NCBI GenBank assembly: GCA_032622095.1
Contig: CP136062.1
Span: 228,174,578-228,238,577, forward strand
Length of the DNA stretch: 64,000 nt
Origin: Siphonodentalium dalli
Taxonomy: Eukaryota > Mollusca > Scaphopoda > Gadilida > Siphonodentaliidae
Reading direction: 5' to 3'
The position numbers and the translations under genes are program-made. A model generated the notes under the pieces. The model did not search any database and was not told the DNA's origin. It was given only the letters and a program-made list of their open reading frames with translations. Below are positions 1 through 64,000 of this stretch, one piece after another (position 1 is the first letter of the stretch; the number at the start of each line of letters is the position of its first letter).

Positions 1-700
1 AAATCACGTCAGAAGTTCAGCGTTTTTGATTGGCTACATTCTTAACTTATCAGGTGCTGGGCAGCTGCATATTTGCATGTGGGATTGATGTATTCAATCG
101 CGGGTGACACAAACCTGTGTTGGTTTTAATTTCAGTGTTCACTTCTTTGCAATGTTCAATCATATTGAATATCTGGTTACTTGTGCACTGAATAAGTGAA
201 TATTAGAATCTAGTACAGTTATTGTCAATACACTATTACAGTCATATCCGAAGGAATTATGATGCAACACCGAAATTTCATTAAAATCGTAGGTGGTATC
301 GGAACAGTTTTCTTGTACATTTTTTAGGCACACGGCATGACGTGGTCACTCGACGCTGCTGTCATTTCTGTAGATCCATTGGAACTTAGTAGCATGGCTT
401 AAGCTTACATTAAGTTCATCAAGTCAGGTCTGACTATCATTTCTGGACTATCATTTCTGGAGCAGGGAAATAACTTGGAATAGCTAAATGCGTGACAAGT
501 TGACAACCAATGGTTTTAAAGTATTTATTTGTGGATTGACAGCTTATGATTAAATTCTACAGCCTTACCTTTCACAAAATGTTTAGAACAGATTTTCATT
601 GTCTTCGTGGGCACAAATTCTTTGCGATCAATCCTAGAAAACCATAATTTTCTTCTTTCTGATTTTATTCTTCACGTTTCATTACCTTGATCTTCAACAA
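1..700. other. no feature recognised
   Basis: AT-rich unique-looking sequence. No open frame of note, no repeat family shared with the rest of the window. Confidence 0.5.
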
Positions 701-705
701 TAGTC

Positions 706-1106
706 GGGAATATGGGAGGCCAAATTCACATTTATTAATAATTGTGCTTCAGCGCAATTCAATTGCGCTTCACTGCTAGTCCAATTCAATTGCGCTTCAG
801 CGCAATTGAAAATTAATTGCACTTCAGCGCAATTAATTTTATATATATGGCTAAACCCCCCAGTTAAATTAATGAATAAATCCAATAGAAAATTAATTGC
901 GCTGAAGCGCAATTATTTTCCCATATATGGGAACCCCCAGTTTATTAATGGAATAACCTATCTATTCAGGGGTGTAAGCTTGTAGCAATAATTGCGCTTT
1001 AGCGCAATTGAATTGCGCTTCAGCGCAATTAATACGAATCATGCTGGATTGCGCTTCAGCGAACAGCGCAATTATTAATAAATGTGAATTTGGCCTCCCA
1101 TACGGG
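706..1106. mobile_element. foldback element with AATTGCGCT palindromes
   Basis: Outer inverted ends TATGGGAGGCCAAATTCACA and complement. Inside are at least seven copies of the palindrome AATTGCGCTTCAGCGCAATT or variants. Noncoding. Confidence 0.65.
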
Positions 1107-1109
1107 AAA

Positions 1110-1912
1110 ACATGCATACTTCGCTTGGGGTGTGTTTTATCATCGGCGCGATACTTACAGCCGCGAATGACACATGTATTAACCATTGTTGTCTTTACGT
1201 TTTCTGATTTCGAACAATAGAATGTTTGACCCAAGCAGTGTCGAGTGCGTTTTAGTGAATCAGAATTCCATCAGTCTCCACATTCATCAGACCCCCACCC
1301 TAGACCCTGGAGCTACCCCACCCCCCCCCCCCCCCCCGCACTGGCCGGCAGTTCAACCTGACAATGATCACTCATTCACTGGGTTGCCTTGACTAGATTA
1401 ATTAAAAGTATCACCTCATGATCAAGACAACTTTTCTTTTTCTTCGGCTGTTGAAAAAATTGCGAGATTTTAGCTTGATTACTCATCCGGAGTATGAAAA
1501 TAAAGTTGTAACTGCTTTTCGTCAACTGCATGAACTAGCATTACCCGCCAAAATTAAATTTACACGAGGGGAATTCCCTCGAAAACTCCGGGAATTTTCA
1601 TTGACTTCCGGTGACGTCCAATCGGTGCGTCGATCGAGTCCACCGCTCTAATTGTCACCGTAAACAAATTAGAATAATTGGACTTCAATTTAATTGTATT
1701 TAACTCTCTTTACCAGATTGACGACAACACATAATCAGAGACTAAGCACCTAGATATTACAGCACCAACAACAGTTAAAACACAGGTGTCCTTAATCAGC
1801 AAGAAATGATTACGAAGTCAACAACAACAACATGTAACACATGAATTAATTCAAGATATGTAGATATTACAGTGCAGGAACAAATTCTAGTTGTAGATGC
1901 ACTGGTCCAGGT
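1110..1912. other. no gene seen; poly-C run
   Basis: Contains an interrupted poly-C tract at 1316-1337. Short frames around it are low-complexity. Confidence 0.45.
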
Positions 1913-2014
1913 CACAGTTGTTGGCCATTATATATAAGTAGTAGCCCTAGAGTAAGAATAATATATTATTCTTACTCTAGGGCTACTACTTATATATAAT
2001 GGCCAACAACTGTG
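1913..2014. repeat. 102-bp perfect palindrome without a loop
   Basis: CACAGTTGTTGGCCATTATA reads into its own complement about an axis between 1963 and 1964 with no mismatch that I can see. The 12-bp end CACAGTTGTTGG recurs at the ends of 18985-19105. Confidence 0.92.
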
Positions 2015-2157
2015 GCTACCATGGCCGAGTAACTTTATAACCCTGTGGTGACTCCAGTAGCATTCTATAACGTGCACACACCGAGGCGTGTACATGGGTC
2101 CAGCCATTAATGTCCGCGCACGATAGGACAACATACTGCACCCACAACAACATGGAA

Positions 2158-3013
2158 ACGGGCCCACTCGCCCCAGGGCCAGCTCGCCCCAGTCGACCTG
2201 GGCCAGCTCGCCCCGGGCCAGCTCGCCCCAAGGGATAATGTCTTATTTAAGTTGGTTTTCGTTTGTGTCTTTTTGCTTGCTTTCTCTCTCACTCTCTCCC
2301 TCTGTCTCTCTCTAAGGGTTGTCAGGAGATAGATTGGATAGTTGGGTAGTAGTGATAATTATTTATTCGGATGATAACAATAATAACATAAGAACTTCAG
2401 GTCAGATGGTTCCGGCGGCATAACTTTTGATCTATACTTGTTGACCGCTCGTTTTGTGGTGTCGGTCCGTGGCTTTAGATGGGCTGATGTTGTTGCAACA
2501 CAATCTCTGATAGCTTGTTCTGCTATGCCATCTCACCCTCTGAAGTGTGAGGTGTGATTAGTCGGCTGGTTACTGTGTAAACAACCTGCTTTTATTGTTT
2601 TGATAGGATACAATAGGGACAATAACGGCTAAGGGTTTCCCAAACTCCAGAGATAGTGAGATGAACTCAGAGAATAAGAGAAACTTTAATATCAAGAATG
2701 TGAAAACAGATCATCATTGTTATTTAAGAATTCGCTGGTTCGTCGTTCAGACCAACTAGTGTGATATAGGATCATATAGGCCTACTGGCTATTATCTTGC
2801 CTAAAGTAATATAAATGTCGAAATTGATGGACATAACTCTGAAATATATCATAATATGAACTTAAAAAATTAATATATCAATATAAATTAACTTATTTAC
2901 AACTTTAATACAAATGTAATACCCGGGCCGACTCGCCCCGGAAAGGTGGGCCAGCTCGCCCCAAAAACTGCCTGGGGCGAGCTGGCCCTGGGGCGAGTGG
3001 GCCCGGATCCAAC
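2158..3013. mobile_element. element bounded by GC-rich GGGCCAGCTCGCCCC arrays
   Basis: Left cluster 2158-2232 (four GGCCAGCTCGCCCC motifs), right cluster 2925-3013 in inverted arrangement. The outermost phrase GGGCCCACTCGCCCCAGGGC is shared in inverse orientation. The middle has a CT tract (2278-2312) and no gene. Confidence 0.45.
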
Positions 3014-3872
3014 AACATACCTGGACAAGTGTTGTAATGGGGGAAGTCGGCATTTTGCAATCGGATCTCTATTCAGTGATCTCGAATGAGACTTAATTTT
3101 CAGCCTGACAAATTAAATTGGTATATCGATCTGACTAAGTTATGATTTTTGACATAATGAAAGCATAAATCATAATGAACTGTGATTAGCGGGAATGATA
3201 AATCGACAGCTGTTGAAATCCCGTCCAAATTAATTTTGTCATTTTTCTTTTCGGATCAGTTTTGGGCAGAAAAATCTAAACTAAATTCTATTGTTGTGTG
3301 ATTTTTGTGGCAGCGCTTTGGGATATAAGATTCCTATGGCGGCGTATGGCCTTCAAGTACATGCATGTTTCAATTTTACGAAGACTTTTGTCATGTGACT
3401 AATAACTACTGTGCATTTATATTGCGATTGATATTTGTGGTACCTGTTAATTAATTTTGTCAAGCATTATGATAAGTTGTGAGTGTGAGTGAGGAATTAT
3501 AAATCGACATGTAATACTAGTATCATATACCACTTCCCGGCCAAATGAATTTTGTCAAATGGCAAGAATATTCCCGACTAAAACCAAAGTGGTGGCCACA
3601 CATGTTGCGATAATATTTGTTGTGGTATCGACTCATGAACATTGCTCATGCATGCACCTGTTACAATCAAAATTGTAATGTGTGTGGTACATATAATATT
3701 TTATTTGACATTTTGTCACACAATCTTTATCGTACAAACATGCGGCATAGCAAAAAAATTGATATTCTATGATCAATTTGTGCAATTTATGCAAAGTAGC
3801 CAATATGACATATATAGTCGTGGTCACAGTGTAAATATACATGTAGAAAATGATGAATTCTCTGCATGTTGG

Positions 3873-4045
3873 GTCTAGGTCTCTCAGTCGTTAGACGCTT
3901 TGTAATATGTTCACTGAAGTTTAAGCAACATTGAGATCATGCAGTCAGTCCTTGGATGGGTGCATGACCGTGGTGAACAATTCCAGATGCTGCATATAAA
4001 CTAACTTTATAACTCCCGCACATTGATCTAACTCATTCTGTTACA
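3873..4045 (+). mobile_element. 5S-rRNA-derived SINE, copy 1
   Basis: Contains ACTGAAGTTTAAGCAACATT and CAGTCCTTGGATGGGTG, matching the 5S rRNA internal promoter region (box A to box C), followed by a non-5S tail ending CTCATTCTGTTACA. Diverged. Confidence 0.7.
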
Positions 4046-4629
4046 CTGGGGCTCATATGGCCTTCAGAGGACTGTGTCGATCATGGTGTGACCACTCTGG
4101 GGGTGATCTAATTTTATTACATCAATCAGACTTTTTTAGCCGATAACCTACGTCATAATTTTCTTAAAATGGTACCAATTTCAACAGTCATTTTTTTTCC
4201 TCTATAATTTCCAAAGATATCAGTAATCGATCCCAACAACTCATCACGGATTCTGCAAAAAAATCGATATCGAACAGATTTGTTTATAAATAGATTTTTG
4301 CATTGAAATTTCACAACCTCGAAAAATGGTGACTTAAGTCACTTGAACACTTATATTCTCAACAGTCATATATTTAGCTAGCAGAAATGTGTACATATCT
4401 CGATCCTTCTATATCTTTTTTGGTTGTGTTATTTATGTACCAGAAAACGATTAATATTCATTTCAATGTGGGACATCTTGGGGCCATTTTCAAGCAAATT
4501 ATAACGTAGGTTCCTGGCCATGGATTCAGTGAATCTAAAAAAGAACAGGGGAGTAGGGTAACCATCGCAGTGTAAATATAGAAGGCTGATAACTTCTCTG
4601 CACGAGGGGTGAGTGAGTTTATACAGTAA

Positions 4630-5848
4630 ACTAGGGCCCAGCGAATCGGCAACTTCGGTAATTCGGCAACCAAATCGAATCGTGAATCGAATCGGGTGTC
4701 CGATGTCGACATTGACATCAAATCCGAATTGAATCAGGGCAAGCACTGTGTGGAGAAAGATCATAGCTGACCGTTGGATATCCTTCTAATTATTTAACGA
4801 CTCAGTCAGACATTGTTCTCAACTTTAGTTTTGAATGAAAATCGAAATTATATATCACTTAGTCTAACATGTGACATATGTAATCTGAAGCATTCTAAGT
4901 ATAGATCTTGACATCGACTATAAAATGAATAATTAATACTGAAGATACACTATACTCGACTAATCCAGTAGTGTGTATAATAGTATATATATACATGTAT
5001 AATAGTATTTATTAATTTGATACATTGCCAATCACTACATGTATGACTGTATTGCAAGGATTTCAGGACCGATGTATGCTGTATCATAAACAATGGCATG
5101 CATATTGATGTGCATGCACCTCCGCATCAGTACCCGGATGGCAACTTGTAATAATGCATTCCGTTTGATGGGAGGTAAATCTATATAATCATCATGTGCG
5201 TTTTATCCATGAATTTAATCAAATATGGCGATACCCAGCATTCTTGTAAATCCGAATGCATTTATGTGAGGGTCCATTGTACATAGCATGTTAATATACA
5301 TGTATGTGGATCATTGGATATTAACAATGTGGGGGAATAAAATGTATTAATATGCAACTGCATGTAGCATAGTTATGACATAAAACACACTTGGTAAGTT
5401 AACACATATGAATGCACGTTCATCGATTAGTACAAAATAAAGCTGACACTAACTAAATAAAATAATATAGACTGTAGATGTTATGACTTTTGACCTGTAT
5501 ATAGTGATTATAGTCACTTATATATTTTACCAAAACATTGTCCAAGAACCACCAGTGATACACATACTGACATCTGCCAAAGGACGGTGGTCTGCGATTG
5601 GATGTAATCGCGTAACTGGTGTAAACTCTAAATTACATCAGATCCCCAGATGGGAAAACATGGTGCAATGCGGCAATTGCCCCATCAATTGTGCGCCATA
5701 AATAAACAATTTAGTTGTTTGTCCCCATAAACTGGAAAGAATAGGTCGATTCGAAAATATATGAATCGGATAGCCGATTCGGTATCGATCTCGAATCTGA
5801 TCGCCGATGTCGACACCGAATCAAATCTTCGAAGCTTCGCAGGGCCCT
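4630..5848. mobile_element. possible 1.2-kb hAT-like element
   Basis: TAGGGCCCAGCGAATCGG at the left, and CGAAGCTTCGCAGGGCCC at the right. Both ends carry TCGAATC-rich subterminal sequence and 'CCGATGTCGACA'. The middle is AT-rich without a gene. Ends are imperfect. Confidence 0.35.
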
Positions 5849-6203
5849 TCAGTAAACGCTGTGGTCTCGTGAGTCCAAAGACTCAAATTTGAGCAGATAA
5901 TTTTTACATTACCTGTGACTGGAGTCAACGCCATGGTAGTGTTCTTTAATGTCCACACATTGTTGCACACATGACAGGACAGCCATTAGCATCAGCTCCC
6001 AATCCGACATTATGCCTAGCACAGTGTATTCTATGTATATGACACAATGAGAGGAGTGGAGGTACAAAATCTATCCAATACTTTTTTCAATGTGTCTGGG
6101 AATCTTTTCTCCTGAAATAATTTTCAGATCATTGATTGTGGCATCGATGATCGATTTGTTATGGTCATGGAATTGGGAAAGCAGATTATGATAAAGTCTG
6201 AAC

Positions 6204-6285
6204 GACACCATGTTGGATTTGAACCCCCGACAGTGTTAAAGGTGCAGTTCAGAGTTCATCCCACTTACCAACTGAGATAACCGCT
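6204..6285 (-). tRNA. tRNA-like pseudogene or tRNA-derived SINE head
   Basis: On the minus strand: GCGGTTATCTCAGTTGGTAA (A-box-like) and GGGGTTCAAATCC (B box with CpG decay) at normal spacing. A clean cloverleaf and anticodon stem are not convincing. Next to the 5S-derived SINE, in the opposite direction. Confidence 0.4.
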
Positions 6286-6290
6286 CCTCT

Positions 6291-6435
6291 TCTAGATCTC
6301 TTGGTCATAGTCATTAGACGCTTAAAATGTTTTATCACCTAACTTAAGCAGCGTTGAGCCCGGTTTGTCCTTGGATCGGTGACTGGTGAGCTAACACAAT
6401 GCGACTCCCACACAAATCTCTCTCATTCCGTTACA
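6291..6435 (+). mobile_element. 5S-rRNA-derived SINE, copy 2
   Basis: TCTAGATCTCTTGGTCATAG, AACTTAAGCAGCGTTGAGCC, GTCCTTGGATCGGTGAC, tail CTCTCATTCCGTTAC. Some 5S positions are deleted. Directly preceded by a tRNA-like sequence on the other strand. Confidence 0.68.
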
Positions 6436-6507
6436 ATATCAAACATTTTATCCTCAAATTAAATTACTGCTCGCTTTTGTTGCATTCCAGGGATTTTGTT
6501 AGGTTCC

Positions 6508-6908
6508 TTAACCCTTTACCCAACATAACGGCCCTGTGCCAATGCATTCTCTTATATATGCGAGTCGACCATAGGTCGCCTCGCATATATAAGAGAATGC
6601 ATTGGCTTAACACAATACAAATTATAAAATTGTTAAAGAATGTAAGAAAAAATGGTAAAAAGTGTTAAAAAAAGATTTTTTTTTAGGCCAATGCATTCTC
6701 TTATATATGCGAGGCGACCTATGGTCGACTCGCATATATAAGAGAATGCATTGGCACAGGGCATAACTGTAACTATCACAATGTGGTCAAGGAGCCGGTT
6801 CCAATGATATCCATATTTGTATGGTTCTATTGAGACAGACCGAAGATATTTTAGGCTGTTGAAGCTTTATTTGGCCGGTTTTGGCCGGTTTGTTGGGTAA
6901 AGGGTTAA
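6508..6908. mobile_element. T-family piggyBac-like MITE, 401 bp
   Basis: TTAA duplications at both ends, TIR CCCTTTACCCAACA. The core hairpin CCAATGCATTCTCTTATATA + TGCGAG occurs twice, each time as a complete foldback around GTCGACCATAGGTCGC. An AT-rich linker of AAAATTGTTAAAGAATGTAAG type lies between. Noncoding. TTAA duplication is the hallmark of piggyBac-type transposition. Confidence 0.8.
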
Positions 6909-6954
6909 TAATTAAAAGATTTTGTTATGTTTTTACGATTTTTATGATTATTAA

Positions 6955-7240
6955 TCCGAATTGCCTACACACACCATCATTCTGATATATTAATTAAATG
7001 CACAGACTCTGGATGGCGAAATCATTTGTGTTTGTTTTTCCCCCAATTGTTGCGTCCTGAATCCAGATGTAAATATTTACAATTGAGCATAGTTTTGACA
7101 ATGTTTTCCATTGAGTGGTATGGTAAATTTCTTTGAAATCTTAAGCGATTTTAGTAGAATGCTACATTTTCCAGGTTGGCATAACGCCTTAATACTAACT
7201 TATCAGTTTCACAAACTCGAACAAGTCCATAATATGTCTT
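6955..7240. repeat. dispersed direct repeat, copy 1
   Basis: Runs collinear with 10226-10515 (ACACACCATCATTCTGATAT; AATATTTACAATTGAGC; AGTAGAATGCTACATT; ACTAACTTATCAGTTTC) at roughly three quarters identity by eye. Confidence 0.65.
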
Positions 7241-7429
7241 TAAAACATACCCATATACTCATACAGACATACAATCATAGAGACATACACTCATAGTCTC
7301 ATACAGACATACACTTATACAAACAATATTTTCCACACAACTGTGAGACAAACACTCTTATTTTTAACCACTTTAGGCCAATATAAAAACATTGCTAGAT
7401 TTACATCCCCTCCCGACCCTATTTTTAGG

Positions 7430-7664
7430 CCCATCCTTAATGTTTGTATGTGCATTCTCTTATATATGCAAGTCTCCCATAGGGAACCTCACATATATAA
7501 GAGAATACACTGGCTTACAAGATCAAGGTAAAATATTGTTAGGCCAATGCATTCTCTTATATATGGGAGGCGCCCTTGTTCTGATTCTGTCTTATATATA
7601 AGAGAATGCATTGGCACATGGTTTTCGCAAAAAAATCAGGAAGCTCTAGTCATGAAAGGGTTAA
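7430..7664. mobile_element. T-family MITE, diverged copy
   Basis: Two core hairpins (GCATTCTCTTATATATGCAA at 7452; CCAATGCATTCTCTTATATA at 7543), then AGCTCTAGTCATGAAAGGG-TTAA at 7661-7664. The left terminus is degraded. Confidence 0.6.
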
Positions 7665-7841
7665 TCATCAAGTTACATTTCAATGACCCTTTATCAGTCT
7701 ATTTTGATCATATTGGACAATCTAAATCACCTTGTATCATATAAGAAAGGACACTGCTGCAATATCTAGAACTGTCCATGGCCATTTATGTTAGGAAGAA
7801 TAAAATATAAAAAAATTAATTTGCCCTCCCACCCAATTTTT

Positions 7842-9578
7842 ATGTTTACCCATACCATAGTATGGTAAACATGGTGTCGTTGTCCGGATTGACCACTCGT
7901 CGTTCATCCGTCTGTCTGTCTGTCCGTCCGTCTGTCTGTCCATAGACACTTTACGAGTAATGCGATAACTTAAACATTTTCTATCCAATTGGAACCAAAT
8001 TTTGTATTTGTGTTTCTCAGCCCAAAATACAGATCGAGTTCGAATTTGGGTTTGATCCGAGTTTTTGTTACAGAGTTATGGCCCTTTTTCATCTTAGAAT
8101 TCACACATTTTGCCATAACTCAAACAGATCGAGTTCGAATATGGGTTTGATCCGATTCATTTTATAGATGTTGTCATTCCAAGTGAAATCTGTTATGAAA
8201 TGAGTGATGACATATTATACAGAGCTCTGGTGGTCAAGATAGACAACACTGGTGGCTGGCTGATTGTTTATTCTAACTCTCAAATTGATTAATGGCAGCA
8301 TAATACTGGTGTTTATCCTATTCTTAAAATTTCATTACAGGGTGAGATAAGAGCCCCCACTCACCTATATAAGACTTAGTGTCTTCTAAATTCCATTAAT
8401 TTGCTTCAAAAATAATTAACCCTTTCCAAGGGTTCCATAGACACATGCTATAATGTACATGGACTCTTCCTCATATCTCTTAATATCTGTTGGGTATCTT
8501 TGCACACTATTCACTTAATCAATTTTGGTTTTGACTGATTAATTGATTTTTGAAAAATATATTAACCCTTCAGACATGTGCTTTCAATTTGAAATTAAAA
8601 TAACAGCTGATGGCCAATATGATTTATCTATGCAATGGGAATCAGGCAGATAAATATACATGACTATTGTAAGTGATGACTTGTTTTGAAAATGAATATG
8701 GTAGACGTTAGTGTTTCCAGGAACCTTATTTTCCCATTTGTTCATATTTTCATGGTTGATTGAATTTTAGGGGCCACAGAGCACTTAGAAGATTAACATT
8801 GAAGGTTGTGGCTTTTAGTGTCCAAGCTACTTGTAAAACATTGTAATGTGTGAAACCATTTAATTGAGGGCTAACTTACTTTCTTTTATATGAACGATTT
8901 AGTGGTCATAGGGGCAAGCATCCTCATCATATTATGTCTGTATAACATTATATAGATAATACTTTTGAATTGTATAAACAACATATATTTTTGAAAACCA
9001 TTCATACACCCCTGTTATGAAACACTTAATCTTATTTAGTACACAGGTCAGATCTGATCTTATATCTGTCCATGTTTGATAAACAAATAACTGATCGAGG
9101 AGAATGGGGGAAGGGGGGGGGTAATTAAAGTACCATTTAAATATGAGATGGAATCCCCTACATGTATGTTATTCTAAGCAGTCTGGCTTGTCAACAAATT
9201 ATAATTTCTCTTTAGAAGTGAATAAATTTTGAATATCTGGCATGTCAAAAGTGTTAAAGATAGGGATTTATCACTTTAGCTTCCAATGAGTTAACTTAAA
9301 CTCCTAAACATGTCCTCCGAATTCACTAAACCATTGGATCTCACAGTGATAGGTCCTTGGGTGAATAGGGACATAGTTATGAAATTTAAAACTACTCCTC
9401 CCCACCCCAAATACTTTAACCCTTTCTTAAGACAAATTATTTGAGCTTTTGATTTCAAGTTGGGTACTGATATATGGATTAATTCCTGTGATCATATCTT
9501 TGAAAAATTATCAGTTATGACTAGTCGCTATCGCCAAGGTATGGGTTAAACATCTGCCGATCGTGATTGGCCTCTCGT
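7842..9578. mobile_element. 1.74-kb repeat element with CCCATACC ends (copy 1)
   Basis: Same ends as 42851-44501 (ATGTTTACCCATACCATAGT at 7842; GGTATGGGTTAAACATCTGC at 9539). It has the same GTCT/GTCC tract near 7912 and GTTATGGCCCTTTTTC phrase, but fewer tandem units and a longer AT-rich middle. It ends about 110 nt upstream of the exon 1 acceptor. Confidence 0.65.
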
Positions 9579-9707
9579 TCTAAAAAAGATGGATGCAAAT
9601 CTATCATTTATTTATATTGGCCTTAAATAGGAAAAAGGTAACAAAAATTATCTTCCAATCTTCAGACTAATCTTTACTTTTTTATTTCAGAATCTGAAGT
9701 CAACACA

Positions 9708-9897
9708 ATGGCTAAACTTCATGGTGGAATTGGTTTACCTATATTTAGTGAAAAATCTTACGAATTCTACAAAGATCCAGTTGCATTCCTGAAGAAAGGA
9801 ATTGAACAAAATAATTGCCCAATCTTTGTCGCCAGATTCCTCAACAGGCCAACAGCATTTGTATGCAACTACTCAGGAGTTAAAGAAGTATTGGAAG
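9708..9897 (+). CDS. P450 exon 1 (residues 1-63, phase 1 out)
   Basis: The exon starts after the acceptor TTTTTATTTCAG (AG at 9689-9690), leaving 17 nt before ATG at 9708. It ends before GTGAGA. It encodes the N-terminal region, beginning MAKLHGGIGLPIFSEKSYEF, which resembles the 'GxGLPxxG' opening and helix A/beta-1 segment of soluble P450s. The 17 nt upstream of ATG read S-E-V-N-T in frame with no stop, so Met9708 could be internal to a longer protein whose first exon lies further upstream. At minimum a 5' UTR intron exists. Confidence 0.82.
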
Positions 9898-12800
9898 GTG
9901 AGAATTAATACATGTATAGTTGTATATGGATATTTGGAAACCTGTTTAGAGATTTATTCTTTCCATTATGAGGCATATTGTCTATCTCCATGACATCACA
10001 CCAGCAAAGTTTTATCTTTTTAAAGTCCACAAAAGTATAATTTTCACACCTTGGAAAAGTTGGCATGCCATAATGAGTGATGCTTCTTGCAGAGGGTTGA
10101 CTGTCATGACTCATGGTCACCAAATGGGAACAGAAATATTAAAGTGATGTCAAACACTCCGGTATGGTGATCAAATAGAAATGGAGAATAGTCTTGTTCA
10201 AAGTAGTTATATTTACAAATATTGTATCTAGATTGACAACACACACCGTCATTCTTATATATTAATTAAATGTAGTGACTGTCGATGATGACATCATTTT
10301 CATTAGTTTATCGGCGATAGATGTATCCTGAATCGAGTAGAAAATATTTACAATTGAGCGTAGTTTAGACGATGTTTTCTATGGAGTGATAAGGTCGATT
10401 TGCTTGAGATTTACAGCGATGCTAGTAGAATGCTACATTCCTCCAGTTGGCATAGAAGCTCAATACTAACTTATCAGTTTCTCCCGATTAAGTACATAAT
10501 ATGTCTTTAACAATAGTATATATAGAGGATCTCACATGAGTTTCTATTTTATACGGAATTTATCAACCGAGTTCACTAAATTCGATTTGAGCCGAGGTTT
10601 ACCGAGGCTCAAATAGAATTTAGAGGACGAGGTTGATAAATTACGTATAAAATAGGACGAGTGTGAGATACCTTTTATCACATGATCAAATAAACCCGAA
10701 GCAACTCGAAATATTCATCGAAAACAACAATCATAAACTACAGCGATCGCAAGTTATTTGAAGAACGCCGTGACGTCATCGCACGTGCTGATATTAAACG
10801 TGTCTATTACCGATAATTATGAAACTGCTTTTATGGCCAAATTATGTGATAAAACTAGTAGACTACATGTAACTGGGGCCAGCATGATCATTTGCAGCTT
10901 CCATGAATAACCTGCTTCCAAACAACACGTCAGCTCAAAATGATTTTTGCATACCTCCCTCAAAAATCTCCCGGATTGACATTTTCAAAACATAACATGT
11001 CTGGTCACCAACCAAACACGAGGCTAAACTTCCTGGGCTAAATTCAGTTATAAATGTTTCACATGATGTTACTTTTTTACGAAGATTTCATATCATCATG
11101 AACAGATGAACTCAAAGTTGCATATCTTTACTCGTATTTAAATTCGTGCAGTACTATTTACAACTGAGTCCGACTTCTGAATTTATGCTAAACCACAGGG
11201 AAAAAAGGAGCTATGTTAACGCTTCCATAGGGAAGCCTCACATATAAGAGAATATATTGGCCTAACAATATTTACATTCACCTTGTTAGCCAGTTTATTC
11301 TCTTGTATATGCGAGGCTCCTATGGATCCTGCTACATCACGAACCTCATGAAAGCTTTACTTAGTTACATACAGTAATGCTCTAATTAATCGACCTCTTA
11401 ACCAAAGCAGAATTATGGGTAACTTTTCAGGATTTAGTCGGAAATATGGCTTGTTGCCATTCATCGGAAAGCTCTCCACGAGAGCTTTCCGATGAATGGC
11501 AACAAGCCATATTTCCGACTAAATCCTGAAAAGTTACCCATAATTCTGCTTTGGTTAAGAGGTCGATTAATTAGAGCATTATACTGTACATAATGGAAGG
11601 TTGGAATGAATAGGCAATTATATTTAGATGTGGGCAACCAATCTCAACGCGTTTATTCATATGGTACAATGTACATGTATGTAAAGTGTTATATCATGCA
11701 TTTTGAGTCTGGTGGGGTGTCAGGGGTGGTTTGAAAAGGGGGCATTGGTGGGGTCATCATACAACACCCATCGTCAAGGTACTGAGAAGTGACATGGTAG
11801 CCTTATTTGGACCTATCAGGGTGGTGACCATTTTGGATTATGGTGGGGTGTTGGATGGGGGTCGAAAGGGTGTAATGTGGCCACCCTTTGTTTGACTGAA
11901 TTCAGTTAAGAGGGCTGGGCAATGACATGGATTCCCTATTTGGACCCATCTGAGCGGTGGCTATTTTGGATCAAGGTTGGTGGTGTTTCGAAAGGGTGTC
12001 TTGGGGGTTCAAATAAGTATTTCGCCCCTTGGCCAATTTCTGACAATGCCCCCCAAGACCCCCTTTTGAACCATCAACAAACACTCTACCGATCCACTCT
12101 GCTCGAGAGGTCTAGATCTCTTGGTCGCAGTCTTTAGACGCTTTGTGTGATCGCTGAAGTTAAGCAATGTCAAGCTTGGTCAGTCCTTGGATGGGTGACC
12201 AGCTGGTGATTCCAGTGCGGCCAACTTTCAGTGCGACTCACTTCTCTCTCTCTCGTTCTGTTACATATGGTTAAATGTAATCACAATGGGTTTCTGTAGA
12301 TATCTAAAAACTGTTGAAATATGAATAACAATACTTCTTCATCTTTACAGATGCAGACCACTGCATGGACTTCGGTTATAAAACTTTGATGGAAGAAATA
12401 TACGGTGAAAATATCCTCTTTACAGATGGTGAGTAAGAAATTTCAATGATCAAGAGTTACGTAATAATTATTGTTGGTATCTAAGTTGTTGTTTGAAATT
12501 ATTCTCAAAATCCACTGATAAATACATATACCATCAGTTCCATCACTGTAACAGACAAGAATGGAAAGCTGACCAATCAATGAGGTACCCAGTAGGTGAA
12601 TTTAGGGACGCTATCCCGCATGGTGGGCTTGCATCACCAAATTCTCCCTCTGAAAACTTCATTCTGCTTAGTCCTTTGACACACTATTTCCACTGAAGAT
12701 ATAACAATATTATCACCTCCAAAAAAAGAAAGTCCCCCTTAATATATTTGGTTATATTTTATGAGATATTGGATGGATTTGTACGAAACTTTAAGCAAAT

Positions 12801-15800
12801 GTTTAGTGGTATCTGAGACACAACCTATGTGTGAGGCACCATCTCGTGAGTTATGTTATGGCCAACTGAGCACGAATAGAATGGAAGAGGGGTGCTTTTC
12901 AAAAGTTGCAAAACACTGACGTTGAGTAGACAGTCACTCCAGTGTTCCATTGTTCACAAAAGTTGTTACTGGCTGTAAATGTGGTCCAAAAGTGACAATG
13001 TGAGTCCACGATAACATGCGTGTGATCTTCGGGACAGCTTGAGCCCACTGCATACCCAGGCCTTTCACTGAAAATCCAAAATGATTTGCCGGTTTTTGTG
13101 ATTTTTATCGCTATGAATTCCCAACAACACCAAATTCGAAAATCTGATGAGTCACCATCCAAGCCAAAGGCTATAATTATAAGCAAGGTTTGGTTATGAT
13201 GTTACAATCTCGAATGGCGACTCGTCAGTCTCATGCAGAAGCTCTCCATAGTTGTTTATATAGAGTTTTTATAGACTCGTCATATATTTTTTTCAGTATT
13301 TTCTGTTAGAAATATTGGATTTGAAAAATAAAAATGAATTTTTGTAGACTATGTTTTCCAGATTTTGAGAAAGAGTTAAAAATAAAAACCCTCCCTCCCT
13401 CATCCCATTGAGATCTAATTGCCTGAGAACACAGACATTTTATTTTAATGGTGATATTGTAAGTAGTTTGTCAAAGTTCAATTGAGCAGTACCATAATTA
13501 ATTTACAATATGTCATTTATTCCAGGAGAGGTTGCCCATCATTTGAGAGATTCATTACACACGCTATTCACTCCAGAATCCATCGAGTCGTACCGTCCTG
13601 TCATACAGAGGTAACAAGTCTGAGTTTAATGTGTCTGTCATTTGCAGAATGAGGTCCCCAGAGGTGACGCTATTCCGCATAGTGTGATAGCATCACCAAA
13701 CTCACCCTCTGGGGACCTCATTATGCATGGCCTCATCTGCTATGGGAGACATGGACTCAGATTGAAGTTCCCAAATGGTGAATATTGTGATGTACACCCA
13801 TTGGGAACCTCGATTATGTAATGTGTGGTCTGGCAATTTGGGGATATAGAGAAACTAAACTAAAACAGAAATAGATTCTATGTGAAGAAGATTCTATAGA
13901 AATTTGATAATAAAGAAACTTTCCAGAGAAGATGAGGCCTAAGGAGAATGAGGTCCCCAGAGGGTGAATTTAGTGATGCGGGATAGCGTCACTAAATTCA
14001 CCCTCTGGGGGCCTTATTCTGCAAATGACATGCACAGGGATTTTTTTAGGTGTCCTGACTCCTCAGGGTCCAGTAAACGGCCCCATTACCAATGGGAAAA
14101 AAGCACCTTTATTCTCAATTTTCAACCACCAAATTCCCAATTGCAGGCAGGTATATAATACCATCTGGTTTATTGAATAATTATAATTTTTTTTCTGAGT
14201 TTTGTACACTCAGTCGATCGATAAACGGCTGAAAACCCGTAGTAAATCGGCGATATCGGGAACATGCCCGCATCGTGTAATTGCAACCTAACTATTAGCT
14301 TAACATGTGAATTACCTCCCCTCTACCAGTCAGCGCATTTATGAAAGAGGGATGATAACTCTAAATAAATTGCTGATTTAAAACACGTGTACAGTAAATA
14401 TAAATATAAATGTTTCGACCAACACATCCTCGGAAAGTCTTAGTGTCCCCATTAAGTAGTATTTAATATGTGTACACAGCAAGGACTTGCATAAAGTTTA
14501 AAACAACTTGTCAATTTAATTCACCCTGAACTGTATTCAGTAAACTAATTGCGTAGGTGATGTGAAAACAGCATTTCACATTGACACCGCTGCCTGGATT
14601 AACATGAAAGATGCGTGATGTTACATAAATTATTCTTAGCTGTGTCGCCGATAAAAGGCAAATTTGAGGCACACCATGTGTGGTTGCTCCACTACGTGTC
14701 ACGTACGATTCATATTAAAGGGACACTTTGATTATTGCGACATAACCAAGATGCGGGCCCCGTTGGTTCAAAGTGCCCGGATGAAGATAATTAATCGAGT
14801 GTGCTTCTCACAGTACGAGCTAACTGCATGGCCTCCTATAGCCTGATACCGGAGTACGCTGTGTATGTCTCTTTGGAAAGCAGACGAAATTCATAAACGA
14901 TGTACATCTGTTAGGAATTTCGTCGGCTTTTCAAAGAGACATAGACAGGCTATTTGGCCATGCGTTTGTCACAACAGACCTGTTTCTGGCGTGCATGCAT
15001 AATTCGTGTTTTATTGATAGTAGTGATGAAAAGAGTAACGGCTTGTATTAATCGAATAATATAAATGAAGTTAGTTTGCCCTATCGTAATCAGGATGGAC
15101 TTTATTTTACCTATATACGGACTGTTCATTCTTGAAAGTGCAGCCTATACTCGTATAGTAAAACTGGGAATTATGCTTTCAAGATTCATATCAAGGCGAC
15201 GTCCAGTCGCGGGATGTTGGTCAGTTTCTGTCCCCGAGGCCAGGGGCGTACACCAGCTATGGCGGGGTTGTTGACGGGGTGTCACGCGTGCAAATATATA
15301 CATGTAGTGACAATAGCACTAACCTTTACAAATAAAAATAAATTGAGTTCGTGTGTCTGTCCGGAAAAAGGCGACAAAACGACTTAACCCCTCTGAAAAT
15401 GTGCACATAGGGTCATATCATGCACGTAACCCGGGGATTAAGGGCGCTAATAATGTGTATGACTTTGGCTATATATAGGCGATCAAACGGAGGGGCAGAT
15501 CGGCAGATTAAAATAAAAAAATAAAAATTGTTTCTTGAATTTGGGAATAGATTTTTACAACTTGTTTTGCTTCATCCTATTTTATGGATGTTAGTGTTGA
15601 AGTCTATTATAATATTTAAGGAAGGGGCAGACCTGTCAACAAATTTGGTATTTTGAAAAAAAAAATGATTTTGAAGCCATTTTCACCAAGCTTGTGTTAT
15701 TTCTTTAAAATGGGGAATGTGACCCTAAAAATAATATAATAAAAAAGAAATCCCGTACCCCCAGGGACCCCTGTGTCTGATATGGGAACATGTCTCTATT

Positions 15801-18800
15801 CCGAAGGTTCGCTATTCCGAAGGTTCACTATTCCGAAGGTTCGCTATTCCGAAGGTTCTCTATTCTGAAGGTTCGCTATTCCGAAGATTTTTGTTATTTT
15901 AAAGGTTAATTCTATATTCTAAAGTATTGAGAGGGTTCTTTATCACGAACACTCTTTTTATGAAGGAAATAACTTAAAGCATTGAAACAATAAATGTGAC
16001 TGTTTTCTTCGCGGGTTTCCTTGAGATTAAATGTCATTACGTATGACGTTATTTCCCAAAACATATTCACGTCAGACAACCCACACAATTGCTATGTTTC
16101 CATACGATTTAATCTCATCACGTATGACGTTATATCTCAATAATCTTAGAGGCAAGAATACGCCAGCTAAAGGCGGATTAAAACAGTGGGACTATAACTC
16201 TTAATGAATACTGCGTAGCAGAATGTTGTTGAATAGACGGGTATGAGATGAACCTAACTGCAATTGTGAATTTGTATTGAATTTTAAGGCCAACTTTCGA
16301 GTCACCGACTATTTTTTTTATAGTGCCTTGATATCAGGTTGTAATAACAATCTGTGCCATAAAATATGATTAAAACACTTTACGAAAAGCTAACACCTGT
16401 GAAGATGCAGTTAATCTGATAGCATTAGTATCGACGGATGGAGGAATTTTAATCTGATAGCATTAGTACAGTCGTTCAGGTAGTAACGGGTCACAGGCAG
16501 TAACGGGTCAGTTGCTGTTTATTGTCGTGGCAAAAGTCACAGATGCACTTGATCTCCCAAAATCCTGTTGATTCTTGAGAATGAATATGTGTTGGAGATC
16601 ATGTGCAATTTGTGGCGAGTTCTGACGGTAATTTCCGATTTAATTCAATTTTTCTGACGGACAGTGGAAACGCATCGGAGGAAAGTAGGTCAACAAAATA
16701 TGTCAAGTTGCAGATCGGCTGCTGCCAATAAAAAACAGAATAAAGTACACCCAAACTAAGCACTGTAAAATATTAACAAATTATTTATTTTTCAACTCCC
16801 AGACCCCCACAAAAGTTAAATTTGAATTCTTGAGGGACCTGTTGGGGGGGGGGGGGGGGGGGGGGGGGGGTATCCAAGCCAAATTATTAACCCACCCGCT
16901 ATATATATAGGGGTGTGGGAGGGACAGGGACGTGGCTAGATCATGCCATGAACCTCTACTAATGCTAACGCCCATTTTGAACTGACGGAGTGTGACCTCT
17001 ACTAGTACGGGCGTTAGCATTAGTAGAGGTTCATGACATGATCAAGGACGTGTCCAGAGGGTCTCCGTTGGTGACGTCCACCTTGGAATTTCCAATTACC
17101 CCCCCCCCCCCCACACCACCATTGAACCAGACAAATCTCCCAAGCCCCGCCAATGGTTTGAAAATTTCATCTGGTGTCTCAAACTTTCCAACTGTTGGAA
17201 ACGTCTAACCCCACCCCCCCCCCCCCTAAGGTTGGAAAATTTCCCGAAATAATGGACATTTTCAGACCAAAATGTTTACAAAAAAAATAGAAAAATATGC
17301 TGCTGTTGGTCTAAAAACAACTTATTCCCCACTATATAATAACTGGTTGGGCATATATACAAATAATTGAGAACAATTTCAACCTATGCGGGTAATTGTG
17401 GTGTAACATGCTCTAACTATAAAGTTGTGTTAGACTGGGTCAGGCATGATTTTCTAGCTTGAACATTTTTATCAATGTTGGGGAGGGGAGAGTCACCCCA
17501 ACACTATACCTGTCACTACGTCCTTGAGGAGGGGTGCAAGGAGGGTGTGATTACCTGGATTCAGGAAGTTGGGTCTCGCCCAAGGGATGACCAGTGCCCA
17601 TGGATATGAATATGCTAAGGTGCATCCACCAAATGAAGTGCCCAAGCCATATAATCCTACCCGAGAAAACCACAAAATTAAAAAAATATATAAACACCAA
17701 ATGATAATTTCGCGATTTCAATTGTTCCGTTATAAATTGATCTATTAGTACATTGCATTCTGTGTACAAATGGATATTGTGCCGTGTAACTGCTGTGATA
17801 ATAACCTGACAGGGATGAATCCAGCAGTCACTTCATGCAGTGCTACATTTAGCTGGCAGCCAGTGGCAGGTCAATTATATTGGGAGGGGGCTGCGAAAAT
17901 TTAAAATTAACACACAACTGAGGGTGGGTTGGGCACTTGGTGAAAATGGGTATCATGTCAGCGTCGACACACACCCAACACTCACTGTCGTTCGCGACGT
18001 CCTTGGTTGTAAAACATTTACCTTCGTTTTTCTGGATCGGAGCAAAAGGAAAGTAATTGCAAGTCCCAGTTTTGTCGTTTCTTCTTTCTTGATGTATATG
18101 TTGAACAGTTGAATACAAATGTAATCTAAATTGAATCATGATCCACAAATAAAGCGATAAGTGGACTAGCTCACAAACCAATGATATTAATTGGATACAT
18201 GTATATGTCAATCAGATTTGGCACTGGTAAGTGCTGCACATGCATTGCAATGAAATGAGTACACCACATTTGGTATTCATGGTCATATAAACATGTACAG
18301 GGTAGGCCAAATGAATATGTTGTCAGTTTTGTGTGTGTGTTTGTGTCATTAATTAATTAATTTAGAAACTACAAAACATTTAATTATGTACTGTCCGAAA
18401 GTAAATATAGAGCTTTGATAAAATCATTGACAATTAAATGTGAGTAAAAAATGTGAGTTAAAGATATATATATGTAATTAAATAAGTTATAGGCAATAAC
18501 AACAAATTTGCCACTCGAGGTGACTCAAGACAGTACAATCCGCAATGAATTATAACTGATCCACTTGGGATTTGGGATGCAAGCGCCGAAGGTGCTCGAA
18601 ATGATCAAATGATCTTGTCCGCCACCTTCTGTTCTGGTAAATTTCCATTTTCCAGTGTTTTATATCAGTTTGTTGCCTTTACCCCTGTTTATCCCATAGA
18701 AAGAATGGAGCTGTCCTATCCTGACTGCCAACCATCCACCCCAACTGCTGCCACCTCTGCTCTGATTATATACTAGTATATGTTTGTATTATGAACACAA

Positions 18801-21800
18801 AACATGCAATCACACACTGTAACACTACTACATATGATTTGTGAGTGAATGCTATTAACTGTACAGAGGGCCATATTATGTTGGGAACAAATGTAATTTG
18901 AGTTTGTATCTCCACTATAAAAAAATAATAAAAACATATTTCTCAACTACTAATTTTTCTACAAATTAGTTATTGATTGTGATTCACAGTTGTTGGAAAC
19001 TTGTCAAAAAACCCCTACTTATTAATATAATTGATATAACTATATTAATAAGTAGGGGTGGTGACATCTCTTTTCGGTTTTTTTGACAAGTTTCCAACAA
19101 CTGTGGTTTATAGTAAACAAGTTTGTGTTAGATTAAAAACTTTTAATTGGAATAAATACATCTTGCACATGTTATTTGTGGTTTAATAACACATGAACAG
19201 CCATCAATTGTGATACATACAGTTCAAACGAAAGGTGACCCTTTACTGCCTGAATTGACCCCTTATTGCCTGGATTTCGTGCTATCTTTGATCGCGTATT
19301 TTAAAAAGAAAGAGCAATATTTGTGAACAATACATAAGATGTATGATAGAGCTAGGATTTATGAACAAAATGACATATAAATTTTTATCCATTGTACTTG
19401 CATACAGACAGGTGCAGCACAAACATAAAAAGTGACCCTTTACTGCCTGAATGACTGTATCGACGGATGGAGGGAGTTTTTTGGTATTTATTGTGGTGGT
19501 GTTTTTTACATGGCTAATCCTGTGTTGAAGTGCCATTCTGATGAAGCAACCCTTCTAAAACTTTATTCGGCACAAAATCTTTTCATTTGGCAAAAGTAAA
19601 TTTGGTCCAGCGTTGACTCTGGCCAGCAACCTTGATGCCATCTGTTGTTATACTCCCCTCTGTCCTCCCGGGCATCTGTTGTTGTGCATGTTTTTGTCAT
19701 CGGTTCTGTTTGATGGACTTTCACAAATGATACTCAATATTTTGTGCAACCAGAAAAGTTACTAATCAAACTGCATACAAGCCTTGAAATACTGTGTCTG
19801 TCATTTGCAGAATGAGGTCACCAGAGGGAGAATTTAGTGATGCTACCCCGCATAGCGGGCTAGCATCACCAAATTCACCCTCTGGGGACCTCATTCTGCT
19901 GAGGTGTAAGCAGAATGAGGTCCCCAGAGGGTGAATTTGGTGATGCTAGCCCGCTATACAGGGTAGCATCACTAAATTCACCCTCTGGGGACCTCATTCT
20001 GCAAATGACAGACATGCTATTTCAAGGCTTGACTGCATAACTTATTGGTTATTATTGGTATTCTATTGTAGGGTCGTTCATGACAACATAAATAAATTGA
20101 AGTCTGATGCAGTATGTGGATACTCAATATTTAAGCGACTTGCCACAGAGGTCTGCCTCAGTTTATTTCTAGGACTCAATTTTGAGGAGGCCGCTGATCT
20201 ATCTGACAAAATTGTCTCCCTTACGACTACACATTGGCATGGTAAGTCTCTCAAATCCTACTGAGTTCATTGAAGCTCATTAACCCTTTACCCAACAGAA
20301 GGGCCCTGTGCCAATGCATTCTCTTATATATGCGAGTCGACCATAGGTCGCCTCGCATATATAAGAGAATGCATTGGCTTAACGCATTAAAAATTATAAA
20401 ATTGTTAAAGAATGTAAGAAAAAATGGTAAAAAGTGTTAACAAATTATATTTTTTAGGCCAATGCATTCTCTTATATATGCGAGGCGACCTATGGTCGAC
20501 TCGCATATATAAGAGAATGCATTGGCACAGGGCATAACTATAACCATCACAATGTGGTCAATGAGCCGGTTCCAATGATATCCATATTTGTATGGTTTTA
20601 TTGAGACAGACCCAAGATAATTTAGGCTGTTGCAGCTTTATTTGGCCGGTTTTGGCCGGTTTGTTGGGTAAAGGGTTAACCTGTAGGCAAACATACTATG
20701 AATGTGGACTGGGCTGTTAACAAGGGCTGTCCAGTCCTCTGCGGTCTGGCTCTCATGCCTGGATCAGTTCAAAGTGGTCCGGTCCACCTTTATATGAATA
20801 AATTACTTAGTTAACACAGCATATCACTTGATGACATTGAAATGAGGTTCGTTAATACTGTCTGTAGCACACACTGTCCCATTACATATAATTGTCACAC
20901 TGCAATAGTACCATGTCTATATGTAATTTAAATATAATATAATTGGAATAGTTGTACCCCTCATGTCACACAAGCATATTAAATGTTGTTGAAAAAATTA
21001 GATTTTGTTCAAAATAGCCACATATATATATACTCAGTTCTTATGTAATACTGATAGGGTATATTTTAATGTGTAACTTTGTATGCATATTTTTCCACTC
21101 CTTTGAATATATCCCAACAACAAGATACAACTGCTATCAACTGTCACCGACACCAAGACAATCACTGCCGGAACTATGCTTAGTTCTGCTCAGTGGAGAT
21201 TATGGTGGTGTTGGACCAGTCCAAGGCGGTGGTCCAGTCCAGTTCACATCCCTAACACATACACATATTAATTCCAGATATAAAGAATATTTACACTTTT
21301 TGTTTGAATACCGAAATATCTCACAAGTGTCTGTTTCTTTCTAGACATTAATGAGATGTTTCATGTAATCAAACAAAAAACTGTAAATATTTTTATTATA
21401 TGCTGTTATATGCGCCTTATTAATGATCAACATTTCTAAACTATGTGGAATTTTCACTTTTAAAAGTATAACAAAATTAACAATACATATACTCGAAAAG
21501 AAATGACTGGTTACAGTGAAATAACGAAAGCTACAGTGAAATAAAAGAGGTACATACGATGATCTACGTTATTTTCGTTATTTTCATTTTTCATTCACTG
21601 ATGTTTTATTTAATGACAAAGGCATTAATCTGTGGATCGGGTACTGGTATGTATCAGAGGGGAAATATGCACGGGAACATGACCCTGAAAAGATACCCAC
21701 TGCCCCTCTTGTGGAAACCATGAAACTGTTAACCCTTTCATGATGGGAGATTCCTGAATTTTTTACGAAAACCCTGTGCCAATGCATTCTCTTATATATG

Positions 21801-24800
21801 CGAGTCGACCATATTTTTAAATTGCTAAAAAAAAATTTAAAAATGTAAGAAAATATGAAAAAAAAGTTAAAAATTGTTAAAGAATGTACGAAATGATGAT
21901 AAAAATTGTAAAAGAATTTAAAAAAAAATGATAAAGAATGTAAGAAAAAATTATAAAAAATTATAAAATTGTTAAGAATATAAGAAACAATTATAAAAAT
22001 TTTAAAGAATATTAGAAAAAATATTAAAAATTGTTATAGAATATAAGAAAAAATTATAACAAAAAATTATAAAAGAATGTAAGGCGACACCAATTTTTAA
22101 TTCTGGTTTACGAACACCTCCTACAACTTTTTTTCCATTTCATGAAAAAAAATGAAACTTTTTTCTCCCAAATTTTGTTTACATGTGTACTGATTTTCAT
22201 TTGCTGTCGCATCCGGTTCTGCTTATGATCATTTACAGATCCATATTTTCATGTATTTCATGACAAGAAATGTCTCGTTTGGTTCAGAATTTCATTCAAA
22301 AACATTTTTTCACAATTTTTGTAAAATTTATGTAAAATTCCACGATTTACTTGATGTAATACTGGGGGGAACAATTTTTTTTATTTTTATTTTTTTCCCT
22401 CCTGCATCTACTTTTTTTCTCCCCACATGTTCGTAAACCAGACTTAAAAATTGGTGTCGCCTAAGAAAAAATTGTAAAAAAATTATAAAATTGTTAAAGA
22501 ATGTGAGAAAAATTTATAAAAATAGGTCGCCTCGCATATATACGAGAATGCATTGGCACAGGGTCTTTAATGTTGCACCAGCATAGTTCCCTTCATGAAA
22601 CTGTTAATACTTATATATTATTTATATAAAGTTAATGGATATTCATCTTGCATAGTTAGTTTTATTTTACCCCATGCACTTCCAATGACAAACTGAACAT
22701 CCGTTAATTACTTTTATTATGTCAACTCTTGCAATTAGCCAATCAGCGTGGATATATAGTGACGGTATATGAACCCATATTATGTCGGTGACCTAATATG
22801 AAATCAATATTAGGTGCTTATCCGCCATCTTGTTTTTTCAGAAATTCTGTCGCCTCGGGAATATTTTTGTTGTATTTTGGCGCCAAGAAAGGGGATATCT
22901 GTCGGACATCATTTTCTGTGAATTTAAAGACATAGTACCATGTCCCAAAACCTGCATGCGATATATTTGAGGAATTCTAAAGACTCATAAATTAACTATC
23001 AAACTCAACAAGTTGTCCTACTTCTGGTAATTAGCCATTGACTCAATGCGTTGAAGTTCAATGCCCATGACGGGTCACTGTGACATTACATAAGTTAATG
23101 GCCATAGACGACACATTTATCTTATCAAATTACATTAAATTACAGTGACGATTAATCAAAGGGATATGCTGGAATTTGTCCACTGACATAATAAATACGT
23201 TACGAGATGCTTAGTGATCGGATATGGTGTCATGTGAGATTCAGCGAGATCAATATTAGGCTCGGCCCACAGCCTAGCCTAATATTGATCTCACTTCGCC
23301 TCACATGACACCATATCCGACCACTAAGCGTCTCGTAACTTATAATATTCACACTCAATCAGCGTGAAAGTTGGTGAGTCATCTTCTATGACACATTGTA
23401 GGCCATGGTCCAAATTTGGGCTACATTGGACGCATGGTTGAAAAGTTATAAATGAGCCAAAAGTGTTACACACACAAACAGGCATACATACAGGCGATGG
23501 GTTTTATAGATATAGATATTAAATATCAACAAATCATTTCTTCGAAGTTTCTGCTGAATTACACAGTGCGTTAATTTCCCCATGAAACAAAAATGCTAAA
23601 ACTAACTTAGACTTAGTAGTGAGAAATTTGGAGACTTTTGGAACATGAAGTTGAGGCGCTATGAAAACATTTGAATATGGAAGAAAATACAAATTATGGC
23701 GAATTGGTGATAGTTTTGTGCATGTGGAAATTCACATCTCTTTTATTGGTATAATATGTGTCCCTCTCTCCATTACAGGTATAATCAGTGTTCCTCTCTC
23801 CATTACAGGTATAATCAGTGTTCCTCTCTCCATTAAAATACCTCTGCCTGGTATTGTTGATGCATCGACATACAGGAAAGCATTAGATGCAAAGGTTGGT
23901 TGATATTAATATAGGAATCAGCTTGTCGGTTCTTCTGTCGAGCTGTAGACACAACTTTGCAGAGTTTTTATTCCTACATTTTTCTACAAGTTTGTTTTGA
24001 AACTTGGCACATATTTTTCCGCTAAGGCAAGCCCTTCAACTGAACTATGTGGATTATATCTCCGGCCTTGTGTCAATCAGGAGAGTTAAAATTTATTGCC
24101 GTTTATTTCCTAATCCCGGTCAATCCATGCTCGGATTTGTCTTGCATACGAGATCTTCGGCTTATGGACTGTCAATAAGGTCAGTCGACCGCATAAGTAG
24201 ATAAAATTAATTATAATTTTAAAAATTATATATTTAGTACCATGGGAACCTGTGCACTACGATTATGAGGTCCGGCCGACTTTTTTTTGGTGAAATTATC
24301 CCCCTTTTTCGACTTAGAGATCCCCTTTTTTCGACTTAGAAAATGTTCTCAAGATGCATAATTTCGTCCGTATTTGTAGTCCTACATTTTTTCTGTCAAT
24401 ATTATGAAACTTGGCATAGATAGTTAGTGCCATGGGAACCTGTGCACCTGTGATAATGATGTGCATCCAACTTTTTTGTGGAGTTATCCCCCTTTTTCGA
24501 CTTAAAATGTTCGCAGCATACAGAGCACTGGACTCGTTCCTAGGGTTCAGCATATTACGCTCCGGCAAGTAGCGACTAATAAGTGCCCCCATACTGTTTA
24601 TGGGGATTGCGTTGTTGATATATATAGTATCACTGGAAATAACCCAGGTGACAAGCACCTTGGGCATAGGAAAGCACTACATTTACTTCATTATGAGCTC
24701 ATGACGTCATATCCGATAATACTAGGGGGCAGAATTCCACCTCCTAACATGGTGGTACTTACTCAGGCTTTCCGCCAGGTTTTTGGGGAAAGGGTCCTGT

Positions 24801-27800
24801 ATCAGCCGAGGGGGGGAAATGCAGTCAATGTTTTCAATGTCGTGGAAACACTAGTGGACCTACTTTTGTTGTATCGGCCAATAGAAGAATCAGAGAGTAG
24901 ATTTGCTAATCGTTTTGCATCCATTTTCTACCCAAGTTACTATGCTATCAACCGCAATAACTTTAAAACCTAGAAAATTTATTAGATAAAAATTAATTGC
25001 CAGGTTAATGTCACCGGTGGTGAAGGCCTTGCGTTGTTACCAGAATACGGAAAAGCGCCCGTTAAAGTTAAACGACTCACTATTCAAGACTCATCAGATA
25101 GTTCGGATGCATAACGTGCCGGAATATAATACTCAGCAGATAGATGATTAGCAGGTTGGAAGCAATGAGGGAATAGAATAAAGGCGCAATGTTTTAGTTC
25201 TAAATATCAAGCTCAATTATAATAAACATAGATAAGATGCTTTGAAAAAAATGGAGTGATATATATATTTTACGACATGAAGATAGAATCAGTGGGTATG
25301 ATTAAATTATTGGTAGTCATTTTTCGTAACCTAACCACAGCAACGTAACCAGCGGACTCCAAAGCATGTATTCTAGCGATGACGGGTTTGATCACTTCCT
25401 CAGTTCATCTACTGTGTCTGCAGGTTGGAGTTAGCGTGCAACGTGCAGAGCCGTGTGTGCTCGTTCAGAATCCGGAGCATTTCAATAAAAACTAAATAAA
25501 GTGTACTCTATATTCTAAATATGGAACACATCGACCCTGCACGTTGAATGTTAGCTCCGGCCTATAGACATACTGACATCCAACTTTTAGTGTTAGATCG
25601 GTCCGAGTGTGTATTCTCGCTAGAATTTCAAATAAAGTTGACAACTATTTAAATTTCTTAGCACTGTCCCAACAAAATTGAGAAGTATAAACATCTTTAT
25701 ACATATGGAATATGTCCTGTGGTATGACAGAAGGGGAAAAATTGGCTGGGGGGATGGGACCCTTAAAGGGATCCCCTGCCCTACTAGCGGAAAGCCTGAC
25801 TTACTGGACTCTGACGTTATGTCATGGAACAGTTGAGCGGCACATCTGAGCCAGGTACGAGACATACAGAGGACTGGCTGCCATGGGGTGTATCCTTAGT
25901 TCCTTTGAGAAGCACACCTCTAGTTTGTTGTCCCCCGGAAAAAAAATTATTAAAATAGCCGGTGTCCGTCCGTCCGTCCATCGAGCCGTCCGTCCGGAAA
26001 TGGTTTCCGGATGATAACTTTAGTTTCGGTTATTAGATCAAAAGCAAATTTCATAGGTGAGTTTATCAGACCAAAATAAAGGTCAAGTTCGAATATGGGT
26101 TTGCTCCGCCCATTTTTGTGAGAGTTATGGCCCTTTTTTGACTTGGAAAACCCCTGAAAGTTGGTTTCCGGATGATAACTTTAGTAGAGTTAATCGGATT
26201 CAAACCAAATTTGGTATATTACTTTCTCCCAGCAAAACACAGGTCAAGTTCAAACTTGGGTTCTGCCTGACCATTTTTGGCAGAGTTATGCCGCTTTTTC
26301 GACATAGAAAATTCAATTTTACTTCTTTTTTTTGGTTTCCGGATGATAACTTGATTTTGGGTTGTTTATATGCAAAATCCGATAATTTTTGCGAGAGGTA
26401 TGGCCGACCGGACATATAAAACCCCAAAAGTTGGTGTCCGGATGATAACTTTAGTAGAGTTAATCAGATTTAAATCAAATATGGTATGTCTCTTTGTCCC
26501 AGCAAAACACAGGTCAAGTTCGAATTCGGGTTCCGACCGCCAATTTTCACCAGAGTTATGTCCCTTTTTTACTTAAAATTTTTGCCAATTTGAGGTTTCC
26601 GGATGAAAACTTTAGTAAATGTGTACTGAATGAAATTAAATTTGGTATATGTAGGTTTACTAGCACAAAAGACAGATCAAGTTCGAAGAATTTGAGTTTG
26701 AACCGATGATTTTGCTCAGAGTTATGGGCTTTTCGACTTAGAAAATTAAATTTTTCTTGTAATTTTCTTCATTTTGTGCCAATTTGAGGTTATATTTTGA
26801 CTTTAAGAGTTTTTTTAAGATTTGGTTATTTGTATGCATGACAGTAATGAGACAATGCACTAGTGTCTTATCCATATAGTATACTTCTACAAAGCCTCCG
26901 CTCCAAATGAAGCCACCGGTTCGGGGGACACTGTGGCCGAGCAGCCTTTTATTCTCCTTGAAGGGGTCCAAGGCACTGAGCCTGAGTTTAATGTGCCTGT
27001 TATTTGCAGAATGAGGATCCCAGAATGAGAATTTAGTGACGCTATCCCTCATAGCAAGCTAGCATCACTAAATTCACCCTCTGGGGACCTCATTCTGCAT
27101 GGCCTCATCAGCTATGGGAGACATAGACTCAGATTGAAGTTCCCAAATGGTGAATATTGTGATGTACACCGATTGGGAATCTCGATTATGCAATGTGTCG
27201 TCTGCCAATTTGGGGATATAGTGAAACTAAACCAAAAAAGAAATAGAATCTATGTGAAGAAGTATCTATAGAAATTTGATAATAAAGAAACTTTGCAGAG
27301 AATATGAGGCCTGAGCAGAATGAGGTCAACAGAGTGTGAATTGAGTGATGCTAGACCACTGCCCTTACCGAAATCATTAGCCATCTGTTAGCCATTCTTT
27401 AGCACTCGGAAGAGAAGGAATGATGGCTTACTGATGGCTAGCAGTTTTCAGAGGATATGGATGGCTAATGCAAAATTTAGCCATCGAGGCTAGGTGATGG
27501 CTAGATGATGGCTTATTAGCCATCGCTTAGCCCTCCTATAGGCCGAAATATTTAAATGAGCTAAGCCATCGCTTAGCCCTCGATGGATGGATGGCTAGTA
27601 GGCCGATGGCTAGTAGGCCGATGGCTAGTACACTACTGATGGCTTGTAAGCCGATGGCTAGTAGGCCGATGGCTAGTAGGCCGATGGCCAGTAAGCCATC
27701 GGATTGTTAGCCCTGGACATTTAGTGATGGCTATATATGTTATATAACTTGCTTCAGGAGGAATAACTCTTTGGCATCATCTATTTGAGAATGAATTATC

Positions 27801-30800
27801 TTTAAAATAATATGTTATATCATAAAAATAATTTTTAACAACATATTTAACAATGTCCATTATTTTTGTTATCTTTTGCCAAGTTTTCATCATAAATAAA
27901 GTGGAAACGATTTGCAATTGTATCACTGGACACACGGACTGCATGGTATCTGGAATCATGCAACATCTTCACATTAGGCTGGGCCAGCCAAAGATTTCTT
28001 CAGATTTTTGTCAAAATTCAAAAGAAAATAGTCTGGTCAAGATAGATCTTTAACCCTTCCAATATGAGAACTATATATGCTGGTGCAGCATTAAAGAACC
28101 TGGTTCCAGCTGAATTCTCTTATATATGCGAGTTTCCCATCTATAGGGATCAAGCCTAGCATATACCCAGATAGCACACCCACGTTGGGCCAACGTTGGG
28201 CCAACGTCATTTCTATCGTTGGGCCAACGTTGGAATCCAACGTTGGCCCAACTATGGCTGTTGCCGCTGGCTCGGCGTCGGCTCGACGTCGGATCCCGTC
28301 GTCGACTCGACGGTGGTTGGACGTCGAGCCGACGTTGGTGCGCCGTCGGGCACCCGACGTTGAAACGACGTCGAACCAACGGTGAATTCCACTAATAATA
28401 CGACGTTGGGCCAACGTCATTTCTATCAACGTTGGAATCCAACGTTGGGCCAACTATGGCTGTTGCCGCTGGCTCGGCGTCGGCTCGACGTCGGATCCCG
28501 TCGTCGACTCGACGGTGCTTCGACGTCGAGCCGACGTTGGTGCACCGTCGGGCATCCGACGTTGAAACGACGTTGAACCAACGGTGAATTCCACTAATAA
28601 TACGACGTTGGGCCAACGTTGGGCCAACGTCATTTCTATCAACGTTGGAATCCAACGTTGTGCCAACTATGGCTGTTGCCGCTGGCTCGGCGTCGGCTTG
28701 ACGTCGGATCCCGTCGTCGACTCGACGGTGGTTCGACGTCGAGCCGACGTTGGTGCGCCCTCGGGCACCCGACGTTGAAACGACGTCGAATCAACGGTGA
28801 ATTCCACTAAGAATACGACGTTGGGCCAACGTTGGGCCAACGTTGTGTTTGGGCATTGATAGGGACGGATCGAGGCTCCATTCGTAGGGTCGATTCCCCT
28901 CACATTAGATGAGATACAACATACCAATAAATTTAAAGTCCCACATAATGTTTGCAACTTCAAAGTATTATAATTGGAAACAACATTCAATTTCACAAAT
29001 ATGAAACCAGAATAAAATGAAACATATAGAAAAAAAAGTGTATGCCGATTTAAATAGTTGTTGATTTTAAGAATCTTGACCATCTACTCACTCTAAAGAA
29101 AAATATTTTTTATTGGTCTCCTGAATAAAGTTATCGAAAATGCTACATATTTTTGTTAGCTTATATATCCCTTTACCATACAAAAGAAATGTCTTAATTT
29201 GCGATTTTGTGCTCTCGATAATGTTGGGAACAAAATATTCAAACATTATGTGGCTTTAAACTTTGGTCAGGTTACATCTTCTTCGAACATCATTATTCGG
29301 CTCAAACGGCTCAAAGTACATATGATTAAATTAAACCTAGTAATTGCTCATTTACGTACCAGTGCTATTATATAGATGGAACTCTATGCATGGTGATATA
29401 CAATGTCACATAAGAAAGAATATCGCGTTTTTGCAATCCGTTTTCTAATTAGTCCATGATACTGTAGATTCTGATTATATAAATTCAATACATGCATGTA
29501 CAGCAATTAATTTTATCTGTTGACATATTATGAAATGAGCAATTACTAAGCTTATTTGTATCTATGCACATATGTATGCCACTTGTTGCATATGTTGGAA
29601 TGATTTATCTGGGAGAAATTAAACCCATGGATCCATAAAGATTAATTTATGTATACAAAACCCAACATATTATATGAAATATAATATTTTCATCATTCCA
29701 TGATCTGTCATGAACTGGATTCAGTGTACTCATGGCTCATGCATATATGTATGCAGGAACTTGGCTTGTATGAAGCAACTGTTTTGTAGGACATTGATTG
29801 ACAATTCTTCTGAAGAAATCATATCGCGAGAGAAACCATTTTATATTCACCTCCTTGAATATCTGGAATTTACCATTTTCATAGGTTATCATTACGTTAT
29901 TAATAACTGATGTATCAGATGTATAACTGCCACAACAAGATGAACACACATCATCCTTTCAGTGCCGATTATCGATACACCGATGAATGCCGAGTTTTTT
30001 TTTTGCATCTGATTGAATGCACAACACAGGACAAGTAAGAATTTCCATCCAAGTGAATAACCATAAACTGACGAATTCATGTCGTACATGGTGTTATGTC
30101 GGTCGCGCTGGTGTCAGTCGTGCAATAATATTCACAATACAACGATGTGCAACACGATATAGACCATGCTGGAATACTGGTACATGTAAGTTCATATCCC
30201 CAAGCCGTTGATGGTTTCGACATGTGGCCGAGTAAACTTTGATCGAATCCGCTTGTATAGTACCGTAGCTTATACACAAAATATCCAGATCCAGAAACAG
30301 GATCTAGCAAGTAAATAAGTCCTGAAAGAAACAGAGAATAACGTTAGCCCAATGCATTTTCTGTGTGCAGCTTGACATTGTCACACATCTTGATATATAA
30401 GAACCAGACCAATCCGGGAAATTCCTACATGCATTTGCATGCACGAGAGTACTTTAATTATTTGACCGGTTGCCAATAATATATATAAAATATGTATGCA
30501 TATGGTACTTTAATTAATCGAACCATACCTTTGCACGTGGTACGTAATCGTTACATATACTGGTCTCGAGGAATTCGTGAGTTGGAAGGACTTGAGCACG
30601 TGCTGATGATCGGCGGAGGTGTTATGCGCGCGCGAAGTTTTTCTCAACTCATGAATATCTCTGAGAACAGCAGGTAATTATCTTATATATACCCAATACC
30701 CAGGATCGTCTCAATCAACCAATTGGTCACGGATTTTCAAAACTCGCTATAAGCCTACGTACTAGTACTGCTCACTCTCGTCGGTGTCAATTTCTAGCAA

Positions 30801-33800
30801 AACTGTCAATCAGTTCATTAATAAAATTGCACAGATCCCACAAGAGCCAGCGCATGGTAAGTTTCTGCTCATTGGAAATTTTCCCCAGCAAATATGAGAC
30901 CGAACATATTAGTAAATTCGCAAGATATCGAGTAATTATTTTAGCATGTTTTGAATTGTTGTCAGCCGTATCATCAACGATAAAGAGTGTTTGTGTTTCA
31001 ATGCCCATTTACTAGTACGATGAATATTAAACAGCGGTTTGAAAACTTGCTTTATCAAAAATCTCAGCATTTGGTGACAAATCGGAATGGATATGAAGAA
31101 CGGGGTTTGAGAACGGGGGGGGGGGGGGGTAATATGTCAGGGACTTGGACAGAAGCCTTCCTTTTTTGAGGGGTTAAATTGCAACCACCCGTGAACCAAT
31201 CTGTTTTCCCAACTTGACCAAGTTTCATCTGGTCTCCCATTCGATGCTGAGTTTGAAATCCAACACAATACCATTTAATAGCTATAATATAGTCTTTGTA
31301 GAAAATAATATAATGTACTCTAAATATTACATATCTGTTGGGAACCGAAACTATCCAGACGATCTCAGAAAGATTTTGCCTGAAATTCAACTTATGATAT
31401 TGAAAATTCCAAATCTTGAAATTAGCTCACCGCATAATAATGACCAAAACGATACTCATTAGAAATTTGGAAATGTAAACTATCGAAATGATCTCAAACA
31501 GATTTTGCCTAAGATGTTCAACTTATAAAGTTATTGAAAATGTAAAATGTTGAAATTATCTGGGGGGGGGGGGGGGGTAATACCTCGACCTCTATCGCCA
31601 CATCCATGTTGCGATGACCCTAATTATTTGTTCTAACCCACAACCTCCTAGAGTGGGCAATCTTACTGTCAGGTCAGGGACAATACGGGTAAGGTTGTCC
31701 CGCCCCATTAACTTTGACCAAAATGTTAGGCATTTCATGACTGACACGACATTAATTTAAGTTATTGAAAATTCCAAAATGTTGAAAAATTTGAAAAATA
31801 TTGGGGAGGGGTGGTAACACCTCAATGTTCAAACCCCTGTCGCCACATCCATTTTTGCACACATTACCATATTTATTCCAACCCACATTGTCACAGATAT
31901 TAAATTCTTACTGTCAGGGGCGTGAGGACAACGGGAGTGGGGGGTTGACAACAGCATGTTGATAGCAGACCGCCTTTCTGCCAAACTGCTCTAAATGTAG
32001 GCCTACTGGTTAGAACAACACACTATTTCAGTTGGTAGCTTGGTGAGCCCCAAGCCAAGTAATTAATTGATATGAATACCTCAGACAAAATATGGGATGG
32101 GTAATATTTGTTTATTGGTAAAAAATGCCCCATATGTATCGCCAAAATTATTAAAAATTTCCAAAAGTTGTGCATGTCGCCACCCCCTGCATGCCGTCAC
32201 GTCCCACATATCCCCAAAAAGTTAAATTACCCGCCCAATAATATCTAATCATGTCTATTATTGGTGGGGGGGGGGGGTGTGTGTTCAAATTTATGTTTTA
32301 GGGACACGCGGCATTTAATACAGTGACAACGTCCATTATGTAGTCATTTGTCGTTTGTGGGGGATGCATCAATACACAAATTGACCCCAACCAAATACAT
32401 AAATCCTAATATTACTCAACGTTACGACTATAGGCCCACACTACAGCTGAAATAATTATTGTGACACAGTGTGACAACGTAATAACTTCCTTCCAACAGC
32501 TCCAGTCATGTGAACATTGACACAACGTATCAATATGACGTGATTCTTTGACGTAAACAATGTAACAAGTTGAAAATTTCATGTCTGACACATCATGACT
32601 TGGTAACTTTAAGTACGTGTTTTCATTGTCTGATTTTCCAACAATCAGTAGGTATATTTTTGTTTACACCTCCGGTATCATATTTTTAAAACTTTTAGAC
32701 TTTAGTAAAAATTGTTGTCTGACATGAACACCATTTTGGAAATGTTCCAGTCTTATTCAGTTTGGAAATTGCCAACAGTTGAAAAGCCTGGGTGTCGGTT
32801 GGAAAGTTTCAATGCAAAGCGGGGGGGGGGGGGGGTGCAAATTGAAACTCGCGAAGGAGTTTGGTGTCTGGTTCAAGAGGAAATTCAATGTTGACACACC
32901 ATAACAAAGACCATGTAGCCACGTCACTGATTCGGAGACCATAAATAGGTACATGTACATATTTCAGAAACTAAAAACTTCCCCGGGAATCATACTCGAA
33001 AGAGCAGATAGACCCTTTCACACCTCAATATAAGCCCCCCTCCGATTAAGTATGTACTGCATGGTAATCACACAAGAATGGCCTGGTTGACTGTGGTTGA
33101 CAGAATATTGATACATTGGCGCCATATGCTCTGGTAAGTACTTTCCATTGTCATTTCCAGCTGTTTTAAATTTTTCGCAGAGAAGTGAAACGAACGCTCT
33201 TTATTTATAACATATATCAGGAATATATAGACTAACACGGAACGCTCCGTGTAAATAGCTGATTTTTGGTTGGGACCCAAACATCGTGTTCAAACTTGTA
33301 TTTGTTATGACTTCAATGCATCTTTTTGTGACATGTATTTATCGACCTATTTCGACACGGGAAACAATTCACAAGAGAATATTATTAGGTGTATTTTGGA
33401 GCGCAAACCGACAAGTGGATTCAAGGTACCTGTTGGAAAATACCGAATTAAGGGGAGGTTGTTCGAACTCCATGCATAAATCAATCTCCTACATAACAGG
33501 GCGTCAGACACCGTAGCGATGGGACTGAACTCTGGTTTGCAGCTTGAGCATTTTATACAACGAAACGGGTGGTGCAATCGTAAATTCCTATTCTGGTAGT
33601 ACACCCCCCACCCAACAGCTATAAGCATAATAGCCTATTATAGGGTATACGACTGAAAGTGGAACGGTATCCACTGTCGTAGGCTGAACTTAATTATCCA
33701 TGGAAATCCATGACAGGGACGTGGCTATATGGGTTTCAGCGTTGGGGAGGGGTGCATCCACCTTGGAATTTTCAACTGCACCCCCCCCCCCCCCCTTTGG

Positions 33801-36800
33801 GGTTTGATTTCACCAAAAGTTACTGGCCCCTCACAGCCTGGATGTTAGCATTATTCTAAATGGATCAGAAGTATTGTTGCCACAACCAGAAGAGGAACGG
33901 AATACACTGAGAACATTTTGAGATCCGAACCTGAAAATAGCAAACTCCTAACATCTAGACTGGCCTCAAAAATTCCAATTGTTGGAAATTTCCAACCTGA
34001 GACCCCCCCCCCCCCCACCCTAAGGTCGTAAAATTTCCAACTGATGCCATTTCAGTCAATTTTTTTTTAACAAAAGTAGGACAATGTGCAAATGATGTTC
34101 CATAAACAATTAATAATTGTTGGAAAATCAAACTACGAGAACAATCTCAACCTATAATATTGTTGGTGTGACCGTGCGAAAGTTCCAATTAATGTTGTGT
34201 CATGTATGAAATATCCAACTGTTGACAATTTTGACCAAAGTTGTGGTGGGGTGGGGGATGCGAGACACACGTGCAACACCCCTGCCGCCATGTCCCTAAA
34301 TCTATGCATTATCACACATGGATCGTGAAATTTAGATAGTAATTAGAATGACATTTTCTTCCTTATACAGTCGGATGCCATCACACGAAACTGACATAAA
34401 TTTATTTGTTTTCATTTCTGACAATTGAAGGGTTAAACTTCAAATTCAAACTTTAAGTTGGCTGTGGAGGAAATGAATCCGACGACGCACGCTTATCGTT
34501 GAAATTCCAAGTTATTCGGCATGATATTCTCAACTAAAGTACTTACCGGTACTTCTTCGGGTCCCTATAGCTGGTAGTGGTGTTCCGTGGTGCATTATCC
34601 AAATAATAATCCATTAAACCGAGAAGCTCACTCAGAACACAAATGCAAGTTCAGTCAATAAACCAAAGCGTTATTTGAAAAAGAAACACGCGACCAGTTA
34701 AGAATGACGTTAAAATGACGCTACGACGTAATCGACCGATTTCTCCACACTATGACCAACGTTGGGCCATCGTTGGTCCAACGTCGACATCTAACGCACC
34801 TACTAACCTCACATATCGCCTAGTGCGTTACGTTTCCAACGTCGGGCCAACGTAGCCTTGTTTGAAACGTGCAAAATCTGACGCATGTCGACGTTGCGCC
34901 ATCGTTGTACCAACCACAAAATCCGACGTTGCGCCAACGTAATTATTCCAACAAGTCGACGTTGGGCCATCGTCGTACCAACCACAAAAGCCGACGTTGG
35001 GCCAACGTAATTATTCCAACGCAAGTCGACGTTGGGCCATCGTCGTACCAACCACAAAAGCTGACGTTGGGCCAACGTAATTATTCCAACGCAAGTCGAC
35101 GTCGGGCCATCGTCGTACCAACCACAAAAGCCGACGTTGAGCCAACGTAATTATTCCAACGTTGGCCCAACGTACGTGTGCTATCTGGGTATAAGAGAAT
35201 TTACTGGCTAGAATTGCATTGGTACAGGATTTTCAAAAAAATTCAAGAAGCTCCCATCGGAATGGTTAAATATGAATATGTTTTTTTTTTCAAGATGTTT
35301 AATGTGTCATATCATGCCCAATAAATTAGAAAATATAGTGCTGAGGATTGTACTTACCAATTTCCAGATTAATTTGTATATACATGTATCTTAGTGGCAG
35401 CAGGATATTTTCTCAGAATCTCAGGCAGAATGTTTGATAAACATGCGGATTTCTGAGAGTTATTTCACAACTTTTAAAATTAGCAGGCTCAGCTATCTTG
35501 AAGCCATTACAGTTCTAGTCCAATGAATCTCAACTAAAGAAATCACAAGTTTATAAGACTGCTAAGAACATAAGTGTAAAAAAACTGAAACAACAAACTT
35601 CAATGAGCAGTGAATATAGACTAGCAGTTACAATTCAAATGTTGTTGAGTACAATAATCCCAGGATGCATTTATGCAGCCTCTATCTGGTTGGACCAACA
35701 TATGGCAGCCATATGTCAGGTCTATGGCAGTCTCAGGAGAGAAGGTCTCCTAACCATTAATATGACTTTGGTGAAGGCTATAACATTAGAATGTTAAAAA
35801 TTCTCCGGTCTGAGGTTATCGAATAAATTCTTAATCTCCAGTAATGATGGCTAGTGAATATAATTCCATGTTGTTAGCCATCGACTAACCATCGCCTTAG
35901 CCATCACCAGAAATTCTTCCTGATTGGATGGCTACCTTAGCCATCACACCCCTTCTTATTCTTCATGAGTGCTAATATAACTATAGTGATTGTTTATCTT
36001 AGCCATCATTGATCTCTGATGGCTAAGCAAGGGCTTAGGGATGGCTTAATAAGCCATTCTGTTCGGTAAGGGTGGGGACCTCATTCAGCAAATGACAGGC
36101 ACACTAAACTCTGGCTTACTGACAGGCACACTAAACTCTGGCTTACTGACAGGCACACTAAACTCTGGCTTACTTGTAGTGGGCAAATGTGCGAAAAAAA
36201 AGTCTGTGAAAACAGTAGAAGGACATGGAGTAATAGAAAAACTTTGTTCTTATATTCATTACTAGTAATGATAGTTCTCCATAAATGAAATTTGGCGTGT
36301 TGAAACCATTGTTCTGCAAATGACAGACACACAGTTTGCTAGAACTGATACAATCATTGTGATATTGTTACAGGAGTCACTCCTTCACATAATAGGTGAG
36401 AAGAGGAGAGACGGCAGCTCTGATTTCTTCAAGAAAATGGAGAACGTATTCCCTGACTCCGAATCACGAATCAACAATCACCTCCTACTCTTTACCTCAG
36501 CTCTCGTGCCTAAGGCTCTGGCATCCATCCTTACTTCATTCGTACTCAACACACCAGACAAAGATTGGGTGAGTAATGTTAACGTACCAGACAAAGATTG
36601 GGTGAGTAAAGTTAACGTACCAGACAAAGATTGGGTGAGTAATGTTAACGTACCAGACAAAGATTGGGTGAGTAATGTTAACGTACCAGACAAAGATTGG
36701 GTGAGTAATGTTAACGTACCAGACAAAGATTGGGTGAGTAATGTTAACGTACCAGACAAAGATTGGGTGAGTAATGTTAACGTACCAGACAAAGATTGGG

Positions 36801-39800
36801 TGAGTAATGTTAACGTACCAGACAAAGATTGGGTGAGTAATGTTAACGTACCAGACAAAGATGGGGTGAGTAATGTTAACGTACCAGACAAAGATGGGGT
36901 GAGTAATGTTAACGTACCAGACAAAGATGGGGTGAGTAATGTTAACGTACCAGACAAAGATTGGGTGAGTAATGTTAACGTACCAGACAAAGATGGGGTG
37001 AGTAATGTTAACGTACCAGACAAAGATTGGGTGAGTAATGTTAACATACCAGACAAAGATGGGGTGAGTAATGTTAACGTACCAGACAAAGATGGGGTGA
37101 GTAATGTTAATGTACCAGACAAAGATGGGGTGAGTAATGTTAACGTACCAGACAAAGATTGGGTGAGTAATGTTAACGTACCAGACAAAGATGGGGTGAG
37201 TAATGTTAACGTACCAGACAAAGATGGGGTGAGTAATGTTAACGTACCAGACAAAGATGGGGTGAGTAATGTTAACGTACCAGACAAAGATGGGGTGAGT
37301 AATGTTAACGTACCAGACAAAGATGGGGTGAGTAATGTTAACGTACCAGACAAAGATGGGGTGAGTAAAGTTAACGTACCAGACAAAGATTGGGTGAGTA
37401 ATGTTAACGTACCAGACAAAGATTGGGTGAGTAATGTTAACGTACCAGACAAAGATGGGGTGAGTAAAGTTAACGTACCAGACAAAGATTGGGTGAGTAA
37501 TGTTAACGTACCAGACAAAGATGGGGTGAGTAATGTTAACGTACCAGACAAAGATTGGGTGAGTAATGTTAACGTACCAGACAAAGATTGGGTGAGTTAT
37601 GTTAACGTACCGGACAAAGATTGGGTGAGTAAAGTTAAAGATATATAATCCAATTCAACTACCCTAAATTACTATTTCTTCAACTTCGGGTGGGTAAAAA
37701 ATATATGACCAGTGCACCAGTGGCGATCGCAAAAATAATTTCAAAATTTAAAACAGTGAAAAGTCTTGCCATCAACAAGAATACAGTAGGTCTATGTTTT
37801 GATAGTTGACATGCGGATACATACATATACTTATTTACAAATTGGTAATCATGTTTTTTTCGTGCAACTAAACATGTTATATGGCACCACGCTGGTTACA
37901 CATTGAAATACTATGTTTTACATTTGTGATAACATGTGTGGGGAATTCAAATTTGAATTAGGAATCACCATATATGGAAGTTGTAAACAACACTTGCTCA
38001 TCGTTCAAGCTGCCAAGAAAGACCGTTATTAAGGCCTTTTTTGGCAAATATGATTTTGTGATTGGTGGAGTTGTGAGTATTTAATGGTAATAAGCTAATT
38101 AAATATGCAATTAATGTGGTCCTAGCCCCTTCCGATCCTTCAAAAATTCGATTTTACAGAACGCGGTACAAAATTTTATAAAAAATCACAATTGGGATTC
38201 TAGTCATATTTCAACAAGAAATGAAAAGAACATTGTAATGTAAGGGAGGCATATCATTGCCTATGAATATTCCAACTCTCTGGAACCAAAAATCTTAGCT
38301 TGGCTCAAAATGGCTGCGAAAATGGCCGCCAAAATATGGAAAATGGTAAATATTGCACCAGGGTGTCCTGCAATCGCTTACAAGTTGTGGTTGGTGTATA
38401 CAATTGGCTAATCTGTATTCTATACATTGCATACTAACATGTCTGATGCACCACGGATAATTTTTACTATTGTCACCACTGACATCACCAGAAATATTGT
38501 ATTTTTCTCTCACAATCTTGACAAAAATATTGGCAAAAATTAACTTTTCAGGGTTCGACCATTTGTTCAAGTAAAAAGCAACTATCTTTGGTATCAAAGG
38601 TCTTTATTTTTTTGGTCTATCTTAAATGTGTCACACTACGGTGTTTATAGACTAAATTGCACAAGATGGCTTCCAAAATGGCAACCAAATTTGTAAAAAG
38701 TTAACATATCCCGAACATTATTCTCTGCGTTGTCCGAAAAAGGTAGGAAATTGTGACTCACTTGGTTATTTTACTTGTTAGTTAATTAACTGACAGCTAC
38801 GTTCTATTATGTTTGTCCCAGTTCCGTGTGGGGCATGACAAATTCATTTTAAATTTGCAGTATGGAATTTTGCGGAGAACCTCTTTTATGATTCTGGCCA
38901 TATTATTGTAAGGAAATGGGCAGAACTTTGAGACGGAACTGAGATGAACCATGACATGTGGGTATTCTGGCCCATTATGGTAACAAATTATCAACTGGAA
39001 ACAGGGTGAAAGCCAAGATGGCAGCCAGGGAGTTACTCTATGATCATAGATGAGGATAATAGGTATACATGGAGTTATTGTATGGTCATGAATGATGTGT
39101 GGGTGTGTAGGGAGTGCCTTGTTTGTAACGGTGGGTGGTATATTTATATATGTTGTGGATGTGTTATCATTGGTGGTGTATGGGGAGTAGATGTATGATC
39201 ATGGATGGCTTGTATGAGTATGGCAATTATGGAACTTATGAGTGGTCGTATGTGTGGGTATTGGTATATCTGGAAGGGCTCACCATTGGTGATGTGCATA
39301 TGTATACCTGGATTGACTCTATGGTCATGGGTATGGCGAATACGTATACATGCAGTGGCTGTATGGTCCACAGTGAGGTGAATATGTATACAATGAGTGA
39401 CCATATGGTCGTGAATGTAGTGAATATGTATACATAGAGTGACTATATGGTCATGTGTTGGTGTAGGTGTATACCTGGTGTTCATGCATGGTGACTCGTG
39501 GCTGTATCATCATTTGTGGTATGTCTGGGCATAACCAAGTATGTCTGTATGATCAGGTGTACGTGTATAAAGTGGGTAACTATGTTGTCATTTGTGTGGT
39601 GTTTATGTATGGAGTGACTGGGGTAATGGGTGGGTTGTACGTGTGTACCTTGGGTGGCTATCGCTTTCCACAATAACTCAAGGATATGTTAATCAATAGA
39701 GAGGTCATGTCAGAGAGTCATATCACGGAAAGCGATAGCCACCCATTATCACACAGTCATTACATATATACATAAACACCACAGACATAACATATGTTGA

Positions 39801-42800
39801 CCCATTGTATACATGTACACCTGGCCCATGACCACAGATGACCATACAACCACACGCCACAATGCAGGCACACCGGGTATACTCCTAAACATCACCCATA
39901 CCCATATAGTCACTCCTTGTATACCCATTCATCTCACCATTGGCCATAAGGTCATCCCCTGTATACCTATTCTCCAAACGCATGGTAAAATAGACAATCA
40001 ATATATACATCAACACCACAACAATGACCATAAAGTAACTCTGGTATACATGTGCACCTCACCAATTGCCATATAGCCACTCGTTTCATACACATACCCT
40101 CACCCATGTCACCTGGTATACTCCTTCACCTGACCTATGGCCATATAGCCACCCCGTGTGTACCATGATCATACAGACAACACATGTACATCCCACCATG
40201 ACCTTACAGTCACTCCATATATACATAATCAATACATAGATGACCATGTAGCTATATTCATACACCACACCAATGACAATACAGGCACACCGGGTGCACC
40301 CGTACTGGATATACACAATAATACACCATACAGTCACTCCATGCATACCGATTCACCTCACACCTGACCATGACCTCTCCCCGTATACCTAGATGCATCT
40401 TACCATGGACAACCCACTCATAACCATATAGTCACTCATTGTATACCTACTCACATCAGTCATGACATACATGTATAATAACTCCCTGTATACCTATTCA
40501 CCTCACATATGATCATAGCGTCACTCCCTGGCTACGATATTGGCATCCACACTGTATCCTGTTGACATTTATTTGATCAGAATAGCCAAAGATTATGGTC
40601 CATCTCAGTTCTGTCTCAAAGTTCTGCCCATTTCCTTTCGATAAATATGGCCAAAATCACAAAAGAGGTTCTCGGCAAAATTAAATACTTTAAAATAAAT
40701 TTGTCATGCCCCATACGGGACTGGCACAACCAGAATAGAACATGTAGTTGTCAGTTAATTAACAAACACGTATAATAACCAAGTGAGTCACAATTTGCTA
40801 CCTTTTTCGGATAATGCAGCGAATGTTCGGGATATATGTAAAAAAATAACATTTTACAAATTTGTTGCCATTTTGGAAGCCATCTTGAGCAATTTGGTCT
40901 ATAAAGAACGTAGTGTGACACATTTAAAATAGACCAAAACAATAAACACCTTCAATCCAAAGATAGTTATATTTTACCTGAAAAAAATGGTTCAAACCTG
41001 AAAAGTGAATATTTGCCAATATTTATGTCAAATTTTTGAGAGAAAAGTCCAATATTTTTGACGATGTCCAAGCCTTGAAATAGGGTGCCTGTCATTTGCA
41101 GAATGAGGTCTCCAGAGGGTGAATTTAGTGATGCTACCCCGCATAGCGGGCTAGCATCACCAAATTCACCCTCTGGGAACCTCATTCTGCTGAGTTGTAA
41201 GCAGAATGAGGTCCCCAGAGGGTGAATTTGGTGATGCTAGCCCGCTATCACTAAATTCACCATCTGGGGACCTCATTCTGCAAATGACAGACACCCTATT
41301 TCAAGGCTTGACGATGTCAGTGGTGACAATAGTAACAATTAACCATGGTGCATCAGACATGTTAGTATTCAATGTATAGAATGCAGAATAGCCCATTTTA
41401 TTCATCAACCACAACGTGTAAGCGATTGCAGGACACGCTGGTGTAATATTTACCATTTTCCATATTATGGCGGCCATATTGGCAGCCATTTTGAGCCAAA
41501 GTAAGAATTTTGGTTCCAGTGATTTGGAATATTCATAGGTAATGATATGCCTTACTTACATTACAAAGTTCTGTTAATTTCTTGTCGAAATATGACTAGA
41601 ATCCAAATTGTGATTTTTTGTGAAATTTTATACCGCATTCTGTAAAATCTAATTTTTGAGGGATCGGAAGGGGGTAGGACCCCAATAATTGCACATTTAA
41701 TTGCTCCAATGATCAGTTAATATACAAAACACAAAATAAAGTTGCATTACTCAACTAGTTCCAAACAGCATGAATTGATCTAGAAGATATTTGTGAAAAA
41801 TGTCATATTTTCAACTTCCGGCAGCCATTTTGGCGGCTATCTTGGATGGTGAGTTTCAATTTCGGCCCAAAAAAGTGTCAATATGTCTTAGCTTCAAGAA
41901 AATATATACATTTTACTAGATTTTTCCGCTATAATTTGCATAAAACTGACTTAGGGTCTGGTCTGAAAAACGGTGGCCATGATGGACGCCATCTTGTCTG
42001 GAGTCTATGAGGCCACATTTTTTTCTTGTTAACATTGCTTAAAAGTTGAAGGACATAATAAGGAACAAAATGAGTGGGGTGAAGTTAAGTCCCAGGGGGG
42101 GTGCAAGGGTACCCCTATTAGCTCCCGGACTAAAACATTGTGATCGAATGGGCGTAGATGACATAGTCGGTAAGCTGTTCTGCTTTGGTATTTTTACAAA
42201 GCAGTTGAAATTGCTTCCTCAAATATAATTAATGATGAACAAACAGTTTATATTCACGGATACATGTTCACTACTATTATAATTAATAATGAACAAACAG
42301 TTTATATTCACGGACACATGTTCACTACTATTATAATTAATGATGAACAAACAGTTTATATTCACGGACACATGTTCACTACTATTATAATTAATGATGA
42401 ACAAACAGTTTATATTCACGGACACATGTTCACTACTATTATAATTAATGATGAACAAACAGTTTATATTCACGGACACATGTTCACTACTATTATAATT
42501 GTGACTGTGGATTCCGATTTAAATAACTAAAATACAATGATATAATGCCGAATCTGTCTGTATTGACCAATCATTTAAATTATTTCAACTTAACCCTTTA
42601 CCCAACAAACCGGCCAAAACCGGCCAAATAAAGCTTCAACAGCCTAAAATATCTTCGGTCTGTCTCAATAGAACCATACAAATATGGATATCATTGGAAC
42701 CGGCTCAGTGACCACATTGTGATGGTTACAGTTATGCCCTGTGCCAATGCATTCTCTTATATATGCGAGTCGACCATAGGTCGCCTCGCATATATAAGAG

Positions 42801-42934
42801 AATGCATTGGCCTAAAAAAAATCTTTTTTTAACACTTTTTACCATTTTTTATGTTTACCCATACCATAGTATGGTAAACATAATGTCGACGTCCGGATTG
42901 ACCACTCGTCGTGCGTCCGTCCGTCCGTCCGTCC

Positions 42935-42965
<31 letters not shown>

Positions 42966-45900
42966 CGTGGACACTTTACGCATGGTGCGATAACTCAAAT
43001 ATTTTCTATCCGATCGGAACTAAATTTTGTATATGAGTTTCTCAGACCGAAATACAGATCGAGTTCGAATATGGGTTTGATCCGAGTTTTTTTTACGGAG
43101 TTATGGCCCTTTTTCGACTTCGAATTCACGCATGCTGTCATAACTCAAACAATTTTTATCTGATCGGAACCAAATTTGGTATGCGAGTTTCCGAGCCCAA
43201 AATACAGATCGAGTTCGAATATGGGTTTGATCCGAGTTTTTTTTTACGGAGTTATGGCCCTTTTTCGACTTCGAATTCACGCATGCTGTCATAACTCAAA
43301 CAATTTTTATCTGATCGGAACCAAATTTGGTATGCGAGTTTCAGAGCCCAAAATACAGATCGAGTTCGAATATGGGTTTGATCCGAGTTTTTTTTACGGA
43401 GTTATGGCCCTTTTTCGACTTCGAATTCACGCATGCTGTCATAACTCAAACAATTTTTATCTGATCGGAACCAAATTTGGTATGCAAGTATCAGAGCCCA
43501 AAATACAGATCGAGTTCGAGTATGGGTTTGATCCGAGTTTTTTTTACGGAGTTATGGCCCTTTTTCGACTTAGAATTCATGGATGCTACGATAACTAACA
43601 AAAATATTATCTCATGAGAACCAAATTTGGTATGTGAGTTTCTCTATCTAAAATACAATTCGAGTTCGAATATGGGTTTGATCAGATTATTTTTAATGGA
43701 GTTATGGCCCTTTGATATAGAATTCATCCATGCTTCGATAGCTCAACCAGTTATCGTCTGATAGCAACCAAATTTGGTATGTGAGTTTCTCAACTCAAAA
43801 TACAGATCAAGTTTGAATATGGGTTAGATCCTGTTTTTTATACCAGAGTTGTGGCCCTTTTTAACTAAGGATTGAACAGATTCGATATTTTTATGCTTAT
43901 CATGTAGAACCATAGCAGCTAACCCCTGTGATATCAGTTAGCACTGAGAGAGAGAATAGATTAACTTGTATTATTGGAAATTAGAGTTATTTTTAGCCAT
44001 CATATTGTCAGGGCACAGTGGAAGCTGTAATTGGACAGAGAACCATCTGTTGTTTATTGTATTTCCATACAGCTCTCTGGTTTATGATATCAATGCAGTG
44101 TTCCAGTGACATACCTGTACCTAATTTTATTGAGTTAAAATTGTTAACCCTTGTCATCAATTTTATGCATTTGTATATTTTTCATGTAATCATTCTCCTA
44201 TTATATCCCTTTCACTTGTATGGATTTTTGTGGTTAAAATGAACCCTTAATTCTCAACATTCCTTATACTTAGCAGAAATACCTTTCATCTGATATATCT
44301 CCTTTTATTGAGATGTATGTAAATTTTGTATGTGAATTTCTCAGCCCAAAATACAGATAGATTTCGAATTTGGGTTTGATCCATTTTTTTAATTTTAAAC
44401 AGAGTTATGGCTTATGGATTTTCGTGTCAGAACTGAAAATAGCTGATCACTATCGCCAAGGTATGGGTTAAACATCTGCCGATCGTGATCGGCCTCTCGT
44501 TCTTACATTCTTTAACAATTTTATAATTTTTAATGTGTTAAGCCAATGCATTCTCTTATATATGCGAGGCGACCTATGGTCGACTCGCATATATAAGAGA
44601 ATGCATTGGCACAGGGCCCTTCTGTTGGGTAAAGGGTTAATAGAAAAAAAACATAAAACAATCATTCCGATCGAGCCTTGAGGACAAGGTCATGTGTATG
44701 TGAGTTGCAGATTGATTGTCTGATGTCTTTGAACTTCGAATGAAGTATAGAAATATACATGGTATATCCCTATCAACATTGATTCAGCTGCAGTTACTGC
44801 ACGTGACGTCAGTCGGGACCACATGCATCGTGACTTGTTGCTTAGTCAGCGATTGGTCATTTGTAATTGTCTTTTATGTTTAGGTCACAGTATGTGTATG
44901 TTTCTATAATTTGGGTCACTTTGGGTTGAGGCTACCGTGACACCCAATGATACAGTAATGCCCTAAGTAATCGACCTCTTAACCACAGCAGAATTATAGG
45001 TAACTTTTCAGGATTTAGTCGGAATATGGCTTGTTGCCATTCATTGGAAAGCTCTCAGAGCTTCTATTCTAAGGCTCAACATAGAATAGTCAATAGACAA
45101 GAAGTTATCCCTCAGTATTCCCGCTACCCGATATAGACCTACTTGAAAATATGGGGGTGGGGTTGACAAATGAATGAATCCTACCAGTTCTATATATATA
45201 ATAAATATACAGACAATTTGTATACATACAACCATTTTTGACAAAAATTTATGGCAGATTTTTTGTGGACAATATGATGAGGAGATGTGAGGAAATGCCT
45301 CCTTTGATGTCTTTTTTACAAAATTTTCCCGAAAACCCCCACCTACGAAATCCCATGTCAGTCATCGCTGCGCGATGAATGGTCCGTTCCCTCACTTTAT
45401 ATTTTAGCAATACAACACTGGTCAGTCCTTTACAGAGTGAGCTCCCCTGAGGGTCAATTTAGTAACAGTGGGCTAGTATCAACAAATTCACTCTCTGGGG
45501 ACCTCATTCTGCTTAGGCCTCATTTTCTAGGAAGTATCTATAGTATCAAATTAACACTGTTTTTAGTTACTTTTTTCATTCTGTTCAGTTTCTATATCCC
45601 CTAATTTGAAACTATAGACACTTCCCAGAAGATGAGCACTAAGCAGAAATGAGATCCCCAGAGGGTGAACTTGGTGATGCTACCCTGCACAGCATGCTAG
45701 AAGCACCAAATTCACCCTCTGGGGATCTCATTTTGATTAGGCCTCATCTTCTGGGAAGTATCTATAATCTCCCTTAATTAGCATTGTTTTTAGTTACTTT
45801 TTCCCTTTTGGGAAGTTTTTATATCCCCTAATTTGAAGAAGATAAATTTCATAATCAAGGTGACTAGCAGGTGAACATCGGTAACCAAATAGTCAGAAAC

Positions 45901-48900
45901 AGCATCCATGTTATCAACGAATTACGCGCAGTGACATAATTATATTGGCAAAAATATGCCCAATAATGCATCCCGAAAAAAGAAGGAAACAATTTCAATT
46001 TTTGCATAGTTCAACCATTGTATTTTCTCAAATGATACAGTCGATTTTGAATTTTCAACAATCGTAGTTCATTGCGACATTCTTCCAATATGGATTATGT
46101 ATGGATATTATTACTGGTTGGTTTTCAATGACAATAAGTCCACATTATGTCTTTAATTGATCACATTCTGTTTCAGAGACTTGAAAAAAATCTGGAGCAT
46201 GAAATAGAGTGCACCCTTCTAGAGGTGAGAAGACTGTATCCTCCATTTATTGGTGGTCGTCGACTGGTAACGAAGGTACGTCACCACAATCTATATATCC
46301 AAGTCTGTCTCTGACATTTGCAGATTGAGGGTCCTAGAGGGTGAATTTAGTGACCCTATTCTACACAGAGGGCTAGCATCACCAAATTCACCCTCTAGGT
46401 ACCTCATTCTACTTATGCCTCATCTTCTGGGAAGTGTCTATAGTTTGGGGATCTCATTCTGCTTAGGCCTCGTCTTCTGGGAAGTGTATATAGTCTCAAA
46501 ATAGCATTGTTTTTAGTTACTTTTTCCCCTCTGGGAAGTTTCTATATCCACTAGTTTGCAGAAGATATAATACATAATCAAGGTGACTAATGATTTTAGA
46601 GTTATCCATCTTCATCCACAATTTGGTCCGAGACGTCGGCTTGATGAATATTTGCCAGGGCACCAAAAATAACATATCTCGGGAAATAACAAATTTCAGA
46701 AATTGATATCTGATCACTCCTGAGCTTTGATGGGTGGGTTCTTTTTTTACCCCCGAAGCCAGAGAAATAGTAATTTGGGAGTGTTAATTCAGACTAAGCC
46801 TTTTAATTGTTCTGAGCAGTATAATTTCAGTTTTATCTCCTTGAATGAGACATGGAGGATTATTTTTACGAGGCACTAGCCGGGTTTAAATAATCCTCAC
46901 ATCTCATGGGAGGAGAAAAACTTACGCTACTCAGAACAGTTAACTGTATTGTTTATTATATTTGATATACCTGTTTGTTATGACCCAGACCACAATGCAA
47001 CACCTAATACATTTTTAAAGCTACAACATCACCAGTCATTTCTTTTAATTAACAGATTGATGCAAAGATATGATGTCATGATACAGTGCTGAGAGTAGGA
47101 TACCATCTTGAGAGTGGAATAACATCAAAAGTTCATGAAATAGAGAGTAATCAATTGGTTCCGAGAATTACGTTGAACAATTCACCAGAGGCGAGAGATG
47201 TCAGTAAGAAACGAGTGTGCGTTAGCGCACAAGTTTCTTACCTAAAGTCTCTCCCTCGAGTGAATTATTTATTGATTACTCTATTTATTACAATTCTGCA
47301 TCAATTTCATTCACCAAATATGACTAAACACCCAGAATTAATGTGGAGAAAGATCAACCATAGAAAATTCAGTCTAGATCAGTAAACGACGTAATGTCAA
47401 TGATGTCACAGGAAATGACATAATTCACTAGTGACATTACCATTTTTAATTAAGAGTGTTTTTAATGAAAATCGCACATATGAGTGTCATAAAATATAAT
47501 AATTAAGTTATCATTTCTATTGCAGAACAGCACCTTAGCAGGTTATCATATACCTAGTGGTCATGCTGTCATGTACTCTACATATCTCGCACACCGGGAT
47601 CCAAGTATATTCGAGGATCCAGAAGAGTTCAAACCTGATAGATGGAAGGATAGGTAAACTTATTATTAAACCTTTCTATATAAATGGATTCTTGATTCAC
47701 TTATGAAAGTATATATTGGAACAGTCTATTATTTCTTTGGAGGGCTGTTCAGGAAATAAAAGCAGACGACAGACAGCCAAAAAGCTAATACAGTGCAGAA
47801 GGATTCATATTCTTTGGTGGGAAATGTTCAGTTAATAAGTTTGTTATAAGGTCAACAAATTGCCGTTTGTTGAACTTATTATCTGGAAATTTCCTATTCA
47901 TTTTTAGTTCAACATGACAAGTTTAAGCTATTGCCATGGGTTGGCCTCCATCATCAGGACATCCGTGTGTCCGTCTACAATTTTCTCTAGCACACCCTAC
48001 AGGCCATATCCCTCATTCAAACATCACCAAAATTCATAGATGGGAGCGATCATTTTTTTCCAAAATTTGCTAATAAACATGGCCACCAGCAGCCATCTTA
48101 GATTTAACATTTGAATCCATTGGCACATCCTGCAGCCACATTTATTGGAGAAATCTTTTGAAAAAAACAGGCATGTTTAGGTTCACCTCTTGATGGGATC
48201 TATCAAATTTTAACTGATTTTCAATGATAAACATGACCACCGGCAGCCATCTTAGATATTACTCTTTGCATGACTAAATCCTTTGGCACACCCTACTGAC
48301 CACATCCCTCATCCAATCATCACCAAACTTAACATTATTCTTCCGGGTGACCACTAGATGGGAGCCATACAAAATATGGCCACCAGTGGCCATCTTGGAT
48401 TTTAATCTTTGAATGACTAAATCCTTTTCGGCACACCCTGCAGGCCACATCCTTCATCCAATTATGGATCTTTGGGGTGAACTCTAGATGGGAGCCATAC
48501 ATTTTTACCGAAATTCTTTGAAAAACATTGCCATTTGTCACCAAACTGCATTATGGATCTTTTGGGTGACCACTAGATGAGAGCCATGGGTTGCCAAGCT
48601 TGAAATAGCATGTCTGTAATTTGTAGAATGAGGTCCCCAGAGGGTGAATTTAGTTACCCTATTCCACATGGTTGGCTAGCATCACCACATTCACCCTCTG
48701 GGAACCTCATTCTGCTGAGGCCTCAACCTCTATGGGATACCAAGGATCAGATTGAAGTTCCTCAGTTGAAGTTGATGTTCACCAATTAGTCACCTCGATT
48801 ATGAATTTTTTCTTCTGCAAATTAGGGGATATAGAAACTGAACAGAAGGGAAAAAGTAACTAAAAACAATGTTAATTTGAGACTGGAGATACTTCCCAGA

Positions 48901-51900
48901 AGATGAGACCTAACCAAATGAGGTCCCCAATGACATCCGTCATCAGTCTGTGTGGCTGTGTCCATCAACAATTTCCTTAAGCACTCCCTACAGGCACGAT
49001 CTCTCATCTGATCATTACCAAACTTCATATGGATCTTCAGGGTGACCTCTAGATGGGAGCCATCAATTTTTTCTGAAATTTGTTAAAAAGCAAGGCCGCC
49101 AGCTGTCATCATGTTCTTTGCCAGCATTTATCGGAATAATGTTTTGGAAATATACAGGCATGTTTAGGATCACTTCTAGATGATAGCTATCATATTTGAA
49201 TGATTTTAAGCTCTATTTTACTTTGCAAAGTTTGAGCTATTACCATGAGTTGGTGTCCGTTGTCCGTCCGTCCATCAACAATTTCCTTTGGCTCACCCTA
49301 CCAGCCGCATCCCTCATCCGATCATCACCAAACTTCATGTGGATCTTGGGGGTGACCTCTGGATGGGAGCCATCTATTTTTTCTGAAATTTGTTTAAAAA
49401 ACATGGTCGCCATTTTGAATTACACAAATTCATCGGGACAATCTGCAGCCCGCATTTATTGGAGAAATGTTTTGAAAATTTACAGGCATGTTAAGGATAA
49501 AGTTTTAGCGATTTTCGTTGAAAAACATGGACGTCGGTAGCCATCTTGGATTTTACTCTTTGCATGACTAAATCCTTTGGCTCAACCTCCAGGCCACATC
49601 CCTCATCCGATCATCACCAAACTTTGTATGGATCTTCGGGTCGACCTCTGGATGGGAGCCATCGATTTTTTCTGAAATTTGGTAAAATACATTGCCATAG
49701 CATCCATCTTCGATTTCAAATTTGTATCTATCAGCTCAGCCCGCATCCCATTTGTTTTGAAAATTTGCAGGCATGTTTAGGATCACCTCTAAATGGGAGC
49801 CATCAAATTTGAACAATGTTCGATGAAAAATATGGCTGCCTTTATTGGATTGGATTGCTCTACTATAAGTGAACCACTCGTCAATGAGTAAAGAAAGGGT
49901 TAATAAGGGTTAATAAGGGAACTACTCGTCAATGAGTAAAGAAAGGGTTAATAAGGGAACCACTCGTCAATGAGTATTCAGGGAAGAAAGAGTTAATAAG
50001 GGAACCACTCGTCAATGAGTATTCAGTAAAGAAAGAGTTAATAAGGGAACCACTCGTCAATGAGTATTCAGTAAAGAAAGAGTTAATAAGGGAACCACTC
50101 GTCAATGAGTATTCAGGGAAGAAAGAGTTAATAAGTGAACCACTCGTCAATGAGTATTCAGTAAAGAAAGAGTTAATAAGGGAACTACTCGTCAATGAGT
50201 ATTCAGGGAAGAAAGGGTTAATAAGTGAACCACTCGTCAATGAGTATTCAGTAAAGAAAGAGTTAATAAGGGAACTACTTGTCAATGAGTATTCAGTAAA
50301 GAAAGAGTTAATAAGGGAACTACTCGTCAATGAGTATTCAGTAAAGAAAGAGTTAATAAGGGAACTACTCGTCAATAAGTTTTCAGTAAAGAAAGGGGTA
50401 AATTGCATCTAAGAGACTTACTGCGAATTATGATAGAAATAAATCACTTTAATATAGTTTTATAGACAAATAATAGACCCCATCTTCAGTTTTATCTGCG
50501 TTTTATTCATAAAATAGCTATTTGTAGTATTTAACCCTTCCATGACTGAAGCTTACTGAATTTTTTCGAAAACCATCTGCCAGTGCATTCTCTTGAATTT
50601 GCAAGTCTCCCAGGGAGCCTCACATATACATATATAGGAGAATGCACTGGCACATGATCTTTAATGCTGCACCAGTGCAACTCCCGTCATGAAAGGGTTT
50701 AATCATGATTTATATATATTATGTTGTTGTAATTGTGACCCGGTAGAGACATCAAATCCAGTCGGAAGTCGGGATTTTTTTACCCTGTGCCAATGCATTC
50801 TCTTATATATGCGAGTCGACCATAGGTCGCCTCGCATATATAAGAGAATGCATTGGCCTAACAATTTTTTACAATTTTAATAATTTTTTCTTGTATTCTT
50901 TAACAATTTTATAATTTCACCCATACAGAGCCCCAGACAAACATGAGCAGACGACACTCTTCCATGTGCTTCTATATATGTGTGGGGCTCCCTGCAGGGT
51001 AATGGATGTTTTTTTATTTTATGTCCTAAAAATTGTAAGAAACATTTATTTAAAAAACATGATAAAAAATTGTTAGGCCAATGCATTCTCTTATATATGT
51101 GAGGCGACCTATGGTCGACTCGCATATATAAGAGAATGCATTGGCACAGGGTAAAAAAAATCCCGACTTCCGATTGGATTGATATGGCGGGTCACATATG
51201 TCATTGTCAATCCCTAGAACTACTGATAACAATTTTTAAAATATAGGTAGGTCTGCATATCATCAAGATACAACAACAACATTTCTTCAAAATACACTTT
51301 AGTTATCAGAATTGATTAATTGCAGCAAAATAATGCTAACCACTGTCAACTATGGTATAAAATTTCCCAAAACGTGTTATTTACCAACATTTTGTTCAAC
51401 GAAATATGGCCATATTATCACTTGAGTATCACAAAAGTTTGCCGTATTTCCACTTGATTTTAGAGTTATCCATCTTATTCCGCAATTTTTTTCGAAGACC
51501 GTCTGTTTGATGTCTGTTTTCTGGGCCAAATAATTGTACATCTCCAGAAATAATAAACTTCAAAAATTGATATCTGATGACTCTGAGCTTTGATGGGTCG
51601 GTCCCTCGACTTGAATCAAATAATTTTTACCCCCGAATCCAAATAAATAGTAATTGAGGGGCGCTTGATCGGATTTATATGCATCTTTAAGCTGTTTTCC
51701 AGGTCTGATTTGACAGAGCTCTTCAGTTTTGGAGGAGCAAAAAGGCGTTGCCAAGGCATACCTCTTGTCGACCTGATACTGAAGGTATGGTGGAAACAAA
51801 CACTTTTGTCCAGTAGTTTTCAAACGAGTCCGTTGCTTTGAAATTAGATTACAGACAATAACACTAAGGCGTTCAGATGGCTGTGATATACCACCCATAT

Positions 51901-54900
51901 GGTACCCCTCACAGACATGAGCAGACGACACTCAGGAATAGATCCTTCTATCTGTGTGAGGCTCACTACGGGTTATGTTACAGACGATAACACTAAGGCA
52001 TTCAGATGGCTGTGATATACCACCCATATGGTACCCCTCACAGACATGAGCAGACAACACTCAGGAATAGATCCTTCTATCTGTGTGAGGCTCACTACGG
52101 GTTATGTTACAGACAATAACACTAAGGCATTCAGATGGCTGTGATATACCACCCATATGGTACCCCTCACATACATGAGCAGACGACACTCAGGAATAGA
52201 TCCTTCTATCTGTGTGAGGCTCACTACGGGTTATATTACAGACAATAACACTAAGGCATTCAGATGACTGTGATATACCACCCATATGGTACCCCTCACA
52301 GACATGATGCGTCCATTACATTGTATCTGTTAACCCTTTACCCAACAGAACGGCCCTGTGCCAATGCATTCTCTTATATATGCGAGTCGACCATAGGTTG
52401 CCTAGCGTATATAAGAGAATGCTTTGGCTTAACACATATTAAAAATGATAAAATTGTCAAAGAATGTAGAAAAATATTATAAAAATTGTTAAAAAATGTA
52501 AGAAAAAATGGTAAAAAGTGTTAAAAAAGATTTTTTTTAGGTCAATGCATTCTCTTATATATGCGAGGCGACCTATGGTCGACTCGCATATATAAGAGAA
52601 TGCATTGGCACAGGGCATAACTGTAACCATCACAATGTGGTCAATGAACCGGATCCAATGATATCCATATTTGTATGGTGTTATTGAGACAGACCGAAGA
52701 TATTTTAGGCTGTTGAAGCTTTATTTGGGCGTTTTTGGCCGCTTTGTTGGGTAAAGGGTTAATGCTCACAACAGTTACTTATTCCCTTCTGTTCAGTTTC
52801 TATATCCGCTAATTTGCAGAAGATAAAATGCATTAACAAGGTGACTAATGGGTGAAGATCACCAACTTTAACTGGGAACTTCACTCTGTCTGATCCTAGG
52901 TCTCCCATAGCAGTTGAGGCTTTACCAGAGGGTGAATTTGGTGATGCTAGCCTGCTGTGCTGGATAGCGTCACTAAATCCACCCTCTGGGGACCTCATTC
53001 TAGAAATGACAGACACACTAGTTCAAGGCTTGAGCTCAACAATCGTAAATATGCGCAACATCATGAAATCCTTATCTGAAGACCTTCGTGTGTGGATGAG
53101 TTTCTATTTTAAAGGTGGCAATCTATCAGGGCTATCATGTCGTGATTGATATTGCTTCAGCGCTTGTCATAAAGTCATGATCAAGATGACAAATTATAAC
53201 CGGATACCTTGCTCAAACGCTGCACTATTAAAGATCATACAGTAATGCTCTAAATAATCGACCCCTTAACCCCGAGAGCTTTCCGATGAATGGCAACAAG
53301 CCATATTTCCGACTAAATCCTGAAAAATTACCCATAATTCTGCTGTGGTTAAGGGGTTGATTATTTAGAGCATTACTGTACTTCACTGTGTTTGTGTTCA
53401 TCGGAATCACAGTTGTTATCAGCTCACCTAATTTCTACTGTCACAAGAACAATTTTCAGTCTTTTAAAGGTACTCAATCTGATTAAACACCCCTAAATTA
53501 CTATTTCTTTGGCTTCGGGGGTAAAATATATTGAATTTGAGTCTAGGAACCACTTCCACGTGCTCAAACGGACAAATTACGGACAAATTGCGGTTGATAA
53601 ATCGAAAATCAAGTGGTTACTATTAACAATAATAACCACTTGATTTTGGAGTTATCCATCTTACACCCGCAATTTGTCCGTAATTTGTCCGTTTGAGCAA
53701 CTGGTAGTGGATCACATCTCCAAAAATTAACAAATTTCAAAAATCGATATCTGATTACTCTGAGCTTTGAAGGGTGGGTTCCTCGACTCGAATCAAATAT
53801 TTTTTACCCCCAAAGCCGAAGAAATAGTAATTTAGGAGCGTCTAATCGGATTGAGTACCTTTAACAATGGCAATCTGATTACATAAAGATTGCGATCACA
53901 ACCACATCACCATCTGATCACCGTAGTACAGAAACTAGGGCCCTGTGATTCCGGGGTTTACAGTCGAATCTAGTCTAATCAAAGAAATTATATTTTCTAT
54001 GCAATGCATACCTTATATATAGCGTGCAATATGATGCTTCTTGTTTTCAATCGATAAAATATGGCAGCTGTCATCAAAGCGAGGGAAAATCAAATTGCAT
54101 TTATGTCAATAAAGTGTTAGTTGTTTGGGTTTTACAGGTTTAGCACTATCGTTGAATTAATTTATTACACACTGATTGCTTTGCAATATTGCATTTATTC
54201 CAATATCAAACTCATTAGCTGCCAATATTAACCGGAAGCTCTGCGTTATAACGCACCTGTGTGAATGGTTTAACTCAGACGATGGATCGTGTTAGTACAA
54301 CGTATGAACCAACAGACACAACCGATTCGTCGTCAGTATTTGGGTTCCTACCTGCCACTGTGTATCAAGTCTGGATATAGTGTGTCTGACATTTGCAAAA
54401 TGGGGTCCCCAGAATGTGAATTTAATGACGCTATCCTGCAATGTGGGCTAGCGCCACCAAATTCTCCCTCTGGGGACCTCATTCTGCTTAGTCCTCAACT
54501 GCTAATGGAGTTCCCCAGTTGATGTTGGGGATGTTCACCCATTAACTCTTTCAATGCCAAGCTTGCATAAATGCGAGTTACCCAGTCGCTGCCAAATACT
54601 CATTTATGCGTGCTTTGTTGTTTTGTTGCATTACAACGGGGGTTCATTTATTTTATGTAGAGTGCTGGTGTGCGCTGACAATTTAGAAGAAAGGTCAGTC
54701 AAAGTCATGCTACTCCTGAAGTTCTACGAGTACAGTCCGAGCCAGAATATACCATTGACAAATTAACTTTTGGTGCATGTGATGCGATATATGAGTGGAA
54801 AATAAACATCATAATTGACTTGGCGGCCTCCTTTCTGCTGATCAGTTTAGCGTCCAAAAATTCTGTCGGAATGAGGTCGGTGAAAAATACGGAATAGTAG

Positions 54901-55942
54901 CCGGAATATGATTATAACTGGTGAAGCATTAATTAATGGGTAGAACAATAGAACAAAAAACAAACATTTAATCATATATGAATTGAAAAAAATTACCGAA
55001 AAACATAAATTAAAGCAAATCCAAGATGGCCACCAATGACACGTGACCCAAAGGCTTTGACCTTGAATGGGTCTCCACGTCGGGGCAGGTGATAGGTCAT
55101 TGTCATATATACCCACATGTGAAGTTTCAACTAAATACACCGATAATTACCCGATAGTCATTGCATTACCCACATATACATAAAATACTTGTATTTACAC
55201 CCAGAATGCTTGGCACTGGGGAGTATGTCTGTGTGGCGGGGGTGGCAGCGAAAGAGTTAATCACCTCGATTATGCAATTTATCGTCTGCAAATTAGGAGA
55301 TATAGAAACTGTACAGAAGGGAAAAAGTAACTGTAAACAATGTTAATTTGAGACTATAGACACTTCCCAGACGATGAGGCCTAAGCAGAATGATGTCCCC
55401 AGAGTGTGTATTTGGTGATGCTAGCCCACTATGTGGGATAGTGTCACTAAATTCACCCTCTGTGGACCTCATTCTGCACTGGTGCAACCTATAATAAGAT
55501 TCAATTAGCCATTAATCCACATTTGAGACGTACTAAGATTCTTCCGTATTATTTATGGAACTTATATATTAGCAATTCTTGGGAGGACTCAAATTCCTGC
55601 CTTCTGGTAATCAATTTTACAGTTACCCGATTGAACACATAAAGCTGAATTTCGCAAATACTAAAACATTGAAACTTAAACTTTCACACAATTTCCCTAT
55701 TCTAGTCAGCAAAACAATGTTGCTGCCACGTAAAATATTTAATGACCCACTTAATATTCATATCCACGGATCACATTATGCTAAGAACTTTTATTTTGTT
55801 TCAGACAACTCTACATGAACTGGTTGGAAATTACACCTGGCACCTGTCGAACAAACCCCAAGAGATTAAAATGAAATGGCTGCCTGTATCAAGACCAAGA
55901 GAAACTATTCTTGTTTGTTTTACTCAGTATGACAATGGATAA
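9708..55942 (+). CDS. cytochrome P450, ten coding exons, possibly clan 74-like
   Basis: A heme-thiolate P450 assembled from exons 9708-9897, 12351-12428, 13526-13610, 20072-20241, 23809-23894, 36374-36568, 46177-46275, 47526-47653, 51703-51784 and 55805-55942. All introns are GT-AG, phases match at every junction, and the total is 1251 nt (416 residues plus TAA). Seen motifs: ExxR in the K-helix (E284-V-R-R287), PERF-like FKPDRW (336-341), heme loop FSFGGAKRRCQG with ligand Cys360 and Ala where the second Gly is usual. The I-helix (about 237-262, core TSALVPKALASILTSF) has no AGxxT or acidic-Thr pair. There is no hydrophobic N-terminal anchor after Met1, but exon 1 is open in frame back to its acceptor, so an upstream exon could add one. 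At 416 residues it is shorter than the usual 450-500; the stretch between I- and K-helices is about 20-25 residues short. Loss of the oxygen-activating Thr is known in clan 74 (allene oxide synthase, hydroperoxide lyase, epoxyalcohol synthase); that assignment is inference. Confidence 0.9.
10226..10515. repeat. dispersed direct repeat, copy 2
   Basis: Partner of 6955-7240, in intron 1. No coding potential. Confidence 0.65.
10527..10674. mobile_element. inverted-repeat element
   Basis: ATCTCACATGAGTTTCTATT and complement at the far end; arms of about 70 bp with mismatches meet near GAGGTTTACCGAGG. Confidence 0.6.
11222..11330. mobile_element. T-family core fragment
   Basis: CTTCCATAGGGAAGCCTCAC, ATAAGAGAATATATTGGCC and a second inverted half (TTATTCTCTTGTATATGCGA). 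Termini are absent. Confidence 0.5.
11372..11586. mobile_element. P-family palindromic MITE, full length
   Basis: About 105-bp arms, almost perfectly complementary, meeting at 'CTCTCCACGAGAG' near 11478. Ends are CAGTAATGCTCT and its complement with one extra TA-like change; TA flanks on both sides. No coding capacity. The hairpin can form along the whole length. Confidence 0.75.
11700..12060. repeat. GT-rich degenerate tandem repeat
   Basis: Two to three units with 'GACATGG...CCTATTTGGACC', 'GTGGTGACCATTTTGGAT' and 'GGGGTGTTGGATGGGGG'. No gene. Confidence 0.5.
12110..12275 (+). mobile_element. 5S-rRNA-derived SINE, copy 3 (best preserved)
   Basis: GATCGCTGAAGTTAAGCAAT, then GTCAGTCCTTGGATGGGTGA and CCAGCTGGTGATTCCAGTGC closely follow 5S rRNA from box A through box C. 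The tail ends CTCTCGTTCTGTTACA. It lies 75 nt upstream of exon 2. Confidence 0.78.
12351..12428 (+). CDS. P450 exon 2 (residues 64-89)
   Basis: Acceptor CTTCATCTTTACAG and donor G|GTGAGT. The split codon G+AT gives Asp64, continuing DADHCMDFGYKTLMEEIYG and ending ILFTD. It covers the B-helix / B-C loop and leads into the C-helix exon. A 5S-derived SINE ends about 75 nt upstream of its acceptor. Confidence 0.85.
12578..12680. mobile_element. H-family MITE fragment
   Basis: One palindrome: ATGAGGTACCCAGTAGGTGA to ATTCTCCCTCTGAAAACTTC. Termini are missing. Confidence 0.55.
13526..13610 (+). CDS. P450 exon 3 (C-helix, residues 90-118)
   Basis: Acceptor TTTATTCCAG; donor AG|GTAACA. It encodes GEVAHHLRDSLHTLFTPES and on to RPVIQR. 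The C-helix usually carries WxxxR contacting a heme propionate. Here the Trp is replaced (AHHLRDSL) and Arg97 may serve. An H-family MITE starts (CAAGTCTGAG) only 4 nt into the intron, so the donor beyond +4 is transposon sequence. Confidence 0.85.
13615..14033. mobile_element. H-family MITE, long subtype, abutting exon 3 donor
   Basis: Starts CAAGTCTGAGTTTAATGTGT four bases into intron 3. It contains palindrome 1, a 200-bp middle (TGGGAGACATGGACTCAGAT) and palindrome 2, ending near GCAAATGACATGCAC. The expected right terminus is missing, so it is truncated. Collinear with 26978-27360 and (reversed) 61690-62045. Confidence 0.7.
14826..14962. mobile_element. inverted-repeat element
   Basis: GCATGGCC...ATAGCCTG at the left and CAGGCTATTTGGCCATGC at the right; TGTCTCTTTGGAAAGC pairs with GCTTTTCAAAGAGACA. 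Confidence 0.55.
15796..15884. repeat. 16-bp minisatellite
   Basis: About six copies of CTATTCCGAAGGTTCG with single-base variants. Confidence 0.88.
16844..16870. repeat. 27-base G run
   Basis: Uninterrupted G homopolymer. Shorter runs of the same kind occur at 1320-1337, 17101-17112, 17213-17226 and within the 7-kb element. The exact length is uncertain in any assembly. Confidence 0.9.
16939..17043. mobile_element. inverted repeat, 35-bp arms
   Basis: GATCATGCCATGAACCTCTA ... GCTAACGCCC (16939-16973) pairs with 17009-17043 with one mismatch; the spacer is 35 bp. Confidence 0.75.
17240..18984. other. intron 3 stretch, no gene recognised
   Basis: The longest frame is 120 codons on the minus strand (17849-18211). 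It shows no motif and no splice-consistent context. AT-rich, with a TTAA repeat near 18348. Confidence 0.4.
18985..19105. mobile_element. inverted-repeat element, ends CACAGTTGTTGG
   Basis: Left CACAGTTGTTGGAAACTTGT and its complement at the right. The inner arms ACCCCTACTTATTAATATA pair as well. A 16-bp one-sided insertion (GGTGACATCTCTTTTC) breaks the symmetry. Confidence 0.6.
19778..20031. mobile_element. H-family hAT-like MITE with 8-bp target duplication
   Basis: Ends CAAGCCTTGAAATA and TATTTCAAGGCTTG. The target duplication ACTGCATA is at 19770-19777 and 20032-20039. Two palindromes are separated by CTGAGGTGTAAG. It ends 40 nt before exon 4, so the branch point of intron 3 lies in the last bases of or just after this element. 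Confidence 0.85.
20072..20241 (+). CDS. P450 exon 4 (D-F helices, residues 118-175)
   Basis: Acceptor TTCTATTGTAG, donor CATG|GTAAGT. It encodes VVHDNINKLKSDAVCGYSIF through FKRLATEVCLSLFLGLN to TTTHWHG, matching the D-, E- and F-helix region of P450s of the CYP26/CYP120/clan 74 style. It is sandwiched between an H-type MITE ending 40 nt upstream (20031) and a T-type MITE starting 38 nt downstream (20280). Confidence 0.87.
20280..20679. mobile_element. T-family piggyBac-like MITE, 400 bp
   Basis: Nearly identical to 6508-6908, with TTAA ends (20280-20283, 20676-20679) and TIR CCCTTTACCCAACA. It begins 38 nt after exon 4. Confidence 0.82.
20680..21728. other. intron 4 stretch, nothing recognised
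   Basis: AT-rich. No repeat family shared with other parts of the window and no coding signal. Confidence 0.4.
21729..22607. mobile_element. T-family MITE with expanded linker and nested insertion
   Basis: TTAA-CCCTTTCATGATGGGAG at the left and a diverged right end (CTTCATGAAACTG-TTAA). The linker is expanded into a degenerate AT-rich array (21810-22080, 22465-22520). Contains the 22083-22461 insertion. Confidence 0.65.
22083..22461. mobile_element. PIF/Harbinger-like MITE with TAA duplication
   Basis: TIR GGCGACACCAATTTTTAA with its complement at the right end, continuing CTGGTTTACGAAC. TAA is at 22080-22082 and 22462-22464. Removing the element restores AATGTAAGAAAA, the array phrase of the host element. 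A 3-bp TWA duplication and GG start fit PIF/Harbinger. Confidence 0.75.
23199..23339. mobile_element. inverted repeat, about 65-bp arms
   Basis: GTTACGAGATGCTTAGTGAT at the left, ACCACTAAGCGTCTCGTAAC at the right. Arms share GGATATGGTGTCATGTGAG and GAGATCAATATTAGGCT. Confidence 0.7.
23749..23838 (+). repeat. 30-bp triplication carrying the exon 5 splice acceptor
   Basis: Three head-to-tail units of GTATAATCAGTGTTCCTCTC + TCCATTACAG. Unit 1 (23749-23778) diverges slightly, unit 2 (23779-23808) is canonical, and unit 3 (23809-23838) runs into coding sequence with ATTAAA in place of ATTACAG. Units 1 and 2 end in a good pyrimidine tract plus CAG. Coding sequence of exon 5 is thus also the pyrimidine tract of the acceptor. 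Confidence 0.9.
23809..23894 (+). CDS. P450 exon 5 (F-G loop, residues 175-203), tandem acceptors
   Basis: The chosen acceptor is CTCTCCATTACAG ending 23808. An identical acceptor 30 nt upstream (ending 23778) would start the exon at 23779 and insert ten residues (GIISVPLSIT) in frame. The sequence reads GIISVPLSIKIPLPGIVDAS and ends RKALDAK. The donor AAG|GTTGGT is weak. The downstream choice gives the ordinary single 'GxISVPL..IPLPG' motif after HWH. Both choices keep the frame. Confidence 0.8.
23930..26005. other. intron 5 stretch with two diverged direct repeats
   Basis: CCATGGGAACCTGTGCAC and CCCCCTTTTTCGACTTA occur twice (24240-24330 and 24430-24505). A 90-codon frame at 24701-24973 has no recognisable domain. 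Otherwise no feature. Confidence 0.45.
26010..26745. repeat. diverged tandem repeat related to the 150-bp unit
   Basis: Five degenerate units with CGGATGATAACTTTAGTAGA, CAGGTCAAGTTCGAA and GAGTTATG(G/T)CC phrases, spaced about 130-145 bp, preceded by GTCC-rich sequence at 25968-25996. It resembles the interior of the 42851-44501 element. Confidence 0.7.
27380..27735. repeat. GATGGCTA array, left end of nested element
   Basis: More than twenty GATGGCTA/TAGCCATC motifs, including GGCCGATGGCTAGTA tandem copies at 27595-27700. The counterpart is at 35846-36060. Confidence 0.8.
28190..28850. repeat. left subterminal array, three units of about 200-215 bp
   Basis: Each unit contains GTTGGGCCAACGT, 'CATTTCTATC', 'GGCTGTTGCCGCTGGCTCGG', many (T/C)CGACG motifs, and 'GGTGAATTCCACTAATAATA'. 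Units start near 28190, 28403 and 28606. GC- and CpG-rich against an AT-rich background. Multiple reading frames are open only because of composition. Confidence 0.85.
31100..34300. other. interior of the 7-kb element, no gene seen
   Basis: Noncoding, with repeated phrases such as CACCTTGGAATTTTCAACTG and GGAAATTTCCAAC beside poly-C or poly-G runs. The same phrases occur at 17.05-17.25 kb, so this interior contains a dispersed repeat found elsewhere in the gene. The rest of the interior (28.86-31.1 kb, 34.3-34.75 kb) also holds no gene that I can see. Confidence 0.5.
34750..35180. repeat. right subterminal array, about 68-bp units
   Basis: Four to five units with 'GTCGACGTTGGGCCATCGTC', 'GTACCAACCACAAAAG' and 'GGGCCAACGTAATTATTCCA'. 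They share the GTTGGGCCAACG theme with the left array but differ in the rest of the unit. Confidence 0.8.
36094..36173. repeat. 27-bp triplication of an H-element end
   Basis: GACAGGCACACTAAACTCTG + GCTTACT three times head to tail. It is the right terminus of the outer H element. Confidence 0.85.
36374..36568 (+). CDS. P450 exon 6 (G-I helices, residues 204-268), repeated donor
   Basis: Acceptor TATTGTTACAG, phase 0. It encodes ESLLHIIGEKRRDGSSDFF through the I-helix HLLLFTSALVPKALASILTS to LNTPDKDW. The first donor is GATTGG|GTGAGT at 36569. The same segment (CCAGACAAAGATTGG plus GTGAGT and spacer) then recurs 32 more times, so the 3' exon boundary is ambiguous among 33 in-frame donors. 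The first donor joins cleanly to exon 7 (RLEKNLEHEIEC). Confidence 0.82.
36554..37642 (+). repeat. 33-bp minisatellite, 33 copies, carrying the exon 6 splice donor
   Basis: The unit is CCAGACAAAGATTGG, then GTGAGTAATGTTAACGTA. Thirty-three units run without indels (1089 bp), with point variants: GATTGG or GATGGG before the donor, AATG or AAAG after it. The first unit's CCAGACAAAGATTGG is the coding end of exon 6, so each unit repeats the exon end plus the first 18 nt of intron. The unit is a multiple of three without stop codons, so the frame stays open through the array to a stop at about 37646. The complementary strand is also open, which is a by-product of the repeat. Confidence 0.95.
38050..41740. 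mobile_element. 3.7-kb foldback element, arms about 1.7 kb
   Basis: Left-arm phrases such as AATGGTAAATATTGCACCAG recur as complements in the right arm (e.g. CTGGTGTAATATTTACC near 41440). The axis is near 39698: GGGTGGCTATCGCTTTCC (39652-39669) pairs with 39727-39744. The inner arms (39.05-40.5 kb) are degenerate arrays with TATGGTCATG / GTGTATACCTG-like phrases. An H-type MITE (41069-41310) interrupts only the right arm. No coding potential. Confidence 0.75.
41069..41310. mobile_element. H-family hAT-like MITE with 8-bp target duplication
   Basis: Ends CAAGCCTTGAAATA and TATTTCAAGGCTTG. The target duplication ACGATGTC is at 41061-41068 and 41311-41318. The interior is two palindromes built on CAGAATGAGGTCTCCAGAGG. 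The opposite arm of the surrounding foldback has the uninterrupted site. Confidence 0.85.
42228..42499. repeat. 54-bp minisatellite, five copies
   Basis: Unit AATTAATGATGAACAAACAG + TTTATATTCACGGACACATG + TTCACTACTATTAT, almost identical copies. Open on both strands only because 54 is a multiple of three. Confidence 0.92.
42916..42966. repeat. GTCC/GTCT microsatellite
   Basis: (GTCC)n then (GTCT)n at the start of the 1.65-kb element; a shorter one at 7905-7940 and GTCC copies at 25968-25996. Confidence 0.9.
42960..43870. repeat. 150-bp tandem repeat, about six units
   Basis: Phase markers TTATGGCCCT fall at 43101, 43252, 43402 and 43552 (151, 150, 150 bp). Each unit holds CAGATCGAGTTCGAATATGG and ATCTGATCGGAACCAAATTT. 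Units after 43600 are diverged. The frame is open over three units because 150 is a multiple of three. Confidence 0.85.
44953..45060. mobile_element. P-family MITE, single arm
   Basis: Starts CAGTAATGCCCTAAGTAATC and continues through GGATTTAGTCGG to GGAAAGCTCTCAGAG, where the second arm is missing. A truncated copy. Confidence 0.6.
45430..45850. mobile_element. H-family MITE, long subtype
   Basis: Two palindromes (near 45433-45515 and 45645-45735) separated by TTAGTTACTTTTTTCATTCT-type sequence. It is diverged and its termini are not clear. Confidence 0.55.
46177..46275 (+). CDS. P450 exon 7 (K-helix ExxR, residues 269-301)
   Basis: Acceptor ACATTCTGTTTCAG, donor AAG|GTACGT, phase 0 at both ends. 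It encodes RLEKNLEHEIECTLLEVRRL then YPPFIGGRRLVTK. E284 and R287 form the universal ExxR that stabilises the heme-binding core, followed by the typical LYPP. An H-type MITE begins about 27 nt after the donor. Confidence 0.9.
46303..46570. mobile_element. H-family MITE just downstream of exon 7
   Basis: Starts CAAGTCTGTCTCTGACATTT 27 nt after the exon 7 donor. One palindrome is followed by the TTTTTAGTTACTTTTTCCCC middle segment. The right end is unclear and merges into a G-family fragment. Confidence 0.55.
46565..46800. mobile_element. G-family fragment
   Basis: TTTAGAGTTATCCATCTTCA through GAGCTTTGATGGGTGGGTTC to AATAGTAATTTGGGAGTGTT, the right half of the family. Confidence 0.5.
46803..46943. 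mobile_element. inverted-repeat element with TTAA flanks
   Basis: TTAA-TTGTTCTGAGCAG at the left and ACTCAGAACAG-TTAA at the right; imperfect arms of about 55 bp around GAGGCACTAGCC. A small MITE of undetermined family. Confidence 0.5.
47138..47287. mobile_element. inverted-repeat element
   Basis: AAATAGAGAGTAATCAAT at the left, ATTGATTACTCTATTT at the right, and a central GTGTGCGTTAGCGCAC palindrome. The 99-codon frame over it is a chance product. Confidence 0.5.
47526..47653 (+). CDS. P450 exon 8 (beta-2 sheet and PERF region, residues 302-344)
   Basis: Acceptor TTTCTATTGCAG, donor AG|GTAAAC. It encodes NSTLAGYHIPSGHAVMYSTY, then LAHRDPSIFEDPEEFKPDRW and KDR. 'GYxIPxG', 'HRDPxxFxDPexFxPDRW' are the standard P450 signatures ahead of the heme loop. 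Confidence 0.92.
47930..49850. repeat. degenerate 300-bp-scale repeats in intron 8
   Basis: Several diverged units with CATCCGATCATCACCAAACT, GGTGACCTCTAGATGGGAGC, 'GCAGCCATCTTGGATTTTA' and 'CCTTTGGC(A/T)CA'. An H-type MITE (48594-48930) interrupts them. No coding capacity. Confidence 0.7.
48594..48930. mobile_element. H-family MITE in intron 8
   Basis: CAAGCTTGAAATAGCATGTC start, palindrome to 48716, then the middle segment reversed (AGAAACTGAACAGAAGGGAA) to AGGTCCCCAATG. The second palindrome is missing. Confidence 0.6.
49863..50400. repeat. 45-bp minisatellite, about 11 copies
   Basis: Unit GGGAACTACTCGTCAATGAG + TATTCAGTAAAGAAAGAGTTAATAA (two pieces, 45 bp). The complementary strand is open through the array as a 15-residue repeat (FFTEYSLTSSSLINS), because 45 is a multiple of three. 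Confidence 0.9.
50531..50702. mobile_element. T-family MITE, short subtype
   Basis: TTAA-CCCTTCCATGACTGAAG to CCGTCATGAAAGGGT-TTAA, one core hairpin (CCAGTGCATTCTCTTGAATT ... AGGAGAATGCACTGG). Same outer end as 57906-58130. Confidence 0.65.
50736..51195. mobile_element. element with T-type cores but a different terminal repeat
   Basis: Two complete CCAATGCATTCTC hairpins flanked by long inverted ends: GTGACCC ... CCAGTCGGAAGTCGGGATTT left, complement right (AATCCCGACTTCCGATTGG ... GGGTCAC). The usual CCCTTT end is absent. The middle holds a phrase (CAGACAAACATGAGCAGACG) related to the 129-bp array at 51849. Confidence 0.6.
51235..51690. mobile_element. G-family element ending at exon 9 acceptor
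   Basis: Contains ACAACAACATTTCTTCAAAA, then TAGAGTTATCCATCTTATTC, TTTTTACCCCCGAATCC and GATCGGATTTATATGCATCT-TTAA (ends 51690). The left terminus is degraded. Only 11 bases (CTGTTTTCC plus flanks) separate it from exon 9's AG. Confidence 0.6.
51703..51784 (+). CDS. P450 exon 9 (heme-thiolate loop, Cys360)
   Basis: Acceptor GCTGTTTTCCAG, donor AAG|GTATGG. It encodes RSDLTELFSFGGAKRRCQG then IPLVDLILK. Cys360 is the heme ligand. The consensus FxxGxRxCxG is met except Ala356 for Gly. The end of a G-family transposon (TTAA at 51687-51690) lies 11 nt upstream of the acceptor AG. A 129-bp tandem array starts 65 nt after the donor. Confidence 0.93.
51849..52310. repeat. 129-bp tandem repeat, 3.6 copies
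   Basis: TTACAGAC markers at 51849, 51978, 52107 and 52236 (129 bp each). Units hold ATGGTACCCCTCACAGACAT and GGCTCACTACGGGTTATGTT. A diverged partial unit lies inside 50736-51195. Confidence 0.9.
52330..52762. mobile_element. T-family piggyBac-like MITE
   Basis: TTAA both ends, TIR CCCTTTACCCAACA / TTGTTGGGTAAAGGG, two core hairpins and an AT-rich linker. Slightly diverged from 20280-20679. Confidence 0.78.
52770..53032. mobile_element. H-family MITE in intron 9
   Basis: The middle segment (CCCTTCTGTTCAGTTTCTAT) is followed by a palindrome and a right terminus CTAGTTCAAGGCTTG. The left terminus is lost next to the T element ending 52762. Confidence 0.6.
53240..53382. mobile_element. P-family MITE with deleted left arm
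   Basis: The outer 25 bp of the left arm (CAGTAATGCTCTAAATAATC) is followed directly by the hairpin loop and a full right arm. An internal deletion has removed most of one arm. TA flanks are present. Confidence 0.6.
53464..53864. mobile_element. G-family element, TTAA flanks, long terminal repeats
   Basis: TTAA-AGGTACTCAATCTGATTA left and GGATTGAGTACCT-TTAA right. Inverted similarity extends about 60 bp through AATTACTATTTCTTTGGCTT. A second inverted repeat inside (CAAACGGACAAATTACGGAC and complement) surrounds AACAATAATAACCACTTG. Confidence 0.7.
54383..55490. mobile_element. H-family MITE split by a TTAA element
   Basis: The left part (54383-54541) and right part (55261-55490) together give the usual two-palindrome structure. 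The join GTTCACCCA-TTAA-TCACCTCG matches the corresponding site in other H copies (e.g. 48777-48796). Ends are diverged. Confidence 0.6.
54542..55260. mobile_element. TTAA-flanked element, TIR start CTCTTT
   Basis: TTAA at both ends (54542-54545 and 55257-55260). The left end CTCTTTCAATGCCAAGC and the right phrase GCTTGGCACTGGGGAG plus AGCGAAAGAG form imperfect inverted ends. It resembles the T family outer ends but lacks its core. No transposase seen. Confidence 0.55.
55805..55942 (+). CDS. P450 exon 10, C-terminus and stop
   Basis: Acceptor TTTTGTTTCAG, phase 0. It encodes TTLHELVGNYTWHLSNKPQE and on to SRPRETILVCFTQYDNG, then TAA at 55940-55942. It fits the L-helix end and beta-3/4 sheet with a P450-like C-terminal 'PxsrPrexilVcF'. 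No AATAAA lies close to the stop; the first ATTAAA is near 56286. Confidence 0.87.
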   Translation, partial: TTLHELVGNYTWHLSNKPQEIKMKWLPVSRPRETILVCFTQYDNG

Positions 55943-56287
55943 TGACAAGAATGATAGTTGTTTCATATTAGTGAATACTTCAGATCATTCCAATCAAAAT
56001 CTCATATTATAACTGTGATATATTAATATTATTTATTTGACGTATACATTAACATTTTTTATTACATTCCTACATGTGTGATTTACCTTGATGTCTCGAG
56101 TGATTATAAATGATTATTTCGCTAGTGAATTATGTCACTTTAACTAACATGTTATCTATATACTAGTATGCCTGCTATCAAAATTTCTGCGTCATGGCTA
56201 TAATGGTGGTACTATTCAGATGTTTGTACAACCAACATACGTGCCTCGCCTGAATTCCATCAATTGATTACTCTCTATATGGATCTA

Positions 56288-57032
56288 TTAAAGGTACACA
56301 ATCCGATTTGTCCCATATCATCAGATTCCAACAACAACATTTCTTTAAATGCTGCTTCTGTTATCAGAATCGATTAATTGCCAAAAAATAATGCTAACCA
56401 GTCAACTATAGTATAAAATTGTCCAAAAAGTGTTATATATCAACATTTAGTTCAATTCAGTTCGGTATTGAGAGGATGTCGTTCAGTACGTCAAATATTT
56501 GTTGCCCGCCAAATATTCCAGGTGGTGAAAAATAGCAGATTTCAAAAATCAATATCTGATAACTCCTCAACTCGAATAAAATATTTTTTACGCCTGAAGC
56601 CAAAGAAATAATAATTTAGGAGCGTTAATTCGGATTATGATAGTAATTTAGGAGCGTTAATTCGGATTATAATAGTAATTTAGGAGCGTTAATTCGGATT
56701 ATAATAGTAATTTAGGAGCGTTAATTCGGATTATAATAATAATTTAGGAGCGTTAATTCGGATTATAATAGTAATTTAGGAGCGTTAATTCGGATTATAA
56801 TAATAATTTAGGAGCGTTAATTCGGATTAAAATAATAATTTAGGAGCGTTAATTCGGATTATAATAATAATTTAGGAGCATTAATTCGGATTATAATAAT
56901 AATATAGGAGCGTTAATTCGGATTATAATAGTAATTTAGGAGCGTTAATTCGGATTATAATAATAATTTAGGAGCGTTAATTCGGATTATAATAATAATT
57001 TAGGAGCGTTAATTCGGATTATGCATCTTTAA
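56288..57032. mobile_element. G-family element with expanded right end
   Basis: TTAA-AGGTACACAATCCGATTT left, TTCGGATTATGCATCT-TTAA right. The right terminal repeat contains a 32-bp minisatellite. The middle (ACAACAACATTTCTTTAAAT) matches 51270-51400. Confidence 0.65.
56605..57025. repeat. 32-bp minisatellite, 13 copies
   Basis: Unit AATAGTAATTTAGGAGCGTT + AATTCGGATTAT. The AGGAGC marker recurs every 32 bp from 56619 to 57003. The unit is a piece of the G-family terminal repeat (single copy at 53824-53850). Confidence 0.92.
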
Positions 57033-57650
57033 GTACTTTTACAGAGAAAAAAACAAATATTGAGCTTTAAAAGATTGTCTATCTCTTACCGTGCACAATT
57101 ACAACAACATAAATTTTATAAATCCCGATTTCAAGACTACAAATTGTTATTTTGAGGAGATGGCTCCATATAAGCGCCTGGCGCTTGATGTCAAATCCTC
57201 TTATCTCTCAGACTTATCATACTTACATATATATACGAATATCATCTTGTAAATTATTGTATAAATCTGCAATACAATATAAATAATGTTTACACCAAAT
57301 TACTATTTTATGAATAAACTACAGATAAAACTAAAGATTGGGCACATTATATGACTATAAAGGCGTAATAAAGTGGTTTATTTCGATCATGCGGTCATGA
57401 TGAAAATGCAATTTGCCATGATTTGAGGGTGCTGACAAGATAGAGTTCTCTCCCCTGATTTGTGGGTGCTGCCAAGATAGAGTTCTCCTTCTTGGTACGC
57501 TTTTGGTGCGCTTCGAACATTTCCGCACGTATTTCTGTTCTAAAAATAGCCCATAAAACTGTCACGCTGATGTGATAATAAATTCAAAATAAAATTGATT
57601 GATATCTATTATTCAATACCCCAGAATCTAGATAAAACTTTCTGAGAAGA
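57033..57650. other. downstream of the P450, nothing recognised
   Basis: AT-rich intergenic sequence with a short direct repeat (CAAGATAGAGTTCTC twice near 57436 and 57473). Confidence 0.4.
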
Positions 57651-57651
57651 G

Positions 57652-57845
57652 AACATTCTTTACTGAATACTCATTGATGAGTAGTTCCCTTATTAACTCT
57701 TTCTTTACTGAATACTCATTGATGAGTAGTTCCCTTATTAACTCTTTCTTTACTGAATACTCATTGATGAGTAGTTCCCTTATTGACAGGAATGTAGCAT
57801 TCTTTACTGAATACTTATTGATGAGTAGTTCCCTTATTGACATGT
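57652..57845. repeat. same 45-bp minisatellite, opposite orientation
   Basis: About four units of TTCTTTACTGAATACTCATT + GATGAGTAGTTCCCTTATTAACTC, the complement of the 49863-50400 unit, downstream of the P450 stop. The centre is the palindrome ACTCATTGATGAGT. Confidence 0.85.
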
Positions 57846-57905
57846 TGGAAATTTCATGCCTTACACAACATCAATTGGAAATTTAATTCTAGAAATAAAG
57901 CTGGC

Positions 57906-58130
57906 TTAACCCTTTCATGACGGGAGCAGCGCTGGTGCAGCATTAACGACCCTGTGCCAGTGCATTCTCTTATATATGAGTCTGCCATAGGGAACCTTGC
58001 ATATATCAGGGGATGCACTGGCTTACATGGTCAAGGTTGTTAGGGCATTGTGAGACTCGCATATATAAAAGAATGCATTGGAACAGGGTTTTCGCAAATT
58101 TTCAGGAAGCTCTAGTCATGGAAGGGTTAA
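57906..58130. mobile_element. T-family MITE, short subtype
   Basis: TTAA-CCCTTTCATGACGGGAG at the left, AGTCATGGAAGGG-TTAA at the right. Core hairpins have several mutations (GAGTCTGCCATAGGGAACC). Confidence 0.68.
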
Positions 58131-58229
58131 CTGACATGCTGGAATATCTGGTGAATAAAGTCTTCGCATCAGATGTTATATTAATACCTAAACATAATGA
58201 GATCGAACTTACAAACTTCACCATGGGAG

Positions 58230-58690
58230 AATTTGAAGGTCAGATTAGTTCAGATATAAACTTTCTAACGCAGCAGCTTCACCATATTTTGAATTTGTTG
58301 AGTTCAAAGAAGACACTTTTTTAAATATTAAAGTGCATTTAAATAATTCTTCTTTACACGCTTTTTATGCTAGATGACTTGACATTATACTAGATGACCT
58401 ACCAACTAAAATTATGCTAAAGAAGTTAGACCAACATATCAACTGCATTATTGGAAATTTTGGAAGTCAAATTAGTTCAGATATAAACTTTCTTTCAAGG
58501 CAGCTTCACCATAATTTGAATTTTTTAGGCATTTGTTGCAGTAAATATTAAAGTGCATTTAAATCATTCTTCATTACATGTATATGCGTTTTATACTAGA
58601 TGAACTTACATTATACTAGATGGCCTAACATTATACTAGATGACCTAACAACTAAACTTTTGCTAAAGAAGTTAGAACAACTAATTGCCA
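58230..58690. repeat. two direct repeats of about 230 bp
   Basis: GATTAGTTCAGATATAAACT, AAATATTAAAGTGCATTTAA and ACATTATACTAGATG.CCTA phrases occur in the same order near 58243 and 58471. Confidence 0.75.
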
Positions 58691-59430
58691 TCTTGGGTTG
58701 TGCTTTAATTATTTTGTGATATATTATATTATTCATGTAATACAGCATGTTAAGGATCATCTATCGCTTCCTAAACAAGTTTTATATAGTTTCCGGGGTA
58801 TAAAATAAATGATATGAATTGAAGACCCCTGTCTGGAAATGCTGCTATAAATTAATATTGATTTTATTTCTAATGTTCTGGTATAATATATGTACAATGA
58901 TTGTTGGACAATTTACGGCTCATGTTTGTTCCATGCGGAATAACTCTATCTAGTAATGAGAAAATGTCCCAATTGATTATCGGTTTCTATCGATATAAAA
59001 TCAATATTAATTGACAGAATCATTTCCGGACAGGTGTCTTCGACTCATATTTATTATTTATTACATGATCCTACCCTTATTCCATTCAATAAACCCATTC
59101 TATAAATTGTGATATTAAACGTTCGTTTAATAACAGGAAATAGTGCCAGGTGACCTTTGACTTCCGGTTTGTCGTCTGTTTACATTCCGCACATTACGTC
59201 TCAAAATAATATGGCTTCCAATATTTTTCCAATAAACTATAATGAATGAAGAGTTTGAAAAGTTATGTCATTAAATATACGCCATTAAATGTGCCAGAGT
59301 CTTTATATGTCTGGGACTATTTCTTTACGCGGGCAAACAAAAGTTACGTGAAACCGATATAGAAGCCGATGTTAGTTTCCCGTCCCATTTGTTGATTTAA
59401 GTATGTTTAATCGAGGTTTTGGATCATGTA

Positions 59431-59578
59431 ATAAATAGAATCTACAACTCGTCCCAGTTTATAGCGGAATTTACAAAACTCATCCAGTAAATTAGGTTCG
59501 GTCCAGACATAATTTACTGGACTCGTAAATTTGTAATTCAGCTATAAACTGGGAACTCGTAGCAGATTCTCTATTTAT
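59431..59578. mobile_element. inverted-repeat element
   Basis: ATAAATAGAATCTACAACTC and the complement near 59560-59578; CCCAGTTTATAGC and AATTTAC(A/G) pair inside; mismatched arms around TTAGGTTCGGTCCAGAC. Confidence 0.6.
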
Positions 59579-59639
59579 ATAATACCCTGGAAACTATATA
59601 AAACATGTTTAGGAAGAGATAGACCATCTTTGACTAACA

Positions 59640-59815
59640 ATGTTACCCGCAGGGGACCAGCCGAGAGGATTCAACTTGGGAGAAGTGACTACTCCCTAGA
59701 CCAGTACACAGGGACCCGCCTAGAGGTTTCAACTTGGGAGAAGTCACTTCTACCTAGACCAGTACACAGGGACCCGTCTAGAGGTTTCAACTTGGGAGAA
59801 GTCAACTTCTCCCTG
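59640..59815. repeat. 58-bp tandem repeat, about three copies
   Basis: TTCAACTTGGGAGAAGT recurs at 58-bp spacing (59671, 59729, 59787) with CCAGTACACAGGGACCCG between. Remnants of GGGAGAAGT continue to 60110. Confidence 0.8.
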
Positions 59816-60249
59816 TTTGGTTATTAGGGAGAAGTGGACTGTTATCAGGGAGAAGTAACAACGGTTGAAGTTCAATTTACACCTGAACATCCCACTGCTG
59901 TGGCATGTTAGATTCCACATGTTGCCACAGCATTTCCCATGGCATTTATAATTGCCGTTTCCAATTTTGAGGACTGATGATCCAATATGTATTATGCAAC
60001 ACATGAGCCCATCTATAAAACCATTATAGTGAGTAAGAACACCATTATAATCAGTAAATATGTTTTAATATGCTGTTTGGACATATGCATTCTGGTATTT
60101 GAGAGAAGTCACTTCTTCCTAGGACAAATTTATGTAGAAGTGACACATTTTAGGGAGATGTCTCCCAAGTCGCCCTAAAGGATGGTCCATGCAAGGTTAC
60201 TGATGTGTTATTTTAAGTTCAGTTATGTATTAGCTTTTCACATAATCAT

Positions 60250-60997
60250 TTAACCCTTTGAGTGCCAGGGGCCGATTTCATCGGCCCTAAACCTACAAAA
60301 TAAGTCTGTTAAAGGCACGTGAGGCCTTAGTTGTCGAAAATATTCATATTTGTTCCAATCACCGTAAACAGAAAAACATTAAAAAACATAGTTTCGTTCA
60401 TATATACCATGACCATCGCGTAAACAGCATGTTATCATAAAGATTTACTATATTTTACCTAAGCAAGAGCCTGATTGTGTTACAGAAGACAGCACAATGC
60501 TGCTGGCTAATCACACACAAATGGCATAAACGCTCTTTATTCGTTCCATATCAGGAATTAACCAACAAAGAACGCTCTTTATGTTTACCATCATAATATA
60601 AACAAACACCAGAAAAGTAACTTTTTATGCTTTTGTTTACATAACAATGGTCAAAGATATGACAATAACATATTGTTTATGCGATATTTCTTATTTGTAT
60701 ACGGACAAAGTCTGTCTACATTTTGTTGTTCTTTCTGTTTGTGGCGGTTTTTGACGGGTGGAAATATTTTCACAGGATACCCACCGCCAAGGCCAACCGT
60801 ACCTTTAAAGAATATAAGAATAAATTATTAAAATTGTAAAAAATTGTAAAAAAAAAATAAAAATAAATAAATTGTTAGGCCAATGCATTCTCTTATATAT
60901 GCGAGGCGACCTATGGTCGACTCGCATATATAAGAGAATGCATTGGCACAGGGTATATGGGTGGATACAAAAATCGACCTGGCACTCAAAGGGTTAA
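60250..60997. mobile_element. T-family MITE with third terminal repeat type, 748 bp
   Basis: TTAA-CCCTTTGAGTGCCAGG at the left and CCTGGCACTCAAAGGG-TTAA at the right. A single core hairpin lies near the right end (60878-60947). The middle is unrelated sequence with a GAACGCTCTTTATT-rich part. No transposase. Confidence 0.72.
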
Positions 60998-61334
60998 TCA
61001 AAAGTAAACCTGTGTTTGTAGTCTATTTTTAATTTATACACACTTGGTTTACCTGTATATTTAACTGATATGGTTGTCAACAATTTTTTTTATTATTTCT
61101 AATCTATTATCAAATAAAAAACCTTAACTTTGTATATAGTTTTTAAATTTCCATTTTTTTCTCCCAATGTTTTTATTTTGAAAAATATGAAGAAATATTT
61201 CTGAACTACTATTAATTTCTTCCCTATAATAATTTTTAATGAGGATTTGTTGGTTTATATGCGTAGATAAATTATCACCTGATATGTCTGCATTTAGCGT
61301 TTAATGAGATTGTATAGTATTTTGTCAATTTTAG

Positions 61335-62045
61335 TTGTCACCAAATTCAGCCTCTGTGGACCTCATTCTGTTTTGGTCCCAACTTCTGGGAAATTTCTTA
61401 TAATAGTCTCAGATATTTTTTATCATCATTTTTAGTTACTTTTCCCCTTCTGGGAAGTTTCTCTATTTCCTAATTTGCAGAAGATAAAATGCACAATCGA
61501 GGTGATTAATTGGTGAATTTTACCAACTTCAACTGGAGATTGAAGATCAATCTGATCCTAGGTCTCCCATAGCAGTTGAGGCCCAAGCAGAATGTGGTTC
61601 CCAAAGGGTGAATTTTGTTATGCTAGCCCGCCATGCGGGAAATTGACAAACTAAATATAAAAGAAGGAATAGAAAAGCTGCTGAGAAAACTAAATTCACA
61701 CTCTGGGGACCTCATTCTGCTTAGCTAGCATCATCTTCTCTGGAGAGTGTATTATCAAATTTCTATAGAAACTTCTTCGTATGCAATGTAGATTATATTT
61801 CTTATTTAGTTTAATTTCTCTATATCCCCAAATTGGCAGACGACACATTGCATAATCGAGGTTCCCAATGGGTGTACATCACAATATTCACCATTTGGAA
61901 ACTTCAATCTGAGTCTATGTCTCCCATAGCAGAATGAGGTCCCCAGAGGGTGAATTTAGTTATGCTAGTCCGATATCCGGGATAACGCCACTATATTCAC
62001 CCTCCGGGGGACCCAATTCTGCAAATGACAGGTACACTAAACTCA
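61335..62045. mobile_element. H-family MITEs, two adjoining copies
   Basis: CACCAAATTCAGCCTCTGTG begins a reversed copy with middle TACTTTTCCCCTTCTGGGAA. After 61680 a second, long-subtype copy runs to GACAGGTACACTAAACTCAC at 62041. Several palindrome arms are recognisable with substitutions. Confidence 0.6.
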
Positions 62046-62089
62046 CGCTTGCTATCATCACCGTTGACGTCATGAAGTCATTCGGCAAC

Positions 62090-63480
62090 AACACCATAGA
62101 CTAAAAATCCTTCCTTCATCTATGACAACACCCAGGTCGACGTAGCAATACTTGACTTCTCAAAAGCTTTTTATATAGTGCCCCATCGTAAACTGCTCCA
62201 CAAATTAGAACACTACGGTATCCATGGGAACCTGCTGGCTTAGCTGAGATCTTTCCTGATGGACCGGAAGATGAGAGTGGTTGTAGATGGTAATTAAATC
62301 ATCATAACGAGTACACGTCACGTTGGAATCTGGAGTACGACGTAGGGGGCCCCGAAACTGATCATTGTACAAGGATCAGTTTTAGGACCCCTATACTTTT
62401 CCTTTGCCACATCAATAATCTACCAGACAACATCCGCTCAAACGGAAGACTACAGTAATGCTCTAAATAATCGACTCCTTAATCACAGCAGAATTATGGG
62501 TAACTTTTCAGGATTTAGTCGGAAATATGGCTTGTTGCCATTCATAGGAAAGCTCTCGGGGGAGCTTTCCGATGAATGGCAACAATCCATATTTCCGACT
62601 AAATCCTGAAAAGTTACCCATAATTCTGCTGTGGTTAAGGAGTCGATTATTTAGAGCATTGCTGTACATGTATTCCGACGACTGACCTCTGTACAGGGAA
62701 ATTCGATCTTTCAACGACCACCCGAAACTCCAAGAAGACCTTCAATCACTCGGTAAATGGACAAACACACGCGGAATGTCATTCAACACCATCACCATGA
62801 CAACCAATAAATCGACAACCTTCTGCTATTCGCTAAATAATGACTTATTCATGATTAAAGGACGTAGCTGAACACCCGTACATTGGAGTCATGATGTCCA
62901 ATGATCTCCAATAACATGTAATGGAGCAAACACATCGGGAACATCACAAACAAGCACCCTAAACTTCCTACAAGGAAACCTCAAACGCTGTTCACGAGAA
63001 CTTAGGAAAACCAATTACATGTTCATCACACAAGTCAGATCCAACGTAGACCATCTGGGACCCGTTCCACCAAAGCGACATCGACAAAGTAGAGCAGCAA
63101 GATTTATAAAACAGGACTGCAGAAGCACACAGGAGCGGTTACCGACTTTCTAGCAGATCACAAACAACCATCACTGGCAAAACGGAGAAACAACAAACAT
63201 ATTTCTGTACAAGGTGGCCCAGCAATCCCCGATCAAGTCTATACGAAACCCTGCATGAAGGGAACGCGCAACAACAACAAAATCCAACCGGTTACTAACT
63301 AAGTCAGATCCCGTCACACCTAATAAGGAACAATAGAAGGCGCTACATACTATCACCGAACATCGACACCAAGGAGTACCAGAACGCGGATATGTATAGG
63401 AATCAGGGAGCTAAATGTGTTCTAGAGTTGGGGAGCGAGTACACCGTGGAACCCTAAAGGTGAAGGTAACTGAAGAATGA
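62090..63480 (+). pseudogene. decayed non-LTR retrotransposon (LINE) reverse transcriptase
   Basis: Frame-broken translations read VDVAILDFSKAF, then VPHRKLLHKLEHYGIHGNLL, SFLMDRKMRVVVDG, GSVLGPLL and HINNLPDN, the RT palm blocks of CR1/L2/Jockey-like LINEs. After 62667 the C-terminal part continues (QEDLQSLGKWTN, then RAARFIKQDCRSTQ). A P-family MITE (62453-62664) is inserted just before the expected catalytic YxDD segment. Several stops and frameshifts make it inactive. Confidence 0.7.
62453..62664. mobile_element. P-family palindromic MITE inserted in the LINE
   Basis: A near-perfect inverted repeat from CAGTAATGCTCTAAATAATC to its complement, flanked by TA on both sides (62451-62452 and 62665-62666). 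This is the pattern of Tc1/mariner-like (pogo-type) MITEs. Same family as 11372-11586, 44953-45060 and 53240-53382. Confidence 0.7.
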
Positions 63481-63884
63481 CCTTCACCTGATACATGCGA
63501 CACGTTATTAAAGGATGACATCGCGTTTATTTGATTTGTACATAATATCTAAATAATTTAAACTGGTGAATGAATGGGGGAACGGATTTTTGTGAGCGGG
63601 AAATGTATTTAACTAGCTGTTGTAGATCTGAGTTTTTCCAGATCAAATTTGGCTGTGAGATAGCCCTGTCGTACACTTGGGGATTTATTTTAAAAAGTAA
63701 ACACATGACCTATGATTTTTCTTGCATTTTCGTGATCGACTGGTGTCAATCTAGCTGGGTAAACATCACTGGTATGGCCTGCAGGCTTCAATTCGGCGAA
63801 TTTGGCCGAAACGTTAACACTGTCGCCTATGGGAAACCATTTAGTTCCGTGATTCCTATAAGAACAATCAGTGACGTGAACAAA

Positions 63885-64000
63885 ATGGAAGAGGAGTTTT
63901 GGATTACTGCGGTTGGGTGGAGGAACTGCGGAACGATTTGGACGCTAACATCTAGCGCACTCCTTCTCGTCGTGATAAACGCCTGTATTGGTTTATACGA
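63885..64000 (+). CDS. possible first exon of a neighbouring gene, cut by window edge
   Basis: The frame from ATG at 63885 is open to the end of the window (38 codons): MEEEFWITAVGWRNCGTIWT followed by a hydrophobic stretch LTSSALLLVVINACIGLY. This looks like a cytosolic start plus a membrane-spanning or signal-anchor segment. The surrounding 250 nt are less AT-rich and free of the repeat families seen elsewhere. No family is recognised. It may be chance. Confidence 0.3.
   Translation, partial: MEEEFWITAVGWRNCGTIWTLTSSALLLVVINACIGLY

Follow-up and report, generated by a model that had tools for sequence, protein, structure and literature searches.

A 33-copy minisatellite spans the exon 6 splice donor of a P450 gene in the scaphopod Siphonodentalium dalli

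The splice donor of the sixth exon of a P450 gene in Siphonodentalium dalli has been multiplied into a tandem array of 33 copies, which all retain the GTGAGT donor motif and leave the reading frame of the exon open up to a stop codon behind the last copy. With a probability of about 75%, we regard this array as a boundary-spanning minisatellite (a 'mirage') that expanded neutrally and of which mainly the first donor or donors are used. Lancelets are known to have structures of this type, and a similar one is on record for a human gene; the P450 array is most probably a neutral, large and in-frame member of this known class. All positions refer to the window, the whole stretch of 64,000 nucleotides that was analysed (contig CP136062.1, positions 228,174,578 to 228,238,577).

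Results

The array is part of a gene that we modelled with ten exons between positions 9691 and 55942 of the forward strand (Table 1); all introns are of the GT-AG type, and the phases are consistent. When exon 6 is read to its first donor and exon 5 from its inner acceptor, the joined frame comprises 421 residues without a stop, and the 416 residues from the first ATG match the Pfam family PF00067 with 115 bits (cut-off 22.8; E-value 5.1e-33). Exons 1 and 10 were located with a profile of five bacterial P450s, run with and without the already recognised exons of the window, while exons 2 to 5 were read from the sequence by eye and are backed by their phases and by the match of this profile to residues 6-212 of the joined protein (8.3e-20); a further match covers residues 279-412. 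Exon 5 alone gives a weak profile match, and its support comes from phase and joined protein. Alignment with the five bacterial P450s shows that the K-helix ExxR motif (EVRR) and the heme-ligand cysteine in FSFGGAKRRCQG are present. Classical P450 monooxygenases carry the motif (A/G)Gx(D/E)T in their I-helix. This acid-alcohol motif is absent from the protein studied here, in which the aligned stretch reads SALVPKALAS; the protein also lacks about 20 residues that the bacterial enzymes have upstream of the K-helix. Judged by its sequence, the gene looks complete and intact, with an uncertain N-terminus. Pfam searches with translations of positions 21375-36374 (three frames) and 51701-63999 (one frame) gave no match.

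Table 1. Exons of the P450 gene model and the arrays at its exon boundaries (positions in the window)
Feature	Positions	Strand	Basis
Exon 1 of the model; first ATG at 9708; a further upstream exon is possible	9691-9897	+	bacterial P450 profile
Exon 2	12351-12428	+	by eye; phase, joined protein
Exon 3	13526-13610	+	by eye; phase, joined protein
Exon 4	20072-20241	+	by eye; phase, joined protein
Acceptor-spanning array over the start of exon 5, 30 bp x 2.9	23748-23835	+	TRF, exon model
Exon 5 from the inner acceptor (outer acceptor: 23779, 10 more residues)	23809-23894	+	by eye; phase, joined protein
Exon 6 to the first donor; I-helix; ends NTPDKDW, phase 0	36374-36568	+	profile, phase
Donor-spanning minisatellite, 33 x 33 bp, GTGAGT in each unit	36554-37642	+	TRF and unit listing
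First in-frame stop (TAA) if every array donor is bypassed	37646-37648	+	frame reading
Exon 7; K-helix ExxR = EVRR	46177-46275	+	profile, phase
Exon 8; ends ..PEEFKPDRWKD	47526-47653	+	profile, phase
Exon 9; heme-binding FSFGGAKRRCQG	51703-51784	+	profile, phase
Exon 10 with the stop codon	55805-55942	+	bacterial P450 profile, phase

The original prediction had placed a 33-copy, in-frame donor minisatellite in the sixth exon of a P450 gene, between the I- and K-helices, and the gene model and the Pfam match agree with it on host, exon and position. TRF (36553-37638, period 33, 32.9 copies, 97% matches, no indels, score 2011) and a unit-by-unit listing both recover the array. As had been claimed, each 33-bp unit joins 15 coding bases from the end of exon 6 to 18 bases from the start of the intron; the listing reveals no indel, and none of the 33 copies lacks GTGAGT. 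The frame of exon 6 stays open across all of them and meets a TAA just 3' of the last one, so that the predicted series of 33 donors in a single frame holds, while the remaining two forward frames contain stops throughout. Variation among the first 32 copies is confined to five alignment columns. Of the two main unit versions, GATTGG occurs in 18 and GATGGG in 15 units; amino acids are changed by the variants W/G, N/K, N/Y and V/I, and two variants are silent.

Copy 1 is fused to the body of exon 6. The last copy reads CCGGACAAAGATTGG/GTGAGTAAAGTTAAAGAT and continues into unique intron sequence, which is why its intron part deviates from the consensus of the other copies. Since the exon body lies at the first copy and unique intron at the last, the array represents the tandem multiplication of a single exon-intron junction; a chance match as the origin of the whole array is ruled out. 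A search of the 2.23-Gb genome that skips very common words returned the array's own locus as the sole match. We found no close paralogue that displays the ancestral junction (the search returned just exons 6 and 7 of the window itself), and no related loci among prokaryote contigs. The mollusc haemocyanin domain, used as a taxon marker, gave no match in the genome, and the controls gave none either.

Selection against stops or indels had been proposed as one explanation for the perfect 33-bp register, and recent expansion as another. A length divisible by three has a prior of one in three, and 18 stop-free bases in their own frame follow four of the nine donors of the P450 gene, so that an in-frame donor array is expected by luck in about one case in seven. 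The chance that five randomly placed variable columns would all spare a 6-bp motif is 0.34 (0.27 for six columns), and the conservation of GTGAGT is therefore not significant. An enrichment of the donor motif in arrays was considered and rejected: triples of GTGAGT spaced by 15-45 bp number 36,271 genome-wide versus 34,966 for the reversed motif, in a count that takes triples and in which large satellites thus weigh heavily. Tandem arrays cover 10.8% of the span of the P450 gene, so that the location of two of its 19 junctions inside arrays is to be expected; the chance of at least two is 0.62, and it falls to 0.22 with the lower coverage seen in the exon sample described below. Frame prior, motif conservation, spaced triples and junction coverage all say that no selection is needed for the array, and its design-like features, the frame and the GTGAGT motif, are weak evidence. 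Given variants mostly of the replacement type and non-significant motif conservation, there is likewise no need to invoke selection on GTGAGT or on the peptide. The proposed selection against stops or indels thus finds no support, whereas recent expansion suffices to explain the array.

Predicted U1 pairing is stronger at the exon 6 donor (-12.0 kcal/mol) than at any of the other eight donors of the gene, and the same value is predicted for every array copy except number 32 (-10.4 kcal/mol). Because of this near-uniform pairing, the copies are indistinguishable by strength. Predicted accessibility is low throughout, with a mean of 0.043 for the array donors and a range of 0.000-0.055 for the other donors of the gene. 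Since pairing is equal and accessibility similar, the sequence alone does not single out one donor.

The gene has a second boundary array, which covers the acceptor of exon 5 (Table 1). It offers two similar acceptors (CTCTCTCCATTACAG/GT) 30 bp apart, both in frame.

We also looked at 96 exons from other genes of the same genome, with arrays called by TRF. This sample is a chosen subset of the matches to four families (58 of 93 P450, 16 of 135 kinase, 11 of 19 short-chain dehydrogenase and 11 of 13 aldehyde dehydrogenase matches), from which near-complete single-exon P450s and a tandem kinase cluster were purposely excluded and other rows arbitrarily; the sampled P450 exons are not independent, since many of them are paralogues. 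A few matches contain internal stops and may be pseudogenes or extend past the exon, and one (L045) is without upstream flank. Junctions were judged by eye for arrays that overlap a match or lie within 120-150 bp of it.

Boundary-spanning arrays are present at five of the 96 exons (P450, 1/58; kinase, 0/16; short-chain dehydrogenase, 1/11; aldehyde dehydrogenase, 3/11). The acceptor of a P450 exon (L043) is covered by an array of 32 bp x 21.5, with about 22 units of which 21 contain an acceptor-like TTTCCG[AG][CT]AG. At the donor of a short-chain dehydrogenase exon (L070), an array of 35 bp x 10 has GGTATGT in eight of its ten units, and one of 102 bp x 3.6 at the acceptor of an aldehyde dehydrogenase exon (L079) provides four acceptors, the last three 102 bp apart. 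A donor array of 147 bp x 2.3 (L080) is a diverged duplication, and an acceptor array of 64 bp x 2 (L083) is a two-copy duplication. The L070 array is out of frame: read-through beyond its first donor reaches a TAA after four codons, and GT is lost in two of the ten copies, so that use of its later donors would truncate the protein. Donor arrays therefore arise in this genome without a coding function, which further counters the proposed selection against stops or indels. Unit lengths are divisible by three in four of the seven boundary arrays (33, 30, 102 and 147 versus 32, 35 and 64 bp) where 2.3 are expected, numbers too small to weigh.

Ten further arrays close to a match without overlapping it lie outside the junction as far as this can be judged by eye, and a 28-bp x 27 array at a kinase exon (L056) was excluded, as it ends 8 bp before the acceptor and its unit contains no junction. 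Arrays with at least 2.4 copies cover 4.65% of the exon flanks and 0.53% of the coding matches. Three junctions out of up to 192 (an upper bound) fall inside such arrays versus 8.9 expected from flank coverage; three of the five boundary arrays reach 2.4 copies. Junction arrays are tolerated in this genome, and they are avoided rather than attracted, with no enrichment at junctions.

Discussion

Minisatellite-like repeats of exon-intron boundaries have been described as 'mirages' in lancelets, in the genes for Adh3, the globins BflGb6 and BflGb9, and TnC, with similar repeats in PGBD5 (PMC3087553, PMC3902484). Their units measure 10-72 bp (Adh3) or about 150 bp, and their length varies between haplotypes (BflGb6, six versus three units); the Adh3 mirage is described as somatically unstable, and mirages are proposed as a route to new introns (PMC3087553). 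The mirages in the Adh, TnC and globin genes are reported to give rise to no aberrant mRNAs (PMC3902484, PMC3087553). The P450 array fits this description in each respect tested: its unit spans the boundary, a splice signal is found in the copies, and the phenomenon recurs in the genome (five of 96 exons, and exon 5 of the same gene). In both animals the repeats span either a donor or an acceptor and have splice signals in their copies, and the unit sizes overlap (Adh3, 10-72 bp). The P450 array differs in having 33 copies with every donor intact in a single open frame, compared to six and three copies in BflGb6. By analogy, its copy number is likely to be polymorphic.

The minisatellite of the human gene IFI6 (6-16) reportedly has a unit of 12 bp in about 26 copies, and its isoforms are said to differ by four residues. 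Two downstream units are reported to serve as extra donors and three mRNA species to result (Turri et al. 1995, Nucleic Acids Res 23:1854, as relayed in PMC4526556). The P450 array resembles it in that each unit holds a donor, its length is divisible by three and no in-frame stop interrupts it, so that exon length can vary in both. IFI6 is an unrelated gene for which donor use is reported, whereas the donors of the P450 array are predicted.

Human genes offer further examples of tandem repeats that have given rise to introns or changed them, a subject on which Zhuo et al. (2007) is cited. Such repeats make exons or introns longer, or turn into introns themselves (PMC2812944). There, as in the P450 gene, minisatellites change gene structure and splice sites lie within repeats, but in the P450 gene an existing donor has been multiplied. 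In the accessible text of the open-access literature surveyed, we found no boundary array described with this many in-frame donors.

We propose that the array began with the tandem duplication of a 33-bp segment over the exon 6 donor and grew by what we infer to be ordinary minisatellite turnover in an array-rich genome; that the unit keeps the frame and contains no stop would be luck. Splicing to exon 7 would most likely start, for the most part, from the first donor or the first few, and the remaining copies would be spliced out with the intron. This reading is favoured by the exact composition of the units and the borders of the array, exon at one end and unique intron at the other, by a ten-exon frame that is intact with the first donor, and by the second boundary array at exon 5. 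Preferential use of the first donors is suggested because exon 6 would then measure close to 195 nt between long introns, because IFI6 reportedly uses two downstream units, and because the lancelet mirages reportedly generate no aberrant mRNAs. Where tandem donors are equal, the intron-proximal one is often preferred, a rule that here would favour the last copies.

Productive use of several donors, which would yield P450s with varying 11-residue blocks at the I/J turn and a product range that changes with array length, appears unlikely to us. While such use has the 33 intact in-frame donors, the 33-bp unit, the stop beyond the array and the reported IFI6 precedent of three mRNA species on its side, and up to 66 products are conceivable with the two in-frame acceptors of exon 5, in-frame status is common enough among arrays to arise by luck (see above), the unit variants mostly replace residues, the sister donor array at L070 is not productive, and the insert would land at the start of the J helix in a conserved fold. 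A beta-solenoid predicted with high confidence for the read-through repeat was set aside, as it matches an AlphaFold 2 artefact reported for repeat proteins (PMC11795689).

Improbable, too, is a length-tunable ladder of donors. In this reading the gene would yield P450s with a variable number of 11-residue inserts at the I/J turn, rapid mutation of the minisatellite would determine how they are mixed, the mix might vary from one individual or cell to another, and the exon 5 acceptor would act as a second in-frame switch. The originally envisaged series of 0 to 32 PDKDWVSNVNV blocks is possible on the basis of the sequence, but it would not be the likeliest outcome, because the lancelet arrays reportedly leave splicing undisturbed and only two downstream units are reported in use in IFI6.

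We consider it distinctly improbable that the array impairs splicing of exon 6, with competing U1 sites leading to exon skipping, intron retention or use of distant donors, and hence to lower output from a drifting locus. Use of the last donor would give an exon of 1,251 nt, which is long for an internal exon, and eight units fold at -69 kcal/mol (a value without shuffle control); however, all other exons are intact and open and thus give no sign of decay, the array donors are similar to or above the others of the gene in predicted accessibility, and the lancelet mirages are reported to be harmless. That the copy number is an artefact of this single assembly is very improbable, error-prone as tandem arrays are, given interspersed variant units with no long exact block repeat visible by eye, clean array ends and a length of 1.1 kb that is short for long reads.

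Should the first donor always win among 33 near-identical neighbours, the gene would show cleanly, in a natural setting, by which rule the spliceosome chooses between equal donors, exon definition or intron proximity. If several donors are used, the length of an enzyme would be directly encoded by a minisatellite. With a boundary array at about one in 20 sampled exons, the genome appears suited to studying how mirages form, persist and perhaps convert to introns. Among the points against the neutral mirage reading is that all 33 donors and the frame of the P450 array are intact, in contrast to the array at L070.

Repeat arrays at splice junctions

The P450 gene carries, besides its exon 6 donor array, a second in-frame array that spans the acceptor of exon 5 and contains two acceptors within its 30-bp repeats. 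Tandem repeats also lie at or near the borders of exons sampled elsewhere in the genome. In the array upstream of the P450 exon at L043, 21 of the approximately 22 copies carry the acceptor-like TTTCCGGCAG or a close variant of it. The array at L056, a kinase exon, ends 8 bp before the acceptor; many of its units contain CAG followed by GT, and the units do not include the junction itself. The donor array of the short-chain dehydrogenase gene (L070) does not keep the frame and runs into a stop, and it provides a natural control for the P450 donor array.

A kinase family search revealed a single cluster of 83 reading frames of 279-282 residues each (G000:C2, 149.83-150.60 Mb), 67 of which had an identical score.

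Tandem repeats and splice-junction arrays
Feature	Repeat	Position
P450 gene, exon 5 acceptor	30 bp x 2.9	23748-23835
P450 gene, intron	54 bp x 5.1	42224
P450 gene, intron	45 bp x 10.2	49935
Array with unit nearly the reverse complement of that at 49935	45 bp	57656
P450 exon, acceptor (5') side	~22 copies	L043:1150-1850
Kinase exon, acceptor side	28 bp x 27	L056:1-761
Short-chain dehydrogenase gene, donor	ten copies	L070:106-455

Features of the P450 protein and its surroundings

Since the predicted product of the exons at 36374-36568 and 46177-46275 has SALVPKALAS in place of the usual I-helix acid-alcohol motif and lacks about 20 residues ahead of the K-helix, the P450 is possibly something other than a classical monooxygenase. 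Tandem repeats make up about 11% of the 64-kb window, as determined by TRF, which also identified the intronic arrays and the array at 57656.
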